This document shows positions 1 to 62,768 of a stretch of 62,768 bases of DNA, in pieces (positions within the stretch are counted from its first letter, which is position 1; the number at the start of each line of letters is the position of its first letter). A program made the position numbers and the translations under genes. Source of the DNA: a virus; IMG/VR virus record IMGVR_UViG_3300033233_000038, positions 1 through 62,768 of that record. One strand, given 5' to 3'. The notes beneath the pieces are model-generated. The model ran no database searches. It had not been told where the DNA came from and saw nothing but the letters and a program-made list of their open reading frames with translations.

Positions 1-587
1 GAACTGCTTGAGCTCGATGAACGGCAAGAGCTGCTGGAACTGCTTGAGCTTCGTGAGCTGCTTGAAGAACTAGACCTGCTTGAACTGCTTGAGCTTGATG
101 AACGACAAGAGCTGCTGGAGCTGCTTGAGCTTCGTGAGCTGCTGGAAGAACTAGACCTGCTTGAACTGCTTGAGCTTGATGAACGACAAGAGCTGCTGGA
201 GCTGCTTGAGCTTCGTGAGCTGCTGGAAGAACTAGACCTGCTCGAACTGCTTGAGCTTCGTGAGCTGCTAGAAGAACTAGACCTGCTTGAACTGCTTGAA
301 GAACTAGAACTTCTTGAGCTTGATGAACTGCTTGAACTTCGTGAACTGCTGGAAGAACTTTGTATACTTGAACTACTTGAAGAACTAGAACTTCTTGAGC
401 TTGATGAACTGCTTGAGCTCGATGAACGGCAAGAGCTGCTGGAACTGCTTGAGCTTCGTGAGCTGCTTGAAGAACTAGACCTGCTTGAACTGCTTGAGCT
501 TGATGAACGACAAGAGCTGCTGGAGCTGCTTGAGCTGCTTGAGCTTCGTGAGCTGCTGGAAGAACTAGAAGAACTAGACGATGATGT
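1..587 (-). repeat. Tandem serine-codon repeats in fibre gene (left part)
   Basis: Minus-strand codons are almost all Ser, mixing AGY and TCN, broken by Arg (CGA, AGG) or Cys-Arg (TGT CGT). Much of it follows an 81-base, 27-codon unit in which Arg, Arg and Cys-Arg sit about 8-10 residues apart. The tract continues at the right end of the window (about 61860..62768). Other reading frames stay open because the DNA is repetitive. Confidence 0.9.
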
Positions 588-1784
588 TGGTGCTATATAG
601 CATTGAACACCTACTGTACTTGCTCCTACACTTGGGGTACTTGAAGGATTGTGTTGAATAGCAAGAAGTTTACCAGCTGTCGGTGCGTAAGAAAATCCAG
701 AAGCACTATCTGTTGTTTCAAGATTTGAAAGAGTAACAGTAACTGTAGAATTGCCGTCAGTTTCTTCATTAACGGTATAAATACTAGAGTCAACAGCATT
801 ATTATTAAATGGAGCAACTGCCTGCCAGACATATATTGCTTGAATAGTAGTTGCTTCAGTAACTTGTCTGCGACTCATATCGCTTGCGGCATTTAACCAC
901 AATAAACCCACTTCACCAGAACAAAAAGCAGCATATTGAATAACAGAAGCACTTGGTGCATCTTCTGTATGCACCATAATAGGATATTGACCTGTTGTTG
1001 TAGCAAGCAAAACTACAGAAACTTTAACAGGAACAGATGCGCTATTTGCCGATACTGTTTGAAAATCTATAAGATTACCAGCGGTTACGGCGGCAGTATT
1101 AGTGACATCTCTCAAACTTAGACCAGAATCACTATTAAATAACACTGTCATATTACCAGGCGAACCAACAGTAGCGGCACCTAAACGCATATTAACTGTT
1201 AATGTCTGTGTGCCTGTCAACGCAGAATCAATATACGCTGCTAATTTCTTTAGCGTGCCAGCCATAGGTACTACTTGATGAGAAACAGCATCTGATGCGC
1301 CTAAAAGACCAACACCCATAGTAGATAAATATTGTGTATCATTAGCAGTAACAGCATTTACCCCACTCCCTCCCAATAGAATACATTCATCCGCTATGTC
1401 GGGTGAGAAAATAGTACAAAAAGTAGCTGAAGCTGCCGCAGGAGTCCCGGAAATAGTGCATCGGATACAGACTAAATCCCCAGGCACAACATCAACAGAA
1501 CCAGTAGCCGCCGCGTCGACTACTCCACTGCCCATAGTTACAGTGAGATAATTATTAGCGCCAACCATCAAATCGAATATGTATGAACCACCTGCGCCAG
1601 GGTCAACATCTAAATGAATCCGAAGGCTGGTAAACAAACCATCCGTAGGGATGACTTGTTGCTTATTCAACTGAGTAGCGCTCCAAAGAGCAAGACCCAT
1701 CACTTGATTGTATTCGGCAGCGCCTGTAGTTAGAACATCTCCACCGTTAGAACCATGAATCAGTTGTTTAGTTGTGTTGGCCAT
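1..1784 (-). CDS. Poly-serine tail fibre, N-terminal part (gene completes at 61735..62768)
   Basis: ATG at 1784 directly abuts the stop codon of the glycosyltransferase-like gene upstream. Residues 1 to about 397 form an Ala, Gly, Thr and Val rich, probably beta-structured domain that I cannot assign to a family. From about residue 398 the protein is poly-Ser with periodic Arg and Cys-Arg, and runs off the left edge. With the circle closed the product is 896 residues: about 395 of N-terminal domain, about 460 of Ser-rich stalk and a short unrelated C-terminus. Its place between the glycosylation cassette and the terminase genes, in the late operon, supports a virion surface role. Fibre function is inferred from size, repeats and context, not from a recognised domain. 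It could also be a head fibre. Confidence 0.65.
   Translation of the reverse strand, partial: MANTTKQLIHGSNGGDVLTTGAAEYNQVMGLALWSATQLNKQQVIPTDGLFTSLRIHLDVDPGAGGSYIFDLMVGANNYLTVTMGSGVVDAAATGSVDVVPGDLVCIRCTISGTPAAASATFCTIFSPDIADECILLGGSGVNAVTANDTQYLSTMGVGLLGASDAVSHQVVPMAGTLKKLAAYIDSALTGTQTLTVNMRLGAATVGSPGNMTVLFNSDSGLSLRDVTNTAAVTAGNLIDFQTVSANSASVPVKVSVVLLATTTGQYPIMVHTEDAPSASVIQYAAFCSGEVGLLWLNAASDMSRRQVTEATTIQAIYVWQAVAPFNNNAVDSSIYTVNEETDGNSTVTVTLSNLETTDSASGFSYAPTAGKLLAIQHNPSSTPSVGASTVGVQCYIAPTSSSSSSSSSSSSRSSSSSSSSSSSCRSSSSSSSSRSSSSSSSRSSSSSSSSCRSSSSSSSSSSRSSSSSSSSSIQSSSSSSRSSSSSSSSRSSSSSSSSSRSSSSSSSRSSSSSSRSSSSSSSRSSSSSSSSCRSSSSSSSSRSSSSSSSRSSSSSSSSCRSSSSSSSSRSSSSSSSRSSSSSSSSCRSSSSSS
244..370. 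repeat. Terminal direct repeat, left copy (identical to 62642..62768)
   Basis: These 127 bases are identical to the last 127 bases of the window; the match breaks at 243 (c here, t at 62641). The copy ends with the otherwise rare Ile-Gln codon pair in the poly-Ser tract, so it is not just any pair of serine repeats. Collapsing one copy keeps the fibre gene in frame (1784 + 1034 - 127 = 2691 bases, 897 codons). An exact 127-base end overlap is what a de Bruijn assembler with k=127 leaves on a circular contig, so I read it as circle closure rather than a biological terminal repeat. Bases 1-243 are then a further part of the repeat tract. Confidence 0.75.
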
Positions 1785-2729
1785 TTAATCTTTTGCCCAC
1801 CAATTTTTAAGTATCTCTATATCTTTCATCTCCCAATATTCTTTAATTCTATTATATTCATCACCCATAAATCTAGGATCAAAATATTGCGGCTCTGGAG
1901 GTATTCCTTTATATCGGTAAGCATAATTATGTTCACCATGGATATGCCGAAAACCTATCGTTTTATACCAAAAACCAACGCCGGGCTTATGCAACTGTTC
2001 ATTATAAGGAGGCTCAATAATAACCTGCTTTAATCCTAAATCCCTTACCGCCACAGCAAGCCGGCCTTCCGTATTGCCGAAGTCTTGTGTAGATTTTTCG
2101 TATTCCTCAAAAGGCACCACATGATCTACCATATGCTTGGCAATCTTGAAAAAAGCGGAAGATCGCATTAAAAGCCCTGCAGTTCCTATCTCTCGTTCTA
2201 ATGCTGGGCCTGAACTCATAATATCGGCATCCCCTAAAGTTTCTAGTAAAATTGGGAAATCTTCTGGCTTTTCTATGATACAATCCCCGTTTATGCAGTA
2301 TACATATTCAAAATTTAAAGCAAATCCAGCTGCTATTCTTAAAAGCCACATAAATGGATACGAAACGCCGCCCCAGCTTTGCCAATGCCCCATAAAAAAA
2401 CTGTCCATCATCTCCATCTGATCTTTAGCCGGCATCCAACGTTCCCAATCATACTTTAGTTCTTTAGGATCAAAATAATTATCATAAGCAACGGCTATCC
2501 AATATCCTAATGGCAAATGCGCCTTAAGTGCACCAGTCAAATAGCAACGCCCCGCCGGATGAGATATGAGAAGAATTAAAACTGGTTTTTTTATCTTTAT
2601 CGCCCAAGCATCATTCGCCATGTAACAATCAACAACGTATTTACGAGTTGCTAATTCTGCTTCCCATTCTGCATCAGGTATTTCTAAATATCTTCCCGAA
2701 CGAATAAAATCTTCTCTAGTTACCCCCAT
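1785..2729 (-). CDS. Glycosyltransferase-like protein, copy B
   Basis: Paralogue of the gene just upstream (2716..3789). Both carry a conserved block reading NGDCI(I/L)EKPE about 10-20 residues before LGDAD(I/L)MS, as expected for a GT-A type nucleotide-sugar binding site with NGD in place of a DxD motif. I chose ATG 2729 (314 residues) over the upstream ATGs because AAAGGAG lies 7 bases before it. It overlaps the previous gene by 14 bases, so translation is probably coupled. Cytoplasmic transferase, acceptor unknown; it is the last gene before the poly-Ser fibre. The glycosyltransferase call rests on fold-like motifs and neighbours and is moderately sure. Confidence 0.6.
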   Translation of the reverse strand: MGVTREDFIRSGRYLEIPDAEWEAELATRKYVVDCYMANDAWAIKIKKPVLILLISHPAGRCYLTGALKAHLPLGYWIAVAYDNYFDPKELKYDWERWMPAKDQMEMMDSFFMGHWQSWGGVSYPFMWLLRIAAGFALNFEYVYCINGDCIIEKPEDFPILLETLGDADIMSSGPALEREIGTAGLLMRSSAFFKIAKHMVDHVVPFEEYEKSTQDFGNTEGRLAVAVRDLGLKQVIIEPPYNEQLHKPGVGFWYKTIGFRHIHGEHNYAYRYKGIPPEPQYFDPRFMGDEYNRIKEYWEMKDIEILKNWWAKD

Positions 2730-3789
2730 AGATGGGCTCCTTTCCATAATGTTCAAGCGAATAATATAATCTATTGTACCAAGAATCCTCTCCCCTGTCC
2801 CACCATTGATATAAATATCTCCTATCCCCTGTTTTATAATACATCCCTAATGTAACTCTATCTCCCGGGTCTATATAACTATAATCTTTATAATCATCTA
2901 AAAATTCCTTTGGCAATGGCTCCAATGCATTATTTTCTCTATATTCTTGTTCAGCATATAAATTACGGAATCCTATCACCTCTTTAAATGTAGAAGGAAC
3001 AGATTCCCTGCAATAATAATCAATAGAACCATCCAATAAACTAATGGGCTGTTGAGGTGCATGTTTGACTTTAAGTTTTAATGCAGTTATCGCTTCCCCT
3101 AATAAATTTTCTGGGCTAAAAGAACCAATGACCGGAACAACAAATTGTTCTGTCATGTAATTAATTATTTTGTTAAAAGCATCTACTTTATATAAAACAT
3201 CGGCAGTATGTATAGTCATGCCTTCTGCACTTTGCCCTGACATTAAATCAGCATCTCCTAAAATCTCTGCTAATTTGTCCATGTTCTCAGGTTTTTCTAA
3301 AATACAATCTCCGTTAGTGCCATACACATATTTAATATTAGGGAATAAATTTATAATGCCTTGCGCATATTTAACATTCCATAACCAACCTGTCCTTTTA
3401 TCCGCGTCAAAAGTTTTGTGTTTTACCACAATACTATGCGCCATTAAATAATGAATAGAACGAAGCAACTTTGAATCGAAAGCAGTCTCATCACTTAAAC
3501 TCGACTTATCAAAAGCGTAAAATGGATTATCATAAGCTACGATTACATATTTTCCGGTAAGACGATAATTTAATAATGTTTTCTTTAACCATCTAAGATG
3601 CCCATACCAGCTTGTTACTATAATTGCCATATCAGTATCAAAAGGAAAACTATTGACATTAAAAACACAATCATACCAATTTGGATCTCCATTTACTCTC
3701 CTTTGCTCATCATCCCTAAATTCTGGATTGGCAAACGGCTTAAGCAACGCTAGTTTATCTTTTAAATCATTTAATTCTCTTGTGGGCAT
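2716..3789 (-). CDS. Glycosyltransferase-like protein, copy A
   Basis: A 357-residue protein sharing the NGDCILEKPE and LGDADLMS blocks and general layout with the next gene, so the two arose by duplication. N-terminal residues (IIVTSWYGHLRWLKKTLLNY) resemble the first strand-helix unit of GT-A enzymes, where the nucleotide binds. No membrane segment is visible, so it should act in the cytoplasm on an activated sugar. Its start overlaps the end of the preceding gene by 19 bases. The acceptor is unknown; virion proteins or host glycan are both possible. Confidence 0.6.
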   Translation of the reverse strand: MPTRELNDLKDKLALLKPFANPEFRDDEQRRVNGDPNWYDCVFNVNSFPFDTDMAIIVTSWYGHLRWLKKTLLNYRLTGKYVIVAYDNPFYAFDKSSLSDETAFDSKLLRSIHYLMAHSIVVKHKTFDADKRTGWLWNVKYAQGIINLFPNIKYVYGTNGDCILEKPENMDKLAEILGDADLMSGQSAEGMTIHTADVLYKVDAFNKIINYMTEQFVVPVIGSFSPENLLGEAITALKLKVKHAPQQPISLLDGSIDYYCRESVPSTFKEVIGFRNLYAEQEYRENNALEPLPKEFLDDYKDYSYIDPGDRVTLGMYYKTGDRRYLYQWWDRGEDSWYNRLYYSLEHYGKEPIYGGN

Positions 3790-4298
3790 GCGCCTCCATC
3801 AAAACCTTTTACAATAACAAAACCGTTTAAATCCTGTTTGTCATAAAACTCGACTGTTAACTCGTATCTAACTCTGCATATAAATTCTAAAAAAGTGACG
3901 TAACCGGTATTACTTTCATTAAGAATAATCCTATCCCACTTCTTAATGAAACTCATATAAAGCAAGAGTTCACCCCTGCCGACTTTATCTATAAAAAGAA
4001 AATTGGATAATTTATCTAAAGCATCAATTTCAGCTAATTTATCTTCTACAATAGATACTACCTTTTCTCTGGAGAATTTAGTCTTCTTTAATCTGTTCGG
4101 TGGCAGATCTCTCAAGTACATATCCCTGTTTATCATATATTTTAAAACTTCAATATGAAACCAATCTTCACACCAGATGGGGCGTTCTCTCCCTTCGATA
4201 AAAATAGACTTCTGTTCTCCGTATGATAAAGGAGCATCAATGATATATCCTACTAAGTTTTGTATCTTAAGAAGTTCTACCGGATTAAATTCTCTCAC
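3771..4298 (-). CDS. Hypothetical protein of the glycosylation cassette
   Basis: About 175 residues, no family recognised. Start taken as GTG 4298: GGAGG lies 8 bases upstream and the GTGA overlaps the stop codon of the previous methyltransferase gene, a normal coupling arrangement. An upstream GTG at 4307 is also in frame but too near the ribosome site. The protein is mixed charge, without signal peptide or membrane segment. Tight packing between a methyltransferase and two glycosyltransferase-like genes suggests a part in the same sugar pathway. Confidence 0.6.
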   Translation of the reverse strand: MREFNPVELLKIQNLVGYIIDAPLSYGEQKSIFIEGRERPIWCEDWFHIEVLKYMINRDMYLRDLPPNRLKKTKFSREKVVSIVEDKLAEIDALDKLSNFLFIDKVGRGELLLYMSFIKKWDRIILNESNTGYVTFLEFICRVRYELTVEFYDKQDLNGFVIVKGFDGGACPQEN

Positions 4299-4888
4299 AG
4301 CCACCACCTCCGCATCAAAAGTGAGACGCTAGGAAAACGCCAATATGTCCCAACAATATAATATTTTTCTATGATAGGATTGGTATCTATTTCATTTTTA
4401 ATGGAAGGCATGTTATACTTAACCATCCATTCAATGTTATCCCTTTCTTCACTACCGCCTTCGAATAAAATAATACAGCGTGGCGCTATTTTAGAATGCC
4501 ATAATTCTATGAATTTTTTTAATACATCTCCGGTATTGCTGATATCTACATGCATAAAATCAATTTTTGCATCTCCATAATTTTTATAAACTTCATAAGC
4601 GTTGCCTCTTTGAAGATTGACAAACTGCCCTAGTCCCTTGCTATCAAGCATTTCTTGAACTTCCTGTTGACTGCCGTGCTTAAAGGAATAATCATCAAAT
4701 AAATCATACGCGTCAAATGGAGGAACCCAATTATATGCATCTTTTATCATCTTTATAGCTTCTGCTATATGATACGTGCTATAGCCGTCTAACACACCCA
4801 GCTCAACAATCCTCGAAGGTTTAAAAGCTAAAACATTTGCTTTAAGAATTCTACCGCAGTCATTTTCGATATAAGAAGACCTCATCAT
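4295..4888 (-). CDS. Class I SAM-dependent methyltransferase
   Basis: 197 residues. The SAM-binding motif I is visible as VELGVLDGYST near residues 28-38, followed by DAYDLFDDYS and a motif-IV-like DFMHVDIS. This pattern resembles the Methyltransf_24 group often found in surface-polysaccharide loci. It overlaps the upstream small gene by an ATGA. It probably methylates a sugar or glycan; the substrate cannot be read from sequence. The arginine and tryptophan rich end (MRRWWL) coincides with the ribosome site of the next gene. Confidence 0.65.
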   Translation of the reverse strand: MMRSSYIENDCGRILKANVLAFKPSRIVELGVLDGYSTYHIAEAIKMIKDAYNWVPPFDAYDLFDDYSFKHGSQQEVQEMLDSKGLGQFVNLQRGNAYEVYKNYGDAKIDFMHVDISNTGDVLKKFIELWHSKIAPRCIILFEGGSEERDNIEWMVKYNMPSIKNEIDTNPIIEKYYIVGTYWRFPSVSLLMRRWWL

Positions 4889-5142
4889 TTATCTCTCCCA
4901 ACATTAAGAAAATTAATCTTTTTGGATTGCCTGTTAAAACCTTCCAAATATTCATTGATCTCTTCTCTAACATCAGAACGTTCTTTACTCAAAGTTTTAA
5001 TTTTAATGGCTAATTTTCCGACAGATAGGATGTCTTTTTTTCTATGAGCTTCGGATACCATCTCTTCTGTGTGCCAGATTTTTATATTCAAGATAGATAA
5101 CCTATCTATCCACTCCCCTATTGATATAATGTTTTTATTCAT
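4885..5142 (-). CDS. Small DUF6165-like protein
   Basis: 85 residues beginning IISIGEWIDRLSILNIKIWH, which recalls the GELIDKLTILEIK signature of the DUF6165 family seen beside glycosyltransferases in polysaccharide loci. The rest is predicted helical and charged, probably coiled coil. It overlaps both neighbours by 4 bases (ATGA). Function is unknown; a partner of one of the transferases is a reasonable guess. Confidence 0.5.
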   Translation of the reverse strand: MNKNIISIGEWIDRLSILNIKIWHTEEMVSEAHRKKDILSVGKLAIKIKTLSKERSDVREEINEYLEGFNRQSKKINFLNVGRDK

Positions 5143-6380
5143 AAAATTTTTACTTCAGGTAGTGGTACGATTAATTTCGTACCATTTCTTATAAGTTCGC
5201 TTTCCCGCTTCGCAAAATCAACAGCGAAACCATAAGGAAGGATCAATAAATAATCTGGCTTGACTTTTCGCATAGCAGATTCATCCTTAATTGGAATATC
5301 TGTCCCAATCATATATTTTCCTATCTTGAATGGATTAACATCAGCTACGGCTTCTACCAGTTGGCTATCAATACCACAATATTGAAGAATAGTATTTCCT
5401 TTTGTCGAGGCCCCATATGCCCAGATTTTCTTGTTTTCTGATTTTAACTTAGTCAGGAGCTGTAATAAATCATCTTTTGTCTTTTGAATACGATTATTAA
5501 AATCCTGATAAGTCTTTATATCGAATAAATTAAATAAATCTTCCTGCTCAATAAGGCTTAACAATCTTTGATTGCCTATATAGATAGTCTTTAAAAAATC
5601 CTTTTTTCTTACAAAAATACGGAAACTGCCTCCATAGATATCATTCAAAGAAACGTTGAAAATTTCGAGGCCAGCCTTACCCAAAATCCACTGAAGCACA
5701 CTAATGGTATAATAATAAATATGTTCGTGAACAATGTTATCATACATGTTAGTTTTAAGCATTGATGGAAGATATGCCATCTGGATAATCCAAATACCTT
5801 CATCATCTAAGCACTCAAAAATATCTCTACAAAAACTTACTGGATCAATGATATGATAAAACATAGCAATACTGAAAATAAGTTTTGCCTTTTTAGAAAC
5901 ATTGGCCTCAACCATTTCACAGGAAAATGGACTTTTAATAAACTTAGCACCTGCAAAAACAGGTTCTATATTTTCCGCAGGATCAATATTTAAGAGCTCA
6001 AAACCATTACCTGCAAAAAAAGAAAGCAAAGTTCCATCATTCCCGCCAATATCTAAAATCAAATCTCCCCTATTTAAACAACTTAAGATTTTTCCTTCTT
6101 TAGCTACCTCTTTCAATGCCTGTCTCATATACTCGTTAGAAGAACTGGTATAAGGATAAATTTTATACATCTCACTTAAATCTGGCTGAGAATCAAGTTG
6201 AAGAACTCCGCAATTTTTTTCTGAATTTCCTTTTATACAAAGTTTAAGTTCTAAAGGATATTTTTTCAGCTTGTGCCTATAATTTAAAGAATCAGGGAAA
6301 ATAGATGAAAGATATTGTTCCCCTAAATTAACACAAGAAATAAGGTCAGGATTATTGCATATTCGGCATTTTTTAAGCAT
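5139..6380 (-). CDS. Sugar C-methyltransferase (Methyltransf_13/_11/_14 architecture)
   Basis: 413 residues with the three-part layout of NDP-hexose C-methyltransferases such as the TylC3 group. An N-terminal zinc-type Cys cluster (C5, C8, C48, C57) comes first. A Rossmann methyltransferase core with LDIGGNDGTLL near residue 108 follows. A C-terminal domain has WAYGASTKGNT near residue 322. These enzymes add a methyl group from SAM to a keto-sugar carbon, making branched deoxysugars, in the cytoplasm. It overlaps the next gene by 4 bases and the upstream epimerase by 8. Family assignment is fairly secure; the exact sugar is not. Confidence 0.8.
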   Translation of the reverse strand: MLKKCRICNNPDLISCVNLGEQYLSSIFPDSLNYRHKLKKYPLELKLCIKGNSEKNCGVLQLDSQPDLSEMYKIYPYTSSSNEYMRQALKEVAKEGKILSCLNRGDLILDIGGNDGTLLSFFAGNGFELLNIDPAENIEPVFAGAKFIKSPFSCEMVEANVSKKAKLIFSIAMFYHIIDPVSFCRDIFECLDDEGIWIIQMAYLPSMLKTNMYDNIVHEHIYYYTISVLQWILGKAGLEIFNVSLNDIYGGSFRIFVRKKDFLKTIYIGNQRLLSLIEQEDLFNLFDIKTYQDFNNRIQKTKDDLLQLLTKLKSENKKIWAYGASTKGNTILQYCGIDSQLVEAVADVNPFKIGKYMIGTDIPIKDESAMRKVKPDYLLILPYGFAVDFAKRESELIRNGTKLIVPLPEVKIL

Positions 6381-7101
6381 GATTTTTTATTTTTTCTTCC
6401 ATAAAAGATAATACCAGCCGCGCATCCGGAAAATCCATCTCAGGATTTTCTATTTCTTGATTTTCAATTCTTCCTTCAAAATTAACTTTTATTTTAAAAT
6501 AATCAGCTATCTCTTGAAGGCTTATTGTATTTTTAGCGCCAAGTTCAATAATGCCAGTCCTGTCTAGATGATTAACGATCCAATTAGTTACGAAATCAAG
6601 AGAAGAAAAAGCATATCTGCTTTTTCCGCTTACATAAGCTTTCCCACTTAATATATCTATCAAAACTCCTCTGGAAAGACCCTCCCCATAAGTAGATGTC
6701 AAACGATAAATTAAATAATTCGAACTTTTTTTGCATAGTTCTTCAGCTAATAATTTATTTCTTCCATAAACAGAAGCAGGATCATAACGGGCAGATACGC
6801 TGCTAATCTGAATAAATTTATTATAATGCCATCCGGTTATCAAATCATTAGTCTTCTCAACAGTTTCGACATAATCTTGTTCAGGATTTTGATTAGCCCA
6901 ATAGCGCTTTGAATTCATAGCGCAATTAATTATAATATTGTAATTAGCCTTACGCAAAAAATCATATTTATCCCGCGTTACCGGAATAACAGCTATTAAT
7001 TCTTTAGGATTTATTGGTTCTTTACAATTCAAAGAATATAACGCACTGCATAATGCGCTACCAATATATCCATTTGCTCCAATAACAGCTATCGAAATCA
7101 T
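6373..7101 (-). CDS. NAD(P)-dependent nucleotide-sugar epimerase/reductase
   Basis: Short extended-SDR protein (242 residues). GANGYIG at residues 8-14 is the dinucleotide-binding loop, and Y112-x3-K116 with nearby SS form the catalytic site. Start is ATG 7101, one base after the cupin stop codon, with GGAG 7 bases upstream; the longer in-frame extension overlaps the cupin gene and lacks a ribosome site. It would reduce or epimerise a keto-sugar after the dehydratase and ketoisomerase steps. It lacks some length at the C-terminus compared with typical 300-residue members, where substrate is bound. Confidence 0.75.
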   Translation of the reverse strand: MISIAVIGANGYIGSALCSALYSLNCKEPINPKELIAVIPVTRDKYDFLRKANYNIIINCAMNSKRYWANQNPEQDYVETVEKTNDLITGWHYNKFIQISSVSARYDPASVYGRNKLLAEELCKKSSNYLIYRLTSTYGEGLSRGVLIDILSGKAYVSGKSRYAFSSLDFVTNWIVNHLDRTGIIELGAKNTISLQEIADYFKIKVNFEGRIENQEIENPEMDFPDARLVLSFMEEKIKNHA

Positions 7102-7102
7102 A

Positions 7103-7486
7103 CTAACACTCCATTTGGACAATAGGCGGATTACACTCATCCCACTTTTTCGAAAGCATTGCGACAGCAGTAACAGGAGTAATTGCATAAAAAGTATGAA
7201 TAACTCCGATAGGATTTCTCACACACACACCTTTACTCATATGAATAACAATTTTTTCTTTAGTATCTTCGTGATCCTTACTTATCATTACACCGGAACC
7301 TTCCACCACCAAAAAATATTCATTAAACTCAGGATGATAGTGATTCCCTCTAGTCTTACCCGGCAAAAAATAAAGCATATTAAATTCTACGATAGTATCT
7401 TCTGGAAACCACGTAAATATACCACCACGACCGTCTTTCACTGTATCTAAATTACAATACGGTAATAAAATCTCTTGTTTATTCAT
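7103..7486 (-). CDS. Cupin, sugar 3,4-ketoisomerase/epimerase-like
   Basis: 127-residue single cupin domain with metal or active-site pattern H49-x-H51...E56 and a later H97 in the second half-motif. Cupins of this size in sugar operons include FdtA-type dTDP-4-keto-6-deoxyglucose 3,4-ketoisomerases and RmlC-like epimerases. With a 4,6-dehydratase and a DegT aminotransferase in the same operon, a ketoisomerase feeding a 3-amino-sugar is the most economical reading. Overlaps the upstream gene by 4 bases. Which isomerisation it performs is inference. Confidence 0.65.
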   Translation of the reverse strand: MNKQEILLPYCNLDTVKDGRGGIFTWFPEDTIVEFNMLYFLPGKTRGNHYHPEFNEYFLVVEGSGVMISKDHEDTKEKIVIHMSKGVCVRNPIGVIHTFYAITPVTAVAMLSKKWDECNPPIVQMEC

Positions 7487-8271
7487 TTGTTCAATTTCTC
7501 AGGCATTGGAATTCCTAAATACCAATAAAATATTGCATCACATAAGCCTACATGCCCATGATCTGATAACGGATACTGAGGCCGCCCAACATAAATATCT
7601 ACCACATAAGGTATCTTGAGCCCTTCAGCTATTGTTTGCCCTATAGACATATTTCCAACGAATAAATCTGCGCCAGCAATTACTCTCGCAAATTCATAAA
7701 TATCATCAGCTTTGTGTCTGGGTATTTTTAAATAGGGGCGGTCTCTTTGAAATAATTCCCAATCCCAATCATTACCCATAAATACACAATCATTTTCTAC
7801 TTTCTTTAAAAGTTTCCAATCAACCGTTGACCCCGGAAATCTTTGAGGGCCTGTATCTTGAATGACTATCTTCGCTATTTTATTAGGAGGAATATTAAAA
7901 AGATAGAGTTGATTAAAATTAAATTCTAGATTGAACGCTTTTAAATGCATCCTTGCTACATGTAATTCATTAGCGCCCCTAAATTTATCTAAATCGTGAG
8001 TTGCAATATTGTCATTCTTCATCTGCCGCCACTCTATATCCGATACTTTTATTATCTTTAAATATGGCTGAGCTTCCAACAATCTTCCTATCCCTCCATA
8101 CTGGTCATTTCTCAAATAATAAGTTCCTCCTCCAAGAGCAATGCATGCAGGTAGTCCGAAAATCATATCCCCATAAGAACCTGAATGTATGAAAGTATTA
8201 AGAGCAATAGTTCTGTTTTCCCATCCAGTTTTTGTTTGAATACCATCTGTATATCTTTTGAATCCATTCAT
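7483..8271 (-). CDS. GT9-like glycosyltransferase
   Basis: 262 residues. The N-terminal SGSYGDMIFGLPAC resembles the G-D-x-(I/L) loop of ADP-heptose type GT9 enzymes. The C-terminal block ADLFVGNMSIGQTIAEGLKIPYV matches the conserved donor-binding segment of that GT-B family. It is shorter than the usual 320-350 residues, so one Rossmann half may be reduced. GGAG sits 7 bases before ATG 8271, and that ribosome site lies inside the end of the broken endonuclease VII gene. Donor and acceptor unknown. Confidence 0.65.
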   Translation of the reverse strand: MNGFKRYTDGIQTKTGWENRTIALNTFIHSGSYGDMIFGLPACIALGGGTYYLRNDQYGGIGRLLEAQPYLKIIKVSDIEWRQMKNDNIATHDLDKFRGANELHVARMHLKAFNLEFNFNQLYLFNIPPNKIAKIVIQDTGPQRFPGSTVDWKLLKKVENDCVFMGNDWDWELFQRDRPYLKIPRHKADDIYEFARVIAGADLFVGNMSIGQTIAEGLKIPYVVDIYVGRPQYPLSDHGHVGLCDAIFYWYLGIPMPEKLNK

Positions 8272-8274
8272 AAT

Positions 8275-8676
8275 TTATCTCCATTTTTCTAGATAATCAG
8301 CAGCCATTCTAAGCAATAAAGGATTTTCTTTAAAATGTCCTATGCCCCAATTACAAGACCTACATAAAATTGCTCGAGGTTTTTTAGTTTCATGATTATG
8401 ATCTAAGCATCTTTCTCTTTTGTCATGTAATGAGGAACAACAAATTGCACATTTGTAAGATTGAGTTATAAGTGTTCTTTGATATTATTCAAAAGTTATC
8501 CCATATCGAAATTTCAATTTTGAATTTCTTTTTTCTTCTGGGTGTTCTTTTGACCATTTTCCAGCACATCTTTTACACCAATAATTAAGACCGTCTTTAC
8601 TATGTTTGCCTTTATGAAATTCACTTAGTTCTTTTTTTTCCTTACAATGTGAACAAATTTTCATAACATTATTCAA
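8275..8676 (-). pseudogene. Endonuclease VII-like gene interrupted by an in-frame TAA
   Basis: The open part 8485..8676 encodes 63 residues with paired cysteines (CSHCKEKKELSEF, WCKRCAGKW) and ends ...YGITFE then TAA. The same frame continues without another stop to 8275 and encodes YKCAICCSS, CLDHNHETKKPRAILCRSCN and WGIGHF. That is the zinc and His-rich catalytic signature of recombination endonuclease VII (T4 gp49 family). A single CAA or GAA to TAA change would explain it. Neighbouring genes, and this one at 8275, use TAA as a true stop, so code reassignment is unlikely. It sits inside the sugar cassette, where freestanding endonucleases often insert. Confidence 0.75.
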
Positions 8677-11401
8677 TAATTTCTGCTATCCATCTTTGCG
8701 GAATAAACTCAGAAATAGCGCGCTCTCTTGCTGCTTGGCCTTTTTTCTTTAATTCCTCAAAACTAAGATTCTTCACAATTTCTGCAAACTGTTTTTTCTT
8801 ATCGCAGAGCCATCCACACTCAGGCGTTACTCTATCTTTTAATCCACCCCAATTATCACCTAAAATTGGTAAACCACTAGCAAGAGCTTCTAAAGCAACT
8901 CTTGGCCCCATATCCATATACCCTTGCGGAAGCGAATACCAGAATAAATTACCTTTCGATAGAAAGTCAGCAATGACTTCTGGTTTGTCAGTGCGAGGAT
9001 ATTTTTTAAATATATCATTTTCATTAACAAAGGAAGGCCCGGGAAGCATTGCAAAGAAAACATCTTTCCTTACATTAATAATTTGATTTATTTCATTGCT
9101 AAAAAATTTACTGAATTTCGTATCCCCCTGAGAGCTGTGCCTAACTAATCTTAAACTATCATTATAATTAGGCTGCACTTTTAAAAATTCATCTAATTCC
9201 GTACAAGGCGGTAATACTTTCGTTTTTACATTTGGTAATACTTTTAACAATTCTTTTTCTTGAGTTGAATTTAAAAACATATACTTATCCCAACATTTTG
9301 TCCATTCAATTTCGCCAACGCCACCGCGCCGATAATTCAGCATCATTATTTTCTTATCAGCATTAAGCGTTGAAAACATCTCTGCAAGTTCTGGCTTAGA
9401 AAATTCCCACACAAAATCGTCTGCATAAACAAACAACACATCACATGACTCATGCAGGGTTTCATAATCAAGAGTTACTTTTACATCTTTTAAAGTTGTA
9501 TCAAGGCATTGCCGGAATTCTCTGCTACCGATAGATTTTCTGAATGGAATGAACTCTACTTTGTGGCCGGCTTTAAGAAGATATTTCATTATCGTAGTAA
9601 CGCTTCGCGCGCAACCACCCCACCCCCTTGCTGTGCTTACTATTTTTATTGTTTTACTCGTAAGATTTTTATCGCAATAGCAAGATGGCACAATCAAACA
9701 ATCATCTTCTTTTTCTATAAGTTTTTCTCCAATCCATCCGTGACAACGGTGGCCCCCTTTAATAGGGCCTTCAAAATTATTTTTAATATACTTCTCTTGC
9801 CAGTTACGTTCATTCTGGCGGCCTGCATCGTGAATTATTATAATGTCCGCTAATTCAGAAGCAATCTTAGTTGAAAATTCTCTCGATGCACCCCCCGAAG
9901 GGCCATCCACAAAAGCCATATCGAAATGTCCAGAAATCTCAAGATTTTTACCATCCCATAACTTTATGTCTAAATCAGGCTTAATCCCTTTTATCTTTTT
10001 AATCCATCCCTCATTTGTTTCAAAAGTAACTACTTTCACTAAATCACTTAAAAGCAAAGTTGAAAGCCCCGCGCCAAACTCCAAAACAGTCCTGACATTG
10101 TATCTTTGTATTGTCGTTCGCAAGAAATCCCAATCCCTGTCAGTAAGACTTCCTCCACCAAATGGTATGTTATATTTATTCTCTATCTCGGCAATATTCC
10201 TTACTACCGGAGCTATTGGAATGGATACTGACGCATTTTTTACAATATTCTTGAATTGTTTTGGTTTATCTGATTGGACTCCTTTTTTCAACCGGCCGCC
10301 AAGATAATATTGATTCAATGCAAAAGATATATCTTTAGGATAAATAATATCAACACATTTAGGGACTTTTCTATCTAAGATATGTTCTTTCTTCTCATCA
10401 ATAACTAAATTAGGGCATGTCTTAATATCGCAGTGCCAACACGCATTGAGCGCACATGGAAGGCACCCATCGGTGGCAAGATATTGATGACCCGGATAGC
10501 GCGTAAATGCTACCGGCTCACGGGCACCAGCAATAACTATCGCCGGCTTGTATAACGCACCAGAAAGATGCATGTGAAAACTGACGAGGCCTATCGATCC
10601 CTCCGCGTTTAAGAAAAGTTTATACAGATCACGTATGCCGGTAAGCTTCTCTTGCGTCTTACCTATATAATCTACAACGTTAGACCCCTGTAATTTCGGA
10701 TGTTGGTCTTCTTTTGCGCCTAACTGATAAAATAAGGTATCAGGATTCTGACTGACAAATTCCTGCCACCTTTCAAATGGATACATCTTGCATCCCCATC
10801 CCTTTTCACCACCGATGACAATGAGCCAATAAGGCTCTTTCGTTACCGGCGGCGCGTTGAACTCCTCTTCTGTCAGCCATATATCAGGCCGGGACTCACC
10901 TTGGGGGATATGCACGTTAAGCGCATCTTCTATGGAGATACGGAAGGCGTTAGCGAAGTGCCAATCAAGGCGATTGGAGGAATTGGTGAGCTTCCCCGGC
11001 CCTATCTTTATCGTATTCTGTTCAGTCGGTATTAGAGTCCTGTCAATATAAGGGTTGTTATCCCAAATATGAGCTGCAATGGAAATGACGTTAACTCTTA
11101 CATCAGGAAATGTTTTCTTGAAATCCCTTATTCCGCAAGTAAACATCAACATATCACCTAATCGCTGCCGGTTATGAAAGACTAGTTCTTTGCGATCCTT
11201 TATGGTAGAGATAACTTCTTTAAAATTATCTGATAACTGAGAATGATTTAGAAGTTCATTGACAAATTCTTTCATTAAACTTTTGTTTTCAATAGGCCCG
11301 TGAACATGAATAGAATTATTTACGCCTTTAAAAATAGCGACATGCTCTGCTACTTCTTCGTTGAAATTAGTTAATTCTTTATTACATATTTTACAAATCA
11401 T
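8669..11401 (-). CDS. Glycosyltransferase GT9 - methyltransferase - glycosyltransferase GT4 fusion
   Basis: About 910 residues, three enzymes in one chain. Residues 1-50 are a small Cys/His domain (CKIC...HVHGP) related to the separate 23412..23645 protein. Residues about 70-385 are GT9-like (RLGDMLMFTCGIRDF, then GLVSFHMHLSGALYKP). Residues about 410-560 are a SAM-type domain (VLEFGAGLSTLLLSD, DMAFVDGPSGG). Residues about 600-910 are GT-B family 4-like (RGWGGCARSV, EALASGLPILGDNWGG). Start is ATG 11401 with AGGAGG 6 bases upstream, overlapping the aminotransferase stop as TGATG. Fusion suggests sequential steps on one acceptor. Substrates are unknown. Confidence 0.75.
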   Translation of the reverse strand: MICKICNKELTNFNEEVAEHVAIFKGVNNSIHVHGPIENKSLMKEFVNELLNHSQLSDNFKEVISTIKDRKELVFHNRQRLGDMLMFTCGIRDFKKTFPDVRVNVISIAAHIWDNNPYIDRTLIPTEQNTIKIGPGKLTNSSNRLDWHFANAFRISIEDALNVHIPQGESRPDIWLTEEEFNAPPVTKEPYWLIVIGGEKGWGCKMYPFERWQEFVSQNPDTLFYQLGAKEDQHPKLQGSNVVDYIGKTQEKLTGIRDLYKLFLNAEGSIGLVSFHMHLSGALYKPAIVIAGAREPVAFTRYPGHQYLATDGCLPCALNACWHCDIKTCPNLVIDEKKEHILDRKVPKCVDIIYPKDISFALNQYYLGGRLKKGVQSDKPKQFKNIVKNASVSIPIAPVVRNIAEIENKYNIPFGGGSLTDRDWDFLRTTIQRYNVRTVLEFGAGLSTLLLSDLVKVVTFETNEGWIKKIKGIKPDLDIKLWDGKNLEISGHFDMAFVDGPSGGASREFSTKIASELADIIIIHDAGRQNERNWQEKYIKNNFEGPIKGGHRCHGWIGEKLIEKEDDCLIVPSCYCDKNLTSKTIKIVSTARGWGGCARSVTTIMKYLLKAGHKVEFIPFRKSIGSREFRQCLDTTLKDVKVTLDYETLHESCDVLFVYADDFVWEFSKPELAEMFSTLNADKKIMMLNYRRGGVGEIEWTKCWDKYMFLNSTQEKELLKVLPNVKTKVLPPCTELDEFLKVQPNYNDSLRLVRHSSQGDTKFSKFFSNEINQIINVRKDVFFAMLPGPSFVNENDIFKKYPRTDKPEVIADFLSKGNLFWYSLPQGYMDMGPRVALEALASGLPILGDNWGGLKDRVTPECGWLCDKKKQFAEIVKNLSFEELKKKGQAARERAISEFIPQRWIAEIIE

Positions 11402-12462
11402 CACCAACCTCCTTTTATGGTCTCACTTATATAGTGAGCATCTTCTTCACTGACATGCATACCTATAGGAATAGATATATATTTGTCTTCGATTGAATTT
11501 AATACCGGCAAGTCTTCTCTTTTTCTACCAAAAAGTTTATAAATATCATTACGCACTTGGACTAAATTTGTTTCAATCCCCGCGTCAAAAAGTTTTCTTG
11601 CAAAATCATCTCTTCTTTCAACAAGAACTGTGGCTAACCAGCATACATTTGTTTCTCCATCTATAAGTTTTATTCCAGATAAGTCTAGGAGATTTATTTT
11701 ATAGATATTAAATATTTTCTTACGATGACGCACTATCGAACGATAATGAGAAAGCCCTGCTAATCCCATTGTGGCCGCAATATCATTCATATGCCTTTTA
11801 TATCCAAGCATCTCTATATCAAAACACATCATTCTCGTTTTGTAAGATTCCCAACTATTCTTTGACTCTATTTCTCTATCTATACCAAACCATCTTAAAA
11901 GTTTTGCCTTCTGGTATGCTTCTTTGTTATTAACCACTAACATGCCGCCATCCCCCGTAGTAATATGTTTTATGGCTTGGAAAGAACATGCAGTAAGATC
12001 TCCGGTAAAGATCCCTAGAGCCTGACACGCATCTGAAACGACCGGAATATGAAAAACTCCTATATTAGAACACACCCCTCCTAGATGCACCTGTATGATT
12101 GCTTTTGTTTTATCAGTAATTTTTGACTTGATGTCTAAAGCGTCGATGCACAGAGTGCGCTCATTGATATCAGCCCAAACAATTTTTACTTTTCGCGCAA
12201 GCAATGGTATATTCGTGGCCGCACAGGTCAAAGGTGTTGTTATCACCTCATCACCTTCTTTTAACCCTATCAGATCATACGCGGTCTCAAGCGCAGATGT
12301 CCCTGAATTCATACTGACTGCATATCGAACATTGAATAATTTAGAAAATTCTTTTTCGAATTCATCTACTTTATCTCCCTGAGTTATGCATCCGGAGCTT
12401 AAAGTTTTTGTTAAGTTTGCTATAACGCCTTCAGGGATATATGGACTAAAAAGTTTTATCAT
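11401..12462 (-). CDS. DegT/DnrJ/EryC1 sugar aminotransferase (PLP)
   Basis: Counting from ATG 12462 the protein has 353 residues. The PLP lysine is K165 in SFQAIKHITTGDGGML. The NSGTSAL loop at about 52-58 binds the cofactor phosphate and VVSDACQ holds the Asp that contacts the pyridine ring. This family transfers an amino group from glutamate to a keto-sugar nucleotide. Together with the upstream dehydratase and the cupin it would yield an amino-dideoxyhexose. ATG 12462 overlaps the upstream stop as TGATG; a TTG at 12477 is in frame but less likely. Confidence 0.85.
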   Translation of the reverse strand: MIKLFSPYIPEGVIANLTKTLSSGCITQGDKVDEFEKEFSKLFNVRYAVSMNSGTSALETAYDLIGLKEGDEVITTPLTCAATNIPLLARKVKIVWADINERTLCIDALDIKSKITDKTKAIIQVHLGGVCSNIGVFHIPVVSDACQALGIFTGDLTACSFQAIKHITTGDGGMLVVNNKEAYQKAKLLRWFGIDREIESKNSWESYKTRMMCFDIEMLGYKRHMNDIAATMGLAGLSHYRSIVRHRKKIFNIYKINLLDLSGIKLIDGETNVCWLATVLVERRDDFARKLFDAGIETNLVQVRNDIYKLFGRKREDLPVLNSIEDKYISIPIGMHVSEEDAHYISETIKGGW

Positions 12463-13445
12463 CACCATTCCAACCAAGATAAATTATTCAAATACCACTT
12501 AATTGTTTTGACTAAGCTTTCTTCAAAAGTTTTTGGAATGTGCCAACCAAGATGTTTCATTTTTTCAGCACACAAACTATACCGGAGATCATGCCCAGGA
12601 CGGCTTGAATGGAAATCAATCATTTCATACTTAACTGGTTTACCAATTATCTGAGCGATGAACTTCGCCATCTCAAGATTATCAACTTCTTTCTCTCCAA
12701 CAATATTATACTTATCCCTATTTTCTGATTTATCCAACAAAAATAAAATAGCTGCGGCTACGTTCCGACAATGAATATAGAATCGAGAACCAGCTTTTGT
12801 CCTCGTAGAATCAGAATGGATAAAGACAGTTTCATCGTGTAATACTTTTTTAATTACGGAAGGGATGTATTTTTCCGGATGCTGGCGTTCTCCAAAGCAA
12901 TTCATCGTGTGTGTAATTATTATAGGTAGCTTATAGGTATTGGCATAAGCAAGGCACAATTCCTCCCCCCCTGCTTTTGAAGCAGAATATGGATTTGTAG
13001 AGTTATACCTGTCCCACTCCTTATAATCAGTCCCCGCTGGTGCAGGGCCAAAAACTTCATCCGTTGAAAAGTATACAAATTTTTTCAGATTTTTTAAGCA
13101 GCGCGCGAAATTCAACATATGCATAGTGCCCACGACATTCGTAATTACAAACGGCTCGGGGTCGCTTATTGAGTTATCGACATGTGTCTCCGCGCCCATA
13201 TGCACGATATAATCAATATCCCCAATTTCTTTTGTTAAGCCGCAAGGAATAATTTGTGTAAAATCCGCGGAAAAAAGCTTAAGCCGCGGATTATCGAAAC
13301 ACCCTGCGTCTCTTAACCGATGGAACCCATTCGAGGCATAAGTAAGTTTATCCAAGACAACAACTTCCCAATCGGTGTTAAGTAATACTGACTCAACAAA
13401 GTGATGGCCGATAAATCCTGCACCTCCAGTTACTAATATTTTCAT
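12462..13445 (-). CDS. NDP-hexose 4,6-dehydratase (RmlB-like)
   Basis: 327 residues, the normal length. GGAGFIG at residues 7-13 binds NAD; T128-D129-E130 within STDEVFG are the dehydratase catalytic residues; Y153-x3-K157 completes the SDR site. The enzyme converts a nucleotide-activated glucose to the 4-keto-6-deoxy sugar in the cytoplasm, the branch point for rare sugars. No RmlA-type nucleotidyltransferase is in the genome, so the activated hexose must come from the host. ATGA overlap with the upstream gene. First committed enzyme of the cassette. Confidence 0.88.
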   Translation of the reverse strand: MKILVTGGAGFIGHHFVESVLLNTDWEVVVLDKLTYASNGFHRLRDAGCFDNPRLKLFSADFTQIIPCGLTKEIGDIDYIVHMGAETHVDNSISDPEPFVITNVVGTMHMLNFARCLKNLKKFVYFSTDEVFGPAPAGTDYKEWDRYNSTNPYSASKAGGEELCLAYANTYKLPIIITHTMNCFGERQHPEKYIPSVIKKVLHDETVFIHSDSTRTKAGSRFYIHCRNVAAAILFLLDKSENRDKYNIVGEKEVDNLEMAKFIAQIIGKPVKYEMIDFHSSRPGHDLRYSLCAEKMKHLGWHIPKTFEESLVKTIKWYLNNLSWLEW

Positions 13446-13867
13446 AGATATCGTATTACCCCATCGCTGAGCTTATACGCCCCCGAGGCATGCATCTTCG
13501 AAAGTGAATTGTTGATGGTGATGGATGTGTTTTTCTCGCCGCCGATAGTATCAGAATATAACAATGAATAATCAATATACCACGGATTTGGATCTTTCCC
13601 CGATGAATCATTCGTCTTGACAATATCAATGACGCTGATTTTTTTTATCCCATGGTTCATGTCATGCCGCTCAAGGATCCTATCCAGCCGGCCGTCCTTG
13701 AAGTCAAACAGGTCATGTTTCAAGATCCTGATCTGTTCCTGCAGCGCAGCCTTCTCAACCTCAAGTTTCGCTATGCGCTCGAATGTCTGTTGCACTATTG
13801 ACTTGATTGTCTTTGACTGTTTTTCTTTCATGCCTTGGTGCATTTTTTCCAGTTTTTCATTCTCCAT
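13442..13867 (-). CDS. Hypothetical coiled-coil protein
   Basis: Start taken as ATG 13867 (141 residues), 6 bases after AAAGGG and overlapping the previous gene by 11 bases; a longer in-frame form begins at 13897. The first half is a strongly charged heptad-like helix (residues about 15-70); the second half is probably beta. The C-terminal part (SKMHASGAYKLSDGVIRYL) looks like a compact domain. No family recognised. It lies between the chaperonin gene and the sugar genes in the late operon. Confidence 0.55.
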   Translation of the reverse strand: MENEKLEKMHQGMKEKQSKTIKSIVQQTFERIAKLEVEKAALQEQIRILKHDLFDFKDGRLDRILERHDMNHGIKKISVIDIVKTNDSSGKDPNPWYIDYSLLYSDTIGGEKNTSITINNSLSKMHASGAYKLSDGVIRYL

Positions 13868-14063
13868 TGTTCGCCCTTTCTTCAAATGAGATATCATAAT
13901 ATTTGCCTAATTTAAACGTATCAGCAAACATCTTATCTTTCACTGTCATGAACATCTGCACTGACGTTTCCTTGTTGTCAGTGATAATGAACTCTATCGT
14001 GGTTTCGCCTGAGGCATATTCTTTCTTTGACAAGACAAATAGCGGCTTATCGAGATATACCAT
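13857..14063 (-). CDS. Hypothetical small protein
   Basis: 68 residues from ATG 14063, which overlaps the groES stop as TGATG and is preceded by AAGGGGGTG. Alternating hydrophobic and polar residues suggest a small beta protein. No family recognised. Coupled to groES by overlap. Confidence 0.55.
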   Translation of the reverse strand: MVYLDKPLFVLSKKEYASGETTIEFIITDNKETSVQMFMTVKDKMFADTFKLGKYYDISFEERANNGE

Positions 14064-14557
14064 CAAGCACCCCCTTTCCTTACCACCGCCAATATATCCT
14101 CATCTTTTATTATCTGGAGCTTCCTATCCTTTTCATCAACCGTCTTTGCAACAAGCACAATCTCTGTCCCTGCGAACTTCGAGAATAACACGGTATCGCC
14201 TTCTTTCACTTTCAAATTGATCTCACTATCCTCAGCGATAGCGATGACGCGGCCCTTGGTGGGCGCCTTTGCCTGCGCGCTATCAGGAATAATGATCCCT
14301 GTCGGCGTCTTCCTTTCCGCCGCCTCCGGCTCAACAATTACCTTTTTATTCAGAGGTATAACTATGTCCATGTTCGCTCCTTTCGTTACAGATATTTCCC
14401 CGTTTTTCTCTTTGCTTGACCACTTACATAAAATATCCAATGCCTGCTCAAGGTATATGCTGTCAGGGTTCATTGGCTCTTTTAATTCCTTATTATTCAA
14501 TTTTTCTTCTATAATCTGCAAAAAACTCTTGATAAAATCAGATTTCTGAATTTGCAT
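14063..14557 (-). CDS. groES: Co-chaperonin GroES (cpn10) with an optional N-terminal extension
   Basis: Residues 63-164 are a full cpn10: VIVEPEAAERKTPTGIIIP is the N-terminal strand and start of the mobile loop, and TKGRVIAI, VKEGDTVLFSKFAG and IIKDEDILAVV follow in family order. The frame is open for 62 further codons upstream to ATG 14557, which has no good ribosome site. ATG 14371 has AAAGGAG 5 bases before it and gives a normal 102-residue GroES. Either the extension is used rarely, or an upstream leader peptide is fused in frame. Phage co-chaperonins help host GroEL fold capsid proteins, fitting first position in the late operon. Confidence 0.85.
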   Translation of the reverse strand: MQIQKSDFIKSFLQIIEEKLNNKELKEPMNPDSIYLEQALDILCKWSSKEKNGEISVTKGANMDIVIPLNKKVIVEPEAAERKTPTGIIIPDSAQAKAPTKGRVIAIAEDSEINLKVKEGDTVLFSKFAGTEIVLVAKTVDEKDRKLQIIKDEDILAVVRKGGA

Positions 14558-14602
14558 AGAATAGGCATACTTTCATTGCCAGTAGGCAATGGATAAATAA
14601 AA

Positions 14603-14626
14603 AAGCTCTGAATTTCTCCAGAGCTT
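14603..14626 (-). terminator. Intrinsic terminator/attenuator in the late leader
   Basis: On the minus strand an 8-bp stem (AAGCTCTG with CAGAGCTT) and 8-base loop is followed at once by a run of T (TTTTTTATTT). It lies between the minus promoter candidate near 14.68 kb and groES, so it would stop late transcription unless antitermination occurs. It has no T-run on the plus side. Confidence 0.7.
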
Positions 14627-14665
14627 CATTTGAACGTCTTTGTGATTTTCGCAAATCATGTTATT

Positions 14666-14694
14666 AAATTACAACTATTACTGACTTTTGTCAA
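14666..14694 (-). promoter_or_regulatory. Candidate minus-strand (late) promoter
   Basis: Perfect -35 TTGACA at 14694-14689, a 17-base spacer, and a weak -10 TAATTT at 14671-14666 (other overlapping AT-rich -10 choices exist). It points at groES and the late arm and is upstream of the terminator-like hairpin. Weak -10 suggests activation or a host factor. Confidence 0.45.
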
Positions 14695-14900
14695 GTAATT
14701 ATTTTTGCGTGGAATTATTATCGAAGCTATATATTTTTAGGGATATTGAAAATGAAGAAAATCTTAGAATGTTATAGGGTGAAAATTGGGTTTCGAAGCT
14801 ATATCGGGAGGAGGGGGCGCGCGCAGCCGGAAACTTTTTTCTTAACTTTTTCTGGCAATTTTTAATCCAAAAATAAATAAAATAAATAAAATAAATTCCC
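14695..14900. other. Divergent intergenic region between the two arms
   Basis: No gene is supported in 14558..14996. Besides the promoters and hairpin it contains a direct repeat TCGAAGCTATAT (near 14721 and 14794), a short GC-rich patch (gggaggagggggcgcgcgc) and an A/T tract with AAATAAAATAAAT repeats just before the plus promoter. The direct repeat could be a regulator site. Nothing else stands out. Confidence 0.5.
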
Positions 14901-14929
14901 TTGACAAACATACATATATATGTTACAAT
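14901..14929 (+). promoter_or_regulatory. Strong sigma70-type early promoter with operator-like palindrome
   Basis: TTGACA (14901-14906), 17-base spacer, TACAAT (14924-14929). The spacer holds inverted arms AACATA (14907-14912) and TATGTT (14919-14924) separated by 6 bases, the position of a repressor operator. It drives the plus-strand arm. Confidence 0.75.
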
Positions 14930-14996
14930 TCCATTATAGTAGGAATTGCTCTTTGACAATTACTTGGCCAAAACATTGTGGAAAGGAAAAAACACA

Positions 14997-15518
14997 ATGG
15001 AAAAAAAACAAAGTATAGCCGAGTTACTCTTAAAAGCGAAAGAATTGAAGCGCCAAGAGTCTGAAGCGAAAGCACGCTACAAAGCACAAAAGAGCGCGAT
15101 CGCAACAGAATACACGAGCGGCATGGACGAAAAAACAAAGCAAGCGCAGATTATCGACGCGGAAAAAATTCTTGGCGATGCAAAGAATAAAGCAATTGCT
15201 TTGCGTAATGTTTTCAAGGAAAGTATGAAAGCAATTAGAAATGATGTTGCCTTTGCAAAGGAAATTCTTTCCTTTGTAGGGTATAAGCAAACGCATTCCT
15301 TGCAAAAAGTCAAAAACCAATTCTTTGTGAGTAACGGCAAGTTAACAGTAAAACGTGAAGGAATTAAAGATATTACTGTTGATGTCACTGTTGCGGACTG
15401 GCAAGCAATCCTCAAAAAAGAATTACGAAAGCAAGGGATTAATGGAGATGACAGAGTCGCGGACAACATCGTGTACAAAGCAAAGTGTATTGTAGAAAGT
15501 AATAACGTAAACGTATAA
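14997..15518 (+). CDS. Hypothetical early protein, first gene of the plus arm
   Basis: 173 residues from ATG 14997, which follows AAAGGA by about 9 bases; an in-frame ATG at 14946 lacks a ribosome site. Residues about 5-70 are a charged helix rich in Ala, Lys, Glu and Gln, likely coiled coil. The C-terminal half is mixed and basic. No family recognised. It is the only gene between the early promoter and a strong terminator, so it should be expressed strongly and alone, as host-takeover proteins often are. Confidence 0.7.
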   Translation: MEKKQSIAELLLKAKELKRQESEAKARYKAQKSAIATEYTSGMDEKTKQAQIIDAEKILGDAKNKAIALRNVFKESMKAIRNDVAFAKEILSFVGYKQTHSLQKVKNQFFVSNGKLTVKREGIKDITVDVTVADWQAILKKELRKQGINGDDRVADNIVYKAKCIVESNNVNV

Positions 15519-15576
15519 CACAAAACAAAAAGCAGCACAAAAAGCAATGTTTACGGCTAAGTAAAATTGTCAATCA

Positions 15577-15610
15577 AAAACATGGAGCGCGAAACACTCC
15601 ATGTTTTTTG
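15577..15610 (+). terminator. Intrinsic terminator after the first early gene
   Basis: Stem AAAACATGGAG / CTCCATGTTTT (11 bp, 9-base loop) running into TTTTTT. It isolates the first early gene from the rest of the arm. The A-run on the left means it may also work on the minus strand. Confidence 0.85.
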
Positions 15611-15651
15611 TTTTTATTATACATTATACAAAAAGTTTAAAAAGCTCTTTA

Positions 15652-15705
15652 GTGCCGGGTTTCTTTACAGTGTCGGGTTTCTTTACAGTGTCGGGTTTCT
15701 TTACA
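15652..15705 (+). repeat. Three tandem 18-bp repeats
   Basis: Three exact or nearly exact copies of GTGTCGGGTTTCTTTACA (first copy has GTGCCGGG) at 15652, 15670 and 15688, followed by a degenerate fragment. They resemble replication iterons or multiple protein-binding sites. Confidence 0.85.
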
Positions 15706-16059
15706 GTGTTGTCTTTTGTCAAGCTTCAAAACGGCATTATATTTTATCTCTGGTGTTTTCGTTATCTCCGCGCTGCGGAGATCCTATATTAAAGTAATAT
15801 ATATTATATATAATATATAAATATATTATATATATATAATATATATTAAGGAGTTGAATAACTGCTGAATTGAAGGGGAGGAAGGGGTATCCCCTCCTCA
15901 TATAATATATATAGTATAGAGTTAAAGTGTCGATAAAGTTAGACAGTTTCAAAGTAAAGTGTCGATAATCTTTACACGTTCAAGAGTGATTCAGAGATGA
16001 AGTGTTGATAAAAGTAAACATTATTTAATCTCTGTCTAATAAAATGAACATAAAAAAGG
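15706..16059. other. AT-rich iteron region, candidate replication origin
   Basis: No gene here. It contains a perfect hairpin (ATCTCCGC/GCGGAGAT, about 15764-15782) and about 60 bases of nearly pure A/T (15789-15850). Three spaced sites AAGTGT(C/T)GATAA follow, beginning at 15925, 15957 and 16000. Tandem repeats, an easily melted tract and dispersed iterons are the usual parts of an origin; no replication initiator of the iteron-binding type was recognised. Confidence 0.55.
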
Positions 16060-16473
16060 ATGTGTCTTTTGAAAAACAAAACACACATAAAAGACAAAGT
16101 GTCTAAAAAGATGAACAAAGCAAAGCGGGCGTTCCTTGCCGCTGTTTTCCTTTTAATCTTTCACTCGGCAGTGTTTGCGAAAGACCTTTGGAAAATCACC
16201 GCTTACTGCGCTTGTGTGAAGTGCTGCGGGAAAACAGATGCAATCACCGCTTCGGGCAAAAAAGCGCTGTATGGCTTTGTCGCTTGTAATTGGCTGCCCT
16301 TCGGCACAAGAGTCCGTATCTCTGGGCTTGGTGAATTTACCGTTCAGGACAGGGGGGCGCGCTCGCAGTTCGGAGATAAGAAAAACCATATCAAACATCT
16401 TGATATATATCTCCCGACGCATAAGCAAGCGCTTATCTTCGGAGTGAAACATCTCGAAGTTACTATTCTATAA
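16060..16473 (+). CDS. Secreted 3D-domain cell-wall protein
   Basis: 137 residues. A signal peptide is clear (AFLAAVFLLIFHSAVFA, residues 24-40). The mature part is a 3D domain, a small double-psi barrel related to MltA and RlpA lytic transglycosylases. The three name-giving aspartates are D60, D97 and D115. The pattern ITAYCACVKCCGK...ASGK...ACNWLPFGTRVRI is typical. Start is uncertain: ATG 16060, TTG 16069 (better spaced from AAGGA) or ATG 16111. It would act on peptidoglycan outside the membrane. Position beside the origin, not with lysis genes, is unexpected. Confidence 0.78.
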   Translation: MCLLKNKTHIKDKVSKKMNKAKRAFLAAVFLLIFHSAVFAKDLWKITAYCACVKCCGKTDAITASGKKALYGFVACNWLPFGTRVRISGLGEFTVQDRGARSQFGDKKNHIKHLDIYLPTHKQALIFGVKHLEVTIL

Positions 16474-16493
16474 AAGGGAGGAGGTGAGTATAG

Positions 16494-16670
16494 ATGAAAA
16501 CAACACGGACAGGGAATAAGTTAATGTTAGAGATTGACTTGACGCCGGAAGAAAGCGCTCCATTTTCCAAGAGTGGGAAGTCAAAGATTGCTTGGACTAC
16601 AGGCGGCTTTAAGTATGAGAGCAATCTTGGGATCTCAGTAAACGTAATATATAAAGAGAAGAGGCAATAA
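16494..16670 (+). CDS. Small hypothetical protein
   Basis: 58 residues from ATG 16494, preceded by GGGAGGAGGTGA. Sequence MKTTRTGNKLMLEIDLTPEE then a short beta-like part. No family recognised. First of a run of very small early genes with strong ribosome sites. Confidence 0.6.
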   Translation: MKTTRTGNKLMLEIDLTPEESAPFSKSGKSKIAWTTGGFKYESNLGISVNVIYKEKRQ

Positions 16671-16697
16671 CTCTTCAAAAAAGAAAGAGAGGCTGCC

Positions 16698-16772
16698 ATG
16701 AAAGGTTTTAATATCTGTCAAAGTTGTAGCAAGAAAGAGTGTGCCAGCTGTCCATTAGCAATTAAAAGATAA
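16698..16772 (+). CDS. 24-residue Cys-rich mini-protein
   Basis: ATG 16698 follows AGAGAGG by 5 bases. The peptide has four cysteines as C-x2-C-x4-C-x2-C (residues 7, 10, 15, 18), enough for one zinc site. Too short to be certain, but ribosome site and motif support it. Confidence 0.4.
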   Translation: MKGFNICQSCSKKECASCPLAIKR

Positions 16773-16805
16773 AGCATTGCTGCATCTTTAGAAAGGAGAT
16801 AAGCG

Positions 16806-16946
16806 ATGGAAGAGTGGTTACTTGACTTATTGTATCCGAATAGCTTCCCTGAGTAAATGAAATGGCAGGAGATACCGCTCTGTTACGAAGGCAGGGCGTT
16901 TCCCCTTTATCTGTATCTCCTGCTGTATCCGACAAAGTCGGACTGA
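16806..16946 (+). other. Two tiny reading frames with a paired segment
   Basis: ATG 16806 (16 residues, after AAAGGAGAT) and ATG 16857 (29 residues) are both possible. The second contains inverted arms GGAGATA/TATCTCC about 50 bases apart and a TCCGAC/GTCGGA hairpin at its end. Coding status is open; this may be leader or structured RNA. Confidence 0.25.
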
Positions 16947-16980
16947 TGAGTTTAATCAGAGTGGAAGGAGGTGAATAAAA

Positions 16981-17231
16981 GTGGAAGCGACAAAACATGA
17001 TTTATCTTTCAACGAGGCAAGTCTTGATTATGAGGCGCTGCTTATCACGGCAAAGATTGCAGTGGCTGGAGAACTGCGCCAGAAGGATTTCATCTCTACG
17101 CTGCATGGCTTCACGATTCGGCGCGCCTGTTATCTATTGCCAGTGAGACGCTGCATACGCTGGAGTGCGGGCTTGACAGAGAGAAGATTACCATTGTCAA
17201 TAAACCAGAGGCAAAAGATGTTATTAAATAA
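16981..17231 (+). pseudogene. Small gene split by a frameshift
   Basis: GTG 16981 with AAGGAGGTGA upstream opens a plausible N-terminus (SFNEASLDYEALLITAKIAV). From about 17060 the same frame becomes Arg-rich and implausible. The frame offset by two bases encodes a much more protein-like stretch (FHLYAAWLHDSARLLSIASE, then LECGLDREKITIVNKPEAKD) that ends at TAA 17231. A one-base indel or recoding between about 17040 and 17090 would join them into about 82 residues. Family unknown. Confidence 0.5.
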
Positions 17232-17385
17232 GATACAGGAAAAGATTGCAAGGCTCGGATATCCAAAATCTGTCGTGAGTGCTTACTATAAAGGCTCTCG
17301 CTATTACCGAGAGGAGGTGAGGCAAAGTGTATATGATTTTACATTGGAAAGACAGAGGAAATTATCTCAGTGTGGTGAAAAATGA
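17218..17385 (+). CDS. Small hypothetical protein
   Basis: 55 residues from ATG 17218, with GAGG 6 bases upstream, overlapping the end of the frameshifted gene. Sequence begins MLLNKIQEKIARLGYPKSVV and looks helical and basic. Its 3' end overlaps the next gene by 59 bases in another frame, so one of the two may be shorter in reality. Confidence 0.45.
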   Translation: MLLNKIQEKIARLGYPKSVVSAYYKGSRYYREEVRQSVYDFTLERQRKLSQCGEK

Positions 17386-17524
17386 AAACGGAAGTATTGC
17401 GCTCTTTTTTACTATCAAAGAAGCAGACGCTTTCGCAAACGAAAGCAAACACTCACTCGATATGAGAGTAATCTCTATTGAGGGAGTAGATGACAGTGAA
17501 GTGAATTATGCTAAATCATTGTGA
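17327..17524 (+). CDS. Small hypothetical protein
   Basis: 65 residues from GTG 17327, preceded by GAGGAGGTGA. Reads like a compact alpha/beta fold (MYMILHWKDRGNYLSVVKNE, then IKEADAFANE). No family recognised. Confidence 0.6.
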   Translation: MYMILHWKDRGNYLSVVKNENGSIALFFTIKEADAFANESKHSLDMRVISIEGVDDSEVNYAKSL

Positions 17525-17542
17525 GAGTGAAAGGAGGTCAAA

Positions 17543-17707
17543 ATGGGAGTGTATAAATTTACTGCTGAGTTTTTGGTAAGAGCCAATGACAAAGCGCAAG
17601 CAGAAACAGCTGTCGCGGAAGAGATGGGAGCTGATATCTATGAGTCCCATTTTATCTGTGAAGATGCACCGGAAACAGACGCAGTTGATGTTGACGTAAC
17701 AAAGTAA
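17543..17707 (+). CDS. Small acidic hypothetical protein
   Basis: 54 residues from ATG 17543, preceded by AAAGGAGGTCAAA. Starts MGVYKFTAEFLVRANDKAQA and ends in a very acidic tail (CEDAPETDAVDVDVTK). No family recognised. Confidence 0.6.
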   Translation: MGVYKFTAEFLVRANDKAQAETAVAEEMGADIYESHFICEDAPETDAVDVDVTK

Positions 17708-17716
17708 AAAGCCGAA

Positions 17717-17755
17717 ACGCCTTTTGATGCAGAGCAAAGCTCTAATCAAAAGGCT
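17717..17755 (+). promoter_or_regulatory. Long intergenic hairpin
   Basis: A perfect 10-bp stem GCCTTTTGAT/ATCAAAAGGC encloses a second stem AGAGC-AAA-GCTCT. No T-run follows, so it is more likely an RNA stability or processing element than a terminator. A second small stem GTTGA/TCAAC follows at about 17758-17772. The rest of 17708..17886 has no gene. Confidence 0.6.
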
Positions 17756-17886
17756 TAAGTTGATAATGTCAACTCTGATGATGGCTATCTTAATCTTTTA
17801 CTCAATGAGTTTTCGATAGTAATTCAAGCGAAACAAACAAAACAATATTGTCAGAATAATTCGAAACTGAAAGAAGGTGAAAGACA

Positions 17887-18213
17887 ATGGCTACTTTAAC
17901 TGCTATTGAAAGTTTGACTTGTGATTGCTGCGGTAAAGAAGTCAGGAATACGCCTGAAGATAACATGGCTTTACAGGAAAGAACGTATCCCTGCGATACC
18001 GGCTTTGGCTGGTGCAAGGAATGTTTTGGGGATCCTAACAGCCGTAGTTTCAGAAAGCGTATAGGTTGGGCAGCGCAGACATTCTACGAAGCGAGGTTTA
18101 AGGTCATCAGAGATAATCTCTCAGCTGAGAACAAGCTTCTCTGGGACGCTGCAACGTATATCAAAAAATGTTGGTATGTTCAAAAAATGGTAGAGAAAGG
18201 AGTGATGATTTAA
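17887..18213 (+). CDS. Zinc-ribbon hypothetical protein
   Basis: 108 residues from ATG 17887 (GAAGGTGAAAGACA upstream). Cys clusters CDCCGK (12-17) and CDTGFGWCKEC could hold zinc. The C-terminal half is helical. No family recognised; it precedes the DUF932 gene by one base and is probably co-translated. Confidence 0.6.
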   Translation: MATLTAIESLTCDCCGKEVRNTPEDNMALQERTYPCDTGFGWCKECFGDPNSRSFRKRIGWAAQTFYEARFKVIRDNLSAENKLLWDAATYIKKCWYVQKMVEKGVMI

Positions 18214-18214
18214 G

Positions 18215-19168
18215 ATGGCTCATAATCTTAATGAAGGAAGGATGTTTTATGTTGGGAAAGAGCCGTGGCATGGGCTAGGAGTGAAGCTTGATAATCCGGC
18301 AACAGCGGCTGAGGCAATTCAAGCCGCGCGGTTGGATTATAAAGTAGAAGTGCAGAAGATCTTCACTGAAAAACAAGTAGAGATAACAGAGAAGTTTGCA
18401 ACAGTGCGCTGCGACAGCAACACACCGCTTGGAGTTGTTGGAAGTTATTACACTCCAGTCCAAAACATCGAAGCGTTTGACTTCTTTGATACTGTCGTTG
18501 GAGAAAAACTTGCGATATATCATACAGCCGGCGCTTTAGGAAAAGGCGAGCGTATATGGATTTTGGCGAAGATGCCTGATGCCATAAGAGTGCTTAAAGA
18601 TGATGTCGTGGAGAAGTATCTTTTACTTACTAACTCTCATGATGGCTGCTCTGCACTGCGAATGTTTTTCACTCCCATAAGAGTCGTATGTCAAAATACT
18701 TTGACTTCGGCAATGGGAGGCGTCAAAGCAAAAGATGGCGTATCAATCCGGCATACAGGGAACATACAGTCAAAGATCAAAGAAGCACAGCGCGCACTGG
18801 GCATGGCGTTCAAATTCTACGGTGAGTTTGAACGTAGGATAATACAGTTTCAAGACCGCCGCCTTACAGAGAACGAAGCGGATATGTATTTCCTATCTCT
18901 TATCTCAACAAAAGAAGAGCTTGAGCTCAGTGAAATCTCAACAAGGAAAGAAAATCAAGTTGAGGAACTGCGATATCTCAATCATACACCCGAGTTCAAA
19001 GAGATGGAAGGTTCGCTTTGGAGTGCGTATAATGCGGTTACTCGCTTCGTAGATCATAAGCGTTCGGTAAGAAACGACACAGGCACAAACAGGCTTGAGA
19101 GCATCTGGTTTGGCTCTGGTGCTGAATTAAAATCAAGGGCATACACAACAGCAGTTACGCTGTTGTAA
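18215..19168 (+). CDS. DUF932 phage/plasmid-like protein
   Basis: 317 residues, matching the DUF932 (TIGR03299) family in length and pattern: MAHNLNEGRMFYVGKEPWHGLGV at the start, LGVVGSYYTPVQN in the middle, LRMFFTPIRVVCQNTL and a C-terminal AYTTAVTLL. The family is common in phages and conjugative plasmids and its biochemical role is not established. It lies in the early arm near ParB-like and replication genes. Confidence 0.85.
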   Translation: MAHNLNEGRMFYVGKEPWHGLGVKLDNPATAAEAIQAARLDYKVEVQKIFTEKQVEITEKFATVRCDSNTPLGVVGSYYTPVQNIEAFDFFDTVVGEKLAIYHTAGALGKGERIWILAKMPDAIRVLKDDVVEKYLLLTNSHDGCSALRMFFTPIRVVCQNTLTSAMGGVKAKDGVSIRHTGNIQSKIKEAQRALGMAFKFYGEFERRIIQFQDRRLTENEADMYFLSLISTKEELELSEISTRKENQVEELRYLNHTPEFKEMEGSLWSAYNAVTRFVDHKRSVRNDTGTNRLESIWFGSGAELKSRAYTTAVTLL

Positions 19169-19180
19169 AGGGAGGTTACA

Positions 19181-19777
19181 ATGTCTACAAGAAGTTGTCT
19201 TGCATACAAGACAAAAGAAGGCTGGGAGGGAACGTATTGCCACTGGGATGGTTATCCTACGAACAGAGGCGTTCAGATTTGGGATATACTTATGAAAGAG
19301 TTTATTCTCAATAAAGGAAAGCCGGGCGTAAGCAATGATGGAAATATTACGAAAGCGTTACAGGCTTTTGTTAATATCTACATTAATGGACATAAAGGAG
19401 GCTGGTCATCTTTTCCGGATGAATGTTACTGCCATTCACCTGAGTTTGTGATGAGAGATGGTGTGGAGGATGATGAGATGGAGACTGACAAAACTGCTGA
19501 TGCGCTCTTTATAGAATGGGTGTATGTCATTGACGCAGAGGATAAAAAGCTCCTCATCTATATTGGGGGGAGAGCTGAAGGATCTCACAAGAATACATCT
19601 GCTAATGGCATAGGAGAGTGGAAAAGTTTGAACTATAAACATTATCTCGTTGAATCAATCGACTTGAATCCTGATGTGAAAGAGCCAGACTGGGAAGACA
19701 TAGAAAGCAAAGGGGGTAAAATAAGAGAAGAGATGTCCGAAAAATTTAAAGAGGAGGTGAAAGCAAACAATGGATGA
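19181..19777 (+). CDS. Conserved phage hypothetical protein
   Basis: 198 residues. The opening STRSCLAYKTKEGWEGTYCHWDGYP matches a recurrent phage protein type that begins MSTR...YCHWDGYP. No function is known. The C-terminal 30 residues are charged and helical. Ribosome site GGGAGGTTACA. Overlaps the next small gene by 8 bases. Confidence 0.65.
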   Translation: MSTRSCLAYKTKEGWEGTYCHWDGYPTNRGVQIWDILMKEFILNKGKPGVSNDGNITKALQAFVNIYINGHKGGWSSFPDECYCHSPEFVMRDGVEDDEMETDKTADALFIEWVYVIDAEDKKLLIYIGGRAEGSHKNTSANGIGEWKSLNYKHYLVESIDLNPDVKEPDWEDIESKGGKIREEMSEKFKEEVKANNG

Positions 19778-19931
19778 TATAAAGATTGAAGTAGGTAGAG
19801 AAGTAAGAGTAAAGGGGATAGTGGAAGAGATTATTATATCAAAAGATAGTCCCAAGTATAAAATAAGATTTCTATATGGAAGTGTTTTTCAAGATACAGC
19901 AACAGTATCTGAAAAAGCGATAGAAGTATAG
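19770..19931 (+). CDS. Small hypothetical protein
   Basis: 53 residues from ATG 19770, with GAGGAGGTGA upstream inside the previous gene. Beta-rich pattern (IKIEVGREVRVKGIVEEIII) suggests a small barrel. No family recognised. Confidence 0.55.
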   Translation: MDDIKIEVGREVRVKGIVEEIIISKDSPKYKIRFLYGSVFQDTATVSEKAIEV

Positions 19932-19940
19932 TAATCTCAA

Positions 19941-19975
19941 AGCGCCGGAGGTATCGCATAACTATCTCCGGCGCT
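19941..19975 (+). promoter_or_regulatory. GC-rich intergenic hairpin
   Basis: AGCGCCGGAG/CTCCGGCGCT, a perfect 10-bp stem with a 15-base loop, followed by CAAGGGGGGGGG rather than T. The G-run of nine serves as the ribosome site region of the next gene. Not an intrinsic terminator. Confidence 0.65.
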
Positions 19976-19991
19976 CAAGGGGGGGGGTGTG

Positions 19992-20192
19992 ATGAAATTT
20001 TATGTCTTGCAGCGGCACTTTAATTCCTCGAATCCCAAGAAGCAATTCAAAGTTTATATTGTCACAGCGAGAGATGAGGATGCTGCGTGGCTTGAGATCG
20101 AGGAAACAATATCTACGAATGACTCGCAGGAATGGCTAATGAATTTAAAAGAGTTTAAAACCTTAAAAGGTTTTTTGAAGGAGGCGAGATAA
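19992..20192 (+). CDS. Small hypothetical protein
   Basis: 66 residues from ATG 19992 (GTG 19989 also possible). Starts MKFYVLQRHFNSSNPKKQFK. Looks alpha/beta. No family recognised. Preceded by an unusual nine-G run. Confidence 0.55.
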   Translation: MKFYVLQRHFNSSNPKKQFKVYIVTARDEDAAWLEIEETISTNDSQEWLMNLKEFKTLKGFLKEAR

Positions 20193-20315
20193 ATGACTCT
20201 TGAAAAGTATGGGAGATTTTGGGCTGTATATGATGAGATAGGAGATCTTATATGCGTGACTGTTTATAAAAAAGGAGCGCAAGAAGTTATCAAAAGATTA
20301 TCTGAAAGGAGATAA
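20193..20315 (+). CDS. Small hypothetical protein
   Basis: 40 residues from ATG 20193, with AAGGAGGCGAGATAA upstream, directly abutting the previous stop. Its TAA overlaps the next ATG (TAATG). No family recognised. Confidence 0.5.
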   Translation: MTLEKYGRFWAVYDEIGDLICVTVYKKGAQEVIKRLSERR

Positions 20316-21217
20316 TGAAAATGGAAACCATCAAAGAGTTACAAGAACTCATGGAACAAGAACGCTGCAAAGGAAACAGAAATAAGTTCTTGGAGATACA
20401 AAAGCAAATTGAAGTCAATAAACATGAAGAAGTATTATCTCGGCACATGCGCTATTTCGAGAGTGTCAAGAAAGAGTTTCTTGAAGGAACGTATATCTCT
20501 GAACTTAATATAAGAGTAAAAGAGTTAAAGCAAGGCTGTGGCACGCAGCGCGGCTGGATAGAAATTTATCTTTCCGGCAGTGAGAAATCAATATCTCCGC
20601 ATGATCTACGCCGTAAGATTCAAAAAGTAAAAGAAGAAAAGGAGGCGCAAGCTGAATTTAATAAAATCAAATTCAGCGACAAAAAACTATTGCTCTGCAT
20701 AGGCAAAAAGAATTTAGATATCTTAGATATGCTTATAAGAGTAATGGACTTGGATCTTCCAACATTTGAAGAAGTAGACGATTGCAACGTAGATTGGTAT
20801 TCAGAAGTTTATGGTAATGCTAAAGATAGTGCCGTAAAAGACGGATATACAGATGAGGAAGCTGAACAGCAAGCAGGGGAAGTCGAGTCAGAAGAAAGAG
20901 AGAAGATATTCAAAGATTACTACAATGCCATAGAGCAGACTTTAAATTATCTTCTTGAATTTCATAATCTCGGTTTAGTTGAAAAGAATAAGTGTTATTT
21001 CGTAGAAGCAAAGGAGTCTTGGGAAAAAGTAGCGCAAACAGTCATTGAAACAATTAATGGTATGGGGCCTTTCTACTATGAGAATATAAAAGCATTTAAG
21101 GATATCGGCCCCTATAAAAGTTACTGCGAGGCTTCAATGCAGCATCTGCATTGGCTTAGGCACTATACGGAAGTTTATGGAGGCACAAATTATAGGAGGA
21201 TATATGAAAGGAGGTGA
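20315..21217 (+). CDS. Hypothetical acidic, largely helical protein
   Basis: About 300 residues, many Glu and Lys, with coiled-coil-like N-terminus (IKELQELMEQERCKGNRNKF). ATG 20315 or ATG 20321 may be used, AAAGGAG lies just upstream. No recognised domain; no membrane segment. It sits in the early arm between small genes and the ParB-like gene. Confidence 0.55.
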   Translation: MKMETIKELQELMEQERCKGNRNKFLEIQKQIEVNKHEEVLSRHMRYFESVKKEFLEGTYISELNIRVKELKQGCGTQRGWIEIYLSGSEKSISPHDLRRKIQKVKEEKEAQAEFNKIKFSDKKLLLCIGKKNLDILDMLIRVMDLDLPTFEEVDDCNVDWYSEVYGNAKDSAVKDGYTDEEAEQQAGEVESEEREKIFKDYYNAIEQTLNYLLEFHNLGLVEKNKCYFVEAKESWEKVAQTVIETINGMGPFYYENIKAFKDIGPYKSYCEASMQHLHWLRHYTEVYGGTNYRRIYERR

Positions 21218-21223
21218 TTAAAG

Positions 21224-21397
21224 ATGCCAAAACAAATCCTTTCTCTTGGCTTTGTTTATGCCAGAGAGACGAAAAAGTTCTGTGTTTATAAATTATCTCC
21301 AGAGCATGAATTTTTCCCTAAGGAGATATATGTAAGCAAGAACGAGATGGAACGGAAAGAAAGATTAACTGTTAATATAATAACGGAGGAGGCTTGA
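21224..21397 (+). CDS. Small hypothetical protein
   Basis: 57 residues from ATG 21224, preceded by AAAGGAGGTGATTAAAG. Begins MPKQILSLGFVYARETKKFC. One base separates its stop from the ParB-like start. No family recognised. Confidence 0.55.
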   Translation: MPKQILSLGFVYARETKKFCVYKLSPEHEFFPKEIYVSKNEMERKERLTVNIITEEA

Positions 21398-21398
21398 G

Positions 21399-22979
21399 AT
21401 GAAGTTAGCAACTCTAAAGATAGACCAGATTTCGGCTGGTGAGAATATCCGAAAAGACATTACCAAAGAATCTCTGACAGGTTTAATAAACTCAATAAAG
21501 GAAGTTGGGATTATCCAGCCTATATTAGTCAGAGAGAATAATGGTAAGTTTGAATTGGTTGCTGGTTACCGAAGATTCAACGCGGCAAAGTACGCTGAGT
21601 TAAAGGAATTGCCGGCGCTTATTTCAAACATCGAAAAAGATGAGCGCATTGAATATCAGTTAACAGAGAATCTGCAACGCAAGGATTTAAACCCTCTTGA
21701 TGAGGCGCTTGCGTATAGTGATCTCGGTAAGGATTTTTCAGTAAAGGATATTATGGTTATTACCGGAAAGTCGGAATACAGGATCAGAAGAGTCCTATCG
21801 CTGCTGAACTTATGTAGTGAAGTCAAAGAGATGATTCGCAAAGAAGAGTTATCTGAAGAACACGCTTTTGTCGTATCTCGATTATCTTCTGCGAAAAATC
21901 AGAAGAATTTAGCCAATGATATTAAGCGCTATAAATACTCTCCGGCGAAAGCTGAAAGTGAATTATCTAATTATTCAAATGTCTTAGAAGGTGCCTGCTT
22001 TGATAAAACACAATGCAAGGCTTGCACGTTCAATGGAACTTTAATGAAAGATTTATTTGATAAAGATAATTCTCTGGCCGGCAAGTGCCTTAATATTGAT
22101 TGTTTCTCAAAAAAAATAGTTGAAGTACAGAAAAAGAAAGAAACGGAGTTAAAGAAGCAAGGAAAGAAAGTAATCATCGTTTCAGAGGAGCCGCAATATG
22201 GAAGCAAAGAATACGAGGCAATGAAAGAGATTGTTGACTTCACCGGATATGAAGCGCAGTCATTCCCTAAAGAACAATTCAAAGAGGAATGTAGCGCTAC
22301 ATGCCCTACCTTTGCTACCATCATCGGCCCTAACGGCCAAGACAAGCAGGTATGCCTTAATCAAGAATGTTTCAAGCGTTCGGTAAAGAAAGCAAAAGCA
22401 GTTGAGCGCAAAGCCAATGCCATACCGAAGACCGGCGATCCAGAGAAAGATGCCTCTATTGATTTTGAGGCGCGGCAGAAAGCAAACAGAGTTGATTTCT
22501 TCAAGCGCGATTTCTACATCAAGGGGCTGAAAGGAGAGATTAAGGATATACAAGTCAATAGGTTAATCCTGCATATTCTGTTTCAATCAGAGAATGGCGG
22601 CGGTGAGACAATATCAGAGTTCTTAGGGCTCGAGAAGAAGCAGTCAAATTATCTCATCGGGAGTTTAAAGCTCATAGAACTTCTATCGAATGAAAAATTA
22701 CTTTCTATTATCAAACAGGTAATACTGAGCCGCTTGAATGAATATCCAACGGAAGAGCTTGAGTATCTTGGGACAGAAGCAAAGCTCAACATCAGCAAGC
22801 AATTTGTTATTACGAAAGAATACCTTGAGAAATTCTCAAAGGCTGGACTACAGAAATTAGGAAAGGAATTGAAACTCATTCTGGGGAGTCTTGCGTGGAA
22901 AGATAAGAAGCCGGAAATAATTCATGCCATGCTTCACTCTGGGACAAAAGGCAAAGTGCCAAAGGAGATGATAAAATAA
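21399..22979 (+). CDS. ParB/Spo0J-like nuclease-domain protein
   Basis: 526 residues. The N-terminal ParB domain is clear: IDQISAGENIRKD, PILVRENNGKFELVAGYRR (GYRR near 56-59) and QLTENLQRKDLNPLDEA near 86-102, then a helix-turn-helix region to about 170. The middle has a Cys-rich segment (CFDKTQCKACTF, CLNIDCF, CLNQECF) and the rest is unassigned. No ParA ATPase is present, so a chromosome-partition role is doubtful. Phage ParB-fold proteins can be CTP-dependent DNA clamps, nucleases or regulators. Overlaps RNase H by one base (TAATG). Confidence 0.8.
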   Translation: MKLATLKIDQISAGENIRKDITKESLTGLINSIKEVGIIQPILVRENNGKFELVAGYRRFNAAKYAELKELPALISNIEKDERIEYQLTENLQRKDLNPLDEALAYSDLGKDFSVKDIMVITGKSEYRIRRVLSLLNLCSEVKEMIRKEELSEEHAFVVSRLSSAKNQKNLANDIKRYKYSPAKAESELSNYSNVLEGACFDKTQCKACTFNGTLMKDLFDKDNSLAGKCLNIDCFSKKIVEVQKKKETELKKQGKKVIIVSEEPQYGSKEYEAMKEIVDFTGYEAQSFPKEQFKEECSATCPTFATIIGPNGQDKQVCLNQECFKRSVKKAKAVERKANAIPKTGDPEKDASIDFEARQKANRVDFFKRDFYIKGLKGEIKDIQVNRLILHILFQSENGGGETISEFLGLEKKQSNYLIGSLKLIELLSNEKLLSIIKQVILSRLNEYPTEELEYLGTEAKLNISKQFVITKEYLEKFSKAGLQKLGKELKLILGSLAWKDKKPEIIHAMLHSGTKGKVPKEMIK

Positions 22980-23407
22980 TGTTAGTGATTCTTTGTGATG
23001 GATCAAGCAAGGGTAATCCCGGCCCTGCCTCCATAGGCATTGTAGCTTGGGATAGAGCGGATAATCCGCGTCTTGTTTATCCTAACTATCGCTTCGCTGA
23101 AACGATAGGCGTCAAAACAAATATGGAGGCGGAGTGGCTGGCGTTAATTCATTCAGTAACGTATGCATGCAGTAAAAATACAACGCAGGAAGTTTATATC
23201 TTCTGTGATTCTCAGACTGTAGTTCTGCAAGCAAACGGAAAGTGGAATGTGAAACATGAGAATATTATACCACTGTATGAAAGATTCTTGAGTTTAAAAT
23301 CACGGTTACAAAAGGTACACATAAACTGGGTGCCTCGTCAGTTAATATATTTAGCAGACAAAGCAGCCCAAAGAGAACAACTAAGAAACAAAATGAAAGG
23401 AGATTAA
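22979..23407 (+). CDS. Ribonuclease H (RNase HI type)
   Basis: 142 residues with the complete acidic site D7, E50, D77 and D127, and the DGSSKGNPGP opening typical of RNase HI. Degrades RNA in RNA-DNA hybrids, likely removing primers or R-loops during phage replication. Coupled to the ParB-like gene by a TAATG overlap. Confidence 0.85.
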   Translation: MLVILCDGSSKGNPGPASIGIVAWDRADNPRLVYPNYRFAETIGVKTNMEAEWLALIHSVTYACSKNTTQEVYIFCDSQTVVLQANGKWNVKHENIIPLYERFLSLKSRLQKVHINWVPRQLIYLADKAAQREQLRNKMKGD

Positions 23408-23411
23408 AATA

Positions 23412-23645
23412 ATGAAATGCCCATTCGGAAACTGTGATAATGAAGAAGATAATATACACTTTGACGAACCAGAGGCACATATTATCTTAACCTTAGGAGC
23501 GGCCGGCCACGTACACGTTCACGCGCCGTTTGAAGATGAAGTAGCATTGAAGCGCATGATAGACGGTTTGATACGGGAAACATGGAAGACAGGAATTGAT
23601 TATTCTTTGCCTCCAGTGATTGAACCGAGAAAGGAGCTTATATGA
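23412..23645 (+). CDS. Small Cys/His protein related to the N-terminus of the glycosyltransferase fusion
   Basis: 77 residues with CPFGNC and HVHVHAPFED. The layout, Cys pair, then a strand, then HVH(A/G)P and an amphipathic helix (ALKRMIDGLI), is repeated at residues 1-50 of the 8669..11401 protein. ATG follows AAAGGAGATTAAAATA. Function unknown; possibly a small metal-binding domain. Confidence 0.55.
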   Translation: MKCPFGNCDNEEDNIHFDEPEAHIILTLGAAGHVHVHAPFEDEVALKRMIDGLIRETWKTGIDYSLPPVIEPRKELI

Positions 23646-23827
23646 CAAATAAAGTAAAATCAAGAGATCGTAAAGTCAATACCATGATATTGTTGACTGC
23701 GCCAGAAACTGAATTCTTGGACAGGAAGATTGACCATAATGAGCCTCTAAAGAATTCACGGTCGGCAATAATCCGGTTTTTGATTCGTAAGGCGATGGCT
23801 ACTCCGGCATTGCTTGACACGAAATAA
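23642..23827 (+). CDS. Small putative ribbon-helix-helix protein
   Basis: 61 residues, basic at the N-terminus (KSRDRKVNTMILLTAPETEF), then SRSAIIRFLIRKAM, a pattern like the second helix of RHH regulators. Overlaps the previous gene (ATGA). A TAAACCGTTACG site lies across its stop codon and the following promoter, so it is a candidate autoregulator. The fold call is tentative. Confidence 0.45.
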   Translation: MTNKVKSRDRKVNTMILLTAPETEFLDRKIDHNEPLKNSRSAIIRFLIRKAMATPALLDTK

Positions 23828-23836
23828 ACCGTTACG
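23825..23836 (+). promoter_or_regulatory. TAAACCGTTACG site (outlying copy)
   Basis: Exact match to the 12-base motif that occurs repeatedly at 33.5-33.9 kb. It lies 12 bases before the -35 box at 23848; a weaker inverted copy is at 23919-23930 downstream of the -10. This bracket suggests an operator. Confidence 0.6.
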
Positions 23837-23847
23837 AAAATTGCCTA

Positions 23848-23875
23848 TTGACAAAAAATAATTCTATGATAAGAT
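23848..23875 (+). promoter_or_regulatory. Promoter upstream of the SNF2 helicase
   Basis: TTGACA (23848-23853), 16-base spacer, TAAGAT (23870-23875). Transcription would start near 23882 and make a leader of about 170 bases containing the pseudoknot. Confidence 0.65.
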
Positions 23876-23939
23876 GATTTTACGACGAGCAAGAATTATT
23901 CTGTTAAAAACATATCGGTATAACGGTTTTAAAATAGTA

Positions 23940-24033
23940 TGGTCTTGTGGAAAACAAAATTGATCCCAACAGGAAAGATCAGTGCCTCGTTACAGGGACT
24001 GATATTGTCTTCCACAAGACCACCTGTTGGGAT
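23940..24033 (+). ncRNA. Structured leader RNA with an H-type pseudoknot
   Basis: Stem A pairs 23940-23952 with 24010-24022, 13 bp without mismatch (GGTCTTGTGGAA core). Stem B pairs 23963-23973 with 24023-24033, 11 bp without mismatch (ATCCCAACAGG). Because the B left arm lies inside stem A and its right arm outside, the two form a pseudoknot with abutting, stackable helices. A third hairpin (ATCAGT/ACTGAT plus CCT/AGG, 23978-24003) sits in the loop. It ends 21 bases before the helicase start codon, so it could control translation or be a processed small RNA. No known family recognised. Confidence 0.7.
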
Positions 24034-24054
24034 TCTTAATTTTTAAGGAATTTT

Positions 24055-25677
24055 ATGTTTGTTTCGGTTAAAGACGATTCGGCAATCTTAAAATGCCGCT
24101 ACCAAGAGAAGGAATTAATAAAGGCAATAGGTGATTATAAATTTGACAGAGTATCTTCATCATGGATTTTCCCGCTCAAGAAACTAGTCGATATTATTGA
24201 TAATCTCAATATCAAGTATGATCCAGAGACAAAAACCATTTATGACCGGCTCCGTAATGACAGGCACAAGCAACATCAAAAGATCAACCTCGCCAATAAA
24301 ATAAAATCTGTTCCACAAACTGTCGAAGAAATTTTAAACGATAAATTCGATGGCATGAATTTGTCAATGTACTATCAGCACCAAAAGAAAGCGATAGCAT
24401 TGGCATCGTTATTTGGAAGTTATGCATTATTTATGGAAACAGGCACAGGTAAAAGTGTTTGTGCCATTAAACTTATTGAATATTGGAAAGTGCCGGCAAT
24501 GATAGTAGCGCCATTGACTACGCTTGAAAGCGTGTGGGTAAAGGAAATTGAGAAGTGGGCGCCGCATCTTAAAAAAGTAATTCTATGGAATAATCTGAAA
24601 GCGTTTAATCTTAATTTCGATGTGTATATCATTAACTATGCTCAATTCAAGATTATGTCTAAAAAATCAGAAGTACCGATTGAAAGGAAAATCCAATGCC
24701 TTGTTATTGATGAGTCAAGTTGCTGCAAAAATCCAAGATCTGAAATAAGCAAAGCAATAATTTCTTATAAGGATAAAATAAAATATAAACTTTGTCTTAC
24801 AGGGACCCCGGCCCCAAATAACCTTCTCGAATACTGGGGCCAGCTCGCATTTATTAATGACTCGCTATTAGGATCAAACTTCTATAAATTCCGTAACACG
24901 TTTTTTTATAGTACCGGTTTCGGCGGATACTTATACCGCCCGATGAAAGGCGCTAAGGAAGCGATTATAGAGAACGTATCAAAGCAAGCCTTTTCAGTGA
25001 AAAAAGAAGATTGTCTCGATTTGCCTGACCGCGTTTATGAAACGCGATATGTCTATATGGATGAAGTGCAGAAAAAAGCTTATGAAATGATGAAGAAAGA
25101 AAATATCTTGGAGTTTCAAGGCAACATCACTCTGGCCGCAAATGAATTAGCGAAGATAATGAAGCTCAGACAGGTCACTTCCGGCTGGAGTATTAACACT
25201 GAGGGTATCCCTATTTTTATTTCAGACACAAAGGTAAACGCACTAAAAGAATTACTTGAAGAAATATCTGAAGATAAACAAGTAATTATTTGGGTCAACT
25301 TTCATTTTGAGATACATCGATTAAAAGAAGTTTTCAAAGATGAATGTAATGTCCTCTACGGCGAACTCTCTCAAAAAGAAAAACAGAAAAACATAGAAGA
25401 TTTCCAAAATAAAAAATACCGTATACTTATCGCGCATCCGCTTTCCGGTGGTATGGGGATCAACTTCCAACAATGCTCATACGCAATATGGTATAGCCTC
25501 AATTATTCTCAAGAACAATATTCTCAAGCTAATGACAGGATTTATAGAATAGGACAACAGAATAAAGTCACTTATTTTATTTTACTCGCAAAAGATAGTA
25601 TCGATGAAGTGATATATAGAGTCCTTGATAAGAAAGCTGACCTAATGGAAGAGTGCATGAAGTTATTAAAAAATTAA
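24055..25677 (+). CDS. SNF2-family DNA helicase/translocase
   Basis: 540 residues. An N-terminal 60-residue segment resembles the HARP-type annealing domain. Then Walker A METGTGKS (about 127-134), motif II DESS (about 219-222), motif III LTGTPAPN (about 248-255) and motif VI NDRIYRIGQQ (about 493-502), in SNF2 order. Such single-chain phage SNF2 proteins remodel or reanneal DNA in replication and recombination. AAGGAAT is the ribosome site, just after the pseudoknot. It has its own promoter. Confidence 0.88.
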   Translation: MFVSVKDDSAILKCRYQEKELIKAIGDYKFDRVSSSWIFPLKKLVDIIDNLNIKYDPETKTIYDRLRNDRHKQHQKINLANKIKSVPQTVEEILNDKFDGMNLSMYYQHQKKAIALASLFGSYALFMETGTGKSVCAIKLIEYWKVPAMIVAPLTTLESVWVKEIEKWAPHLKKVILWNNLKAFNLNFDVYIINYAQFKIMSKKSEVPIERKIQCLVIDESSCCKNPRSEISKAIISYKDKIKYKLCLTGTPAPNNLLEYWGQLAFINDSLLGSNFYKFRNTFFYSTGFGGYLYRPMKGAKEAIIENVSKQAFSVKKEDCLDLPDRVYETRYVYMDEVQKKAYEMMKKENILEFQGNITLAANELAKIMKLRQVTSGWSINTEGIPIFISDTKVNALKELLEEISEDKQVIIWVNFHFEIHRLKEVFKDECNVLYGELSQKEKQKNIEDFQNKKYRILIAHPLSGGMGINFQQCSYAIWYSLNYSQEQYSQANDRIYRIGQQNKVTYFILLAKDSIDEVIYRVLDKKADLMEECMKLLKN

Positions 25678-25867
25678 ATTAGTTCTTTCAAACCTATCGC
25701 TTTATGGCTGTTCGTGAAAGCCGAAAACAGGGTAATTGGAATTGTCCGATGGAAGTCTTGTAAAGAACTGCCCTGGAGAACTGCGTATGCGGTCGCCAGC
25801 CAGAAAAATAAACATAATGTTTAGTCCTAACCCGAAAGCGAGGAGAATATGGATACAGGAGGGAAAA
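25678..25867 (+). other. Intergenic stretch with a small structured segment
   Basis: No convincing gene. A 19-codon frame starts at 25703 and the following gene's frame is open upstream to 25736 without a ribosome site. CTGG...ACTGC-GTAT-GCGGT...CCAG near 25773-25799 can fold. Purpose unknown. Confidence 0.3.
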
Positions 25868-26026
25868 ATGGAATTAAAAACAATAAAGAATAATATCTGG
25901 CAATCAACAACGGGTGAGATTTTATTAGAAGAGTGCGACGTCATTACTTGCGATGAAGGAGAAACATTCTTTTGTAAAACTCACAACAAAGAGTTATTTT
26001 GTGAAAAATGTGAAGATAGAGTTTAA
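25868..26026 (+). CDS. Small Cys-rich hypothetical protein
   Basis: 52 residues from ATG 25868, 4 bases after GGAGGG, preferred over the open upstream extension. Cysteines C23, C28, C36, C45 and C48 with H39 could bind zinc (CDVITCDEGETFFCKTHNKE). No family recognised. Confidence 0.55.
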   Translation: MELKTIKNNIWQSTTGEILLEECDVITCDEGETFFCKTHNKELFCEKCEDRV

Positions 26027-26043
26027 AACTCAGGAGGGAAGGT

Positions 26044-26139
26044 ATGAAACTACTCCGCATCATCAAAGCCTTTTTCGTTTATCAACGCTTTGCGTGGTAT
26101 TCGTGGTTTCAGTATATTAGAGAGGAGTGTGAGAAATGA
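26044..26139 (+). CDS. 31-residue aromatic/basic peptide
   Basis: ATG 26044 after AGGAGGGAAGGT. Peptide is rich in Phe, Tyr, Trp, Lys and Arg (MKLLRIIKAFFVYQRFAWYS), possibly an amphipathic membrane-surface helix. ATGA overlap with the next gene supports translation. Confidence 0.45.
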   Translation: MKLLRIIKAFFVYQRFAWYSWFQYIREECEK

Positions 26140-26348
26140 AACTAACAAAGCAACAAGCGCAGGTAATAGTTGACAAAATAAAAGAGTCGAATAGCCCCGA
26201 AAAAACAATTAGAACATATAACATCGTCTGCCCAAGTTGCCAGGGATTAGGATATGTTGAGAATCCCGCACCAGTAACATCAACGGCGCAGATTGTTTGC
26301 CCTGCGTGTAATGGCACAAAGGTTGTATTAGTAACAGAGGCAGATTGA
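26136..26348 (+). CDS. Small DnaJ-type zinc-finger protein
   Basis: 70 residues with two CxxCxGxG-like units, CPSCQGLGYV and CPACNGTKVV, which would bind one zinc as in the DnaJ central domain. The N-terminal helix is charged. Role unknown; small proteins of this type are common in phage early regions. Confidence 0.65.
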   Translation: MKLTKQQAQVIVDKIKESNSPEKTIRTYNIVCPSCQGLGYVENPAPVTSTAQIVCPACNGTKVVLVTEAD

Positions 26349-26388
26349 ATTATTGCCTTTCTACAATCAAAAAGAATTGGGGGGTAGA

Positions 26389-26625
26389 ATGAATAAACAT
26401 AAACCAGACGATTTAATTCATCAACCTTTTTGGGATAAAAGCAGCCACGATGCAACATTCTATTGTCCAAATTGCAATGCGCCTTATTATGATCATACCG
26501 AATGGGGTGGAGATGATAGGTGGTATTTTGATTGTGTATCTTGTGGAAAAACACTTTATGTTATTAGAAAAGAAACTATTACGAATGATTACAAAGTTGA
26601 AGTAGAAAAAGATATATGTAAATGA
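26389..26625 (+). CDS. Zinc-ribbon hypothetical protein
   Basis: 78 residues from ATG 26389 with GGGGGGTAGA upstream; an in-frame TTG at 26353 is less likely. CPNC...CVSC with 26 residues between makes a zinc ribbon, surrounded by aromatic residues (YYDHTEWGGDDRWYFD). No family recognised. Confidence 0.55.
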   Translation: MNKHKPDDLIHQPFWDKSSHDATFYCPNCNAPYYDHTEWGGDDRWYFDCVSCGKTLYVIRKETITNDYKVEVEKDICK

Positions 26626-26640
26626 GAGGATAAAAATACT

Positions 26641-26658
26641 AATTATCATCTGATAATT
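26641..26658 (+). promoter_or_regulatory. Palindrome just before a ribosome site
   Basis: AATTATCA-TC-TGATAATT, perfect 8-base arms, immediately followed by GGAGGAGGTGAG. It may be an operator or an RNA hairpin next to the ribosome site of the frameshifted gene. Confidence 0.45.
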
Positions 26659-26672
26659 GGAGGAGGTGAGCA

Positions 26673-27172
26673 ATGAATGAAGAACTTCGAAAAGCGATAG
26701 GACAAGTAGAGGATTTGTTAAGTGATATGTGCATACCGACTCCTGACCATTTGGATGCGATTAAGAAACTCAAGGATTTAGCTCAAGCCTATCTTTCGTG
26801 CGGGGAGTTGGAAGAGGAAGAAAAATTAGTTTGCTCTTATTGTGGTGGGAATTTGGAAGAAAGAGAATTTTTGATAATCTTGGAAATAAAGAAATAAGAA
26901 CAAAACACCAAGTTTGCATGGCATGTTCCAAAATCGAACATGGCATAACACAAACAGTATTTAATTTTGCGAAAAAGATGGTTGAAGACAAAAAGTTTAC
27001 TCATTATTCTTATGATATTATTGAAGACGAAAAAGAAAGAAAAAAAGCAGACACGAACATTTTGTGTTATTTAATAAATTATATTTATAAAAATTATAAT
27101 AATGACCAACACAAACTCATCATGCTCAGGAAGCAAGAAGAGTTGAGGGAGAAGTACGGAGGGATAGAATGA
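26673..27172 (+). pseudogene. Frameshifted paralogue of the 27308..27712 gene
   Basis: Frame one (26673..26897) gives LAQAYLSCGELEEEEKLVCS and YCGGNLEEREF. A -1 change at the T5 run near 26870 continues into the frame ending at 27172: DNLGNKEIRTKHQVCMACSK and, at the end, QHKLIMLRKQEELREK. The intact neighbour has the same ends (LAQDYLSCGELEE and QHNLIMLKKREELKEK), which shows that both frames belong to one gene of about 166 residues. The joined CSYC...CMAC pair forms a zinc-finger-like centre. Either an indel, an assembly error or recoding. Confidence 0.7.
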
Positions 27173-27330
27173 AATATCAAATTGAAAATGTAAAACAAAT
27201 AGACCATATTGAAACTGATGGTAAAGGAAATCTTTGTATATGGGTTACAAGCAGAAACGACAATTTAGAAATAAGAAAAATATATCCCAAGCACTCTGGG
27301 GTGAACAATGAACGAAGAACAGAAAATTAA
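27169..27330 (+). CDS. Small hypothetical protein
   Basis: 53 residues from ATG 27169 (ATGA overlap with the frame before; GGAGGGATAGA upstream). MKYQIENVKQIDHIETDGKG begins a beta-like chain. Ends inside the next gene. Confidence 0.45.
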   Translation: MKYQIENVKQIDHIETDGKGNLCIWVTSRNDNLEIRKIYPKHSGVNNERRTEN

Positions 27331-27712
27331 AGAAGCAGTAGAAATAGTTAAAAACAGTATGTATGGTTTAGGACATTATGAAAAAGAATTAGAAGCAACT
27401 CAAATTCTCATTTCCCTCGCCCAAGACTATCTTTCGTGCGGGGAATTGGAGGAAATGAAATGGGAATGTGGATATCAACATCAAGATTGTTATGATGCAG
27501 AAAGAAGGGGGTGGAATGAAGCCGTCCGCCAGCACAACCTCATCATGCTCAAGAAGCGGGAAGAGTTGAAGGAGAAGATAGATTTAATAATGCATAAATG
27601 GTTCTGGAGTAAAGGTAATCGCAATGAAGAAACAATGCAGCATGAGCCGCCTAAAGACTGGGAAGAAATAAACACCGCTCTCAAAAACGAGCTAATGGGA
27701 GAAGGAAGGTAA
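27308..27712 (+). CDS. Hypothetical protein (intact paralogue)
   Basis: 134 residues from ATG 27308 after GGGGTGAAC. Shares its N-terminal LAQDYLSCGELEE and its QHNLIMLKKREELKEK helix with the broken copy upstream, but has a different middle (CGYQHQDCYDAERRGWNEA). Function unknown. Confidence 0.6.
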   Translation: MNEEQKIKEAVEIVKNSMYGLGHYEKELEATQILISLAQDYLSCGELEEMKWECGYQHQDCYDAERRGWNEAVRQHNLIMLKKREELKEKIDLIMHKWFWSKGNRNEETMQHEPPKDWEEINTALKNELMGEGR

Positions 27713-27714
27713 GA

Positions 27715-28044
27715 ATGATAGAACTTCTTGAAGCATTTAAAACTTTAAAATCAAACAGCTATCCAGCGTCAAAAGAAGAGTATGTTGTAGCTTCAAAGCA
27801 TCTCAACATATTGCTTGATTTTGTCTCTGATTTTTTAAATCATCGAGTCCCTCTGCGCGTATCACCGCATCAATTAGGTGAATTTGCGAAAGAATGGATC
27901 ATACAAGATATAAATGGCAGGACAATGCTCCCCAATACGCCGGACTGCGGTAACGTCCATAAATTATTTCGTGATATGAATGAAGATATGCCAAATTTTT
28001 ATTGGTCATATAATCCTAAAATGAATGAAGAAGAGATAAAATGA
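27715..28044 (+). CDS. Hypothetical protein
   Basis: 109 residues, helical N-terminus (IELLEAFKTLKSNSYPASKE). No family recognised. GAAGGTAAG precedes ATG 27715; ATGA overlap with the next small membrane gene. Confidence 0.55.
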   Translation: MIELLEAFKTLKSNSYPASKEEYVVASKHLNILLDFVSDFLNHRVPLRVSPHQLGEFAKEWIIQDINGRTMLPNTPDCGNVHKLFRDMNEDMPNFYWSYNPKMNEEEIK

Positions 28045-28151
28045 ATCAGCAACAATATACTCTACAAATTATATTCGAGATAACTTATATAACACTGCTC
28101 ATATTATTTATACTATGGGCAACAAGGAAAGGTGGTGAGAAAAATGGCTAA
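28041..28151 (+). CDS. 36-residue single-span membrane protein
   Basis: One hydrophobic segment (IIFEITYITLLILFILWA) followed by a basic tail RKGGEKNG. ATGA overlap with the preceding gene supports translation; too short to assign. Confidence 0.45.
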   Translation: MNQQQYTLQIIFEITYITLLILFILWATRKGGEKNG

Positions 28152-28332
28152 GATTAAATATATCTATTTCCAGAAAGATTCATTGGATGAAAAGCAATCA
28201 CAGTTGCTCACAGAATTATTAGTGAGCAAGATAGTTGTTTTGGAACAAGATGAGAATAGCAACAAGGTTGTAGCGCGTCACGGCACGAACAAAGGCACGT
28301 TGAAAAAAATCTTAAAACAGAAAGGAGCGTGA
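28144..28332 (+). CDS. Small basic hypothetical protein
   Basis: 62 residues from ATG 28144 (AAAGGTGGTGAGAAAA upstream); GTG 28132 is in frame but less suited. Ends with a Lys-rich stretch (KGTLKKILKQKGA), possibly nucleic-acid binding. No family recognised. Confidence 0.5.
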   Translation: MAKIKYIYFQKDSLDEKQSQLLTELLVSKIVVLEQDENSNKVVARHGTNKGTLKKILKQKGA

Positions 28333-28337
28333 TAAGC

Positions 28338-28511
28338 ATGCCAGAAGGAATTAACATAAAGCTTGAATTGTCGACAGAAGGGCAAGAAACCAAGAAAGGT
28401 TCTCATATCAGCGAAGAATTCAGAAATCAACCGCTTGAGAAAGTTCAGGCAATAGAGAAGTTCTTTGCCACGACAGTGAGAGAGTTTGTCTACAAGACAT
28501 TAAGAGGATAG
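28338..28511 (+). CDS. Small hypothetical protein
   Basis: 57 residues from ATG 28338 with AAAGGAG upstream. Sequence MPEGINIKLELSTEGQETKK then a helix (LEKVQAIEKFFATTVREFVY). No family recognised. Confidence 0.5.
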   Translation: MPEGINIKLELSTEGQETKKGSHISEEFRNQPLEKVQAIEKFFATTVREFVYKTLRG

Positions 28512-28532
28512 TAGGGAGTTTTATTAATGAGG

Positions 28533-28560
28533 CTACGAGGCCTCATACGGGGCCTCGTAG
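28533..28560 (+). promoter_or_regulatory. Strong intergenic hairpin
   Basis: CTACGAGGCC/GGCCTCGTAG, perfect 10-bp stem with an 8-base loop, 15 bases before the nuclease start codon. No T-run follows. Confidence 0.65.
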
Positions 28561-28575
28561 TGGGTTGAACTTAAA

Positions 28576-28884
28576 ATGAATGAACGAAAATTGTATCCTA
28601 TCTTTAAAGAGAAAATAACAAAAGCTGATCCAAATTGTTTTTGGTATAAAATTCCTGACACTTTTAATCTTGGTGGACGGAAGCCGTTTGACGGATTTCT
28701 CGTCATACAAGGAATCCCCTTCGCCATAGAATTTAAAAACAAAGAAGGAGAACTTGAAAAATATCAGGCTTACCAATTAACTGATTTTATCAATGCCGGG
28801 GGTGAAGCATTAGTGTATTGGGCTAAGAAAGAAACGCTTGATGAATTCGTAGAAAAAATAATAGAGAAAGTAAAAGAAAAATAA
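28576..28884 (+). CDS. VRR-NUC-like PD-(D/E)xK nuclease
   Basis: 102 residues. D39 (KPFDGFL), E52-x-K54 (AIEFKNK) and the following EKYQAYQL give the complete nuclease core of the VRR-NUC group, at the usual length for phage stand-alone copies. These are thought to resolve branched DNA intermediates. The gene stands between recombination-associated small genes. Confidence 0.8.
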   Translation: MNERKLYPIFKEKITKADPNCFWYKIPDTFNLGGRKPFDGFLVIQGIPFAIEFKNKEGELEKYQAYQLTDFINAGGEALVYWAKKETLDEFVEKIIEKVKEK

Positions 28885-28906
28885 TAGAATAGAGAGGAGG
28901 TGAATA

Positions 28907-29161
28907 ATGAAAATCTATGTATTATCTGCAACTCTTGATTCCCAGATTACAACGCAAGCTATACCCGCCCGTGATGATTTCAGCGCAAAGGTTTTAGCGG
29001 CGATAAAGATCAATGCTTATCATGTTTCTGACAAGAGATATGCCATCGGTGGACTTACGCTTAAAGATCCTGACGGGAAAGTGATATGGGAAGTCAAGGT
29101 TGAAACGAAACCGGAAGCACAAACTGCACCAACACAAGCACCAAAGAAAGGAGTAAAGTAA
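28907..29161 (+). CDS. Hypothetical protein
   Basis: 84 residues after AGAGAGGAGGTGAATA. Globular N-terminal 65 residues and a Pro, Ala, Thr, Lys-rich flexible tail. No family recognised. Confidence 0.6.
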   Translation: MKIYVLSATLDSQITTQAIPARDDFSAKVLAAIKINAYHVSDKRYAIGGLTLKDPDGKVIWEVKVETKPEAQTAPTQAPKKGVK

Positions 29162-29162
29162 C

Positions 29163-29570
29163 ATGGCTGAAAAAGAAACAGAGTTGCTGCAAGCAGTGCT
29201 CGATGCGCGCAAAGATGTAGAGAATTCAGAAGCAGATCTTAGCGAAGCAAATGAGCTGAAACAAAAAGCGGAAGCAGCCCTCATAGAGCACATGGATAAT
29301 GCAGATCTAAAGTCGTTTAAAAGTACGATCTTTAATTGTATTGCCGTCCGTAAGGAAACGCTCTATGTATCAATCGAGAAGGAAAAGAAAGAAGATGCAA
29401 TGAAATGGATAGAAGAAGATTGCGGCCGCGGCGATATGATTAAGCCTTCTATACATAACAGAACTCTGACTTCATTCATTTCCGAGCGGTTGAAAAAAGG
29501 TGAGGCGATTCCGCAGGAAATGTTTCGGTATTTCTTCAAACCAGAGTTAGCAATCAGTTATAACAAATAG
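29163..29570 (+). CDS. Gp157-like protein
   Basis: 135 residues. A long N-terminal coiled coil (LLQAVLDARKDVENSEADLS) is followed by SFKSTIFNCIAVRKETLYVS, an arrangement typical of the siphovirus Gp157 family, reported as accessory to recombination or resistance to infection. Lies directly before a putative recombination partner gene. Confidence 0.6.
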   Translation: MAEKETELLQAVLDARKDVENSEADLSEANELKQKAEAALIEHMDNADLKSFKSTIFNCIAVRKETLYVSIEKEKKEDAMKWIEEDCGRGDMIKPSIHNRTLTSFISERLKKGEAIPQEMFRYFFKPELAISYNK

Positions 29571-29580
29571 GAGGCTTAAA

Positions 29581-30330
29581 ATGAGTAAAGAAAAAGACAT
29601 TGTAAAAAAAGAAGAAGGAAAAGTCGTGCCACGATTATCCGGAGATCAAAATCTTCCGGCAGGTTTTGATGAAGTAGATAAAGAGGATTTGAAAATACCG
29701 CGTCTAGCGATCCTTCAAGGATTATCACAGATCGTCGTTGAAGGGAAAGCACGCATGGGGCAGTTAGCGAATTCTCTCACCAAAGAAGTCTTTAGTGAAA
29801 GCGTTGAGTTCATACCATTGTTCATGTTTAAGACAAGAGCGAAATTTGAAAAAGGCAGAGGGCTTGTCATGTTCTCACGCGACAACGTAACAGTAACAAT
29901 GGCCATAGAGGAGTTTGCTGAATATCAAGATCGCCCCGTTGAAGAAGTCCCCGGCGCAAATTGGGAAGGAGATAATTCACCCACGTTTAATCTTGTGTAC
30001 AACTTTCCTGTGCTTTTAGTGGGGAGATTAAATGAATTCCCGATCTCAATATCACTGATGAAGACAGCAACGAAAGCTGCGAAGGGATTACTTTCTATGG
30101 CGCGGTTTTCCGGTGAAGACATGTTTGCACGGGTCTATACCATAAAGACAAAAATCGAGCAGAACGAAAACGGTACATACGCTGTGCCAGTCTTAGAGCT
30201 TGCGCGCAGGGCTACTGATGAAGAATATATCGCAGCAAGCAAGTGTTTCAATGAATGGTATCGCCGTAAGAAAGACATCTCTGTTGATCTCGAAGAAGAG
30301 ACCACTGTCAAAGAACAACCAACGGAATAA
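29581..30330 (+). CDS. Conserved phage protein, possibly DNA recombination or ssDNA binding
   Basis: 249 residues. Pattern IPRLAILQGLSQIVVEGKAR then SVEFIPLFMFKTRAKFEKGR is recurrent among phage proteins encoded beside Gp157 and nuclease genes. I do not recognise a named family. Charged termini flank a central globular part. ATG follows AGGAGGCTTAAA. It ends 6 bases before the tRNA. Confidence 0.5.
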   Translation: MSKEKDIVKKEEGKVVPRLSGDQNLPAGFDEVDKEDLKIPRLAILQGLSQIVVEGKARMGQLANSLTKEVFSESVEFIPLFMFKTRAKFEKGRGLVMFSRDNVTVTMAIEEFAEYQDRPVEEVPGANWEGDNSPTFNLVYNFPVLLVGRLNEFPISISLMKTATKAAKGLLSMARFSGEDMFARVYTIKTKIEQNENGTYAVPVLELARRATDEEYIAASKCFNEWYRRKKDISVDLEEETTVKEQPTE

Positions 30331-30336
30331 CAAAAT

Positions 30337-30409
30337 TGCGGGGTGGTGTAGCGGCCAACACGTCTGCTTCATACGCAGAAGATCGCTGGTTCGAGTCCAG
30401 TCCCCGCTA
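30337..30409 (+). tRNA. tRNA with CAU anticodon (Met or Ile2)
   Basis: 73 bases with D stem GTGT/ACAC, anticodon stem TCTGC/GCAGA with loop TTCATAC (anticodon CAT), variable loop AGATC and T stem GCTGG/CCAGT with loop TTCGAGT. The acceptor stem pairs GCGGGG with CCCCGC, with a T-T at the outermost pair; base 73 is A and CCA is not encoded. CAU may be Met or lysidine-modified Ile; sequence alone does not decide. The only tRNA seen. Confidence 0.88.
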
Positions 30410-30432
30410 TTTTTTATCTAGAAGGATATTAT

Positions 30433-32997
30433 ATGAAAAATTTGAAATTGTTTATGCAATTATTCTCTGGGAGAAAAGATTCTTATGGAGTGAACCAAAT
30501 GTGTTTGAAGGAATCTCTTACTCCAGAGACATATCAGCAACATCTTGAAGGAATACGGCGTATCGGCGTATATCCGATCTTCGATAAGAAATTCACGCAG
30601 TGGCTTAGTTGCGATATAGATATTGATGATTTTAACCAAGCACTTTCAATAAAGAAACGCGCAGAGAATTTTAAAATAAAAGTATTTTTGGAACGCAGTA
30701 AAAGCAAAGGTTTTCATTGCTGGTCGTTCTTTGATAAGCCAATAGAAGCAGTTAAGCCGCGTCTCGTTTTTGAAATGATTCTTAGTGAATTAGAAATTAC
30801 CTGTGAAGTATTCCCGAAGCAAGACGAGGTGGGAGAAAATCAGTTTGGGAATTTTATATTCTTACCGTTGTTTGGTGGTGATGCAAAAAGTGGTAAGACT
30901 GTTTTTGTTGATGAAAAAAATAATATCATTATAGATGATATAAAAGATTTACAAAAGATAGAATATACAAAAGTTTCTGGCCTTGAAGAAATGATACAAT
31001 TAAACAATCTTGAACGTAAAAAGATTTTTCTTCAAGAAACGCCGGCAAGTGAAATAAAAATATCTAGTAAGCTTTTACCCTGTATAGAGAAAATTAAAAA
31101 AGGCGTAGCAAAAGGCCACCGCAATGAAGCATGTTTTCGGCTCTGCATTTTCTTGAAAGAACGCAGCATTCCTCGAGATGATATTGAAACATTAATCAAT
31201 AACTGGAATTTAAAGAACCATGATCCGCTGCCGAAAAAAGAAATATTGAATATCATCGAATCTGTTTTTAAAAACAATTACAAAAGTTATGGATGCGATG
31301 ACGGTATCATTGCCACGTATTGCAGCAAGGAAGCATGCCCTATCATACAATCACAACGACGCAAGGAAAAAATCGAACAGGGCATCATTACAATGATATT
31401 CCGTGATACTGAAGTCATGGTATTCAGGAAGAAAAATTATGAATACAGGTTATCTAATTTTGAATTTACGAAAGCAGGAAAATTCAAAGTATCATTGACG
31501 CTGTCAAGAGACGAAAAGATTTTGTTTAAAGACATTATCAACTTAAACATGGCCTCTCACCGGAGCCGCTTCGTCAAGATCTCTGATGATAAAGAAATAG
31601 ATATGGATTTAATCACCATTGAAGACCTTACTAAAAAACAGATAGAAAAAGAAGAACACGATAAGTTAACAGCCCCGAAGCAATTATACATTATGACGGA
31701 AGGAGAAAAAAATGAAGCGATTAAATTTCTTTCTGATACCCACGATCTATTGTACCGCGTTATTAATATTACCAACCGAATGGGTGTAGTTGGCGAAGAG
31801 ACGGTAAGGCTTATGGTGTATTTATGTTATACATCAAGGATATTAAGAGATCCTCTATCAATAACCGTAAAAGGAGAAACATCAAGCGGGAAATCATTCG
31901 CCTGTCAAAATATCCAAAAACTTATTCCGGAAGAAGGATACCATTTTATTACAAGAGCTACTCAAAATGCTTTCTTTCATCTTCAGGAAGATGGGATGCA
32001 ACATCGAATTATTTACATTAACGAATTGCCCGGTAGTGAGAGCGCAGATTATTCTATCCGCACCGCGCAAAGTGAAGGCGATCTCGTCTTGATGATGCCG
32101 ATAAAAGACCCTGTTACCGGTGATATGGAAACAGTAACAAAGCGAGTCAAAGGCCCTGTTGGATTCCTCATTACCACAACGAAAGCACATATGTTCGATG
32201 AAAATGAAACTCGGAATTTCTCGATATTCAGCGATGACTCACCACAATTAACAACTGCAATAGGAGCTATCACCATCCGAAAAGCTGAAGGAGAAGATTT
32301 CATAATCGATGAGAAAGAATTGAATTTATGGAAGAATGTACAGCGCTTACTTAATCCTGATTTTAAAGTAATCATACCCTATGCTAAAGAAGTATTTTCC
32401 GCATTTCCAGATAAGCCGGTACGCATACGCAGGGATCGTGAACGTTTCAGGATTCTTATATCAGTCATTACCATATTGCACCAATTCCATAGAGAACAAA
32501 AGAAAACAGAAAATGGTGGTATCAATTTAGTATCGACATTAGCTGATTATTATATCGCAAAAGTAGTCGCTGAATCTATATTAACGTACACTATCTATGA
32601 GATAGGCCCCTCAGCAGAGGAAATGTGGAAAGCGATTAAAAATATGGGTGAAAAATGGAATCCGGAAAACCCCGCAGGAGAATTTACGTTTAAATACAAG
32701 GATGTAGCAGATTTCTTGGACTGGAAAGTAGAAAAAGTAAAGAAGTGGATGTATGCGTTATTACGATCCGCTATGGTCGATTATTCGGAACATGGAATCG
32801 GTGGCCGAGGCAAGGCTTCGATATTTAAAATATCGCAGCAAGGACTTGAATGGTCAAGTGATTCTCTTGGTTTCCTTCCGGCAGTAGAAACCTTGTATGA
32901 TAAATACCCTTGCGAAAAATCTTTGTTTTATAATCCGGTGTCAGGGCACTCGATCGATCCTAAAGAAGCAAGCGCCCCTGAGGGCTTATTGGAGTAA
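30433..32997 (+). CDS. Primase-polymerase/helicase fusion
   Basis: 854 residues. An N-terminal archaeo-eukaryotic type primase domain, resembling the TOTE group, shows DIDIDD near 61, VFLERSKSKGFHCWSFF near 85-100 and EVFPKQDEVG near 130. A PriCT-like helical linker (GHRNEACFRLCIFLKERSI) follows. The ATPase has Walker A GETSSGKS near 481 and Walker B IIYINE near 522. A C-terminal winged helix (FLDWKVEKVKKWMYALL) is shared with the next gene. It should prime and unwind DNA at the fork. No DNA polymerase is encoded here, so the host enzyme is presumably used. Confidence 0.85.
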   Translation: MKNLKLFMQLFSGRKDSYGVNQMCLKESLTPETYQQHLEGIRRIGVYPIFDKKFTQWLSCDIDIDDFNQALSIKKRAENFKIKVFLERSKSKGFHCWSFFDKPIEAVKPRLVFEMILSELEITCEVFPKQDEVGENQFGNFIFLPLFGGDAKSGKTVFVDEKNNIIIDDIKDLQKIEYTKVSGLEEMIQLNNLERKKIFLQETPASEIKISSKLLPCIEKIKKGVAKGHRNEACFRLCIFLKERSIPRDDIETLINNWNLKNHDPLPKKEILNIIESVFKNNYKSYGCDDGIIATYCSKEACPIIQSQRRKEKIEQGIITMIFRDTEVMVFRKKNYEYRLSNFEFTKAGKFKVSLTLSRDEKILFKDIINLNMASHRSRFVKISDDKEIDMDLITIEDLTKKQIEKEEHDKLTAPKQLYIMTEGEKNEAIKFLSDTHDLLYRVINITNRMGVVGEETVRLMVYLCYTSRILRDPLSITVKGETSSGKSFACQNIQKLIPEEGYHFITRATQNAFFHLQEDGMQHRIIYINELPGSESADYSIRTAQSEGDLVLMMPIKDPVTGDMETVTKRVKGPVGFLITTTKAHMFDENETRNFSIFSDDSPQLTTAIGAITIRKAEGEDFIIDEKELNLWKNVQRLLNPDFKVIIPYAKEVFSAFPDKPVRIRRDRERFRILISVITILHQFHREQKKTENGGINLVSTLADYYIAKVVAESILTYTIYEIGPSAEEMWKAIKNMGEKWNPENPAGEFTFKYKDVADFLDWKVEKVKKWMYALLRSAMVDYSEHGIGGRGKASIFKISQQGLEWSSDSLGFLPAVETLYDKYPCEKSLFYNPVSGHSIDPKEASAPEGLLE

Positions 32998-33000
32998 AAA

Positions 33001-33417
33001 ATGCCATACGATATAGTTATTGCTTTCAAAAAACCTTTTATTCGTTGTTCAGTTCCTTCTTGCCAAAGCAAACATTATGCAAAAAGTTATTGCGAAAACC
33101 ATTACCATAAAATTTGTTGTGGTAAGTATAGATATACTTTAGACGAATATCTTAATCTTAAAAAATCCCGACAAAAAAAAGAACCAACGAAGGATGTAGA
33201 AAAAACTATAAAAAATAAAACAGCGAGACAACTTTACCAAAAAATAAAAGAATCAAACATCAATTATTTTCAATATAAGAATATAGTAGATCTTACTGAA
33301 TGGAAATATGAGAGAGTCAAAAAACATATCCTTAAACTCATAAAACTTAATAAAATTCGATATTCCAATGAGGCACATGGTGGAAGAAATAACTTGTCAG
33401 TATTTAAATTATTGTGA
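33001..33417 (+). CDS. Zinc-finger and winged-helix protein
   Basis: 138 residues. The N-terminal cluster CSVPSCQSKHYAKSYCENHY is a zinc finger. The C-terminal 60 residues (DLTEWKYERVKKHILKLIKL, IRYSNEAHGGRNNLSVFKL) match the winged helix at the end of the primase-helicase. It lies 3 bases after that gene and directly before the repeat-rich non-coding block, so it is a candidate binder of those sites. Binding is inferred only. Confidence 0.65.
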   Translation: MPYDIVIAFKKPFIRCSVPSCQSKHYAKSYCENHYHKICCGKYRYTLDEYLNLKKSRQKKEPTKDVEKTIKNKTARQLYQKIKESNINYFQYKNIVDLTEWKYERVKKHILKLIKLNKIRYSNEAHGGRNNLSVFKLL

Positions 33418-33993
33418 TTTTTTTATTAAAACAACCTTTTTTTTGACATTTTTTTCTATGTATATTAATTACAAATGGTTACAATATAAGACAAACCGAT
33501 ATAAACTGGTACGGAGGCGCGTAACGGTTTATAAAATTACATAAGTTGTTGGCTGACAAATAATTATGAAAATCCTCGACGAGCTTTCATATTACTTTAA
33601 TGATAACAACGAGTTGCGTCAAAAAACCGTAAACCGATACGCTACCACACGGCAAGCATATGTATGTTTAATTTTTATTTTTCATTTTTATTTTTTAAAA
33701 AATAAATCTCTCATGTGCTTGACGGCACTGGTCGTATCGGTTTAGTGTTTTATTATAATGTTTGTTTGTTACCAATGGGTTATGGAAAAAAAAAGCAAAA
33801 ATAAACCGATACGGCTTAGTGCCACAATGAGTTACGACAAAAAAGAGCACGAAAACAGCCTAAACCGTTACGCAAAAATGGCAAAAAACGCCAAAACCGT
33901 AACGCGATAGCACTTTTTTGTTTCAGTTTTTTTCTCGGTATCGCGTTACGATAAAGAACTTAAAAAAGTTTTAAACAAAGGTACATATAATAT
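33418..33993. other. Repeat-rich non-coding block, origin or centromere candidate
   Basis: No gene supported. Five exact copies of TAAACCG(A/T)TACG occur: 33520-33531 (inverted), 33630-33641, 33733-33744 (inverted), 33802-33813 and 33861-33872. Degenerate copies lie at 33502 and 33893. A perfect 12-base inverted repeat CGTAACGCGATA/TATCGCGTTACG spans 33898-33909 and 33939-33950. A TTGACA at 33443 has only a weak -10. An A/T tract lies at 33665-33710. Such density suggests a nucleoprotein assembly site. Confidence 0.7.
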
Positions 33994-34287
33994 ATGGATA
34001 ATAACATTGACAATTTTAAAGCAGCACACGAACGGTTCACCAAGGCCCTCAAATATATAAGCAATAAGAATGAGGGATTAAGGAATGATCCTAAGCGCTG
34101 GGCTAAGATAAAACTGAATTTCACGGAACGATTCGAAAAGCCGCTTGACAGCGCATGGGATGCGCTTACTAAAGAGGAAAAGAAAAAATTTTCTTCTATC
34201 TATTTACATAAGAAAGTAATACAGGAAGAAATCGTTCAAAAAGCATTGAAAGTATTCAGCGGAACAGTTATCGCTATTGAAGAATGA
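33994..34287 (+). CDS. Hypothetical helical protein
   Basis: 97 residues, charged and helical (NFKAAHERFTKALKYISNKN). ATG 33994 follows AAAGGTACATATAATAT. No family recognised. First gene after the repeat block. Confidence 0.6.
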   Translation: MDNNIDNFKAAHERFTKALKYISNKNEGLRNDPKRWAKIKLNFTERFEKPLDSAWDALTKEEKKKFSSIYLHKKVIQEEIVQKALKVFSGTVIAIEE

Positions 34288-34297
34288 GAAAGGAAAA

Positions 34298-34495
34298 ATG
34301 AGACCAAAAATTACGTGCCGGATATGTAAAGAATACCATTCAGCAACGAGTAGGTATTTTCCATTAACGATCCGCGAGAAAGCAACAAATAAGGACGGCA
34401 GTGTGGATGACCGGATTATAGGGTATATTTGCTTGAAATGCGCAAAGAAAGAAAGAAGGAAACAACTTGGCAATACCTCATCAAGTCGATGTTGA
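34298..34495 (+). CDS. Small zinc-finger protein
   Basis: 65 residues from ATG 34298 (GAAAGGAAAA upstream). CRIC...CLKC with 36 residues between them suggests one zinc site. Ends SSSRC. No family recognised. Confidence 0.5.
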   Translation: MRPKITCRICKEYHSATSRYFPLTIREKATNKDGSVDDRIIGYICLKCAKKERRKQLGNTSSSRC

Positions 34496-34601
34496 CCCGC
34501 AATATGCCAATAACGGCGTCCCCGTGCCCCAAATTCGAGTTCACACCCCTAAAACGACCGGTAGCCACGTTAGAAAACTGTTCACATGCTATTTTTCATA
34601 A
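34467..34601 (+). CDS. Small hypothetical protein with TTG start
   Basis: 44 residues from TTG 34467, with AAGGA 6 bases upstream. Reads MAIPHQVDVDPQYANNGVPV onward and looks more natural than the alternative frame 34489..34710 (from ATG 34489), which is also open. One of the two is probably real; the ribosome site favours this one. Confidence 0.4.
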   Translation: MAIPHQVDVDPQYANNGVPVPQIRVHTPKTTGSHVRKLFTCYFS

Positions 34602-34709
34602 CATAAGAATATACAATCCAACGACTTCCGTAAGAATTCATATCATAGAATCTAAAAGGCATACTTTAGAACTTCTTTTATCCTTGGGCTTTACAGAAAG
34701 GATTCAGTA

Positions 34710-34883
34710 ATGTTCTTCCATATCATTCTCATCCTTGCCGGCCTGTATCTTGGCTACATAATCGCCAATATCATTGACAACAAAAGAAAGAAAAAACAAC
34801 GCATTGATTCATTCTCGAACAAAGTAGCGCAACTGAGAAAAGAAAAGCAATATAAGGGAGGCATAGAAATAAAACATGATTAA
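34710..34883 (+). CDS. Small membrane protein
   Basis: 57 residues: a membrane segment (FFHIILILAGLYLGYIIANI) then a strongly basic helix (DNKRKKKQRIDSFSNKVAQL). N-in single-span layout similar to small phage membrane proteins or spanins. No family recognised. Confidence 0.5.
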   Translation: MFFHIILILAGLYLGYIIANIIDNKRKKKQRIDSFSNKVAQLRKEKQYKGGIEIKHD

Positions 34884-34977
34884 TCTAAATTGCAATGATA
34901 TATCATTACCTATTGTAGTTATGTTATTTATTATATCTATATTATTAATATATATACTATGTACTATAAGGAAATGA
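34876..34977 (+). CDS. 33-residue membrane peptide
   Basis: ATG 34876 overlaps the previous gene by 8 bases. One hydrophobic span (IVVMLFIISILLIYILC) with a short basic end. Resembles the 28041 peptide in layout. Confidence 0.4.
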   Translation: MINLNCNDISLPIVVMLFIISILLIYILCTIRK

Positions 34978-34983
34978 GGATAT

Positions 34984-35241
34984 ATGTTTAAACAGATTAC
35001 ATTAAAAGGCGGCGCTATCGTTAATATCGATACCGGCAAAATTGATAAATGTGATGGATGTGGTGATCTTATATTCTGGGGGGTTACTAAAAATGAGAAA
35101 AGAATTCCTCTAAAACAAGATGAAACAACAGGAGAATTTTTCGCGCACTTCGCTGATTGCCCGTTCGCCGATGAATTCAGAAAAAAAGGAGGCACTAATG
35201 CCAAAAAAAAGAGTGAGAATCACGAAACAAGAGAAGCTTGA
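34984..35241 (+). CDS. Zinc-binding hypothetical protein
   Basis: 85 residues. CDGCGDLIFWGVTKNEKRIP followed by HFADCPFADEFR gives a C-x2-C...H-x3-C arrangement. The Lys-rich end overlaps the next gene. No family recognised. Confidence 0.55.
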   Translation: MFKQITLKGGAIVNIDTGKIDKCDGCGDLIFWGVTKNEKRIPLKQDETTGEFFAHFADCPFADEFRKKGGTNAKKKSENHETREA

Positions 35242-35404
35242 TTTTATCGAAAGGCATAAAACATTGATTGATAGCGTTGGAATAGATAATATCGAAGTTA
35301 CCGAGATTGCTCGACGGGAATTAAATTATTCAAAGACTACGTACTGGCGGGATATCGGATACGCTTTAAAAAAAGCTCAAAAACAAAGTCAGGAGGTGAT
35401 GTAA
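35198..35404 (+). CDS. Small basic protein, possibly DNA-binding
   Basis: 68 residues from ATG 35198, after AAAGGAGGCACTA, preferred over the open upstream part. VTEIARRELNYSKTTYWRDI looks like a helix-turn-helix recognition unit. Overlaps the previous gene by 44 bases. Confidence 0.5.
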   Translation: MPKKRVRITKQEKLDFIERHKTLIDSVGIDNIEVTEIARRELNYSKTTYWRDIGYALKKAQKQSQEVM

Positions 35405-35587
35405 ATGGATACAATGTACGTAATCGCAGTTTCGATTTCACTTATACTTGTTTATTTTATTCCTGCGATAGTGGCATCGCATAAGAAACATAAACAACAA
35501 ACTGCTATTTGTATTTTGAATTTAGTTTTTGGCTGGACTGTATTGGGATGGCTTATCGCATTGATCTGGGCGTGTACGAATGATTAA
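35405..35587 (+). CDS. Superinfection immunity protein (Imm-like)
   Basis: 60 residues, two membrane segments. The pattern YFIPAIVASHKKHKQQ and LNLVFGWTVLGWLIALIWA matches the Imm_superinfect family typified by T4 Imm, which blocks DNA entry of later phages at the inner membrane. GGAGGTGATGTAA precedes the ATG. Last gene of the plus arm. Confidence 0.8.
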   Translation: MDTMYVIAVSISLILVYFIPAIVASHKKHKQQTAICILNLVFGWTVLGWLIALIWACTND

Positions 35588-35591
35588 ATTA

Positions 35592-35629
35592 GAAGGCGCC
35601 GTGGCATTTGCCATAGCGCCTTTTTCTTC
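35592..35629 (+). terminator. Terminator between the converging arms
   Basis: AAGGCGC-cg-TGGC-ATTT-GCCA-ta-GCGCC followed by TTTTT. Ends the plus arm. On the minus side the T-run is weaker (CCTTCTAATTT), but it may slow opposing transcription. Confidence 0.8.
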
Positions 35630-35630
35630 C

Positions 35631-35870
35631 TTATAACAGCCCTATCTTTTTCAGCACCGCATCTTTTGCGTTCGATAGCCATTCATAAGCTTTATTGATT
35701 AATGCGCGCAGTGAATTTACAACCTGCTTGAATTTCTCAATCGGGATCACCGGAAATAGAATGTCCGCGATAAGCGTCAACGTTTCTTTCAAAAGCTTTA
35801 ACACCGCTTCCGCGATCCCTAAGATCGTCGGCAGAAATACGGTCACCCATGCTTTTAGTTTATTAATCAT
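35631..35870 (-). CDS. Small hydrophobic protein, holin candidate
   Basis: 79 residues from ATG 35870, 5 bases after AAGGAGG (ATG 35873 is too close). Two amphipathic to hydrophobic helices (AWVTVFLPTILGIAEAVLKL, LTLIADILFPVIPIE) suggest membrane association. Last gene of the late arm, a usual place for lysis genes. No family recognised. Confidence 0.45.
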   Translation of the reverse strand: MINKLKAWVTVFLPTILGIAEAVLKLLKETLTLIADILFPVIPIEKFKQVVNSLRALINKAYEWLSNAKDAVLKKIGLL

Positions 35871-36063
35871 CATTGCCTCCTTTTTTTATAATTTCTAGCT
35901 CAAGTTTTCTTAATTTCAGATCGAGTTCAGCAAAATCAACTCTATCCCTTGAGTCAATAATTCTTTTTATATTCCACCTTGACGACGGATTTTCTACTAT
36001 CCGCATTAATATTTTCTCAAAAATTTCTAACTGTATATCGAAAGATATTTCGTTTATCTCCAT
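35863..36063 (-). CDS. Small hypothetical protein
   Basis: 66 residues, charged and helical (MEINEISFDIQLEIFEKILM). Overlaps the next gene by 8 bases. No membrane segment and no family recognised. Near holin-like genes. Confidence 0.5.
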   Translation of the reverse strand: MEINEISFDIQLEIFEKILMRIVENPSSRWNIKRIIDSRDRVDFAELDLKLRKLELEIIKKGGNDD

Positions 36064-36064
36064 A

Positions 36065-36310
36065 TTATTTCCTCATAATAAACTCAGTTATTAAAATACC
36101 GCATATGGTAGTTAATGTCGTGATGATCCAAAGGACACTCCATGACGGCCTTCGGGAAGACATTTTATCAGCGATAATTTCTAGTTTTGTATAGATGCTT
36201 TTTAGATGGTTATCTTTTATGTCATGCATGAACTCTTTGAAGTTTTTATTCGCTTCTACTAATTCTCCCAATGTTTTTTCTTGTGTGCATTTATGTTCTT
36301 CAGGAGACAT
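36065..36310 (-). CDS. Small C-terminal-anchored protein, holin/XhlA-like
   Basis: 81 residues: soluble coiled-coil N-terminus (TLGELVEANKNFKEFMHDIK), then a single membrane segment (VLWIITTLTTICGILITEFI) and RK end. This layout is like XhlA-type hemolysin/holin helpers. Family not confirmed. Confidence 0.5.
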   Translation of the reverse strand: MSPEEHKCTQEKTLGELVEANKNFKEFMHDIKDNHLKSIYTKLEIIADKMSSRRPSWSVLWIITTLTTICGILITEFIMRK

Positions 36311-36327
36311 AAGTTATTTCCTTTCTT

Positions 36328-37080
36328 TTAATCATTCTTTAATTCTGCTACCAACTTCTTCGTTGTCGAATCTTGTTTTCTCGACATAGCAGTCATAAAA
36401 TCTTTTTTGAGAGCTATAATCGCGGAAGCAACTGATTGTGCTACGGTGTAGGCGTGTTGCGCTGTTTCTAAAGAAGCTGCCCGGGCTTGGAGATCGATTA
36501 TGCCTGAAGAAAGAGTTAATGATTGCTGAGCAGCATCAGCAGTTCCTTTTGCAGAAGCTATTGCTGAATCAAAAGCAGCCAAGCCCTCATCAATCCCTAA
36601 TACTATCTTTTTAGCATCTGCGGAAAGCTCATCCTTCTCCTCTTGAACATTTTGTAATTGACTATTAGCATTTTCAACTGCTTTCTTAAGCGTTCCTGAA
36701 ACTCTTTTCCAAACAATCAAAAGAATACCGCCAAGAGGCGGCCATGCTAATCCTACGAACACTAACAACATCCCGAATACGCCGAGATTCTTAATCTTCT
36801 GCCATAACGTTAACTTCGGCTCTTCACTACTATCTAAAGAAGACTCTTCGCTCTTTGTAGCATACGCAACATATTTATTACCTTTCTCATCGGTATAATA
36901 AAGAACTGGCTTACTTTCTTCTTTCTTTATCATCGACTGTTTAATCTTTCGTGGTGTGTTGCTAATTCCCAACATACTTGTTGCAGGTTTCCATAACAAA
37001 ACACCCCCAAGAAAAGCAGCAACAATAAACAAGATAACAGTTGCTTCTACTATTCCTTTTTTACCGGCATGTCTCATCAT
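36328..37080 (-). CDS. Membrane protein with coiled-coil tail
   Basis: 250 residues. Two membrane segments (ATVILFIVAAFLGGVLLW near 15-30 and GMLLVFVGLAWPPLGGILLI near 103-122) and a long Ala, Glu and Ser-rich coiled coil to the C-terminus. Could be a lysis or virion-associated membrane protein. No family recognised. Confidence 0.55.
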   Translation of the reverse strand: MMRHAGKKGIVEATVILFIVAAFLGGVLLWKPATSMLGISNTPRKIKQSMIKKEESKPVLYYTDEKGNKYVAYATKSEESSLDSSEEPKLTLWQKIKNLGVFGMLLVFVGLAWPPLGGILLIVWKRVSGTLKKAVENANSQLQNVQEEKDELSADAKKIVLGIDEGLAAFDSAIASAKGTADAAQQSLTLSSGIIDLQARAASLETAQHAYTVAQSVASAIIALKKDFMTAMSRKQDSTTKKLVAELKND

Positions 37081-37090
37081 ATACCTCCTT

Positions 37091-37549
37091 TTAAATAAAG
37101 AAGACCAAACTTCCTACACCTAACCCCACCAATCTCTCTACAATCTTAACATTCCAATGCTTGTATTCACCAATAGCATTTAATCCAAAGTTAATTACAA
37201 CATACAAAAGATACTTCCAAAATCCAATTACTGATAGGATCAAAGAAGCGCCAATTAAACCATACAATGCACCAGCAAGACCACGTATAATCCACGAGGA
37301 TTTAATTCCAATTTTATAGCACAATCGAGCAAGTAGGCTACCTTTTTCATCTTCCGAAGGTATGCCGTATCCGATTTTAATTATCTGATAACATCCAATA
37401 CTAAAAATTCCAAGAAAGGGATGTCCTCGAAATACGATATACCCGCCAAGAATTATTGGTATCAAAGTATCTCGTAACCAAGCATATTTATTGCCACCTT
37501 GACGCCATAATTCAATACAAAGAAAAAGGATGAGAAGTTTTGGGAACAT
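37091..37549 (-). CDS. Multi-span membrane protein
   Basis: 152 residues with about four hydrophobic segments (LILFLCIELW, DTLIPIILGGYIVFRG, LAGALYGLIGASLILSVIG, LLYVVINFGLNAIG). No enzyme motif. Its place next to the fibre adhesin gene and the lysis candidates suggests a holin or a host-membrane factor. Confidence 0.5.
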   Translation of the reverse strand: MFPKLLILFLCIELWRQGGNKYAWLRDTLIPIILGGYIVFRGHPFLGIFSIGCYQIIKIGYGIPSEDEKGSLLARLCYKIGIKSSWIIRGLAGALYGLIGASLILSVIGFWKYLLYVVINFGLNAIGEYKHWNVKIVERLVGLGVGSLVFFI

Positions 37550-37552
37550 AGT

Positions 37553-38692
37553 TTAATACTCTACCAAAACGAAACCTGACGTTCCCGCACCACCATTAAA
37601 ATCAGCTGTATTGCTACCTGCACCACCACCACCCGCCCCAAAACCAACACCTGGACTTCCATTTTCTCCAGTAGGTAGACCTACACCCCCATTTCCACCT
37701 TTGCCAAATTTATTTCCACCACCACCACCACCAGTTCCAGCACCACCACCACCCGTAGCTCCACTACCACCAGCGGTGCTCAAAGAATTAGGTCCTCCTC
37801 CTGTTCCAGTACTTCCGTTTATCGTTGCAGAACCAGTTGCTGCTCCACCTGCTCCCCCCGACGACATATATAATCCTTTTCCACCACCATTAACAGAAAT
37901 AGTATAACTTGCACCAGCAAAACTACTCACCCCACCATCTACTCCATCCGCAGCACCAACTCCACCAGCTCCACCAGCTCCTACAGTAACTGTATAATTA
38001 TTACCAGCAACAACATCTACTCCAACTCTTTCGACATGAGCCCCTGCTCCACCTCCACCGCTTCTATTATTATTTGTTGTTCCTCCACCACCGCCTCCAC
38101 CACCACATACAGTAACCATTACTTTAGTTACTCCTGTTGGAGCAGTAAAAGTCCCAGTAGAAAGAAACATTTGAGAAGTTCCAGCACTACCCCACGTAGG
38201 ATTAGCACCAGCACCTTGTGTCTTTAGGAATTGGCCAGAAGTGCCAGCGGCTAAAGCAGAAATTACTCCTGTCGCGGAAAAGTATAGTATACTGCCCCAA
38301 GCTTGTGCCGAAAAATCAGCACCTAAGCCGCCTTTTGCTACTGCTAATGTTCCTGTGGCATTTCCTAATGCAAGATAATAACTGCCTTCCTGCGAGTCTA
38401 GTTGATCTGCATTTTTTCCCGTTAGGTTTGTTGGGATGTTATCCAAAGGAAGCTGCCCCGCGCCGGAAGGAACGCCGCTTAATGTATTTAATGCTGAGCC
38501 TAAGACTTTACCGGCAGTAGATATTGTTGCTAATTTGCTATCGGCTATCGCAGCGCTAGAAGCAATTTTAGCATTTGTTATCTGTAAAGCGCTGTCAGTG
38601 CCAAGCGCTATGGCTGTCCAGTTATCTCGTATCTGCTGAGGCGCATTTATTAAAAGTCCCGAATTAGTCGGAACAGTCGGATCCCATGCCAT
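37553..38692 (-). CDS. Gly-rich tail fibre/adhesin
   Basis: 379 residues. The N-terminal part (AWDPTVPTNSGLLINAPQQI) is a fibre-attachment-like region, and the centre has repeats seen in trimeric fibres (VAKGGLGADFSAQAWGSILY). From about residue 190 the protein is Gly-rich with runs of up to eight Gly and loops between, ending GTSGFVLVEY. This resembles polyglycine-sandwich receptor-binding tips such as T-even Gp38 or S16-type adhesins. It is a likely receptor-binding component, distinct from the poly-Ser fibre. Strong ribosome site GGAGGTAAAATAAT. Confidence 0.7.
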   Translation of the reverse strand: MAWDPTVPTNSGLLINAPQQIRDNWTAIALGTDSALQITNAKIASSAAIADSKLATISTAGKVLGSALNTLSGVPSGAGQLPLDNIPTNLTGKNADQLDSQEGSYYLALGNATGTLAVAKGGLGADFSAQAWGSILYFSATGVISALAAGTSGQFLKTQGAGANPTWGSAGTSQMFLSTGTFTAPTGVTKVMVTVCGGGGGGGGTTNNNRSGGGGAGAHVERVGVDVVAGNNYTVTVGAGGAGGVGAADGVDGGVSSFAGASYTISVNGGGKGLYMSSGGAGGAATGSATINGSTGTGGGPNSLSTAGGSGATGGGGAGTGGGGGGNKFGKGGNGGVGLPTGENGSPGVGFGAGGGGAGSNTADFNGGAGTSGFVLVEY

Positions 38693-38693
38693 A

Positions 38694-38987
38694 TTATTTT
38701 ACCTCCACTTCCTTATTTTTATCTTCCACTTCTTTTCTCATCCGCGCGAGTATTTCCGTCATGTCATTAATCTTTACGCCATGATCCGTAAGCGTTGCCA
38801 TCCAGCAATCATCGTGTAAAGAAAGGAATTTCGCATAATTTTCAGCGTGTTCCTTACAACGGTATAATGGTGGTATCGGTTCAAAATATTCTTGCAGTAT
38901 TACAGCGCCGCTGACGCGGATATAGCTGACAACGGTTATTGGTTTTTTGCACCTGTCGCAAATAACAACGTTAAAATCTGTTTCCAT
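38694..38987 (-). CDS. Hypothetical zinc-type protein
   Basis: 97 residues with CDRCKK near 10-15 and YRCKEHAE near 42-49, which could hold one metal. C-terminal 20 residues are a charged helix. Encoded between tail tip and adhesin genes; function unknown. Confidence 0.55.
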   Translation of the reverse strand: METDFNVVICDRCKKPITVVSYIRVSGAVILQEYFEPIPPLYRCKEHAENYAKFLSLHDDCWMATLTDHGVKINDMTEILARMRKEVEDKNKEVEVK

Positions 38988-39215
38988 TTATTCCTCCTGT
39001 TTTGTTTTCTGCTCTTGCTCTTGAGCGAATGTTTTACCTTCATCGAGTAACGTATTCATTGAGGGGATATTGATTTTAGTGTTGATTGAAATAGTATATG
39101 TCTTATTTGAAACGGTGCCTGACTCATATCTTACATTATACACTAAAACAGCATTTTTATAAGAACCATTTTCATCAAGGTCAATTATAAGTTTTAATGG
39201 TATTATAGTTTTCAT
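38988..39215 (-). CDS. Hypothetical small tail-region protein
   Basis: 75 residues, beta-rich start (MKTIIPLKLIIDLDENGSYK) and a Gln/Glu/Lys-rich end. No family recognised. Abuts the preceding and following tail genes. Confidence 0.5.
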   Translation of the reverse strand: MKTIIPLKLIIDLDENGSYKNAVLVYNVRYESGTVSNKTYTISINTKINIPSMNTLLDEGKTFAQEQEQKTKQEE

Positions 39216-39224
39216 AAAACCTCC

Positions 39225-42200
39225 TTAGATTCCATGTACATGTATTCTTCCGTTTCCTGTTTGTTCAGTGCCGGCAAGGGCAAGATGTTTAATAGTGCAT
39301 CCAGTTATTGATGGCGCTACGCTGAATATATGCACAATACCTGAACCGCTCAATATATCAACATTAACTGATGGTATCTCATGGTATGTTTTAGCGAATG
39401 TTATCGCCGCTCCGTTGGCCGCAACAGAAATAGTATAATCTTGCGTTTCATCGACATCCGGCAGATCAGCGGTAATAATTAAAGAAGATAATGTCAAATT
39501 TAAAGTAGCAGAAACTCTTGTTATGGTCATTTTAATCTGGAAATACCTGCCGGTATAATCAGCGACAATCCAATCACTCCATGAACTCCATGTCGTATTA
39601 TCATCTGAAGTTCTTATCTGAAATGTAACATCAGCCGGATATTCTTCACCGGTAAAACGTAATGTTTGGCTATCATCAAATTTGCGCGTTGGATCAGAAT
39701 CCCATGCTAAACTTTGGGCTAAGGTGATAATATCTTGTATCATTACCCGCGCATCGCAAATATACCCCAAATCTTTGACACTTGTATAATAGGTATATGA
39801 TAACTGCCCTGATTCAAACGATAAATTAGCCCCGTCAATAAAGTAATTAGCTCCTGCTGTCGCTTCTAAGACGCGGAACATAAAATCTGAATTTGCTACC
39901 GCTGTCCATGCGTTTGTTGCGCCGTTGACATAATAAGCGATATTGCCATCGGCAAAAGTCGCCGATGTGTCATCGCATTTCCATGCCACATAAATAGTAT
40001 TGCTTTTCGTATATCCGCCGCGCAAAACTATCCAATATTTCGTGCTTGCCGAAAGCGAGATATTGCCCGGAAATGTAAATCGTATCCAGCGGAATGTTGT
40101 CCCAATAATACTTGGCATTACATAATAGGAAGTGCCATTTGTAACTGGAGTCCCATTCGGCGCTCCTGCATTATCACCTTCAATCGTTACCCATATTGCA
40201 TTTGTTCCTGCCAATGAGCTTGAACTCGAGGAAGAACTTGAACTTGAAATACTTCGTGAGCTGCTGGAGCTGCTTGAGCTTTGTGAGCTGCTGGAGCTGC
40301 TTGAGCTTGAGGCACGGCTAGAACTGCTTGAGCTGCTTGAGCTGCTGGAACTTTTTGAGCTACTAGAGCTGCTTCTACAACTTGAACTGCTGGAACTTGA
40401 TGAACGGCAAGAGCTGCTGGAACTGCTGGAACTTGATGAACGGCAAGAGCTGCTTGAACTGCTTGAGCTTGATGAACGGCAAGAGCTGCTTGAACTGCTT
40501 GAGCTTGATGAACGGCAAGAGCTACTTGAGCTTGCTTTGCTGCTTGAACTACTGGAACTTGATGAGCGACAAGAGCTGCTTGAACTTGATGAGCTGCTTG
40601 AACGGCATGAACTGCTTGAACTTGAAGAACGGCATGAGCTGCTAGAGCTTGATGAGCAACTTGAACTGCTTGAGCTTGATGAACGACATGAACTGCTGGA
40701 GCTGCTGGAACTTGATGAACGGCAGGAACTGCTGGAACTTGATGAACTACTGGAACTAGAAGAAAATATCTGTCCAACTTCGGCTAATTTCAATACTACC
40801 TGCTGAATAGTTTTAGCACTTCCCGGCGTAAAAGATTGAGCAAGGCGTTCATAATCAAGCGTTACCGTGCGTAGATCATAATCAGCGTCTTCATTCGACA
40901 CATAATAAATATTGGAATTATCGAGCCAATTCGTGTGTTCATTATATGTTTCAATAATATTCTGGAAGGGAATATTGCCTATGGTGATTATTGCCTCAGT
41001 AGCCGCCGTCGAATAATTTCCTGAATTATCTATTGCCTTTATCCAATATGACTGGCTTGTTCCTACTTTTATATCTTTTAATTCTACCTCGCCGCCGAAT
41101 ACAGGTGTCGCAACTATACCGGCCGAATTCCAGTCAGCACCTTTTCTAATTTCATACTTATTGACATCGACATCAGTTACTTCTATCCATTTACAGACAA
41201 TAACATCACGATATTTCTGAACGATAAAGCTTGATACATTCGATGGCGGATCATCTTTTCCTACAAGGATAATTGCCCCTGAAGTTGTGCCGGTAGAGAT
41301 AACATCATTTATTGACTGCGTTTTTATCCTTACATAATATGTTTTCGAGATCTCAAGATTAATATTTATTCTATATTCAGTAGCAGATGAAGAAGCCGAT
41401 CCAACAATAATATAATCATCAGTATCTTTTTTTAATTCGATGATATAACCATTTAGAAACTCTCTCTTGCTGGCCGGCGCTGTCCACGCAACATCGATAT
41501 GTGCTATATGAACGCCATCAGTATTAAGCCACCCAACTTCTGATAAAACAATATTAGTAACATCAGTAACTGCGGTATAAGGATTTGGCGGTGAGCCGTA
41601 ATTCCAATCCTCGAATACATTCGTCGCAAAACGGTCATCGAGAATAGAAGCGTTAAACGCCTGCAATATAAAACGCGCTCTGCCAAAATCGACTTCTTCT
41701 ATTGAGATAACCCTAAATTTTGCATTTGTCCAATTCGGCATAGAATGAGTGACGGTTGCAATATCATAAGGCTCGAGATCCATCGACTCCATATTGCAAT
41801 CAAGCTGGCACCATATATCATTGATTTTTCTTTCATAAAGGAATTTATTGGCAAGCCGGGATGCTTGAGTCTGGCGCGTTACGCCATGACATTGTATTAT
41901 TTCGTCTCTTTTTCCGCGTACTTCTTGATCTATTTCATCCTCTGCGTATTCAACTCTTTTTTCATTGCGTATTTCCAAAGGCGATATCCATTCTACGCCT
42001 AAATGGTTCGGCAGCTCTTCCGGTTTACCATAGCCGTATGAAAATGTATCCTTGATAATATTATCTCTAGTAAAACTAAATACCGATGTATCGGTATATT
42101 TTTCGCTCACTAATTTATACTGTGCTCCGCTCCTTATTAATCCTGCATTACAGGTAATGAGCATTTTCATTAAGTTATCTATTGCCGAATGTTTTGTGTC

Positions 42201-43028
42201 AATAGATATATCAAGATAGAAACGGGCTTCTATGCTGCCTGCGCCATTATCAGTCTGGGCTTCAAAGTATTCGTAACAACTGCCAAAGGATGCATCATTA
42301 ATTAATGCCGTAGGCATACCACATCCACCCACAACAGTACTCAATGTCATATAATCTCTGACTATGGCAGCGGGGTTTCGTGAAAATGCCACTGTATTAG
42401 TATCCCAGCTCTGCGTTGATGAATTCCAAGTTTTAATTTTTCTGCCTTTGATGTAACACGAAACTTTAGGGTTTGATCCAATCGCATCACTCTTAGTAAT
42501 AGTCATTGCCAGATACGCAATATCCCTTAGCCCCGAGACAGCGCCAGCCGCGCGTGCGTCGGGTGTTTGCGTTGATGTCCCTAAGTATGCTGTGTAACTG
42601 CATCCAGATAAACCTTCAATAGCCTGTTCATCAAGTTGCACATTATAGATACTATCTATCTCACCTATACATAGCCCTAGAAAACGATTGACTGTTGTTC
42701 CGGGCTCTGATAACCATAGCCAGTTACCACCCATGATTAATGGCCCCCCGTAAACCAAGGGCACTATCCCTTCATTCGAGTGAGTATTTGTTATCTCTCC
42801 TGCTGTGTAACGCGAGGCAGGCGTTTTTGTCCTGTCGTCGCTCCACATCGAATAAATTGCATATCCTATAGCTACCGCAGCGATAATAACAGCAGGGTAT
42901 ATAGAAAGGACTACGGTATAGCCTAAAATAAAGAATGTTAAAGTGATAGGCTCGCAAAAGGCATTGGCAGGAAAACATATCCAAAAAATAAACGCTAAAG
43001 ATAATATGGTGAGTATCTTTTTAAACAA
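39225..43028 (-). CDS. Tail tip/host-specificity protein J with a poly-Ser insertion
   Basis: 1267 residues. It begins with a hydrophobic segment pair (KILTILSLAFIFWICFPANA and FILGYTVVLSIYPAVIIAAV), as many J-type proteins do. A hub region (IVPLVYGGPLIMGGNWLW) and fibronectin-like repeats (about 480-690) follow. At about residue 755 a jelly-roll domain starts (AQSFTPGSAKTIQQVVLKLA) and is interrupted by about 185 poly-Ser residues carrying Cys-Arg, Arg, Lys and Gln, then resumes (IWVTIEGDNAGAPNGTPV). C-terminal beta domains end the chain. It closes the tail and probably contacts the host. Gene order DUF2460, DUF2163, NlpC/P60, J is the standard GTA-like tip module. Confidence 0.85.
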   Translation of the reverse strand: MFKKILTILSLAFIFWICFPANAFCEPITLTFFILGYTVVLSIYPAVIIAAVAIGYAIYSMWSDDRTKTPASRYTAGEITNTHSNEGIVPLVYGGPLIMGGNWLWLSEPGTTVNRFLGLCIGEIDSIYNVQLDEQAIEGLSGCSYTAYLGTSTQTPDARAAGAVSGLRDIAYLAMTITKSDAIGSNPKVSCYIKGRKIKTWNSSTQSWDTNTVAFSRNPAAIVRDYMTLSTVVGGCGMPTALINDASFGSCYEYFEAQTDNGAGSIEARFYLDISIDTKHSAIDNLMKMLITCNAGLIRSGAQYKLVSEKYTDTSVFSFTRDNIIKDTFSYGYGKPEELPNHLGVEWISPLEIRNEKRVEYAEDEIDQEVRGKRDEIIQCHGVTRQTQASRLANKFLYERKINDIWCQLDCNMESMDLEPYDIATVTHSMPNWTNAKFRVISIEEVDFGRARFILQAFNASILDDRFATNVFEDWNYGSPPNPYTAVTDVTNIVLSEVGWLNTDGVHIAHIDVAWTAPASKREFLNGYIIELKKDTDDYIIVGSASSSATEYRININLEISKTYYVRIKTQSINDVISTGTTSGAIILVGKDDPPSNVSSFIVQKYRDVIVCKWIEVTDVDVNKYEIRKGADWNSAGIVATPVFGGEVELKDIKVGTSQSYWIKAIDNSGNYSTAATEAIITIGNIPFQNIIETYNEHTNWLDNSNIYYVSNEDADYDLRTVTLDYERLAQSFTPGSAKTIQQVVLKLAEVGQIFSSSSSSSSSSSSSCRSSSSSSSSSSCRSSSSSSSSCSSSSSSSCRSSSSSSSCRSSSSSSSSSSCRSSSSSSSSSKASSSSSCRSSSSSSSSSSCRSSSSSSSSSSCRSSSSSSSSSSCRSSSSSSSSCRSSSSSSKSSSSSSSSSSSSRASSSSSSSSSQSSSSSSSSRSISSSSSSSSSSSLAGTNAIWVTIEGDNAGAPNGTPVTNGTSYYVMPSIIGTTFRWIRFTFPGNISLSASTKYWIVLRGGYTKSNTIYVAWKCDDTSATFADGNIAYYVNGATNAWTAVANSDFMFRVLEATAGANYFIDGANLSFESGQLSYTYYTSVKDLGYICDARVMIQDIITLAQSLAWDSDPTRKFDDSQTLRFTGEEYPADVTFQIRTSDDNTTWSSWSDWIVADYTGRYFQIKMTITRVSATLNLTLSSLIITADLPDVDETQDYTISVAANGAAITFAKTYHEIPSVNVDILSGSGIVHIFSVAPSITGCTIKHLALAGTEQTGNGRIHVHGI
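40214..40764 (-). repeat. Poly-Ser codon repeats inside the J gene
   Basis: Same codon vocabulary as the fibre tract (agc, tca, tct, tgc/tgt cgt), with Cys-Arg about every 10-12 residues. In the opposite strand it reads Leu-Glu repeats, which are not a gene. Confidence 0.9.
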
Positions 43029-43422
43029 TTCTGTATCCTTTGATAAAATTATTCTTGATAGATTCTTTTTTGACTCTCATGGACCCATTTAAAGAATGAG
43101 TGCATAATATGGTCATATTATCAAAACATATACCAAGTGCGCCTGCATGATTCTTACTTTTCATAAGCACAACATCACCTTCTCGAAGATCATCAAAACC
43201 AACAGGCATAGTGAATTCTTTCAAGACATTGTGCATGCGTTCATTGTCTTTGTCTTTATCGCGGCGCTCGATTATCGCTTCATTGTCTGTATGCGTGTAT
43301 TCTTTGCCATGAACAAATTTATGATAAAGATAACAAAGGCCGCGGCAATCACAACCAGTAAAATCGTCGCCTCCTATTTTAAAGGGTATGCCTATAAGTT
43401 TATTAAGATTTTGTTCTTCCAT
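43021..43422 (-). CDS. NlpC/P60 peptidase, tail tip assembly/lysin protein
   Basis: 133 residues with catalytic C26 (DCRGLCYLY), H92 (NHAGAL) and a third polar residue H109. NlpC/P60 proteins in this position cut peptidoglycan peptides during DNA entry or process the tail tip. Overlaps J by 8 bases and the HNH gene by 31. Confidence 0.85.
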   Translation of the reverse strand: MEEQNLNKLIGIPFKIGGDDFTGCDCRGLCYLYHKFVHGKEYTHTDNEAIIERRDKDKDNERMHNVLKEFTMPVGFDDLREGDVVLMKSKNHAGALGICFDNMTILCTHSLNGSMRVKKESIKNNFIKGYRIV

Positions 43423-44162
43423 AAATAATTATCCGTTTTTTTATGACATTTTATACATAATGTTTTTCCATTACTTAAATCCCAAAATGGTAAATAAGTA
43501 AGTGATAATCTTAATAAAGTTTCTTTATCTTCTATTGGGCTAAATTGAGAATAAGTATGTAAAAATTCTTGCAAGAGTAAACTGAATTCTTTTTTATGGT
43601 GTGCATGTAAAATTCCACCATGTTCAAAACATTCTTGACAGGTATAATTATCTCTTTGAAAAATCTGGTTACGCAATTTTTTTGATTCATCTAAATTCCT
43701 TATTAAATTATAAAGAGGAGTAATTCCTCCTTTCCAAGCCGAAGCACGATTTCCAATTAATTTTAATTTACTACGAACAATACTTAACTTTTTTTTGTGT
43801 TCTTCTGTAAACTTTTTACATTTATGAGCAACACTTAATTTTTGTTTTGTTTCATCAGAAGTAATATGTCCTTTACGACTTTTACTCATTTTTTTCTTAG
43901 TTTCTTCAGTGTGTTCTTTACCAATTAAAGAATTTCGTATTTTATTTTTTATTTCATTTGTTCTTTCATATATTCCTCTGCCTTTTTTTCTTGCTAAGGA
44001 AACTTCTTGTTTGATAGTTCTACAGGGATATTTTACTTTTTTTAATCTATATAATATAGTCGGTGCTAAACAATTAAATTTATTAGATATTTCATTTAAA
44101 GAATATCCTTTTTTATAAAGTGCAATTACTTCTGAATTTTTGATATCTTTTCTAATATTCAT
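43392..44162 (-). CDS. HNH homing endonuclease with NUMOD3 repeats
   Basis: About 256 residues. An N-terminal helix-turn-helix (ALYKKGYSLNEISNKFNCLA) comes first. Two or three NUMOD3-type DNA-binding repeats (GKEHTEETKKKMSKSRKGHI, SDETKQKLSVAHK) follow. The C-terminal HNH site is CQECFEHGGILHAHHKKEF with CIKCHKK. A freestanding selfish endonuclease placed between two tail genes, more AT-rich than its neighbours. ATG 44162 or GTG 44171 may start it. Confidence 0.85.
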   Translation of the reverse strand: MNIRKDIKNSEVIALYKKGYSLNEISNKFNCLAPTILYRLKKVKYPCRTIKQEVSLARKKGRGIYERTNEIKNKIRNSLIGKEHTEETKKKMSKSRKGHITSDETKQKLSVAHKCKKFTEEHKKKLSIVRSKLKLIGNRASAWKGGITPLYNLIRNLDESKKLRNQIFQRDNYTCQECFEHGGILHAHHKKEFSLLLQEFLHTYSQFSPIEDKETLLRLSLTYLPFWDLSNGKTLCIKCHKKTDNYLWKNKILINL

Positions 44163-44163
44163 A

Positions 44164-45042
44164 TCATTCACTCTCGCCTAAAGGTATGGTATGGAATCCA
44201 TGATAATTTATGGCGTTATTATAGGTATTAGTGCAGGTAATAAGGCGTTTATCGCAGCCACGATATAATGTATAAGCGTCACCAACAGCTACCGGATTAT
44301 CAAGAGCATAGTCAAGCCATAAAGTCCGGGCTGCTTGATTGAAATCAATGATCTTGCGCCGCGCTCCAGTATTATTGCCTGTAGTAAATTCAATAGTACC
44401 TACATTCCAATAATCATCAGCCTGTGTTAAATTTGTTGTATCGATTACTGTTGAACTTGTACCGCCGGTAACTGTACCCGTTACTTTATTAGCTGATAAT
44501 TCTTTATTAACTTGGCAATAGGCATCACCAAATTTTGCGTTACAGTTAATCTGATATGGCCATCCGGTTTCAAATGATAGCGAACCTAGATAGGGTACAC
44601 ATGTCGCAGAGGCCGTATAAGTACCTTTTTTTTCTTCGAAAGAAATTGATTGTATATATCCGTCAAAAACTATCTTTGCATCTCCGGCAGAATTAAGATA
44701 ATCCCTGAATACAAGGCGTGTTACGACACGTTTCATGCGGAAGTCATGCGCTGCTGCGTAGGCACCCATTGCTTTATTGACATTGTCAATTCGATAACTT
44801 ACCCTGTCAATCTCGCCTTTAGCCGTTTTCTTTACAGAAGTTCGCGCTATGCCTAAAGCGGTATATGATTGGGAGACCTGTGCAAAATAAGAAAAAAAAG
44901 TTATGTTGCGGTAGAAATTGACGAAATGCAGGGTATTCGAATCTTCCGCAGTCTGGCTGCCAAGATAAATATCATGTATCTCAACAGGCTTATGCTGCAG
45001 TTGATTTTTAATTGATAATAAAAGGGCTGATAAGTTATAAAT
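44164..45042 (-). CDS. DUF2163/BR0599-type tail tip protein, apparent ATT start
   Basis: From the first ATG (44769) the protein has 201 residues. The frame is open and protein-like for 91 codons further upstream (IYNLSALLLSIKNQLQHKPV, YLGSQTAEDSNTLHFVNFYR), giving 292 residues, the normal family length. The only start with a ribosome site is ATT 45042, 5 bases after AGGAGG. TAG of the DUF2460 gene lies 9 bases upstream in the same frame. C-terminal GCDKRLITCTNTYNNAINYH and GFHTIPLGE is the BR0599 signature. Alternatives to ATT are amber readthrough from DUF2460 or an assembly error. Confidence 0.75.
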   Translation of the reverse strand: MYNLSALLLSIKNQLQHKPVEIHDIYLGSQTAEDSNTLHFVNFYRNITFFSYFAQVSQSYTALGIARTSVKKTAKGEIDRVSYRIDNVNKAMGAYAAAHDFRMKRVVTRLVFRDYLNSAGDAKIVFDGYIQSISFEEKKGTYTASATCVPYLGSLSFETGWPYQINCNAKFGDAYCQVNKELSANKVTGTVTGGTSSTVIDTTNLTQADDYWNVGTIEFTTGNNTGARRKIIDFNQAARTLWLDYALDNPVAVGDAYTLYRGCDKRLITCTNTYNNAINYHGFHTIPLGESE

Positions 45043-45051
45043 GTTTTCCTC

Positions 45052-45693
45052 CTAAGCGCCAGAACTGGAAGAACTGGAACTGCATGATGAGCTTGAAGAG
45101 CTAGAATTACCTAATGGCGGATTATAGGTATTCCATCGAACTTCTTTCAGAGTCATCCCTGTATGCAACAGTTGATATGCGGCTAACTCCCGCGTTAATT
45201 CATCTTCAGAGAAACGCATTTTAAAATAATATTCATAAGAAACGAGGATCTGCCCTGATGAAGGTATAGAGCTAAAAGTTATAAATGATTGTTCGGTAAC
45301 AAAATTATTGCTTAAGGTGTAATTTGAATTTGATACACCCCCAACAGTACAGGAATGATTTGCTGCTGTATCGACAGGGAAATTATCCAATAAAAATTGT
45401 GCGGTAACTCCATTGGCATCGCCTGCGTCTTCGGCGGAAGCCTGATATTCAGTCAATATTTTAACCAAAAAATAATCATAAGCACCTTTCCGCGCAAGAA
45501 AAAAATCCCATATCGTATCCATAACTGCCTGAGAGAGAAACTTGCACGTAAGTTTATATTCACGCAGCCCATGATCCCATAAAGCATCCCTGTATTCTTT
45601 GCCGCTTTCAGATTCAGTTATATTCGTTTTAAAAAATACTTTTTCTTCAAGCCCAAACTCAGGGGTTAAAGTTAATATATGCTCGTAGCTCAT
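45052..45693 (-). CDS. DUF2460 tail protein with a poly-Ser tail
   Basis: 213 residues. The core (ESGKEYRDALWDHGLREYKL, SYEYYFKMRFSEDELTRELA) matches the DUF2460 family, the GTA-like protein between tape measure and DUF2163. After NPPLGN the last 17 residues are Ser with one Cys, ending GA. The Ser tract is short compared with the other virion proteins. Ends in TAG, in the same frame as the next gene. Confidence 0.8.
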   Translation of the reverse strand: MSYEHILTLTPEFGLEEKVFFKTNITESESGKEYRDALWDHGLREYKLTCKFLSQAVMDTIWDFFLARKGAYDYFLVKILTEYQASAEDAGDANGVTAQFLLDNFPVDTAANHSCTVGGVSNSNYTLSNNFVTEQSFITFSSIPSSGQILVSYEYYFKMRFSEDELTRELAAYQLLHTGMTLKEVRWNTYNPPLGNSSSSSSSCSSSSSSSGA

Positions 45694-45702
45694 AGTAACT
45701 CC

Positions 45703-47685
45703 TTATGCAAATCTCATTGACGTTGTCCGTAGTGATGCGTTATCTTTGATCCCGCGTTCACTGGCATCCGAATAGATATCGCCATGTTGCTGCAATCGTT
45801 CTCTGAATGAACGCTCATCGATTGTCTGTATATAATAATTATTTATTACCGTTCCCGCGCCGGGTGATTCTCCTCTATTCAACCTGTCTAGATTATCAAC
45901 GCCTAAATTTGACATTGCTCTTTTGTTCAATACGCCTTCACCTTCAAGTAACGTCGCTGGAACCTCACCGCCGCCATGAAATTCTTTTCTTCCATATCCA
46001 TAGCTTGATTCAATCCCTTTTCTCATATAACCGCCGGTATGAACTCCTACAGGAAAACCAAGAAGAGTAAGAGCGCTCAATGTTATCATTTGTGCAGTTA
46101 TACGTAATAATGTCTTCAGCATTTGCTCACCAAATGAAGCAACGACATCACCTAATGATTCAAAATCACCACTAATAACTTTAAAAAATCCATCTTCTAA
46201 AGCGGAAGTCATCCCCGTCGCGTATTCATACATTAATGTATCCCACATCGCAGCTTCGCCAACAGCATCTTTTAAGCTCTGGACATAGGTATCGAATTGC
46301 ACCGGTTCGCCTAATTTTTTACTTTCGCTCCTTAATTTATTTTCTAACTCTCTTTTTCGTTCTGCGTAATATTCGTCGTATCCTAATTTCTGATCTATGG
46401 TATCTTTATATGCCTCATACTGCCTATTTAATTCATCTAACTCTACTTGCGTCTGGCTTGATTTCCAATTTGCCAACGCTTCTTCTATGTCAGCGATTTC
46501 TTTTAGGTGTTCTTGTTCTAACTGTTGATTTTTTTCCGTTGCTTTACGTTCTTCATCTTCAGCAATCCTTCTTTCTTTCATTCCACTAATTGCATTTATT
46601 AATCTTCCACGTTGTGCTTTCAATAAATTAATTTCATCGCCTAATTTTTTCTTGTATGCCTGATCTTCATAGGCATTAATTTGACGGTACAAATCCATCA
46701 AATGAGCTATTCTCGCTTCCACTTCAATAAAGTCCACGTCTAATCTACCAACAATATCAGGTGGCTTTTTACCCATTTCAGATATTGCTTTCCATTCAAG
46801 CGCCCAATTTTTCAACATTGGGAAAATTATATCATCCGCATGTATGAATTTTAATATCCAGCCACCAATGCCTTCCTGCACATCATTGAAAATATTCCCT
46901 AATTGGGCCATCTGCCCGGAATAAGTCTTTACATCTGCCTGAGCGCGGCCGCCAAATTTTTCTTCTAATTTAGTCAATACAGCATTATAGCGCTGGGCAA
47001 TAGGAATATTTTTATCTATTCGTATACCATAACGAGACAACTCACCGGTTGCACCCTCAGATGCTTTCGCCACAAGCATTGTCGCAGTTTGAAGATCACG
47101 CCCGGTAGCAGTAGCAAAATCCAATACTGCTTGTGTTGCACGCTGTAAATTATGAGGTAACACATTTCCTGTTGAAAGTAATTGCTGCATTACTTCCTGC
47201 ACCGCGTCATCACCATATCGTGTCACTTCCTGAAAGGCTTCAGACATTTTTATCAAATCTTCGCTTGTCTTATAAGAATAAGTACCTTGGACACGCAACG
47301 CATTATTGAGGCGGTTTATGGCGTCTTCCTGTTTTGCATAAGCATTGACTATTTCTAAAACAGGCCGAACCAACATTCGTTGTGCAAATCCGACAAGCAA
47401 TAATATGTTACGTAAGCGCCCGAAGGTAAGCTGGAAATCTTTAATTGTTTTATCTAACGCAGAAAAGCGAATACGCACTTCTTCCGTTGTTTTGCCGGTA
47501 GTTTGCATCGAATCGGATACTTCTTGGCGTATTGCATTCATTGAGCGCTTCATACTATTGCGCATTTTCTCAATAGCCGCCGCAAATTCATTTGCTGATT
47601 GTTTTGATTTCTCGAATGATGCTTTTATCCTCTCGCTCGATAAGTCGACATATTCTGAAACTAATTTAATCTTGCTTTCAGGCAT
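45703..47685 (-). CDS. Tail tape measure protein
   Basis: 660 residues. Long helical N-terminus (SERIKASFEKSKQSANEFAA), a TMP-like core (YGDDAVQEVMQQLLSTGNVL, ATATGRDLQTATMLVAKASE) and hydrophobic stretches near 535-555. Near the end PATLLEGEGVLNKRAMSNLG is a usual TMP C-terminal block. Determines tail length, in keeping with the gene directly after the frameshifting chaperone. AAGGAGTTATC precedes ATG. Confidence 0.85.
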   Translation of the reverse strand: MPESKIKLVSEYVDLSSERIKASFEKSKQSANEFAAAIEKMRNSMKRSMNAIRQEVSDSMQTTGKTTEEVRIRFSALDKTIKDFQLTFGRLRNILLLVGFAQRMLVRPVLEIVNAYAKQEDAINRLNNALRVQGTYSYKTSEDLIKMSEAFQEVTRYGDDAVQEVMQQLLSTGNVLPHNLQRATQAVLDFATATGRDLQTATMLVAKASEGATGELSRYGIRIDKNIPIAQRYNAVLTKLEEKFGGRAQADVKTYSGQMAQLGNIFNDVQEGIGGWILKFIHADDIIFPMLKNWALEWKAISEMGKKPPDIVGRLDVDFIEVEARIAHLMDLYRQINAYEDQAYKKKLGDEINLLKAQRGRLINAISGMKERRIAEDEERKATEKNQQLEQEHLKEIADIEEALANWKSSQTQVELDELNRQYEAYKDTIDQKLGYDEYYAERKRELENKLRSESKKLGEPVQFDTYVQSLKDAVGEAAMWDTLMYEYATGMTSALEDGFFKVISGDFESLGDVVASFGEQMLKTLLRITAQMITLSALTLLGFPVGVHTGGYMRKGIESSYGYGRKEFHGGGEVPATLLEGEGVLNKRAMSNLGVDNLDRLNRGESPGAGTVINNYYIQTIDERSFRERLQQHGDIYSDASERGIKDNASLRTTSMRFA

Positions 47686-47694
47686 GATAACTCC

Positions 47695-48416
47695 TTACAA
47701 ACTATTTAACTCTTCACGTCTATTCTTTGCTGCTTCAAATTCAGCAGTCTCAAAAATCTCAAAAATCTGTAATATTTTCATTGGCTGCCTCATAAGGCCA
47801 CCCGAAAAAAGTAAATGCCCTTTCTTATAATACTCATAATATTTTATATATTCCTTTACCTCTATGGGTATTATCTTAGCAGGGCATCTGTCTAACGGTT
47901 TTCCGTCAACTAGGTATGGCTGAACCGGTGAATCATTACAACCTCTAAATTTTTTAAGTGTTTCATTACAATTATTACAGCTCAATCCTAGATTCGAGAC
48001 TTCAACCGCAAGTTCTATTTTTTTTTAATATCTTCGTTTATGTTATTGCCTTTCCAGATAATCCCCGCTAATTCGTGTATCAACGATAAAGGAATTCTTC
48101 CCAATATATCATCAGGCACAGCTTCAAATTCTTGGCCGAAAGCGGATACTTTTTCTGATCTGAATTCGATAGTGCCGAAATTCTTAAATCCTTTCAGCCC
48201 GTATTTGACAATGGCAAAATCAGGGCTTCCTGTTTTAATACTTTTTTCTATCTTCGGTTTTCCGTCTTCCGTAGACATTTCAAGGAATGAGCCTATCAAT
48301 TTTGATTGCGTAAAAGAATCAAGTGCCCCGATTAACCACACCGTAGGATTTTCTGAATCTTTATCTTCTTGTGCTATGTATTCTATTGTAAGCCCAATAG
48401 CTAAAGGATCTATCAT
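47695..48416 (-). CDS. Tail assembly chaperone, -1 frameshift product (gpGT-like)
   Basis: The first chaperone frame ends ATT AAA AAA AAA TAG, nine A (48026-48018). A -1 slip at A AAA AAA reads on as IELAVEVSNLGLSCNNCNET and joins without a stop the frame ending at 47695 (CPAKIIPIEVKEYIKYYEYY, FSGGLMRQPMKILQ). The product would have 240 residues. In lambda-like tails the same trick makes gpGT, needed at a low ratio to gpG, from the two genes just before the tape measure gene. The downstream frame has no good start of its own (TTG 47985). Efficiency is unknown. Confidence 0.8.
48015..48416 (-). CDS. Tail assembly chaperone (gpG-like)
   Basis: 133 residues, ending KKK. Acidic, mixed alpha/beta, with no catalytic motif. 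Identified by position before the tape measure gene, size and slippery end. AAAGGAG lies 11 bases before ATG 48416. Produced by normal termination at TAG 48017. Confidence 0.75.
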   Translation of the reverse strand: MIDPLAIGLTIEYIAQEDKDSENPTVWLIGALDSFTQSKLIGSFLEMSTEDGKPKIEKSIKTGSPDFAIVKYGLKGFKNFGTIEFRSEKVSAFGQEFEAVPDDILGRIPLSLIHELAGIIWKGNNINEDIKKK

Positions 48417-48433
48417 TTTTCCAAAGCTCCTTT

Positions 48434-48907
48434 CTACTTTTTTACTCTATAACTTGTTTTTTTGGCATTACGTATCTGCTCATTAAACCAACGTATCATT
48501 CTATTATTCGCCCACTCTTCTCTTTTCTTTGATATGCCTAAGAATGGGCGAGTAATCATTCCCTGCTTGCTTGGAACGCCAATTTCCTGATGAATTAAAG
48601 CCAATAGATCTCTTGTTGGCTTCCCCCGTGCAATGACTCCTACAACGATGAGATTTTTTCTGACCTTATACGAATGTATTGCGCCAAGCATTATCCCTTT
48701 TTCTATTAAGGCGGTGCTAAAACCTTTTTTGCTGATTGTCCGCTTTGACAATGGCGTAAAAGGTTTTCCGTCAGGGCTTCGTTGCAATCGTATATTCCTG
48801 CGTGCGTCTTCAGCGATCTCATCTGATATATCCTGCAATGGGACACTCGCATCAGCAAAGTCAGGAATATACAACTCCATATCGATAGTTAACGTAAATT
48901 CACCCAT
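48434..48907 (-). CDS. Virion morphogenesis/tail completion protein (PF05069-like)
   Basis: 157 residues. ISDEIAEDARRNIRLQRSPD and GKPFTPLSKRTI, then a VGVIARG strand, HQEIGVPSKQ and RPFLGIS, follow the Mu-type virion morphogenesis family. It should complete the head-tail or tail end. It starts one base after the tail tube stop and has no separate ribosome site, so translation is probably coupled. Confidence 0.75.
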   Translation of the reverse strand: MGEFTLTIDMELYIPDFADASVPLQDISDEIAEDARRNIRLQRSPDGKPFTPLSKRTISKKGFSTALIEKGIMLGAIHSYKVRKNLIVVGVIARGKPTRDLLALIHQEIGVPSKQGMITRPFLGISKKREEWANNRMIRWFNEQIRNAKKTSYRVKK

Positions 48908-48908
48908 A

Positions 48909-49931
48909 TTATGCAGAACTCGAACTACTCGAACTACTCGAACTGCTTGAACGGCATGAACTACTCGAACTAGAACATGAACTCGAAGAAGATGCCATAG
49001 TCAAAGTTAATTCATCATTACCCCCGTCAGAATTCTTGCATATCTCGCATGTCGCGTTTAATATACGTATTCCTGACCTGTCTCCTTCCGTAAGCCCTGT
49101 ATATCTGACTGCTGGCAGAGAAAATGTTACTTTATTGCTATTGATGTCTCCGATAACTATTGTCACCGCAGCGGTATTTCTCGAAAGCAATTTACTCATA
49201 AAGTCATGGCTTGATTTCTCTACCAGCTCAGGATCAAATGTCATCTGAGGATTTCTGCCGGTGATTTTTGCGTAATCAATCCCGCTTGCGTCTGAAGGAA
49301 GCGGCGATAGCACAATTTCGTTCTGCATATCGATCTCAAGATTATCAATGACCAATGTTGACCCTAAAATAGTAACTGATGCGCCCATAAACATAAGCGG
49401 CACTTGAGCAGGGTATGTTGGCGATAACATCGTTTGGTCGCTATGCTCTGAGTATTTTCCTTGAACATTGAACTCACACATTAAAGGTTCGCCAACTTTC
49501 ATTTGGAATTTAACATTTCCGGCGCAACCTAACATTGTTTTCCTGAAGCCATCTTCATACTTCGCTATTGACGCGGTAACGAAGCTGCTTGATAGAGGTA
49601 CGTAAATATTACTGACACCGACAGAGAGTGCTTCTGAAAAACCGCATATCCTGATAAACGGCGTTATCGGAAGTGTAACCCCTTTTGCAGCCGAAAGAGG
49701 CCCCATTAGTTCTGCCTTGAAAGTCAATTCCATTTTCCGTGCGCCGGGCTCTGATGCAAACCTTGACATATGCTTGACTACGGGATTACGCTTAAACTGT
49801 TCAGGGATTAAATTCATTACTGGATCATATGCCAATATCGTTGCTTCCGTTGCCGTCAATGTCTCAGCGGTGCCGCTGACGCTTTCTACTTTTCCAGCTA
49901 ATTGTGCTATACGAGTTATTTTTGGTGACAT
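48909..49931 (-). CDS. Major tail tube protein with a poly-Ser tail
   Basis: 340 residues. Beta-rich core with KMELTFKAELMGPLSAAKGV and RKTMLGCAGNVKFQMKVGEP, in a gene between tail terminator and chaperones, fits a siphoviral tail tube protein. The last 27 or so residues after LTMA are Ser with Cys and one Cys-Arg. As the tube has many copies, the poly-Ser would coat the tail. AAAGGAG lies 12 bases before ATG 49931. The call is by fold-like pattern and position. Confidence 0.7.
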   Translation of the reverse strand: MSPKITRIAQLAGKVESVSGTAETLTATEATILAYDPVMNLIPEQFKRNPVVKHMSRFASEPGARKMELTFKAELMGPLSAAKGVTLPITPFIRICGFSEALSVGVSNIYVPLSSSFVTASIAKYEDGFRKTMLGCAGNVKFQMKVGEPLMCEFNVQGKYSEHSDQTMLSPTYPAQVPLMFMGASVTILGSTLVIDNLEIDMQNEIVLSPLPSDASGIDYAKITGRNPQMTFDPELVEKSSHDFMSKLLSRNTAAVTIVIGDINSNKVTFSLPAVRYTGLTEGDRSGIRILNATCEICKNSDGGNDELTLTMASSSSSCSSSSSSCRSSSSSSSSSSSSA

Positions 49932-50761
49932 GATATTTTTAAACTCCTTTCATATTTTCTATATTCTTCTTCTGTTTTTTTACCCTTAGAAGAATTACAA
50001 CTATTATGTGCTATTGCTAAATTTTCTTTTTTGTTAGTTCCACCCCTTGACAAAGGAATTTTATGTTCTAAACTGTCTTGTCTGAATTCAATAGGCTTCA
50101 AACAAAGATAACAAGTTAATGTTCCATAGAATTTAATATTATCTTCATAGACTTGCTGGATGCGTTTAATTGATAAATCTCCTGCATTTCTTTTAAGATA
50201 TTTATATCTTTGTTTAAATATCTTTTCATATCCTTTTAATTTAGATCTTCCATTATACGGAAGTAAAATTTTTTTAGTTATTCCTTTTTCAAACTTTCTT
50301 TTTTGTCGAATTACATTATAATCTTTTCCATTTTTAAAATACCAATTTCTGCATTTCTCATTCTCTTTTTCTTTATTTTTTTGATAATATTTTTTATTAT
50401 ATTCTTTAATTTTTTCCTGATTTTCTAAACGTCTTTTTTTTATTTTATCTATATTTTTAAAATACCAAAGTTTTTTAATGGCAGCTATTTTATCTTTATT
50501 TTTAAAACGATATTGTTTCATAATCATAAAATGTCTTTCTCTATTTTTAAGATAGTATTGCTTATCATAGTTGGGGTGAAGTCTATTGTATTCTTCTTTA
50601 TATAATTTATATTTTTCTCTTTTTTGGTGGTAATACTGTTTGTAATAATTTTTTATTCTCTCTTTATTTTTTTGATGATATTGTTTAGAATATTCTTTTA
50701 AATACTCAAAATTCTTTTTTCGATATTGCTTATAATATTCTTTTCTAAATTGATAATCCAT
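49916..50761 (-). CDS. HNH endonuclease with Tyr/Lys-rich repeats
   Basis: 281 residues. Residues 1-170 are many short repeats of the form K-x-Y-x-K-(K/Q)-Y-x-x-K-N, very basic. The C-terminus has the HNH site (CYLCLKPIEFRQDSLEHKIP, NLAIAHNSCNSSKG). Very AT-rich compared with neighbours and inserted between tail genes, so a mobile freestanding endonuclease is likely. Overlaps the tail tube gene by 16 bases. Confidence 0.8.
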   Translation of the reverse strand: MDYQFRKEYYKQYRKKNFEYLKEYSKQYHQKNKERIKNYYKQYYHQKREKYKLYKEEYNRLHPNYDKQYYLKNRERHFMIMKQYRFKNKDKIAAIKKLWYFKNIDKIKKRRLENQEKIKEYNKKYYQKNKEKENEKCRNWYFKNGKDYNVIRQKRKFEKGITKKILLPYNGRSKLKGYEKIFKQRYKYLKRNAGDLSIKRIQQVYEDNIKFYGTLTCYLCLKPIEFRQDSLEHKIPLSRGGTNKKENLAIAHNSCNSSKGKKTEEEYRKYERSLKISCHQK

Positions 50762-50763
50762 TA

Positions 50764-51222
50764 TTAAAATATTCTTCGTTCAACTATAGAAATTTTTATT
50801 TCTGCCATATGGCAGAGAACGCCGCCAAATTTTACCATTGTTATTGTGCCAGTCACCGGCATGTTAATTATATCACAAACTCCGTCAAGTGTTGGGTTAT
50901 TCATAAATTGCTGCACTATTGGTTCGACATAGCTATCTTGAAACACTTTATCACTTCCAAGATTATCATCTAAAGCATAAAAACCGCGTATGATAAAATT
51001 ATGAGTAGGAACTTCTATACCGCCAGAGCCACCATGTTCAACTCTTGTAAAAGATTCTCTTTCTATCTCCCACGTATTGACTTTATTGCTGCGGACAAAT
51101 AGGTATCGATATGTCGATAGATCATTACAATACCGTTTATAATCATAAACAGTCCCTAAGCTCGAGGTAATAACAACCTCTATCTTAGTCTTGATTTTTG
51201 CCCTGATAATACTTAAGCTCAT
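50764..51222 (-). CDS. Tail terminator/minor tail protein
   Basis: 152 residues. Layout (IRAKIKTKIEVVITSSLGTV at the start; FIIRGFYALDDN; ISIVERRIF at the end) resembles the small proteins that cap the tail tube. The assignment leans on gene order: head-tail adaptor before it, tail tube after it. No ribosome site is obvious. Confidence 0.55.
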   Translation of the reverse strand: MSLSIIRAKIKTKIEVVITSSLGTVYDYKRYCNDLSTYRYLFVRSNKVNTWEIERESFTRVEHGGSGGIEVPTHNFIIRGFYALDDNLGSDKVFQDSYVEPIVQQFMNNPTLDGVCDIINMPVTGTITMVKFGGVLCHMAEIKISIVERRIF

Positions 51223-51307
51223 TGATATTTAAGACAGAAGGATAGAAACGTAGGAATGATGATTTCTATCTCCGCCTTATCTCCAAATCTCTTTGTTCAG
51301 GGGTAGG

Positions 51308-52030
51308 TTAGCGCTGCCTTATGGGATGAGTGAGGTAATCTTCACCCCAAGGATATGAAACGTCGAAATCCTTCAATACAACACCAGCAGACGCCGCTGC
51401 GGCGCCTTCCGCTTCCTTGCCTATGCCCATAAGAGAATTATATATTGCAAGTTTTTCTTTGGCCAAGGCAGTATAAATATCGGATTTGCGCTGGTAGTCA
51501 ATGACATCCGCATCAATAGAAGGATCTGTCGTTTGCGCGAATTGTGCCGCAAGAGCCCAGAAACAAAGAGCAGCAGTAAGTGTTACAACTGCCTCTATGT
51601 CATTATCAATTATCGTATTCGTTGTATCATTTAAAGTATGAGGTACTGTATAGATTAAACGCGCTTTTTTATTGAGAGATGGAATAAACGTAGTAAAACG
51701 TATATATTTTGTCGTAACAGTCGTTACTAATTTTCTAAAGAACACCCACTCATCATCTTCAATATAAGTTGGATTTTGATAATCATCCGCAGGATATTCT
51801 ATCTTACCAATAATATTCGAAAATCCATCAATCCAAGATGAAGGCATTGCAAAATCGTAAGAAGTACCATCGCCGGTTATCTCATGGACTATTTCAAGAG
51901 GCCTATCTTTCGCATAAATTAATACAGCCTGAGATAACAAACGAGATTTATCATCAGGCTGTAATTTTTCTGCTGTATCTTGTAACGCAGTCTCTAATCT
52001 AGTAAGATAGTCCTCTTTCGTCATCGGCAT
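51308..52030 (-). CDS. Head-tail connector protein
   Basis: 240 residues, helical with a beta centre (MTKEDYLTRLETALQDTAEK, VTLTAALCFWALAAQFAQTT). Size and position between capsid and tail genes suit a connector/adaptor. No close family recognised. The 85-base gap to the next gene shows no special feature. Confidence 0.5.
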   Translation of the reverse strand: MPMTKEDYLTRLETALQDTAEKLQPDDKSRLLSQAVLIYAKDRPLEIVHEITGDGTSYDFAMPSSWIDGFSNIIGKIEYPADDYQNPTYIEDDEWVFFRKLVTTVTTKYIRFTTFIPSLNKKARLIYTVPHTLNDTTNTIIDNDIEAVVTLTAALCFWALAAQFAQTTDPSIDADVIDYQRKSDIYTALAKEKLAIYNSLMGIGKEAEGAAAASAGVVLKDFDVSYPWGEDYLTHPIRQR

Positions 52031-52041
52031 ATATCATCTCC

Positions 52042-52347
52042 TTACTTAGTGCTGGAACTAGAAGAACTCGAACTCGATGAAGATACTGACTTAGAAGAAG
52101 AACTAGAGCTCGAAGAACTTGATGACGATGAACGGCATGACGATGAGCTAGAACTGCTTGAACTGGAATAATCTGTTAAGCCATCTTTGATTGCTGAAGT
52201 TCCAATCAAAATTACCTTCTTGCGGTACGTCATAATGATATTGCAATCCTCTTTTCTGAAGTTATATGCACCGCAAAGAATTCCTTCACAAGTTATCCCA
52301 TTCCCAACGTTATTTTTAAACGGACATCGGTAAGTAGGTGCTGACAT
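52042..52347 (-). CDS. Small Cys-rich protein with a poly-Ser tail
   Basis: 101 residues. Residues 1-59 form a small Cys domain (C8, C20, C25, C35 in YRCPFKNNVGNGITCEGILC, DCNII). Residues 60-101 are Ser with one Cys-Arg, KSV and final TK. Same tail ending (STK) as the next protein upstream. Probably a virion surface protein encoded between decoration and connector genes; function unknown. Confidence 0.65.
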   Translation of the reverse strand: MSAPTYRCPFKNNVGNGITCEGILCGAYNFRKEDCNIIMTYRKKVILIGTSAIKDGLTDYSSSSSSSSSSCRSSSSSSSSSSSSSKSVSSSSSSSSSSSTK

Positions 52348-52356
52348 TTATTCTCC

Positions 52357-53034
52357 TTACTTAGTACTTGAACTGCTTGAACTGCTTCTGCAACTTGAAC
52401 TGCTTGAGCTCGATGAACGACTTGAGCTGCTTGAGCTTAATGAACTACTTGAGCTTGATGAACTTCTACAGCTACTTGAGCTGGAACTACTAGACCTGCA
52501 AGAACTACTTGAGCTCGATGAGCTGCTTGAACGGCATGAGCTGCTTGAACTCGATGAGCTGCTTGAAATACTGGAGCTGCTGCTTGAAATACTGGAGCTG
52601 CTGCTTGAACGGCATGAGCTGCTGCTTGAACGGCATGAGCTGCTTGAGCTGCTGCTCGACCTACAAGAGCTGGATGAACTTGATGTAGCGCCAGTTACAC
52701 TTACGCTAACTGCATACCAATATGACCCATCACACCAAAAATCACATGTATCATAATGATACAAGACTACAGTGTCATAACTAGCACCGCCGCCGCCAAA
52801 ACCGCCGGAAACAAATACATTCCCTCTATCGGTGACATGGACATAAATGCTTACGCCTTTTAATGCTGCTGAAGCGGCAGGGAGTGTTAATGTAGCATTT
52901 GTACTGAGGACAATAAATGAATAGCCATATCGAAGTATATCTTCTTCTGTCAGAGAATAATCTGATGATTTAGAAAGCGATGAACCTCCGCGACGTTGTG
53001 CAACAAAATATTTATAGCGAATCTTTTTTGCCAT
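52357..53034 (-). CDS. Putative head decoration protein with poly-Ser tail
   Basis: 225 residues. Residues 1-115 are a compact beta domain (LTEEDILRYGYSFIVLSTNA, GFGGGGASYDTVVLY, DFWCDGSYWYAVS) paralogous to 53098..53448. After VTGAT about 105 residues are Ser with Cys-Arg or Arg, ending STK. AAGGAGG precedes ATG. Position after the capsid gene suggests decoration; not verified. Confidence 0.65.
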   Translation of the reverse strand: MAKKIRYKYFVAQRRGGSSLSKSSDYSLTEEDILRYGYSFIVLSTNATLTLPAASAALKGVSIYVHVTDRGNVFVSGGFGGGGASYDTVVLYHYDTCDFWCDGSYWYAVSVSVTGATSSSSSSCRSSSSSSSSCRSSSSSCRSSSSSSISSSSSSISSSSSSSSSSCRSSSSSSSSSSCRSSSSSSSSCRSSSSSSSSLSSSSSSRSSSSSSSSCRSSSSSSSTK

Positions 53035-53037
53035 TAA

Positions 53038-53095
53038 CCAACCTCCTTAACGTTAAGTATTTTTCAACTTAACAGCTGTGCTTTTCAGCCATTGC
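53038..53095 (-). promoter_or_regulatory. Duplicated leader of the decoration-like gene
   Basis: Contains a GTTAAG/CTTAAC hairpin (53052-53073), matching in layout and part sequence the gap at 53449-53534. The duplication therefore covered gene and leader. Confidence 0.5.
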
Positions 53096-53097
53096 CA

Positions 53098-53448
53098 TTA
53101 AGAAGAGGTGACAGCTTCAGATAATGCATACCAATAAGAGCCATCACACCAAACCTTTACTGCATTATAAGCTCCTATAGTTACTGTATCATAACTAGCA
53201 CCACCACCACCAAAACCAGCAACTACAGCGACTTTACTAGATGCATTATTACCATGAACTAATACACTAACACCAGTCAGGGAAACTTCAGCTGCCGGAA
53301 GCGTCAATGTATAAGCACCATTGATTATGATAAAACTAGACCCTTGGGCATTAATATCATCCGCAGTCAATGTTGTATTGGCCGCAATAGTTTTTGCTGT
53401 TCCTCGTTGCTCTGCGATAAAATATTTTTGTCTTGAATATTTTGCCAT
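53098..53448 (-). CDS. Putative head decoration protein without poly-Ser tail
   Basis: 116 residues, paralogue of the 52357..53034 core: AGFGGGGASYDTVTIGAYNA, VWCDGSYWYALSEAV. Ends directly where the paralogue's Ser tail begins (VTSS). It shows that the poly-Ser is an added module. Strong ribosome site TAAGGAGGAAAG. Decoration role inferred from position after the capsid gene and from copy pattern. Confidence 0.65.
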   Translation of the reverse strand: MAKYSRQKYFIAEQRGTAKTIAANTTLTADDINAQGSSFIIINGAYTLTLPAAEVSLTGVSVLVHGNNASSKVAVVAGFGGGGASYDTVTIGAYNAVKVWCDGSYWYALSEAVTSS

Positions 53449-53492
53449 CTTTCCTCCTTAATCTTAAGCATTTTTCGGCTTAATAAGCTGTA

Positions 53493-53515
53493 CCCCGCGC
53501 CGTTATGGCGCGGGG
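53493..53515 (-). promoter_or_regulatory. GC-rich hairpin after the capsid gene
   Basis: CCCCGCGCC-GTTAT-GGCGCGGGG, perfect 9-bp stem, in the gap between the capsid fusion and the decoration-like gene. No clean T-run on the minus strand follows, so partial termination or mRNA 3' protection are both possible. Confidence 0.6.
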
Positions 53516-53534
53516 CCATCGCCATTAATTAGGC

Positions 53535-56123
53535 TTACACTCCGGAAACTATACTTGCTGCAAAAGCTCTGAAATCAATAACCGCTCCGCCGTATTCGTG
53601 ACGTACCTTATAGCGAATCGTATCGTACGTAAACACGTTTCCGACAGTCGGTTGATCCTGCACAAGAATCTCAGGCTCTTCTCGTCCATTAAGAAAACCT
53701 ATTTCAAGGCCTTCGATATCTTTCGGTAATGCTGAAAGATAGTAATTATTCTCATCACCCCTTAAGTAAGGGCTTACTTGGACATCGAACGAATCACGGA
53801 TAGTATTGACTGCGCGCTCTGCGCCTTCTGGATTGAACTCAGAATCTTTTAGTTGAAGTGCTGTACCACGAAGGGATCGAGGCACCCAAAGGGTAGGATT
53901 CTGCAATGCAATAATCTGTGTTACCTTACGAACATCAACACCGACTATATGCTGCGCATCAGTAGTGCCATACATACCGCGTGCAATCGTCAAAGTGGCT
54001 GAACCATCAGAAGCATCCACTCTGGCAATTTCGCCATCCATCCAAATCAAATCGCCTGCTTTAAAATATGCGGCCCCGCCTGCGGTAATAACTAAAGAAG
54101 TTCCTGCTGCTTCTAGCTGCGTTGCTACGTCAGACTTATAACCCCATTCACATTGGAAGTACATTTTATCAAGCAAAGAACTGAGGTTATCATAGCCAAG
54201 CGCAGTAGTTTGATAATTTTTATGTACCGTTGCATAAGGTGCTATACCATCATAAATCGTCGCAGCATTGATACCAGACGCATTATAGCCTAACATCAAA
54301 TCGAATACGAACTGATTCAATGTATATGCTGCTGCCTTACCGACTTTACCCGGGATACCAGTTAATACCTTCAGGTCATCATCGATAATCATTCTTCTGG
54401 TTACTGTAATCATACCACCTTTCGTCATCACTGCATAGGTGGCCTCTTCATCCGTTGGGAAGCCGAGTTCTGGATATGTCGGCGTAGCCGAATCAATAGG
54501 AGTCCCAGCAACAGTCCGTGCTGCTTGCACAGTTGGAAGAACACCGAATCCACCCCAACGAATCCTCTCTTGGAGTTTAAAATCTTTAATAGGTACTTTA
54601 ATACCTATTTTTTCCCAAAGAGGATCTATCTTTTTATATTCAGGAATCATGCGGCGCTGCATTGAAAAACCCAATGCGTAAGAGAAATCTGCTTCCGTTG
54701 CTTCCTGTAATCGTGCCATTGCTTTTGGCCCTAGCCGGCCGCTAATACCCGGATCGTCGGTATAAACAACATAAGCCTCTCTTAACGAAGTGAATCCATC
54801 AATGTCTTTATACTTATCCTTTTCTGCTTCTACTGGAACATGGCCTAGCATTAAATCCATCGATGCCTGCAATCTCGTGATTGGTTCATTTTCAACAAAA
54901 GCACCACTCCCGCCATCACCAAGATCAATCGTTGCACCGCTTTCTACCAGTTTTGCAAGAGTTTCTTGCTCGATTTTAATTGATTCTTTCAAATCAGCTT
55001 CTTGAAAGATTTTCGTCTCGAAAGAATTGCGGATTTTGTGTTTTACCGGTTCAGGCAAATTGGCTTCAGATAATGCTAATTCAAGCATTTCTTTGCACTC
55101 TCTCTGCTTCATTTTTTTGTCAATGTCAGCCATCTTGGCTTCAAGATCTTTGTTCTTCTTGTCTGCTTCATCCTGTTTCTTTTTTGCTTCTTGGGCTGTT
55201 TCAGTGTCTTGTTTTGCTTTTAATAATTCCTGTTTCTTTTTCAGTTGCTCTGGCGTACATTTCTCATCAGGCAGTTGCATTAATTCTTCGTCTGTCATTT
55301 CTTTTACCTTTATAATAGCATTTAAAAGCTGCTCAGCTTCATCATATTTCTTATCCTTAATCTTTCCTACAAGCGTTTCCAATTCTTTTGTTTTTTCAGA
55401 CTTTTTGTCTTTTGCCTCTGAAAGGACTGACTCAAATATCCCAAGAACTTCTTCTTCAGTGATATTTGCGATGTCAATGCTTTCAAGTAATTTTGGCTTC
55501 CATGCTTTTAATGCTTCCAAAATTTTCTTAAACATTTGTTCAACGCCTCCTTTTTGGTTAATGCTTTCTATGAGTTGTAACAGCCCTCCGCCAGCGGCTG
55601 GCTGAGTTACGAAATCGGTACTATATACTTTTGTGATCCCGTTTACAACCGTAACCGGTTGCCCGTTTAACATGCGTACTTGAGAGGGGCCTTCTACATT
55701 TATGGATAAGCCTAGAAGATTCTTTAATCCTTTCTTCCAAGCCTCAACAAGCATTTGCTTCAATTCCGCGACTTTGCTATTATTCTCTAATAAATGCAAA
55801 TGCCCTGTAAGGCCGGTGACTTGTCTGCCTTCAACACTTACTGTCTCAAATTTGACATTCTCAAGCCATCCAGCAGTTTGTAGAGGAAATCCTTCTGGGC
55901 GAATTTTCTCTATGGATAAAGGTATATGGTCAAATTTGTTTCCTTTCCATTCATAGAAACAAACCTTTGATTTTTCGAATAGAGGGGTTGCTTTTTGGAG
56001 TGCTTCTTTGGAATAGTATTTACCATTTTTCGACATACCTTCTTCAATGATAATTACTTTCCAAATATCGCCTGAGGGAGAGCTTTCAAGAAACGCGGTA
56101 ATACCGAATTGTCTTAATATCAT
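53535..56123 (-). CDS. Prohead protease - scaffold - major capsid fusion
   Basis: 862 residues. Residues 1 to about 190 are a prohead protease (VIIIEEGMSKNGKYYSKEAL; HIPLSIEKIRPEG; LSINVEGPS). Residues about 195-400 are acidic/basic coiled coil (KELETLVGKIKDKKYDEAEQ), a scaffold. Residues about 420-862 are an HK97-like capsid protein (IPEYKKIDPLWEKIGIKVPI, MITVTRRMIIDDD, PRSLRGTAL). All are in one frame with no internal stop. The protease should cut itself and the scaffold free during maturation. Overlaps the gene before by ATGA. Confidence 0.8.
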   Translation of the reverse strand: MILRQFGITAFLESSPSGDIWKVIIIEEGMSKNGKYYSKEALQKATPLFEKSKVCFYEWKGNKFDHIPLSIEKIRPEGFPLQTAGWLENVKFETVSVEGRQVTGLTGHLHLLENNSKVAELKQMLVEAWKKGLKNLLGLSINVEGPSQVRMLNGQPVTVVNGITKVYSTDFVTQPAAGGGLLQLIESINQKGGVEQMFKKILEALKAWKPKLLESIDIANITEEEVLGIFESVLSEAKDKKSEKTKELETLVGKIKDKKYDEAEQLLNAIIKVKEMTDEELMQLPDEKCTPEQLKKKQELLKAKQDTETAQEAKKKQDEADKKNKDLEAKMADIDKKMKQRECKEMLELALSEANLPEPVKHKIRNSFETKIFQEADLKESIKIEQETLAKLVESGATIDLGDGGSGAFVENEPITRLQASMDLMLGHVPVEAEKDKYKDIDGFTSLREAYVVYTDDPGISGRLGPKAMARLQEATEADFSYALGFSMQRRMIPEYKKIDPLWEKIGIKVPIKDFKLQERIRWGGFGVLPTVQAARTVAGTPIDSATPTYPELGFPTDEEATYAVMTKGGMITVTRRMIIDDDLKVLTGIPGKVGKAAAYTLNQFVFDLMLGYNASGINAATIYDGIAPYATVHKNYQTTALGYDNLSSLLDKMYFQCEWGYKSDVATQLEAAGTSLVITAGGAAYFKAGDLIWMDGEIARVDASDGSATLTIARGMYGTTDAQHIVGVDVRKVTQIIALQNPTLWVPRSLRGTALQLKDSEFNPEGAERAVNTIRDSFDVQVSPYLRGDENNYYLSALPKDIEGLEIGFLNGREEPEILVQDQPTVGNVFTYDTIRYKVRHEYGGAVIDFRAFAASIVSGV

Positions 56124-56437
56124 ATAATTTGACCGGCTAACTCTTTTGTGACCCGTTTAATTAAAGATTTACGATCTTCTTCTTTGCTCGGTTCACTTGC
56201 CGGCTCAAATGATATATAACTTATTTCATGAGATTTTAACCATTGTTTTGCTTCTTCTGCAGTAAACTGATTTTTTTTAAAGCGATATGACTGTACCTTC
56301 ATAGGTTTCGTATTATCACCTTTTGATCTTTGTAAAACAATATCAATGCCCGGAGATATGTTTTTACGAGCGTAGACAGAGGAATTCTGAGGAAGAGGTT
56401 GAACTATTCTTGCAGAATGTTCTGAAGGATATGGCAA
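56120..56437 (-). CDS. Conserved head-gene-cluster protein
   Basis: 105 residues with TTG start at 56437, AAGGAG 6 bases upstream. QSYRFKKNQFTAEEAKQWLK and SHEISYISFEPA is a block I have seen as a short protein or domain next to prohead protease genes. Its function is not known. ATGA overlap with the protease-capsid fusion. Confidence 0.55.
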   Translation of the reverse strand: MPYPSEHSARIVQPLPQNSSVYARKNISPGIDIVLQRSKGDNTKPMKVQSYRFKKNQFTAEEAKQWLKSHEISYISFEPASEPSKEEDRKSLIKRVTKELAGQII

Positions 56438-56497
56438 ATTAATCTCCTTATTATATACTTCTATCTAGTATAAATAAAACACATAACAAAGATTTTG

Positions 56498-58012
56498 TCA
56501 AGATAATTTTTTAAATGTCCAAAAATCTGAACATTCTGTATCTCTTTTTGCAGTATATATACCTTTCAGCTTCTCGCCCGAAAACTCTATTGTTTTCTCT
56601 AACTCAGAACTCTCTAATATCGAGATACTGCCCTCATCGAATTTTTTAATCCACGATGGCTCTGGAGATGAATTAAATGGTGACTTCGGTAAAAGAAAGG
56701 CCACACTTTCGTATAAACGCAACGATTGAGATGGCTTAATATAAAAGTAATTTTCTTTTGATTCTCCAAGTAAATCTTTGCTCATACATAGTTCAATTCC
56801 TAAATCAGTAGATACAAAGAAATCTTGCATTGATATACTTTCTTGATTTTTATTCTTCCACCATTGTTTTAAATAAGAGAATTTACCAATATTTTTCTCT
56901 ATCTCTTTTACTTTTATATGGAATTTATATCCACGATAATCGATACCACTATCTTTCAATTCTTTTAACGTCTTAAACTCTTTTATATCGCCATCCGGCT
57001 GAGGCACTGAATAACCATAGTCCGCATACTTATCAAAAAGCTCTAAAGCAAATGGTGTCATCTTGTCAGGATAAAAATCTGTCTTTCCAGTTTCTACTAA
57101 TTTAGACAGGCAATTCCTGAATGAACTTTTCAGCTGCTCAAATGATTGTTTTGCTTCATCACCTCTACGCTTGGAAGCATATAGTTTAAGTATTTCCTTG
57201 AATTCTTTTAATAATTCATCATCACTTTCTTTATAAATAGTAGAAAGATTTTCCACACTAAAGAATTCAGCAGCATCACGCATATCCTCAATATCTGCTT
57301 CTGACTCAAGGAAGGAACTGTTTTGTTTCATCGGATAATTCGTTATTACCAATTCACTCTTTCTCGTCATGTGCCCTGCTGAAGGCGCCGCAAGATTGTA
57401 TTGAGATAAAATTTTACGATAATACTTTGATTCTTTCCATCCATCACAAACCTCATAAGTAATCATCCATTTACCCGGGATGGTCTTGGTAAATGATTCA
57501 AACTCTTCCTGTGTAGGACACCATTTCCAATTCATCTTCGCCGATGGATACGGTGGATCAAGAAATGTGAATGACTCATCATTGGAATATTTCTTGACAA
57601 AATCCTTGTAATCCATATTTTCTATTTTGACTCCAGCAAGGCGTTCCTTGATTTTCATAAGTCGTGTCGGGACCTTCATTACTTCGCCTTCAGCCCTATC
57701 ATCATAAGAACGCATCACTCCTGCATCACTTGCACATTTCAAATAGACGTAGCGGTAGAATTGATATGACGGATCTTTATTAGAAGGAGCTTCTTTATAC
57801 GCAGTAAGCAATTTACCAAATGTTTCTTTGCTTGTCCTCCAGTCCATCTTAATTAATGCTTCTACTTGCTGTTCAGAAATGTTCTGCATGAAATTAAAAC
57901 AGAAGTATAACTCTTCGTCTTTATCATTGATGAATTCCCCTTCTGTTTTTTTCTTTCTCATCAATACACTGCCGCCGCCAATAAACGGCTCAACTTTCAG
58001 GTTCTTCTTCAT
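56498..58012 (-). CDS. Dam-like DNA adenine methyltransferase with extra C-terminal domain
   Basis: 504 residues. Motif I VEPFIGGGSVL (7-17) and motif IV DPPYP (152-156) identify a D12-class N6-adenine methylase. It starts almost at motif I; the usual roughly 30 N-terminal residues with the KWAGGK SAM contact are missing, and a TAG stands immediately upstream in frame. Residues about 245-504 are a helical, charged domain of unknown kind (RNCLSKLVETGKTDFYPDKM, FYIKPSQSLRLYESVAFLLP). It lies inside the head operon, overlapping portal by 23 bases. Activity is uncertain. Confidence 0.7.
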   Translation of the reverse strand: MKKNLKVEPFIGGGSVLMRKKKTEGEFINDKDEELYFCFNFMQNISEQQVEALIKMDWRTSKETFGKLLTAYKEAPSNKDPSYQFYRYVYLKCASDAGVMRSYDDRAEGEVMKVPTRLMKIKERLAGVKIENMDYKDFVKKYSNDESFTFLDPPYPSAKMNWKWCPTQEEFESFTKTIPGKWMITYEVCDGWKESKYYRKILSQYNLAAPSAGHMTRKSELVITNYPMKQNSSFLESEADIEDMRDAAEFFSVENLSTIYKESDDELLKEFKEILKLYASKRRGDEAKQSFEQLKSSFRNCLSKLVETGKTDFYPDKMTPFALELFDKYADYGYSVPQPDGDIKEFKTLKELKDSGIDYRGYKFHIKVKEIEKNIGKFSYLKQWWKNKNQESISMQDFFVSTDLGIELCMSKDLLGESKENYFYIKPSQSLRLYESVAFLLPKSPFNSSPEPSWIKKFDEGSISILESSELEKTIEFSGEKLKGIYTAKRDTECSDFWTFKKLS

Positions 58013-59363
58013 CTATTTCTTGATCTTGGCTTTCTATATCAGTACCTAACTGAGATATAACAGTATTAAATACCCGCTTTGCCTGATTATTATCGAGCCA
58101 TTTCTTATCTACGGCTTTTCCTAAACCATCAACGAGATTGTTTATTGAATCAATTACGCCTTTATTATCACGTGATACAATAGGAGAAGGAATTATTTTA
58201 AAATTTTTGTTCATATCTTTGTTGAATCCGCTTTTCTTATGAATTATCGCTTGGTCAATTACGAATTTAATAATTCTTTTGATAAAATTTTTAACCGTCT
58301 TTTGCCTAGACTTAAGTTTTTTAAGCGTTGGAAGGCTTGTCTCTAATGCAGAAGCTCTATTTGTCCTTGCGGCTTCGCCAAACCAATGCTCTGGAAATCC
58401 TGACCCGCCTAATATCTGTTGTTTAAACATGCGAGCCTCTTCAGACGCATCATTCGCTTCTAACTTTGGTGTTTCAGATTTCCATGTTATCTTCTCGTTA
58501 TGTGCGCGTATCGAACCTGACTTCGGCATCGCCAATCCTTTAACAAATTCTTCCAATTCTGTTTTATTCATACCTTCACAGGTAATATCCCAAATAAAAG
58601 TATTGAGCAAAAATGCGCGCTCAAGTCTCGCAAACAGAAATTGATCATGTCCGTCGATCCAGTCGCACAAAGTCAATAAATCACTTCTGCCACGCGTAGC
58701 CCCTGTTACCTTATTGATGGTGAAAAAGAAACATCCTCCTGTCAATAATTCGTATGATTTAGAATGTATGTTTTTATCAACATTGATTAAAGCTAAATCT
58801 TTTTCTTCCGTAGAACCAACCGGTCGCCATGTAAGTGTTGTACTGATTTTCGGGTTATTCTTATCTTTTTTTACTTTTAAAATCTTTACTGGATCGATAT
58901 ATCCAAGTTTTACAGCGCCGTTTGCTGAATTAACCCATACGGGAAAACAAAGCTCGCCAAAAATTCCTAATTCAAGGACATCAACATCTAATTCTTCATC
59001 TAAATTATTATCTTCCCAAAAATCTTCTATGAGCTCTAAAACATTTTTATCTTCTGCCGTAAAAGTAAATCCATCGCCAATAACAAAATCTCGTGTAATC
59101 TCTATAATTCGTTTTGCCATAGGATTGGAGTCATAAAGATAAAATGCGATATCCTGCATCCTTTTTTGCGTAAGGATATACAAATCCCTATTCGAAAGTT
59201 GATTAAGCGAACGCCACATGTTGTCATCAGCTGAGCCACCGACCATAGGATATGACTCAGCTATCCTATGCGCTATTTCGATAGATCTTTTTTCTCTTTC
59301 TTTAAAAGAGAGAACTTTATCTCCTACTAATTGCGTTGCCGATTCTATCTTTTCTTTTTTCAT
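57990..59363 (-). CDS. Portal protein
   Basis: 457 residues. NPMAKRIIEITRDFVIGDGF near the start and GFPEHWFGEAARTNRASALE later are typical portal blocks, with acidic C-terminus (IDEEEPES). Forms the dodecameric DNA gate of the capsid. ATGA overlap with terminase large subunit. Encoded in the classic order TerS, TerL, portal. Confidence 0.88.
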   Translation of the reverse strand: MKKEKIESATQLVGDKVLSFKEREKRSIEIAHRIAESYPMVGGSADDNMWRSLNQLSNRDLYILTQKRMQDIAFYLYDSNPMAKRIIEITRDFVIGDGFTFTAEDKNVLELIEDFWEDNNLDEELDVDVLELGIFGELCFPVWVNSANGAVKLGYIDPVKILKVKKDKNNPKISTTLTWRPVGSTEEKDLALINVDKNIHSKSYELLTGGCFFFTINKVTGATRGRSDLLTLCDWIDGHDQFLFARLERAFLLNTFIWDITCEGMNKTELEEFVKGLAMPKSGSIRAHNEKITWKSETPKLEANDASEEARMFKQQILGGSGFPEHWFGEAARTNRASALETSLPTLKKLKSRQKTVKNFIKRIIKFVIDQAIIHKKSGFNKDMNKNFKIIPSPIVSRDNKGVIDSINNLVDGLGKAVDKKWLDNNQAKRVFNTVISQLGTDIESQDQEIDEEEPES

Positions 59364-60940
59364 GTAAATATGCTAATCCTTTCAATCCTGCGTTCGCCTA
59401 TAACAGCGGCAGCGGAAGCAGGTTTAGTTATATTTTTCTCAACTGTCCTTATTACTTTCCCTTCTGTATCAAGTATTTCTTCACCTGGGTCTAATCCTAC
59501 AACGACACCCGCGGCCTTAACTCGCGGAAAAAGATAATTGACTCCATATTCAGCGGCGTTAACAACATGTGTCGCCCAGTTATCGATATGATCTTGCCCT
59601 GACTTATCTAAAGTGATACTTTTCATAGCTTTTGCAAAGTCAACACAGGTAGAATCATTCGATATATTGAACTGAGGCCGCCCATTGATATATCTTTTAA
59701 GGCATGATTTCATGCACTTTATCTTTTCATCGTTTGTTAATTCACTGGTATTAATATCAATGGCTCCGTTAGAAACTTTTTTATATTCCTCTATGACAGA
59801 AGTTTTCGTAAGCCGGCTGCGTTTTGTGCCTGACTTATCACCAACGAAGATAATATCTTTAATTTCCATATTATAGTGTATCGCATCTAAGCATTTTAAA
59901 AATTCAAGATATAATTCAGACGTAAGCATATCTTTGAATATTTTATAATATATAAAAAATAATCTATTCTCAAAATCTTTCTGCGAGAATAAGAATACTT
60001 CTCCATCAAGGCCAAAATCCATAAAACAATATACTTTTGATTTAGGGTTAAGATATACTTTGTGCCCTAATAAATGTATTCTATCATCATATTCTGCATA
60101 GGACCTATTTATTTTTGCCTTATCATATCCTATCTCCAATTCCTGTGCTATCTCTTGTTCATTCATTGAAGAAGTTTTTCTCTTATACCATTCATCATTT
60201 TTTTCTGGGTGTTCTTTCCAATGAAAACTCATATGGATAAAAGTCGAATTTTTCATTTCCTTGATTTCAGCAAATTTATTATTTTCATTTGCTTTTGGCG
60301 GTGTCGATACAAGGCATAGTGCCCGTGTTGCATTTCGCACACCCTTATACATATCATCAAGGCACTCAATAAACGCCGCCTCATCGATAAAAATAAATTT
60401 ATATTGGCTGTCTCTTCCAGCATTAGGATTCGCTGATTCGCCTTTGATGACTGAATTCATCGATGGGACGGAAAACGTAAGGTAAGGATTATGTATCTGC
60501 GGTTTCAAAAAAGGTGGTAAGCGTTGATACATAAAAGATAACCGGCCATGCAAAGAATGATAGGTATTTCCTGTATCTTGGACTTCTGTTTCTTTTCTAG
60601 AGATATTGAGCGCAGTAAAACCTTTTACATAGAGATTATTATGCAACTCCCACCCCATGATTGTCCATGTCACGCCCATCTCCCTTGATTTATCGATGAA
60701 GAGATCTTCCAATTTATCTAATTGATTCAATAAACGAATCTCATGATCCCATAAGATAAAAGGTACAATAGACGGTGTTTTATTGGGATCAAACGCCCAT
60801 AGATAATTATTGAACCAATATATCTTATCTTCGATACAGCGCCGATATTCTTTAATCTGCCATCTCCTAGCTTCCTCTGGCGCTCTATTCGCAATCTCTG
60901 CCTTCCATTCTATTCTTTCAGCCTTCTTGATTATCTCCAT
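59360..60940 (-). CDS. Terminase large subunit
   Basis: 526 residues from ATG 60940, after AGGAGATTTCTG. The ATPase has an atypical Walker A KSREMGVTW (84-92) and Walker B FIFIDEAAF with D183-E184. The nuclease has MDFGLDGEVFLF near 320 and VGDKSGTKRS near 380. It packages DNA into the prohead and cuts it. In-frame start at 60958 has no ribosome site. Confidence 0.9.
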   Translation of the reverse strand: MEIIKKAERIEWKAEIANRAPEEARRWQIKEYRRCIEDKIYWFNNYLWAFDPNKTPSIVPFILWDHEIRLLNQLDKLEDLFIDKSREMGVTWTIMGWELHNNLYVKGFTALNISRKETEVQDTGNTYHSLHGRLSFMYQRLPPFLKPQIHNPYLTFSVPSMNSVIKGESANPNAGRDSQYKFIFIDEAAFIECLDDMYKGVRNATRALCLVSTPPKANENNKFAEIKEMKNSTFIHMSFHWKEHPEKNDEWYKRKTSSMNEQEIAQELEIGYDKAKINRSYAEYDDRIHLLGHKVYLNPKSKVYCFMDFGLDGEVFLFSQKDFENRLFFIYYKIFKDMLTSELYLEFLKCLDAIHYNMEIKDIIFVGDKSGTKRSRLTKTSVIEEYKKVSNGAIDINTSELTNDEKIKCMKSCLKRYINGRPQFNISNDSTCVDFAKAMKSITLDKSGQDHIDNWATHVVNAAEYGVNYLFPRVKAAGVVVGLDPGEEILDTEGKVIRTVEKNITKPASAAAVIGERRIERISIFT

Positions 60941-61415
60941 CAGAAATCTCCTCTGCACTTAACATTTTTCGTTCTCTTTCAGATTGTTTTACTCCACCCA
61001 TAAGAAAAACTTCCAAACGCATTAACTTATCAAGATGATTAATGTTTGGCTTATTCAACAAATTCCCTTGTTCTATTTGTTCACTAAATAAATTTACTGC
61101 CTTACGAATAGTCTCAACCATTTTCATCCTGCGTTCTTCAAGGAGCACATTATACTTTTCTGAAATCTTATCTTGGAATATTGTAAGACGATAATGAAGT
61201 GGCTTAATACCTCTATTTTCATCACCCTCTGAAAAGTACCGCTTCGCTGTCTCAAAACATACATTCGCTTTCTTTGCTGCTTTTGTTATGGGATCGCCAT
61301 TCGCTAAATAAGTAAATAACTCATCAACTTTTTCTTGTGGTAATGAATTCCTGAATCCATACGGTTTTTTTGGCTTCGGTTTTTTTAAATTCTCTAACGA
61401 TTTTGGATTAATCAT
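60918..61415 (-). CDS. Terminase small subunit
   Basis: 165 residues from ATG 61415 (TGATG overlap). Helix-turn-helix part LANGDPITKAAKKANVCFET then a coiled coil (DKISEKYNVLLEERRMKMVE). The usual DNA-recognition partner of TerL, and encoded directly before it. Confidence 0.75.
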   Translation of the reverse strand: MINPKSLENLKKPKPKKPYGFRNSLPQEKVDELFTYLANGDPITKAAKKANVCFETAKRYFSEGDENRGIKPLHYRLTIFQDKISEKYNVLLEERRMKMVETIRKAVNLFSEQIEQGNLLNKPNINHLDKLMRLEVFLMGGVKQSERERKMLSAEEISDGDNQEG

Positions 61416-61717
61416 CAATGCGCCTCTTTCTTTCTTACCATAAATTCAATGACACCCGTACGCTTATCAGCTCCAGAGTTAAACGTACAATAAAAAAACA
61501 AGGTAAACTGCCCTACAACTAAAGGTGTATATTTATATTGTAATTGTGTGCCTGATATAGTTGCGGAAGTTTCAGTTAACGTCGCTGAAGTGCCTCCTAT
61601 TTTCCATATCTGCACTTTTGCGCTTCCTGAATCCGGTGTCTGCGCTACGCTGTCTATTTTGAATGTTCCTCGAAATGTTACATCATCAGCTACATAATAT
61701 TGATTAACTCTATTCAT
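61415..61717 (-). CDS. Beta-sandwich virion protein candidate
   Basis: 100 residues with alternating hydrophobic strands (VTFRGTFKIDSVAQTPDSGS, LVVGQFTLFFYCTFN), like an Ig-type domain. GAAAGGAGTAAAATAA precedes ATG. It follows the fibre gene, so a fibre- or head-associated protein is reasonable. Confidence 0.5.
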   Translation of the reverse strand: MNRVNQYYVADDVTFRGTFKIDSVAQTPDSGSAKVQIWKIGGTSATLTETSATISGTQLQYKYTPLVVGQFTLFFYCTFNSGADKRTGVIEFMVRKKEAH

Positions 61718-61734
61718 TTATTTTACTCCTTTCA

Positions 61735-62768
61735 TTAATTTCCTTCTACAAATTTATACAAAGAAGTTTCATCAACAAACTCATATGAATAAGTATCCTC
61801 AGTAAAATCATACGAAAATGTTTCATCTTTAAAATTTACTAATTTTCTAAATAATGACGCTGATGAGGATGAACTTGAAGAACTTTTAGAACTACTTGAA
61901 CTTAATGAACTGCTAGAACTAGAAGAACTTGACGAAATAATTGAACTACTAGAAGATGAACTACTTGAACGGCAAGAACTACTAGAACTGCTTGAGCTTC
62001 GTGAGCTGCTGGAAGAACTAGACCTGCTCGAACTGCTTGAGCTTGATGAACGACAAGAGCTGCTAGAGCTGCTTGAGCTTCGTGAGCTGCTGGAAGAACT
62101 AGACCTGCTCGAACTGCTTGAGCTCGATGAACGGCAAGAGCTGCTGGAACTGCTTGAGCTTCGTGAGCTGCTTGAAGAACTAGACCTGCTTGAACTGCTT
62201 GAGCTTGATGAACGACAAGAGCTGCTGGAGCTGCTTGAGCTTTGTGAACTGCTGGAAGAACTAGACCTGCTTGAACTGCTTGAGCTTGATGAACGACAAG
62301 AGCTGCTGGAGCTGCTTGAGCTTCGTGAACTGCTTGAAGAACTAGACCTGCTTGAACTGCTTGAGCTTGATGAACGACATGAACTGCTGGAACTGCTTGA
62401 GCTTCGTGAGCTGCTGGAAGAACTAGACCTGCTCGAACTGCTTGAGCTTGATGAACGACATGAGCTGCTGGAACTGCTTGAGCTTCGTGAGCTGCTTGAA
62501 GAACTAGACCTGCTTGAACTGCTTGAGCTCGATGAACGACAAGAGCTGCTGGAGCTGCTTGAGCTTCGTGAGCTGCTAGAAGAACTAGACCTGCTTGAAC
62601 TGCTTGAGCTTCGTGAGCTGCTAGAAGAACTAGACCTGCTTGAACTGCTTGAGCTTCGTGAGCTGCTAGAAGAACTAGACCTGCTTGAACTGCTTGAAGA
62701 ACTAGAACTTCTTGAGCTTGATGAACTGCTTGAACTTCGTGAACTGCTGGAAGAACTTTGTATACTTG
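61735..62768 (-). CDS. Poly-serine tail fibre, C-terminal part (start at 1784)
   Basis: Enters from the right edge in the same frame as the 1..1784 part once the 127-base overlap is removed. Poly-Ser with Arg/Cys-Arg runs to about 61860, including less regular pieces with Ile-Ile, Leu and Lys. The C-terminal 41 or so residues are different: ASLFRKLVNFKDETFSYDFT then EDTYSYEFVDETSLYKFVEG and N. They contain three related acidic-aromatic pieces of about 13 residues (FKDETFSYDF, EDTYSYEF, DETSLYKF). Stop TAA at 61737-61735. Confidence 0.7.
   Translation of the reverse strand, partial: SIQSSSSSSRSSSSSSSSRSSSSSSSSSRSSSSSSSRSSSSSSRSSSSSSSRSSSSSSRSSSSSSSRSSSSSSSSCRSSSSSSSSRSSSSSSSRSSSSSSSSCRSSSSSSSSRSSSSSSSRSSSSSSSSCRSSSSSSSSRSSSSSSSRSSSSSSSSCRSSSSSSSSRSSSSSSSQSSSSSSSSCRSSSSSSSSRSSSSSSSRSSSSSSSSCRSSSSSSSSRSSSSSSSRSSSSSSSSCRSSSSSSSSRSSSSSSSRSSSSSSSSCRSSSSSSSSSIISSSSSSSSSSLSSSSSKSSSSSSSSASLFRKLVNFKDETFSYDFTEDTYSYEFVDETSLYKFVEGN
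61860..62768 (-). repeat. Tandem serine-codon repeats in fibre gene (right part)
   Basis: At least eight 81-base units or variants, highly similar to one another and to bases 1-587. Codon-exact similarity between units points to recent expansion or gene conversion. Confidence 0.9.
62642..62768. repeat. Terminal direct repeat, right copy (identical to 244..370)
   Basis: Right copy of the 127-base end overlap described at 244..370. Both copies are in the fibre reading frame and share the rare TATAC (Ile-Gln) marker. Confidence 0.75.

Follow-up and report, generated by a model that had tools for sequence, protein, structure and literature searches.

A gene cassette of an uncultured bacterial virus that very probably glycosylates the serine runs of its own tail and fibre proteins

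What do the sugar enzymes encoded in a late operon of an uncultured bacterial virus act on? The window studied here, the whole 62,768-nucleotide stretch of viral DNA, contains on its minus strand an operon of 12 tightly packed genes (1785-13445) with a poly-Ser fibre gene at the downstream end. A reading of this DNA from sequence only had proposed that the operon modifies the phage's own poly-Ser virion proteins. Comparative genomics (the relatives, reverse scans with the cassette enzymes, and a swap from Ser to Ser/Thr) supports this proposal, and the cassette very probably coats the serine runs on the virus's own tail and fibre proteins with sugar.

Enzymes of the cassette

Nearly all cassette genes overlap their neighbour by 4-41 bases, and the single gap lies at 8272-8668 (Table 1). 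The enzymes listed in the sequence-only reading (4,6-dehydratase, cupin, DegT aminotransferase, epimerase, C-methyltransferase, and a second methyltransferase) are all present. Its at least four glycosyltransferase-like proteins correspond to the 912-aa fusion, the two GT-A-like proteins, and possibly the 262-aa protein; family models and fold comparison both identified glycosyltransferase genes in the window.

Table 1. Features of the cassette and of the poly-Ser virion proteins in the window
Feature	Coordinates	Strand	Evidence or remark
Poly-Ser fibre, N-terminal part	1..1784	-	ORF leaves contig at its start
Paralogous GT-A-like glycosyltransferase	1785..2756	-	About 26% identity to 2716-3789
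GT-A-like glycosyltransferase (putative), NGD motif	2716..3789	-	Fold and family scan
178-aa cassette protein	3771..4307	-	Conserved in unrelated cassettes
Methyltransf_24 enzyme	4295..4888	-	
85-aa protein	4885..5142	-	42% to protein of Ser/Thr-clade phage G025
Sugar C-methyltransferase, three domains (Methyltransf_13/23/14)	5139..6380	-	PDB 4rv9, TcaB9
SDR sugar epimerase/reductase	about 6373..7101	-	PF01370 E 3e-10
Cupin (FdtA / Cap5F C-terminal-like), putative sugar isomerase or epimerase	7103..7486	-	PF14667 E 2e-9, PF05523 E 8e-5, Cap5F 1e-5
262-aa protein, possibly heptosyltransferase-like	7483..8271	-	15-22% to 270-280-aa proteins of relatives
912-aa fusion	8669..11407	-	GT9/heptosyltransferase-like domain, methyltransferase-like middle, GT-B C-terminal domain
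GT9-like domain, marker alignment A9	10283..11200	-	Co-occurs with poly-Ser genes on unrelated contigs
Cys finger	10355..10456	-	Four invariant Cys (residues 318, 323, 331, 351) and Trp324
DegT-family sugar aminotransferase	11401..12477	-	PF01041 E 1e-69
dTDP-glucose 4,6-dehydratase-like SDR	12462..13445	-	Best PDB match 2hun dTDP-glucose 4,6-dehydratase, E 6e-60
Conserved gene upstream of cassette in relatives	13442..13897	-	45-51%
J-like tail protein	39225..43028	-	Internal poly-Ser tract of ~190 residues, roughly 40190-40760
DUF2460 tail protein	45052..45693	-	Poly-Ser tail at C-terminus
Tail tube	48909..49931	-	PF18906 E 1e-10; poly-Ser tail of about 30 residues at C-terminus
Virion-operon protein, 101 aa	52042..52347	-	Poly-Ser tail
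Virion-operon protein, 225 aa	52357..53034	-	112-residue poly-Ser tail
Small gene after poly-Ser fibre in relatives	61415..61717	-	Gene order in relatives
Poly-Ser fibre, C-terminal part	61735..62768	-	ORF leaves contig at its end

The SDR dehydratase, which scored 289 bits against TIGR01181 (under the model cut-off of 365), would catalyse the putative first step of a 6-deoxysugar route. The solved chains closest to the aminotransferase are 4xau, 4zwv, and CalS13 (4zas), and in the PDB the C-methyltransferase matched the D-mycarose 3-C-methyltransferase 4rv9 (E 1e-47) and TcaB9 (9e-37). The start of the SDR epimerase/reductase was placed at an internal ATG of the full ORF (6373-7188). Deoxysugar enzymes are present as expected; they are closer to those for 4-amino and 3-C-methyl deoxysugars than to the dTDP-Fuc3N route that had been given as an example. 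Rhamnosyl O-methyltransferase (RMNT_CmcI) genes, related to the Methyltransf_24 enzyme, occur in other cassettes.

The GT9-like domain of the 912-aa protein would be the best candidate for the first transfer to Ser. Among five members of this domain family, PF01075 matched four (best 5e-7), the RfaQ and heptosyltransferase models matched all five, and the BAHT family model TIGR04414 matched one, weakly (E 0.033). In a PDB sequence search, the domain gave no match to TibC. Its Cys finger resembles the iron finger of TibC (Cys-339/342/358/370; PMC4358343) in layout and has a CW motif, with a Cys spacing that differs from TibC. The family scan of the 262-aa protein gave no match. The AF2 model of the NGD-motif protein is of low confidence (pLDDT 53), and the assignment as a putative GT-A enzyme, with GT-A enzymes as the top Foldseek matches, rests on this model. 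The GT-A family (A3) was tested for homology to the GT8-like family (A4) of the relatives, and none was found.

The target could also lie outside the virion. Deoxysugar genes with glycosyltransferases are typical of O-antigen loci, and many phages carry serotype-conversion genes; the cassette might alter the surface polysaccharide of the host by conversion of its O-antigen or capsule, with poly-Ser as an unmodified flexible spacer. However, the window cassette contains no polytopic membrane protein (judged by hydropathy only), and thus no flippase, polymerase, or GtrA/GtrB-like set. In addition, the cassette is continuous with the late virion operon, poly-Ser genes flank it on either side in unrelated phages, and serotype conversion would not predict the linkage to poly-Ser in 12 of 12 contigs described below, so this explanation is improbable. 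Phage-encoded glycosyltransferases are also known to act on hydroxymethylated bases, which would make phage DNA the target. Against this, no dCMP hydroxymethylase, thymidylate synthase, or other base-hypermodifying gene was found among ten non-cassette proteins scanned, and the cassette lies in the late operon, adjoining acceptor-like proteins; modification of DNA is very improbable. We therefore rejected both explanations, one for want of a polytopic membrane protein and the other for want of base-modification genes among the ten proteins.

Poly-serine tracts on the virion proteins

Six virion proteins of the window carry poly-Ser tracts, namely the fibre and, as the sequence-only reading had stated, five others (39225-43028, 45052-45693, 48909-49931, 52042-52347, and 52357-53034). 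Because an 81-bp repeat is common to both fibre parts and the gene that follows the fibre in relatives corresponds to 61415-61717, the two parts are one gene split by the contig ends. The joined gene has the expected Ser-rich tract, at about 500 residues instead of the earlier figure of about 460. The Foldseek matches of the tail tube are the tail tubes of SH-Ab15497, P74-26, and T5. A paralogue of the 225-aa protein (53098-53448) is without the poly-Ser tail.

Ser codons of the AGY and TCN types, which no single synonymous change connects, are mixed in the tracts, and between repeat copies spaced by 27 codons, 70 codon differences are synonymous and 29 non-synonymous. Together with the same position in homologues, these features exclude a chance origin, and the tracts are kept by selection on the protein sequence. 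The arrays grow by tandem copies in units of 27-126 bp, as would DNA repeats that are selfish or driven by slippage and have no function in the protein, but the mixed codons, the mostly synonymous repeat differences, and the exact tract position in tail tubes leave this explanation with a negligible probability.

Association of cassette and tracts in other phages

We compared relatives whose capsid is 46-77% identical to that of the window. No close relative was found in INPHARED. In the host search, the only genome match was a 67-kb contig binned into a 1.9-Mb MAG, and three other genomes of its relatives gave weak partial matches only.

In the relatives, the tracts sit on tail tube or fibre-type proteins, and capsid and terminase are without them. 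The tail-tube homologues read to the C-terminus have a hydroxyl tail; one clade has poly-Ser at this site and the sister clade poly-(Ser/Thr), and the tract position is exactly conserved over deep divergence. In each of the six near-complete genomes (the window, G001, G006, G015, G042, and G025), a glycosyl cassette adjoins the fibre that has the tract, though the cassette genes differ; beyond the conserved gene at 13442-13897 and a GroES-like gene (14063-14557), the content varies. Related phages with many poly-Ser virion proteins and no sugar genes had been named as evidence against the earlier proposal; among the near-complete relatives, each one with such proteins also has a glycosyl cassette. 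In the closest cassettes (GT912 at least 49% identical), interruption residues match the type of cassette; the idea that they always follow it was dropped, since it fails for G042 and for distant cassettes.

A scan of IMG/VR with the GT9/heptosyltransferase-like domain gave 12 new contigs, and poly-Ser genes were present on all 12 (co-occurrence counts here and below are not fully independent, as contigs sharing the cassette are related via the cassette), compared with a background of 0/120 loci (1.06 Mb; 1,060 kb). These genes usually flank the cassette, on mostly unrelated virion backbones. The window's capsid profile had no match on 14 non-lineage contigs searched, and other capsid/portal families are present. 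The GT9 domain also had strong matches in three contigs with long poly-Ser (119, 274, and 548 kb), and none in 27 control or 18 Thr-rich contigs. With the GT-A family, tracts were found 10 kb or less away at 19 of 25 loci, and when contigs were read over their full length, 22 of 23 informative ones had tracts; one contig, G242, has the cassette and no clear tract. The GT8-like family gave tracts in 6/6. For each of three glycosyltransferase families of the cassette, presence on an unrelated phage contig thus predicts poly-Ser genes there.

For PF00535, a model that also misses the window's own enzymes, there was no enrichment (10/34 tract contigs versus 6/27 controls), and exact-pattern scans gave many unrelated tracts among the matches listed. 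The notion of Ser tracts as acceptors therefore stands for near-pure poly-Ser with these enzymes, and not for Ser/Thr-rich tracts in general. This lack of association of generic tracts with PF00535 would suit a cassette that glycosylates other virion proteins or sites, with poly-Ser as independent low-complexity linkers in the same late module, as would the glycosylated capsids of mycobacteriophages, for which no such tracts are mentioned (PMC12363180; PMC11256854). The prediction of poly-Ser by each of the three families, the retention of hydroxyl residues where Thr replaces Ser, and the interruption residues that track cassette type in the closest cassettes speak against it and make it unlikely. 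At the level of genome comparison, the cassette and the tracts are linked and conserved, and their transfer is joint; from the relatives and the reverse scans, they look like one mobile enzyme-acceptor module.

Proposed mechanism and known systems

The operon is highly likely to be a self-contained cytosolic O-glycosylation cassette, with poly-Ser tails on virion proteins of the same phage as the proposed acceptors; we infer that the sugar is bound covalently to Ser, and likewise the enzyme order and the benefit. Judging from the enzyme families, host NDP-glucose would be converted to an unusual amino/C-methyl deoxysugar by the 4,6-dehydratase, cupin, aminotransferase, C-methyltransferase, and second SDR. 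The first sugar would probably be placed on Ser by the heptosyltransferase-like Cys-finger N-domain of the 912-aa protein, by analogy with the action of TibC on autotransporters; the chain may then be extended by the GT-B domain together with the two GT-A enzymes and capped by the methyltransferases. The tail tube, tail-tip, fibre, and small virion proteins would end up covered with glycans, with solubility, protease protection, masking, or adhesion as the possible benefit.

TibC and AAH (BAHT) share with the window protein a heptosyltransferase-like GT-B catalytic domain, the four Cys of the window protein may form a finger like theirs, and in the mapped peptide TibC modifies Ser and not Thr (PMC4358343). 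Unlike them, the window domain is fused to methyltransferase-like and GT-B domains; its sequence is too distant for membership, and ADP-heptose is probably not its donor. Serine-rich repeat adhesins (SRRPs) of Gram-positive bacteria have O-glycans on Ser/Thr and 2-10 co-located glycosyltransferases (PMC6973325). As in the window, a Ser-rich acceptor gene adjoins a variable set of cytosolic glycosyltransferases, whereas SRRPs are exported by an accessory Sec system and the window acceptors are phage tail proteins, several per cassette. We did not classify the cassette as an SRRP locus, which would have accessory Sec (SecA2/SecY2, Asps) and an adhesin of the cell wall, since the window cassette has no membrane-protein genes and the acceptors are tail proteins. 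Chlorovirus PBCV-1 also encodes sugar enzymes and glycosyltransferases, and its A064R, like the 912-aa protein, fuses two glycosyltransferases and a methyltransferase; its glycans, in contrast, are N-linked on the capsid of a eukaryotic virus (PMC7019647).

Virion glycosylation in the mycobacteriophages Che8, Corndog, and Myrna (Freeman et al. 2023, cited in PMC12363180 and PMC11256854; Corndog gene order, PMC4351075) likewise involves phage-encoded glycosyltransferases and an O-methyltransferase in or near the structural operon, with the capsid and tail tube as reported targets. Homopolymeric acceptor tails are unmentioned in the texts read, whereas the window phage also encodes sugar-nucleotide synthesis and has poly-Ser tails on six proteins as proposed acceptors. 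Phage-encoded virion glycosylation is thus already known; the literature searched on phage poly-Ser and glycosylation contained no prior report, nor any dedicated homopolymer tails as acceptors.

Glycosylation of phage-particle proteins has been documented for few isolates only. The occurrence of the cassette together with serine runs in many unrelated viruses points to a widespread, undescribed sugar-coating of virus particles. We consider it somewhat more probable than its converse that many unrelated phages, including those on the contigs of 119-548 kb, have in common an exchangeable system of two parts, namely a cassette for glycosylation and a tail of poly-Ser (or Ser/Thr) attachable to almost any virion protein. 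In such a system, the enzyme would evolve together with its acceptor, and homopolymeric serine would be glycosylated processively by a Cys-finger glycosyltransferase similar to TibC, which would give a mucin-like coat on tail and fibres. One gene neighbourhood, recurring across many unrelated uncultured phages, would give both the enzymes and an obvious acceptor, a candidate minimal pair testable in the laboratory. Near-pure poly-Ser with this glycosyltransferase set may serve as a sequence-level rule for predicting glycosylated virions, and long serine tracts, otherwise dismissed as low complexity, gain a proposed function.

Sugar cassette and tract-bearing proteins

The window, a linear virus record of 62,768 bases, encodes the terminase, portal, protease-capsid fusion, tail tube, tape measure, and J-like tail protein of a tailed phage. 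Twelve minus-strand genes (1785-13445; simple ORF-based gene calls), whose ends mostly overlap and which leave a sole gap at 8272-8668, form the sugar operon, hereafter the cassette. The ORF of the poly-Ser fibre begins at 1784 and leaves the contig at the contig start; at the opposite end, a minus-strand ORF (61735-62768) contains the same 81-bp repeat. In relatives (contigs with a window-like capsid), one gene covers the fibre site, and the next gene is the homologue of 61415-61717. This single spanning gene and the common repeat indicate that the window contig was broken within the repeat and that the genome is nearly complete. Both contig ends (1-600 and 61735-62768) lie in the same fibre gene, which makes a circular or circularly permuted genome probable.

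The sequence-only reading had named dTDP-Fuc3N as an example of the route encoded here. We found no specific support for this route; judged by their nearest relatives, the enzymes point to an amino and/or C-methyl deoxysugar as the likely product.

Features of the cassette and other small genes in the window
Feature	Coordinates	Strand	Remarks
dTDP-glucose 4,6-dehydratase-like	12462-13445	-	nearest 2hun, E 6e-60; TIGR01181 below cut-off
DegT aminotransferase	11401-12477	-	nearest solved relatives include CalS13
912-aa protein	8669-11407	-	heptosyltransferase-like domain (A9), 10283-11200; methyltransferase-like middle; GT-B-like end
Cupin	7103-7486	-	resembles Cap5F C-terminus
SDR	about 6373-7101	-	
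Sugar C-methyltransferase	5139-6380	-	near D-mycarose 3-C-methyltransferase and TcaB9
Methyltransf_24 enzyme	4295-4888	-	
Putative GT-A pair, first protein	2716-3789	-	no match in family search
Putative GT-A pair, second protein	1785-2756	-	no match in family search
GroES-like (cpn10)	14063-14557		beside the cassette; 50-68% in relatives
Small HNH-endonuclease-like ORFs	8485-8676, 43392-44171, 49916-50761		among late genes; judged by eye

Tracts occur in the fibre, the J-like protein, the DUF2460 protein, the tail tube, and the products of 52042-52347 and 52357-53034. Their Ser codons are a mixture of AGY and TCN. Between fibre repeat copies 27 codons apart, 182 codon pairs were identical, 70 synonymous, and 29 non-synonymous, and this excess of synonymous pairs points to selection at the protein level. 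A structural model of the tail tube (pLDDT 74) matched the tubes of SH-Ab15497, P74-26, and T5; its Ser tail is disordered and, we infer, points outward. More than 30 Cys residues, mostly in Cys-Arg pairs, lie within the tracts of the window. In the fibres of three relatives (G001, G006, and G014), uninterrupted Ser runs are mostly 3n+2 long (8, 11, 14, 17, 20, 29, 38), suggesting growth by 9-bp units or a three-residue structural period.

Tracts and cassettes in relatives

Capsid-protein scans gave at least 31 and then at least 54 loci, plus a single contig from a bacterial MAG (G042). One clade, with capsid identities of roughly 54-77%, has poly-Ser on the same virion proteins as the window, and a sister clade (about 46-54%) has TTSTTSTSTT-type tracts on these proteins, sometimes at the N- instead of the C-terminus (DUF2460 and 51308-type proteins in G034-G036; L112, L113, L114). 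Such a Ser-to-Thr swap, in which the hydroxyl is kept, is what O-glycan acceptors predict. Tail-tube homologues had the tail wherever the C-terminus was read; the capsid and terminase of relatives never had one, and the portal almost never. In G038 (L109:1-663), the ORF at the fibre position encodes Asp/Tyr/Phe repeats (DYFDFDYFDKYDEYD), not Ser/Thr.

The sugar genes of the window are mostly not conserved among relatives. Even so, the slot flanked by the GroES-like gene and the fibre encodes glycosyltransferases together with sugar methyltransferases in four of them (G001, G006, G015, and G042). In G025, a Ser/Thr phage, the cassette end adjoins the tract-bearing fibre across the contig join, and a LAGLIDADG-containing, intein-like insert splits the sugar dehydratase (L054:15216-17288). 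Tracts are absent from the more distant phage G221 (tail tube 31%), as are recognisable homologues of the cassette.

Linkage of cassette enzymes to poly-Ser genes

In the reverse direction, A9 was searched over the fetched contigs. It was present in all poly-Ser relatives with a fully sampled cassette and in no Ser/Thr-clade contig; no strong match was found in 27 control or 18 Thr-rich contigs, and three long-poly-Ser contigs (119, 274, and 548 kb) matched strongly. Four contigs of 270-550 kb (L125, L168, L174, and L217) encode long poly-Ser proteins, and L125 and L217 also have the GT9-like domain (A9).

When IMG/VR was scanned with A9 in an unbiased way, 12 loci among the matches listed were new relative to the known relatives. 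Poly-Ser genes lay within 10 kb in 11 of them, mostly on both sides of the cassette, and just past 10 kb in the twelfth (G240, from the window's own lineage); the background was 0 of 120 loci (1,060 kb). The window capsid profile did not match the A9 contigs from outside that lineage, in which other capsid/portal families were found: phrog_334/phrog_156 (G234), phrog_9953 (G236), and phrog_146 (G231). The order poly-Ser, (dehydratase), DegT, 912-aa, methyltransferase, two GT-A, poly-Ser was largely retained across several such backbones. With the GT-A pair as query, 25 loci were found among the matches listed, 19 with a tract within 10 kb; when the exceptions were read as whole contigs, three more had tracts, leaving the doubtful G242 and two contigs shorter than 5 kb (22/23 informative contigs in total). 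The other cassette type has a GT8-like family, for which tracts accompanied 6/6 new loci among the matches listed.

In these counts, related cassettes were taken as separate contigs. The tracts are interrupted chiefly by Cys/Arg where the cassette is among the closest ones and by Phe/Leu alongside most cassettes of the other type; G042 and distant cassettes depart from this pattern. The wider notion that a Ser/Thr-rich tract of whatever kind signals glycosylation gained no support. Another contig (G052; L422-L424, 59.9 kb), which lacks the lineage capsid, has a glycosyltransferase-like cluster at 45-54 kb beside Ser/Thr-tract genes at 57.5-59 kb.

Possible glycosylation mechanism

Of five homologues, four matched PF01075 in the heptosyltransferase-like domain (best 5e-7), and all five matched LPS heptosyltransferase models. 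For the 2716-3789 product, a low-confidence model (pLDDT 53) had GT-A glycosyltransferases as top PDB matches, including glycogenin, hyaluronan synthase, and pneumococcal GlyE. Most likely, the first domain of the 912-aa protein would prime Ser, and the remaining cassette enzymes would then extend and methylate the glycan. The Cys finger of this protein (C318, C323-W, C331, C351) is similar in layout to the iron finger of TibC (Cys-339, 342, 358, 370), for which the mapped sites are Ser, not Thr (PMC4358343). TIGR04414 gave only one match among the homologues (E 0.033), and a PDB search with the domain missed TibC; the likeness in layout is a lead, not membership. The absence of A9 from G025 fits a Ser-priming role, as one case.

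In mycobacteriophages, phage-encoded enzymes glycosylate the capsid and the tail tube (PMC12363180, PMC11256854); Corndog genes are described in PMC4351075. Outside phages, the nearest analogues are SRRP loci and chloroviruses. No description of phage poly-Ser acceptors turned up in the literature searched. The tracts here reach about 500-1,100 residues, whereas phage regions measured 115 residues at most in a low-complexity-region survey that included 102 phages (PMC6821194).

Because cassette genes differ in the same slot while the tails are kept, the glycan composition probably changes fast in these phages while the acceptor tails persist.

Follow-up and report, generated by a model that had tools for sequence, protein, structure and literature searches.

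A conserved RNA pseudoknot follows an operator-flanked promoter in a group of related phages

A 94-nucleotide (nt) segment of a virus genome and its counterparts in three related phages almost certainly constitute a conserved RNA pseudoknot, whose stems have been kept by compensatory change. The window, meaning the whole stretch of DNA that was analyzed, is a virus sequence of 62,768 bases. A first-pass annotation of this DNA had described perfect, interlocking helices of 13 and 11 base pairs (bp) with an inner hairpin, and this architecture is confirmed at the same positions (Table 1). The 3′ arms of the two helices (A′ and B′) abut, as had been claimed. However, the full helix stacking proposed on this basis is strained in the window copy, because A′ and B′ are continuous and the 10-nt linker from A to B must therefore span both stacked helices. 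The corresponding linkers in the relatives are 21–51 nt long, compared with 10 nt in the window, and are A-rich in all copies.

Table 1. Features of the pseudoknot locus in the window and pseudoknots of related phages
Feature	Position	Strand	Description
61-aa gene	23642..23827	+	Probable ribbon-helix-helix repressor; strand-helix-helix pattern, SRSAIIRxLI
Operator-like site upstream of promoter	23827..23836	+	AACCGTTACG
Sigma70-like promoter	23848..23875	+	TTGACA-16-TAAGAT, TG before -10
Inverted operator-like site, promoter–pseudoknot interval	23916..23928	-	AACCGTTATACCG; equivalent in L014, L021, L041
Stem A, 5′ arm (A)	23940..23952	+	TGGTCTTGTGGAA; perfect complement of 24010-24022
Loop 1, between A and B	23953..23962	+	A-rich, 10 nt
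Stem B, 5′ arm (B)	23963..23973	+	ATCCCAACAGG; CCC at base invariant in four phages
Hairpin C, between B and A′	23978..24003	+	6 bp, one G-G mismatch, 3 bp
Stem A, 3′ arm (A′)	24010..24022	+	TTCCACAAGACCA; 13/13 paired with A
Stem B, 3′ arm (B′)	24023..24033	+	CCTGTTGGGAT; 11/11 paired with B; GGG base; abuts A′
T-rich tract, 3′ of stem B	24034..24045	+	8 T in 12; terminator-like; reaches into helicase Shine-Dalgarno
SNF2-family helicase, next gene downstream	24055..25677	+	Pfam SNF2-rel_dom 5e-30, Helicase_C 2e-17
L003 pseudoknot	4954-5068		Stems of 17 positions and 14 bp
L041 pseudoknot	4257-4401		Stems of 16 and 15 bp
L002 pseudoknot	1815-1942		Stems of 17 positions (two mismatches) and 16 bp

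Markov-1 shuffling of the window, repeated 1200 times, never produced a pair of perfect, interlocked helices with 13 or more and 11 or more bp inside 120 nt, and pairs of at least 10 and 10 bp numbered only 17 in total across all of the shuffles. When looser limits were applied (11 and 9 bp, within 160 nt), the window contained 4 interlocking pairs versus 0.1 expected. Its other interlocking repeats, near 15.8, 33.8, and 48.7 kb, were rejected as an AT palindrome tract, an operator array, and a chance pair, respectively; the region surrounding the chance pair lacks the signals of the operon. The best nested fold of the 94 nt lies 5 standard deviations below those of shuffled sequences. With a standard pseudoknot penalty, the joint formation of stems A, C, and B in the window is estimated at about −50 kcal/mol, compared with −37.7 kcal/mol for the nested fold. 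The estimates for all four copies range from −48 to −52.5 kcal/mol with the knot and from −31 to −38 kcal/mol for the best nested fold. A scored scan gave values of 70 for L003 and 71 for L041, versus 57 for the best of 40 shuffled windows. The window was scored by perfect-helix counts, and a looser automated pseudoknot scan overlooks both its copy and that of L002 as a result of greedy helix extension.

Relatives of the window phage were located by protein searches, and one of them, L041, is a contig in a bacterial bin. Three (L002, L003, and L041) carry the same A–B–hairpin–A′–B′ order after the same promoter. The helicases of these relatives are 63–67% identical, whereas the arm sequences are almost wholly different. 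Hairpin C is likewise present in all four copies with a different sequence in each. Since MAFFT misaligned the arms when given all four copies, covariation was counted in a structure-guided alignment that was made by hand and holds only three to four sequences. Every one of the 55 stem B cells in this alignment holds a standard pair, and both sides have changed at 9 of 15 positions. For stem A, which can be aligned in three copies, 47 of 51 cells are paired and 7 of 17 positions are altered on both sides. The only invariant pairs in the portion of stem B common to the four copies are three C-G pairs at its base. L002 and L041 can be aligned by sequence near A′ and loop 1, yet their B and C elements differ. 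Because the alignment is small, we place equal weight on the number of independent intact knots and on covariation. The annotation had named arm changes without compensation as the outcome that would speak against the structure, but those observed in L002, L003, and L041 are compensated. Thus both long helices of the three-stemmed A–B–C–A′–B′ topology are backed by covariation.

Two other readings of these data can be considered. Inverted repeats exist in the DNA as well as in the RNA, and the interleaved repeats could be a protein-binding or recombination site; the G-U versus A-C cells do not clearly separate the strands. We regard such a DNA-level element as very improbable. Every copy lies behind a strong promoter that reads in the sense direction, the T-rich tail occurs solely on that side, and complete replacement of both stem sequences is ill-suited to a sequence-specific site. 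A short coding sequence of ∼27–34 codons might instead overlap the fold, and every copy does have an open frame with an ATG or TTG start just before stem B. However, the frames of L002 and L041 differ relative to conserved nucleotides, the peptides differ, and no Shine-Dalgarno sequence precedes the frame in the window, L002, or L041. The coding explanation is nearly refuted by these findings.

The locus has a shared gene order: genes for a ParB-like protein, RNase H, a small CPF.C protein, and a probable ribbon-helix-helix protein of 61–68 aa, followed by the promoter and the SNF2 helicase. In L011 and L041, the ParB or RNase H gene is absent from its expected place. The pseudoknot had been credited with its own promoter 65 bases upstream, and we find a sigma70-like promoter that ends 64 nt before arm A. 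The same promoter layout occurs at position 4214 of L041, 4911 of L003, and 1769 of L002. The common context is a promoter that lies between inverted AACCGTTATACCG sites and adjoins the small probable ribbon-helix-helix gene. Sites resembling AACCGTTATACCG or AACCG[AT]TACG, with at most one mismatch, are present in 8 of 8 relative records, several of which have them in two places. The 61-aa protein has no Pfam match, and a fold search returned a weak match to ParD2. This neighboring gene likely encodes the regulator of the pseudoknot promoter.

Several additional features of these regions were observed. In L021 (4358-4490), the two operator sites, as read by eye, form a 20-bp perfect inverted repeat around the promoter. 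Exact AACCG[AT]TACG sites in the window are confined to the pseudoknot promoter and an array at 33.5–33.9 kb. This array (33500-33950) consists of about six sites in both orientations within noncoding, AT-rich DNA after a primase-like gene, and is possibly a second regulated locus or a replication origin. In L002, the interval that separates the promoter from the small regulator gene contains a long and very stable hairpin (1683-1741; z of −5.7), possibly the terminator of the upstream operon. A promoter-like sequence on the minus strand of the window (TTGACA-18-TATCGT, 24338-24367), within the helicase gene, is directed back across the pseudoknot. An antisense transcript from this site could likewise form a knot.

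The helicase start codon lies 21 nt past B′, which agrees with the spacing originally reported. In contrast, the suggestion that the pseudoknot is a helicase-specific leader controlling helicase translation is not supported. A 62-aa open reading frame (ORF) is located between knot and helicase in L003, and in L041 this interval is ∼100 nt long and may contain a short hydrophobic ORF. In L002, the knot is followed by a tRNA-like element and several ORFs, and the helicase is ∼1 kb downstream. Moreover, five relatives carry the helicase without the knot. Among these, the AACCGTTATACCG-flanked promoter of L014 and L021 runs directly into the helicase, L011 and L013 have short helicase leaders, and L004 has other sequence in place of the knot. 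The helicase-specific reading fails because of these varied following genes and knot-less leaders, whereas a promoter-linked RNA stands. In a helicase tree whose root is a midpoint drawing and in which one fork is poorly supported, the knot occurs in L041, the window, L003, and L002, and L002 is nested among the knot-less L004, L014, and L021. This distribution is explained more simply by two losses than by four gains.

L002 (1950-2043) and L004 (5092-5178) carry tRNA-like elements with an acceptor-like stem of 7–8 bp, a T-arm-like hairpin with a TTCGAAT or TCCGACT loop, and odd bodies. Neither element is called by ARAGORN or Rfam. The helicase gene of L014 is interrupted (4801-5379) by a 190-aa ORF that by eye resembles an HNH homing endonuclease.

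A broader cis-acting role also can be envisioned, in which a 5′ UTR element keeps the mRNA intact or regulates how the next gene is translated, perhaps with the helicase or a different early protein as autoregulator, as for T4 gene 32. In both the window and L003, the knot is in the sense orientation and precedes a start codon by 21–24 nt. The B′ arm of L041 holds AAGGGG 8 nt before a GTG, and by eye stem B could mask this sequence. The T4 gene 32 leader pseudoknot provides a precedent (PMC535899). However, the following gene is not constant across the four copies, the helicase Shine-Dalgarno sequence of the window (24045-24049) is outside the knot, and the helicase occurs without the knot in the five relatives noted above. 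We consider this role a serious rival, if a rather unlikely one.

The best mechanism that we can offer, which we hold only tentatively, is that of a leaky terminator-like leader in which A:A′ competes kinetically with the terminator stem. Transcripts from the operator-flanked promoter would have the pseudoknot in their 5′ portion. Stem B, with its invariant CCC/GGG base and the T-rich tract beyond it, would act as a leaky stem of the intrinsic-terminator type, such that some transcripts stop as a discrete RNA of ∼110–165 nt and the remainder read through into the operon with the SNF2 helicase. Because A:A′ is complete before B′ is made, B:B′ must wind inside a closed loop, and from this we infer the kinetic competition: A:A′ would form first, enclose B in its loop, and slow B:B′ closure. 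The knot would thereby determine how many transcripts end as short RNA relative to those that read through, a balance that would shift if a ribosome, a protein, or another RNA occupied arm A.

Intrinsic terminators have a G+C-rich stem base followed by a T-rich tract, and stem B partly resembles them; its loop, which contains hairpin C and A′, is long. The tail after B′ has 8–9 T residues in 12 in three of the four copies, compared with a background of ∼2% for at least 8, and the tail of L002 is only moderately T-rich. A simple terminator scan called nothing at stem B in the four copies because the loop is ∼50–60 nt and the tails are imperfect. The recurrence of four knots in the same place after the same promoter also counts for the leaky-terminator mechanism. 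In L014 and L021 nothing intervenes between this promoter and the helicase, so that read-through would be needed wherever the knot is present. Two further points count against the mechanism: termination would oppose helicase expression, and the position of arm A relative to the downstream operator differs between the window and L041.

The main rival is an independent structured RNA that acts in trans and has no more than its promoter in common with the gene that follows; it could, for instance, be a decoy for, or an inhibitor of, a host protein that binds or senses RNA. It would account for the different genes after the knot (the helicase in the window, the 62-aa ORF in L003, the possible short ORF in L041, and the tRNA-like element with ORFs in L002). 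In three phages, arm A begins ∼9–12 nt from where the transcript is expected to start, the knot can be lost like accessory functions (L014, L021, and L004), and fast turnover of stem sequence fits recognition of shape. In contrast, no partner, target, or host mimic was found, either with a sequence model in 384 genomes or by complementarity within the window, where no clear trans target of the pseudoknot is present. We judge a free trans-acting RNA to be somewhat unlikely.

Searches for known families and further copies uphold the earlier statement that no named family fits. At the gathering threshold, Rfam 15 has no family at the pseudoknot and matches only a tRNA elsewhere in the window; the matches gained by relaxing the limits were at chance level, lay upstream or on the opposite strand, and were not plausible. 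A nucleotide search of phage records gave no match, and neither did an IMG/VR pattern scan with the exact arms. Scanning with the conserved junction CCAATTCTSTCGGYATTT returned L002 itself and only knot-less chance matches. A sequence-structure model built from L002 and L041 recovered L003 weakly (E of 0.058), did not recover the window's knot, and had no further match among 384 sampled genomes of the phylum that includes the L041 bin. When up to 384 genomes from this bin's class and phylum were searched for more relatives, none showed the same operon. We file the element as an unnamed structured RNA of a known topological kind, with longer stems and without an Rfam family.

Some known systems share features with this locus. 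The RCd22-abiF leader is phage-encoded and has one promoter, a structured noncoding RNA of ∼100–130 nt, a terminator, and then a gene reached by read-through (PMC12373285), which makes it a precedent for the proposed leaky-terminator arrangement. However, the Rfam scans revealed no abiF motif (RF03085) here, no Abi_2 gene is downstream, and the fold is a long three-stemmed pseudoknot. In T4 and RB69, a pseudoknot likewise lies in the 5′ leader of a phage gene for DNA metabolism, gene 32; its sequence has diverged among related phages, and some lack it (PMC535899). That pseudoknot occupies ∼28 nt at the mRNA 5′ end next to an unstructured UUAAA operator (PMC535899), whereas the present one spans 94–145 nt with stems of 11–17 bp and a varying downstream gene. 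A conserved regulated gene directly downstream, as in the gene 32 case, is not seen, since L002, L003, and L041 differ.

Three-stemmed pseudoknots, which are H-type with an extra hairpin in loop 2, include the fluoride and preQ1-II riboswitches and the coronavirus frameshift element (PMC11262651). The phage RNA resembles them in topology, but its stems are far longer, Rfam contains no match to it, and neither a metabolite gene nor a frameshift setting accompanies it. Type III antitoxins (ToxI) and their phage mimics likewise are phage-borne pseudoknot RNAs between a promoter and a gene (PMC3475682). This assignment was rejected: an SNF2 helicase rather than a ToxN-like gene is downstream, and the RNA is a single copy without tandem repeats, its arms not repeated within the window.

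Among the known leader pseudoknots compared, long and perfect interlocking stems in which nearly all letters have changed are unusual. The pseudoknot is a compact model of selection that preserves RNA shape without preserving sequence. It is doubtful, though conceivable, that it represents an undescribed phage RNA family whose transcription terminator stem is knotted with a hairpin formed before it. The knot itself would then decide whether a stable RNA, which might act on a host protein through shape alone, is released or the replication operon is expressed. If stem B does terminate transcription inside the knot, then this RNA would offer a testable route by which RNA topology controls read-through. 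Comparison of the sequences indicates that this group of uncultivated phages probably makes an RNA from one promoter, controlled by the predicted repressor, and that the shape of this RNA is real and under selection. The pseudoknot also marks an early locus, controlled by a predicted repressor, in a phage group that exchanges accessory RNAs and small genes.
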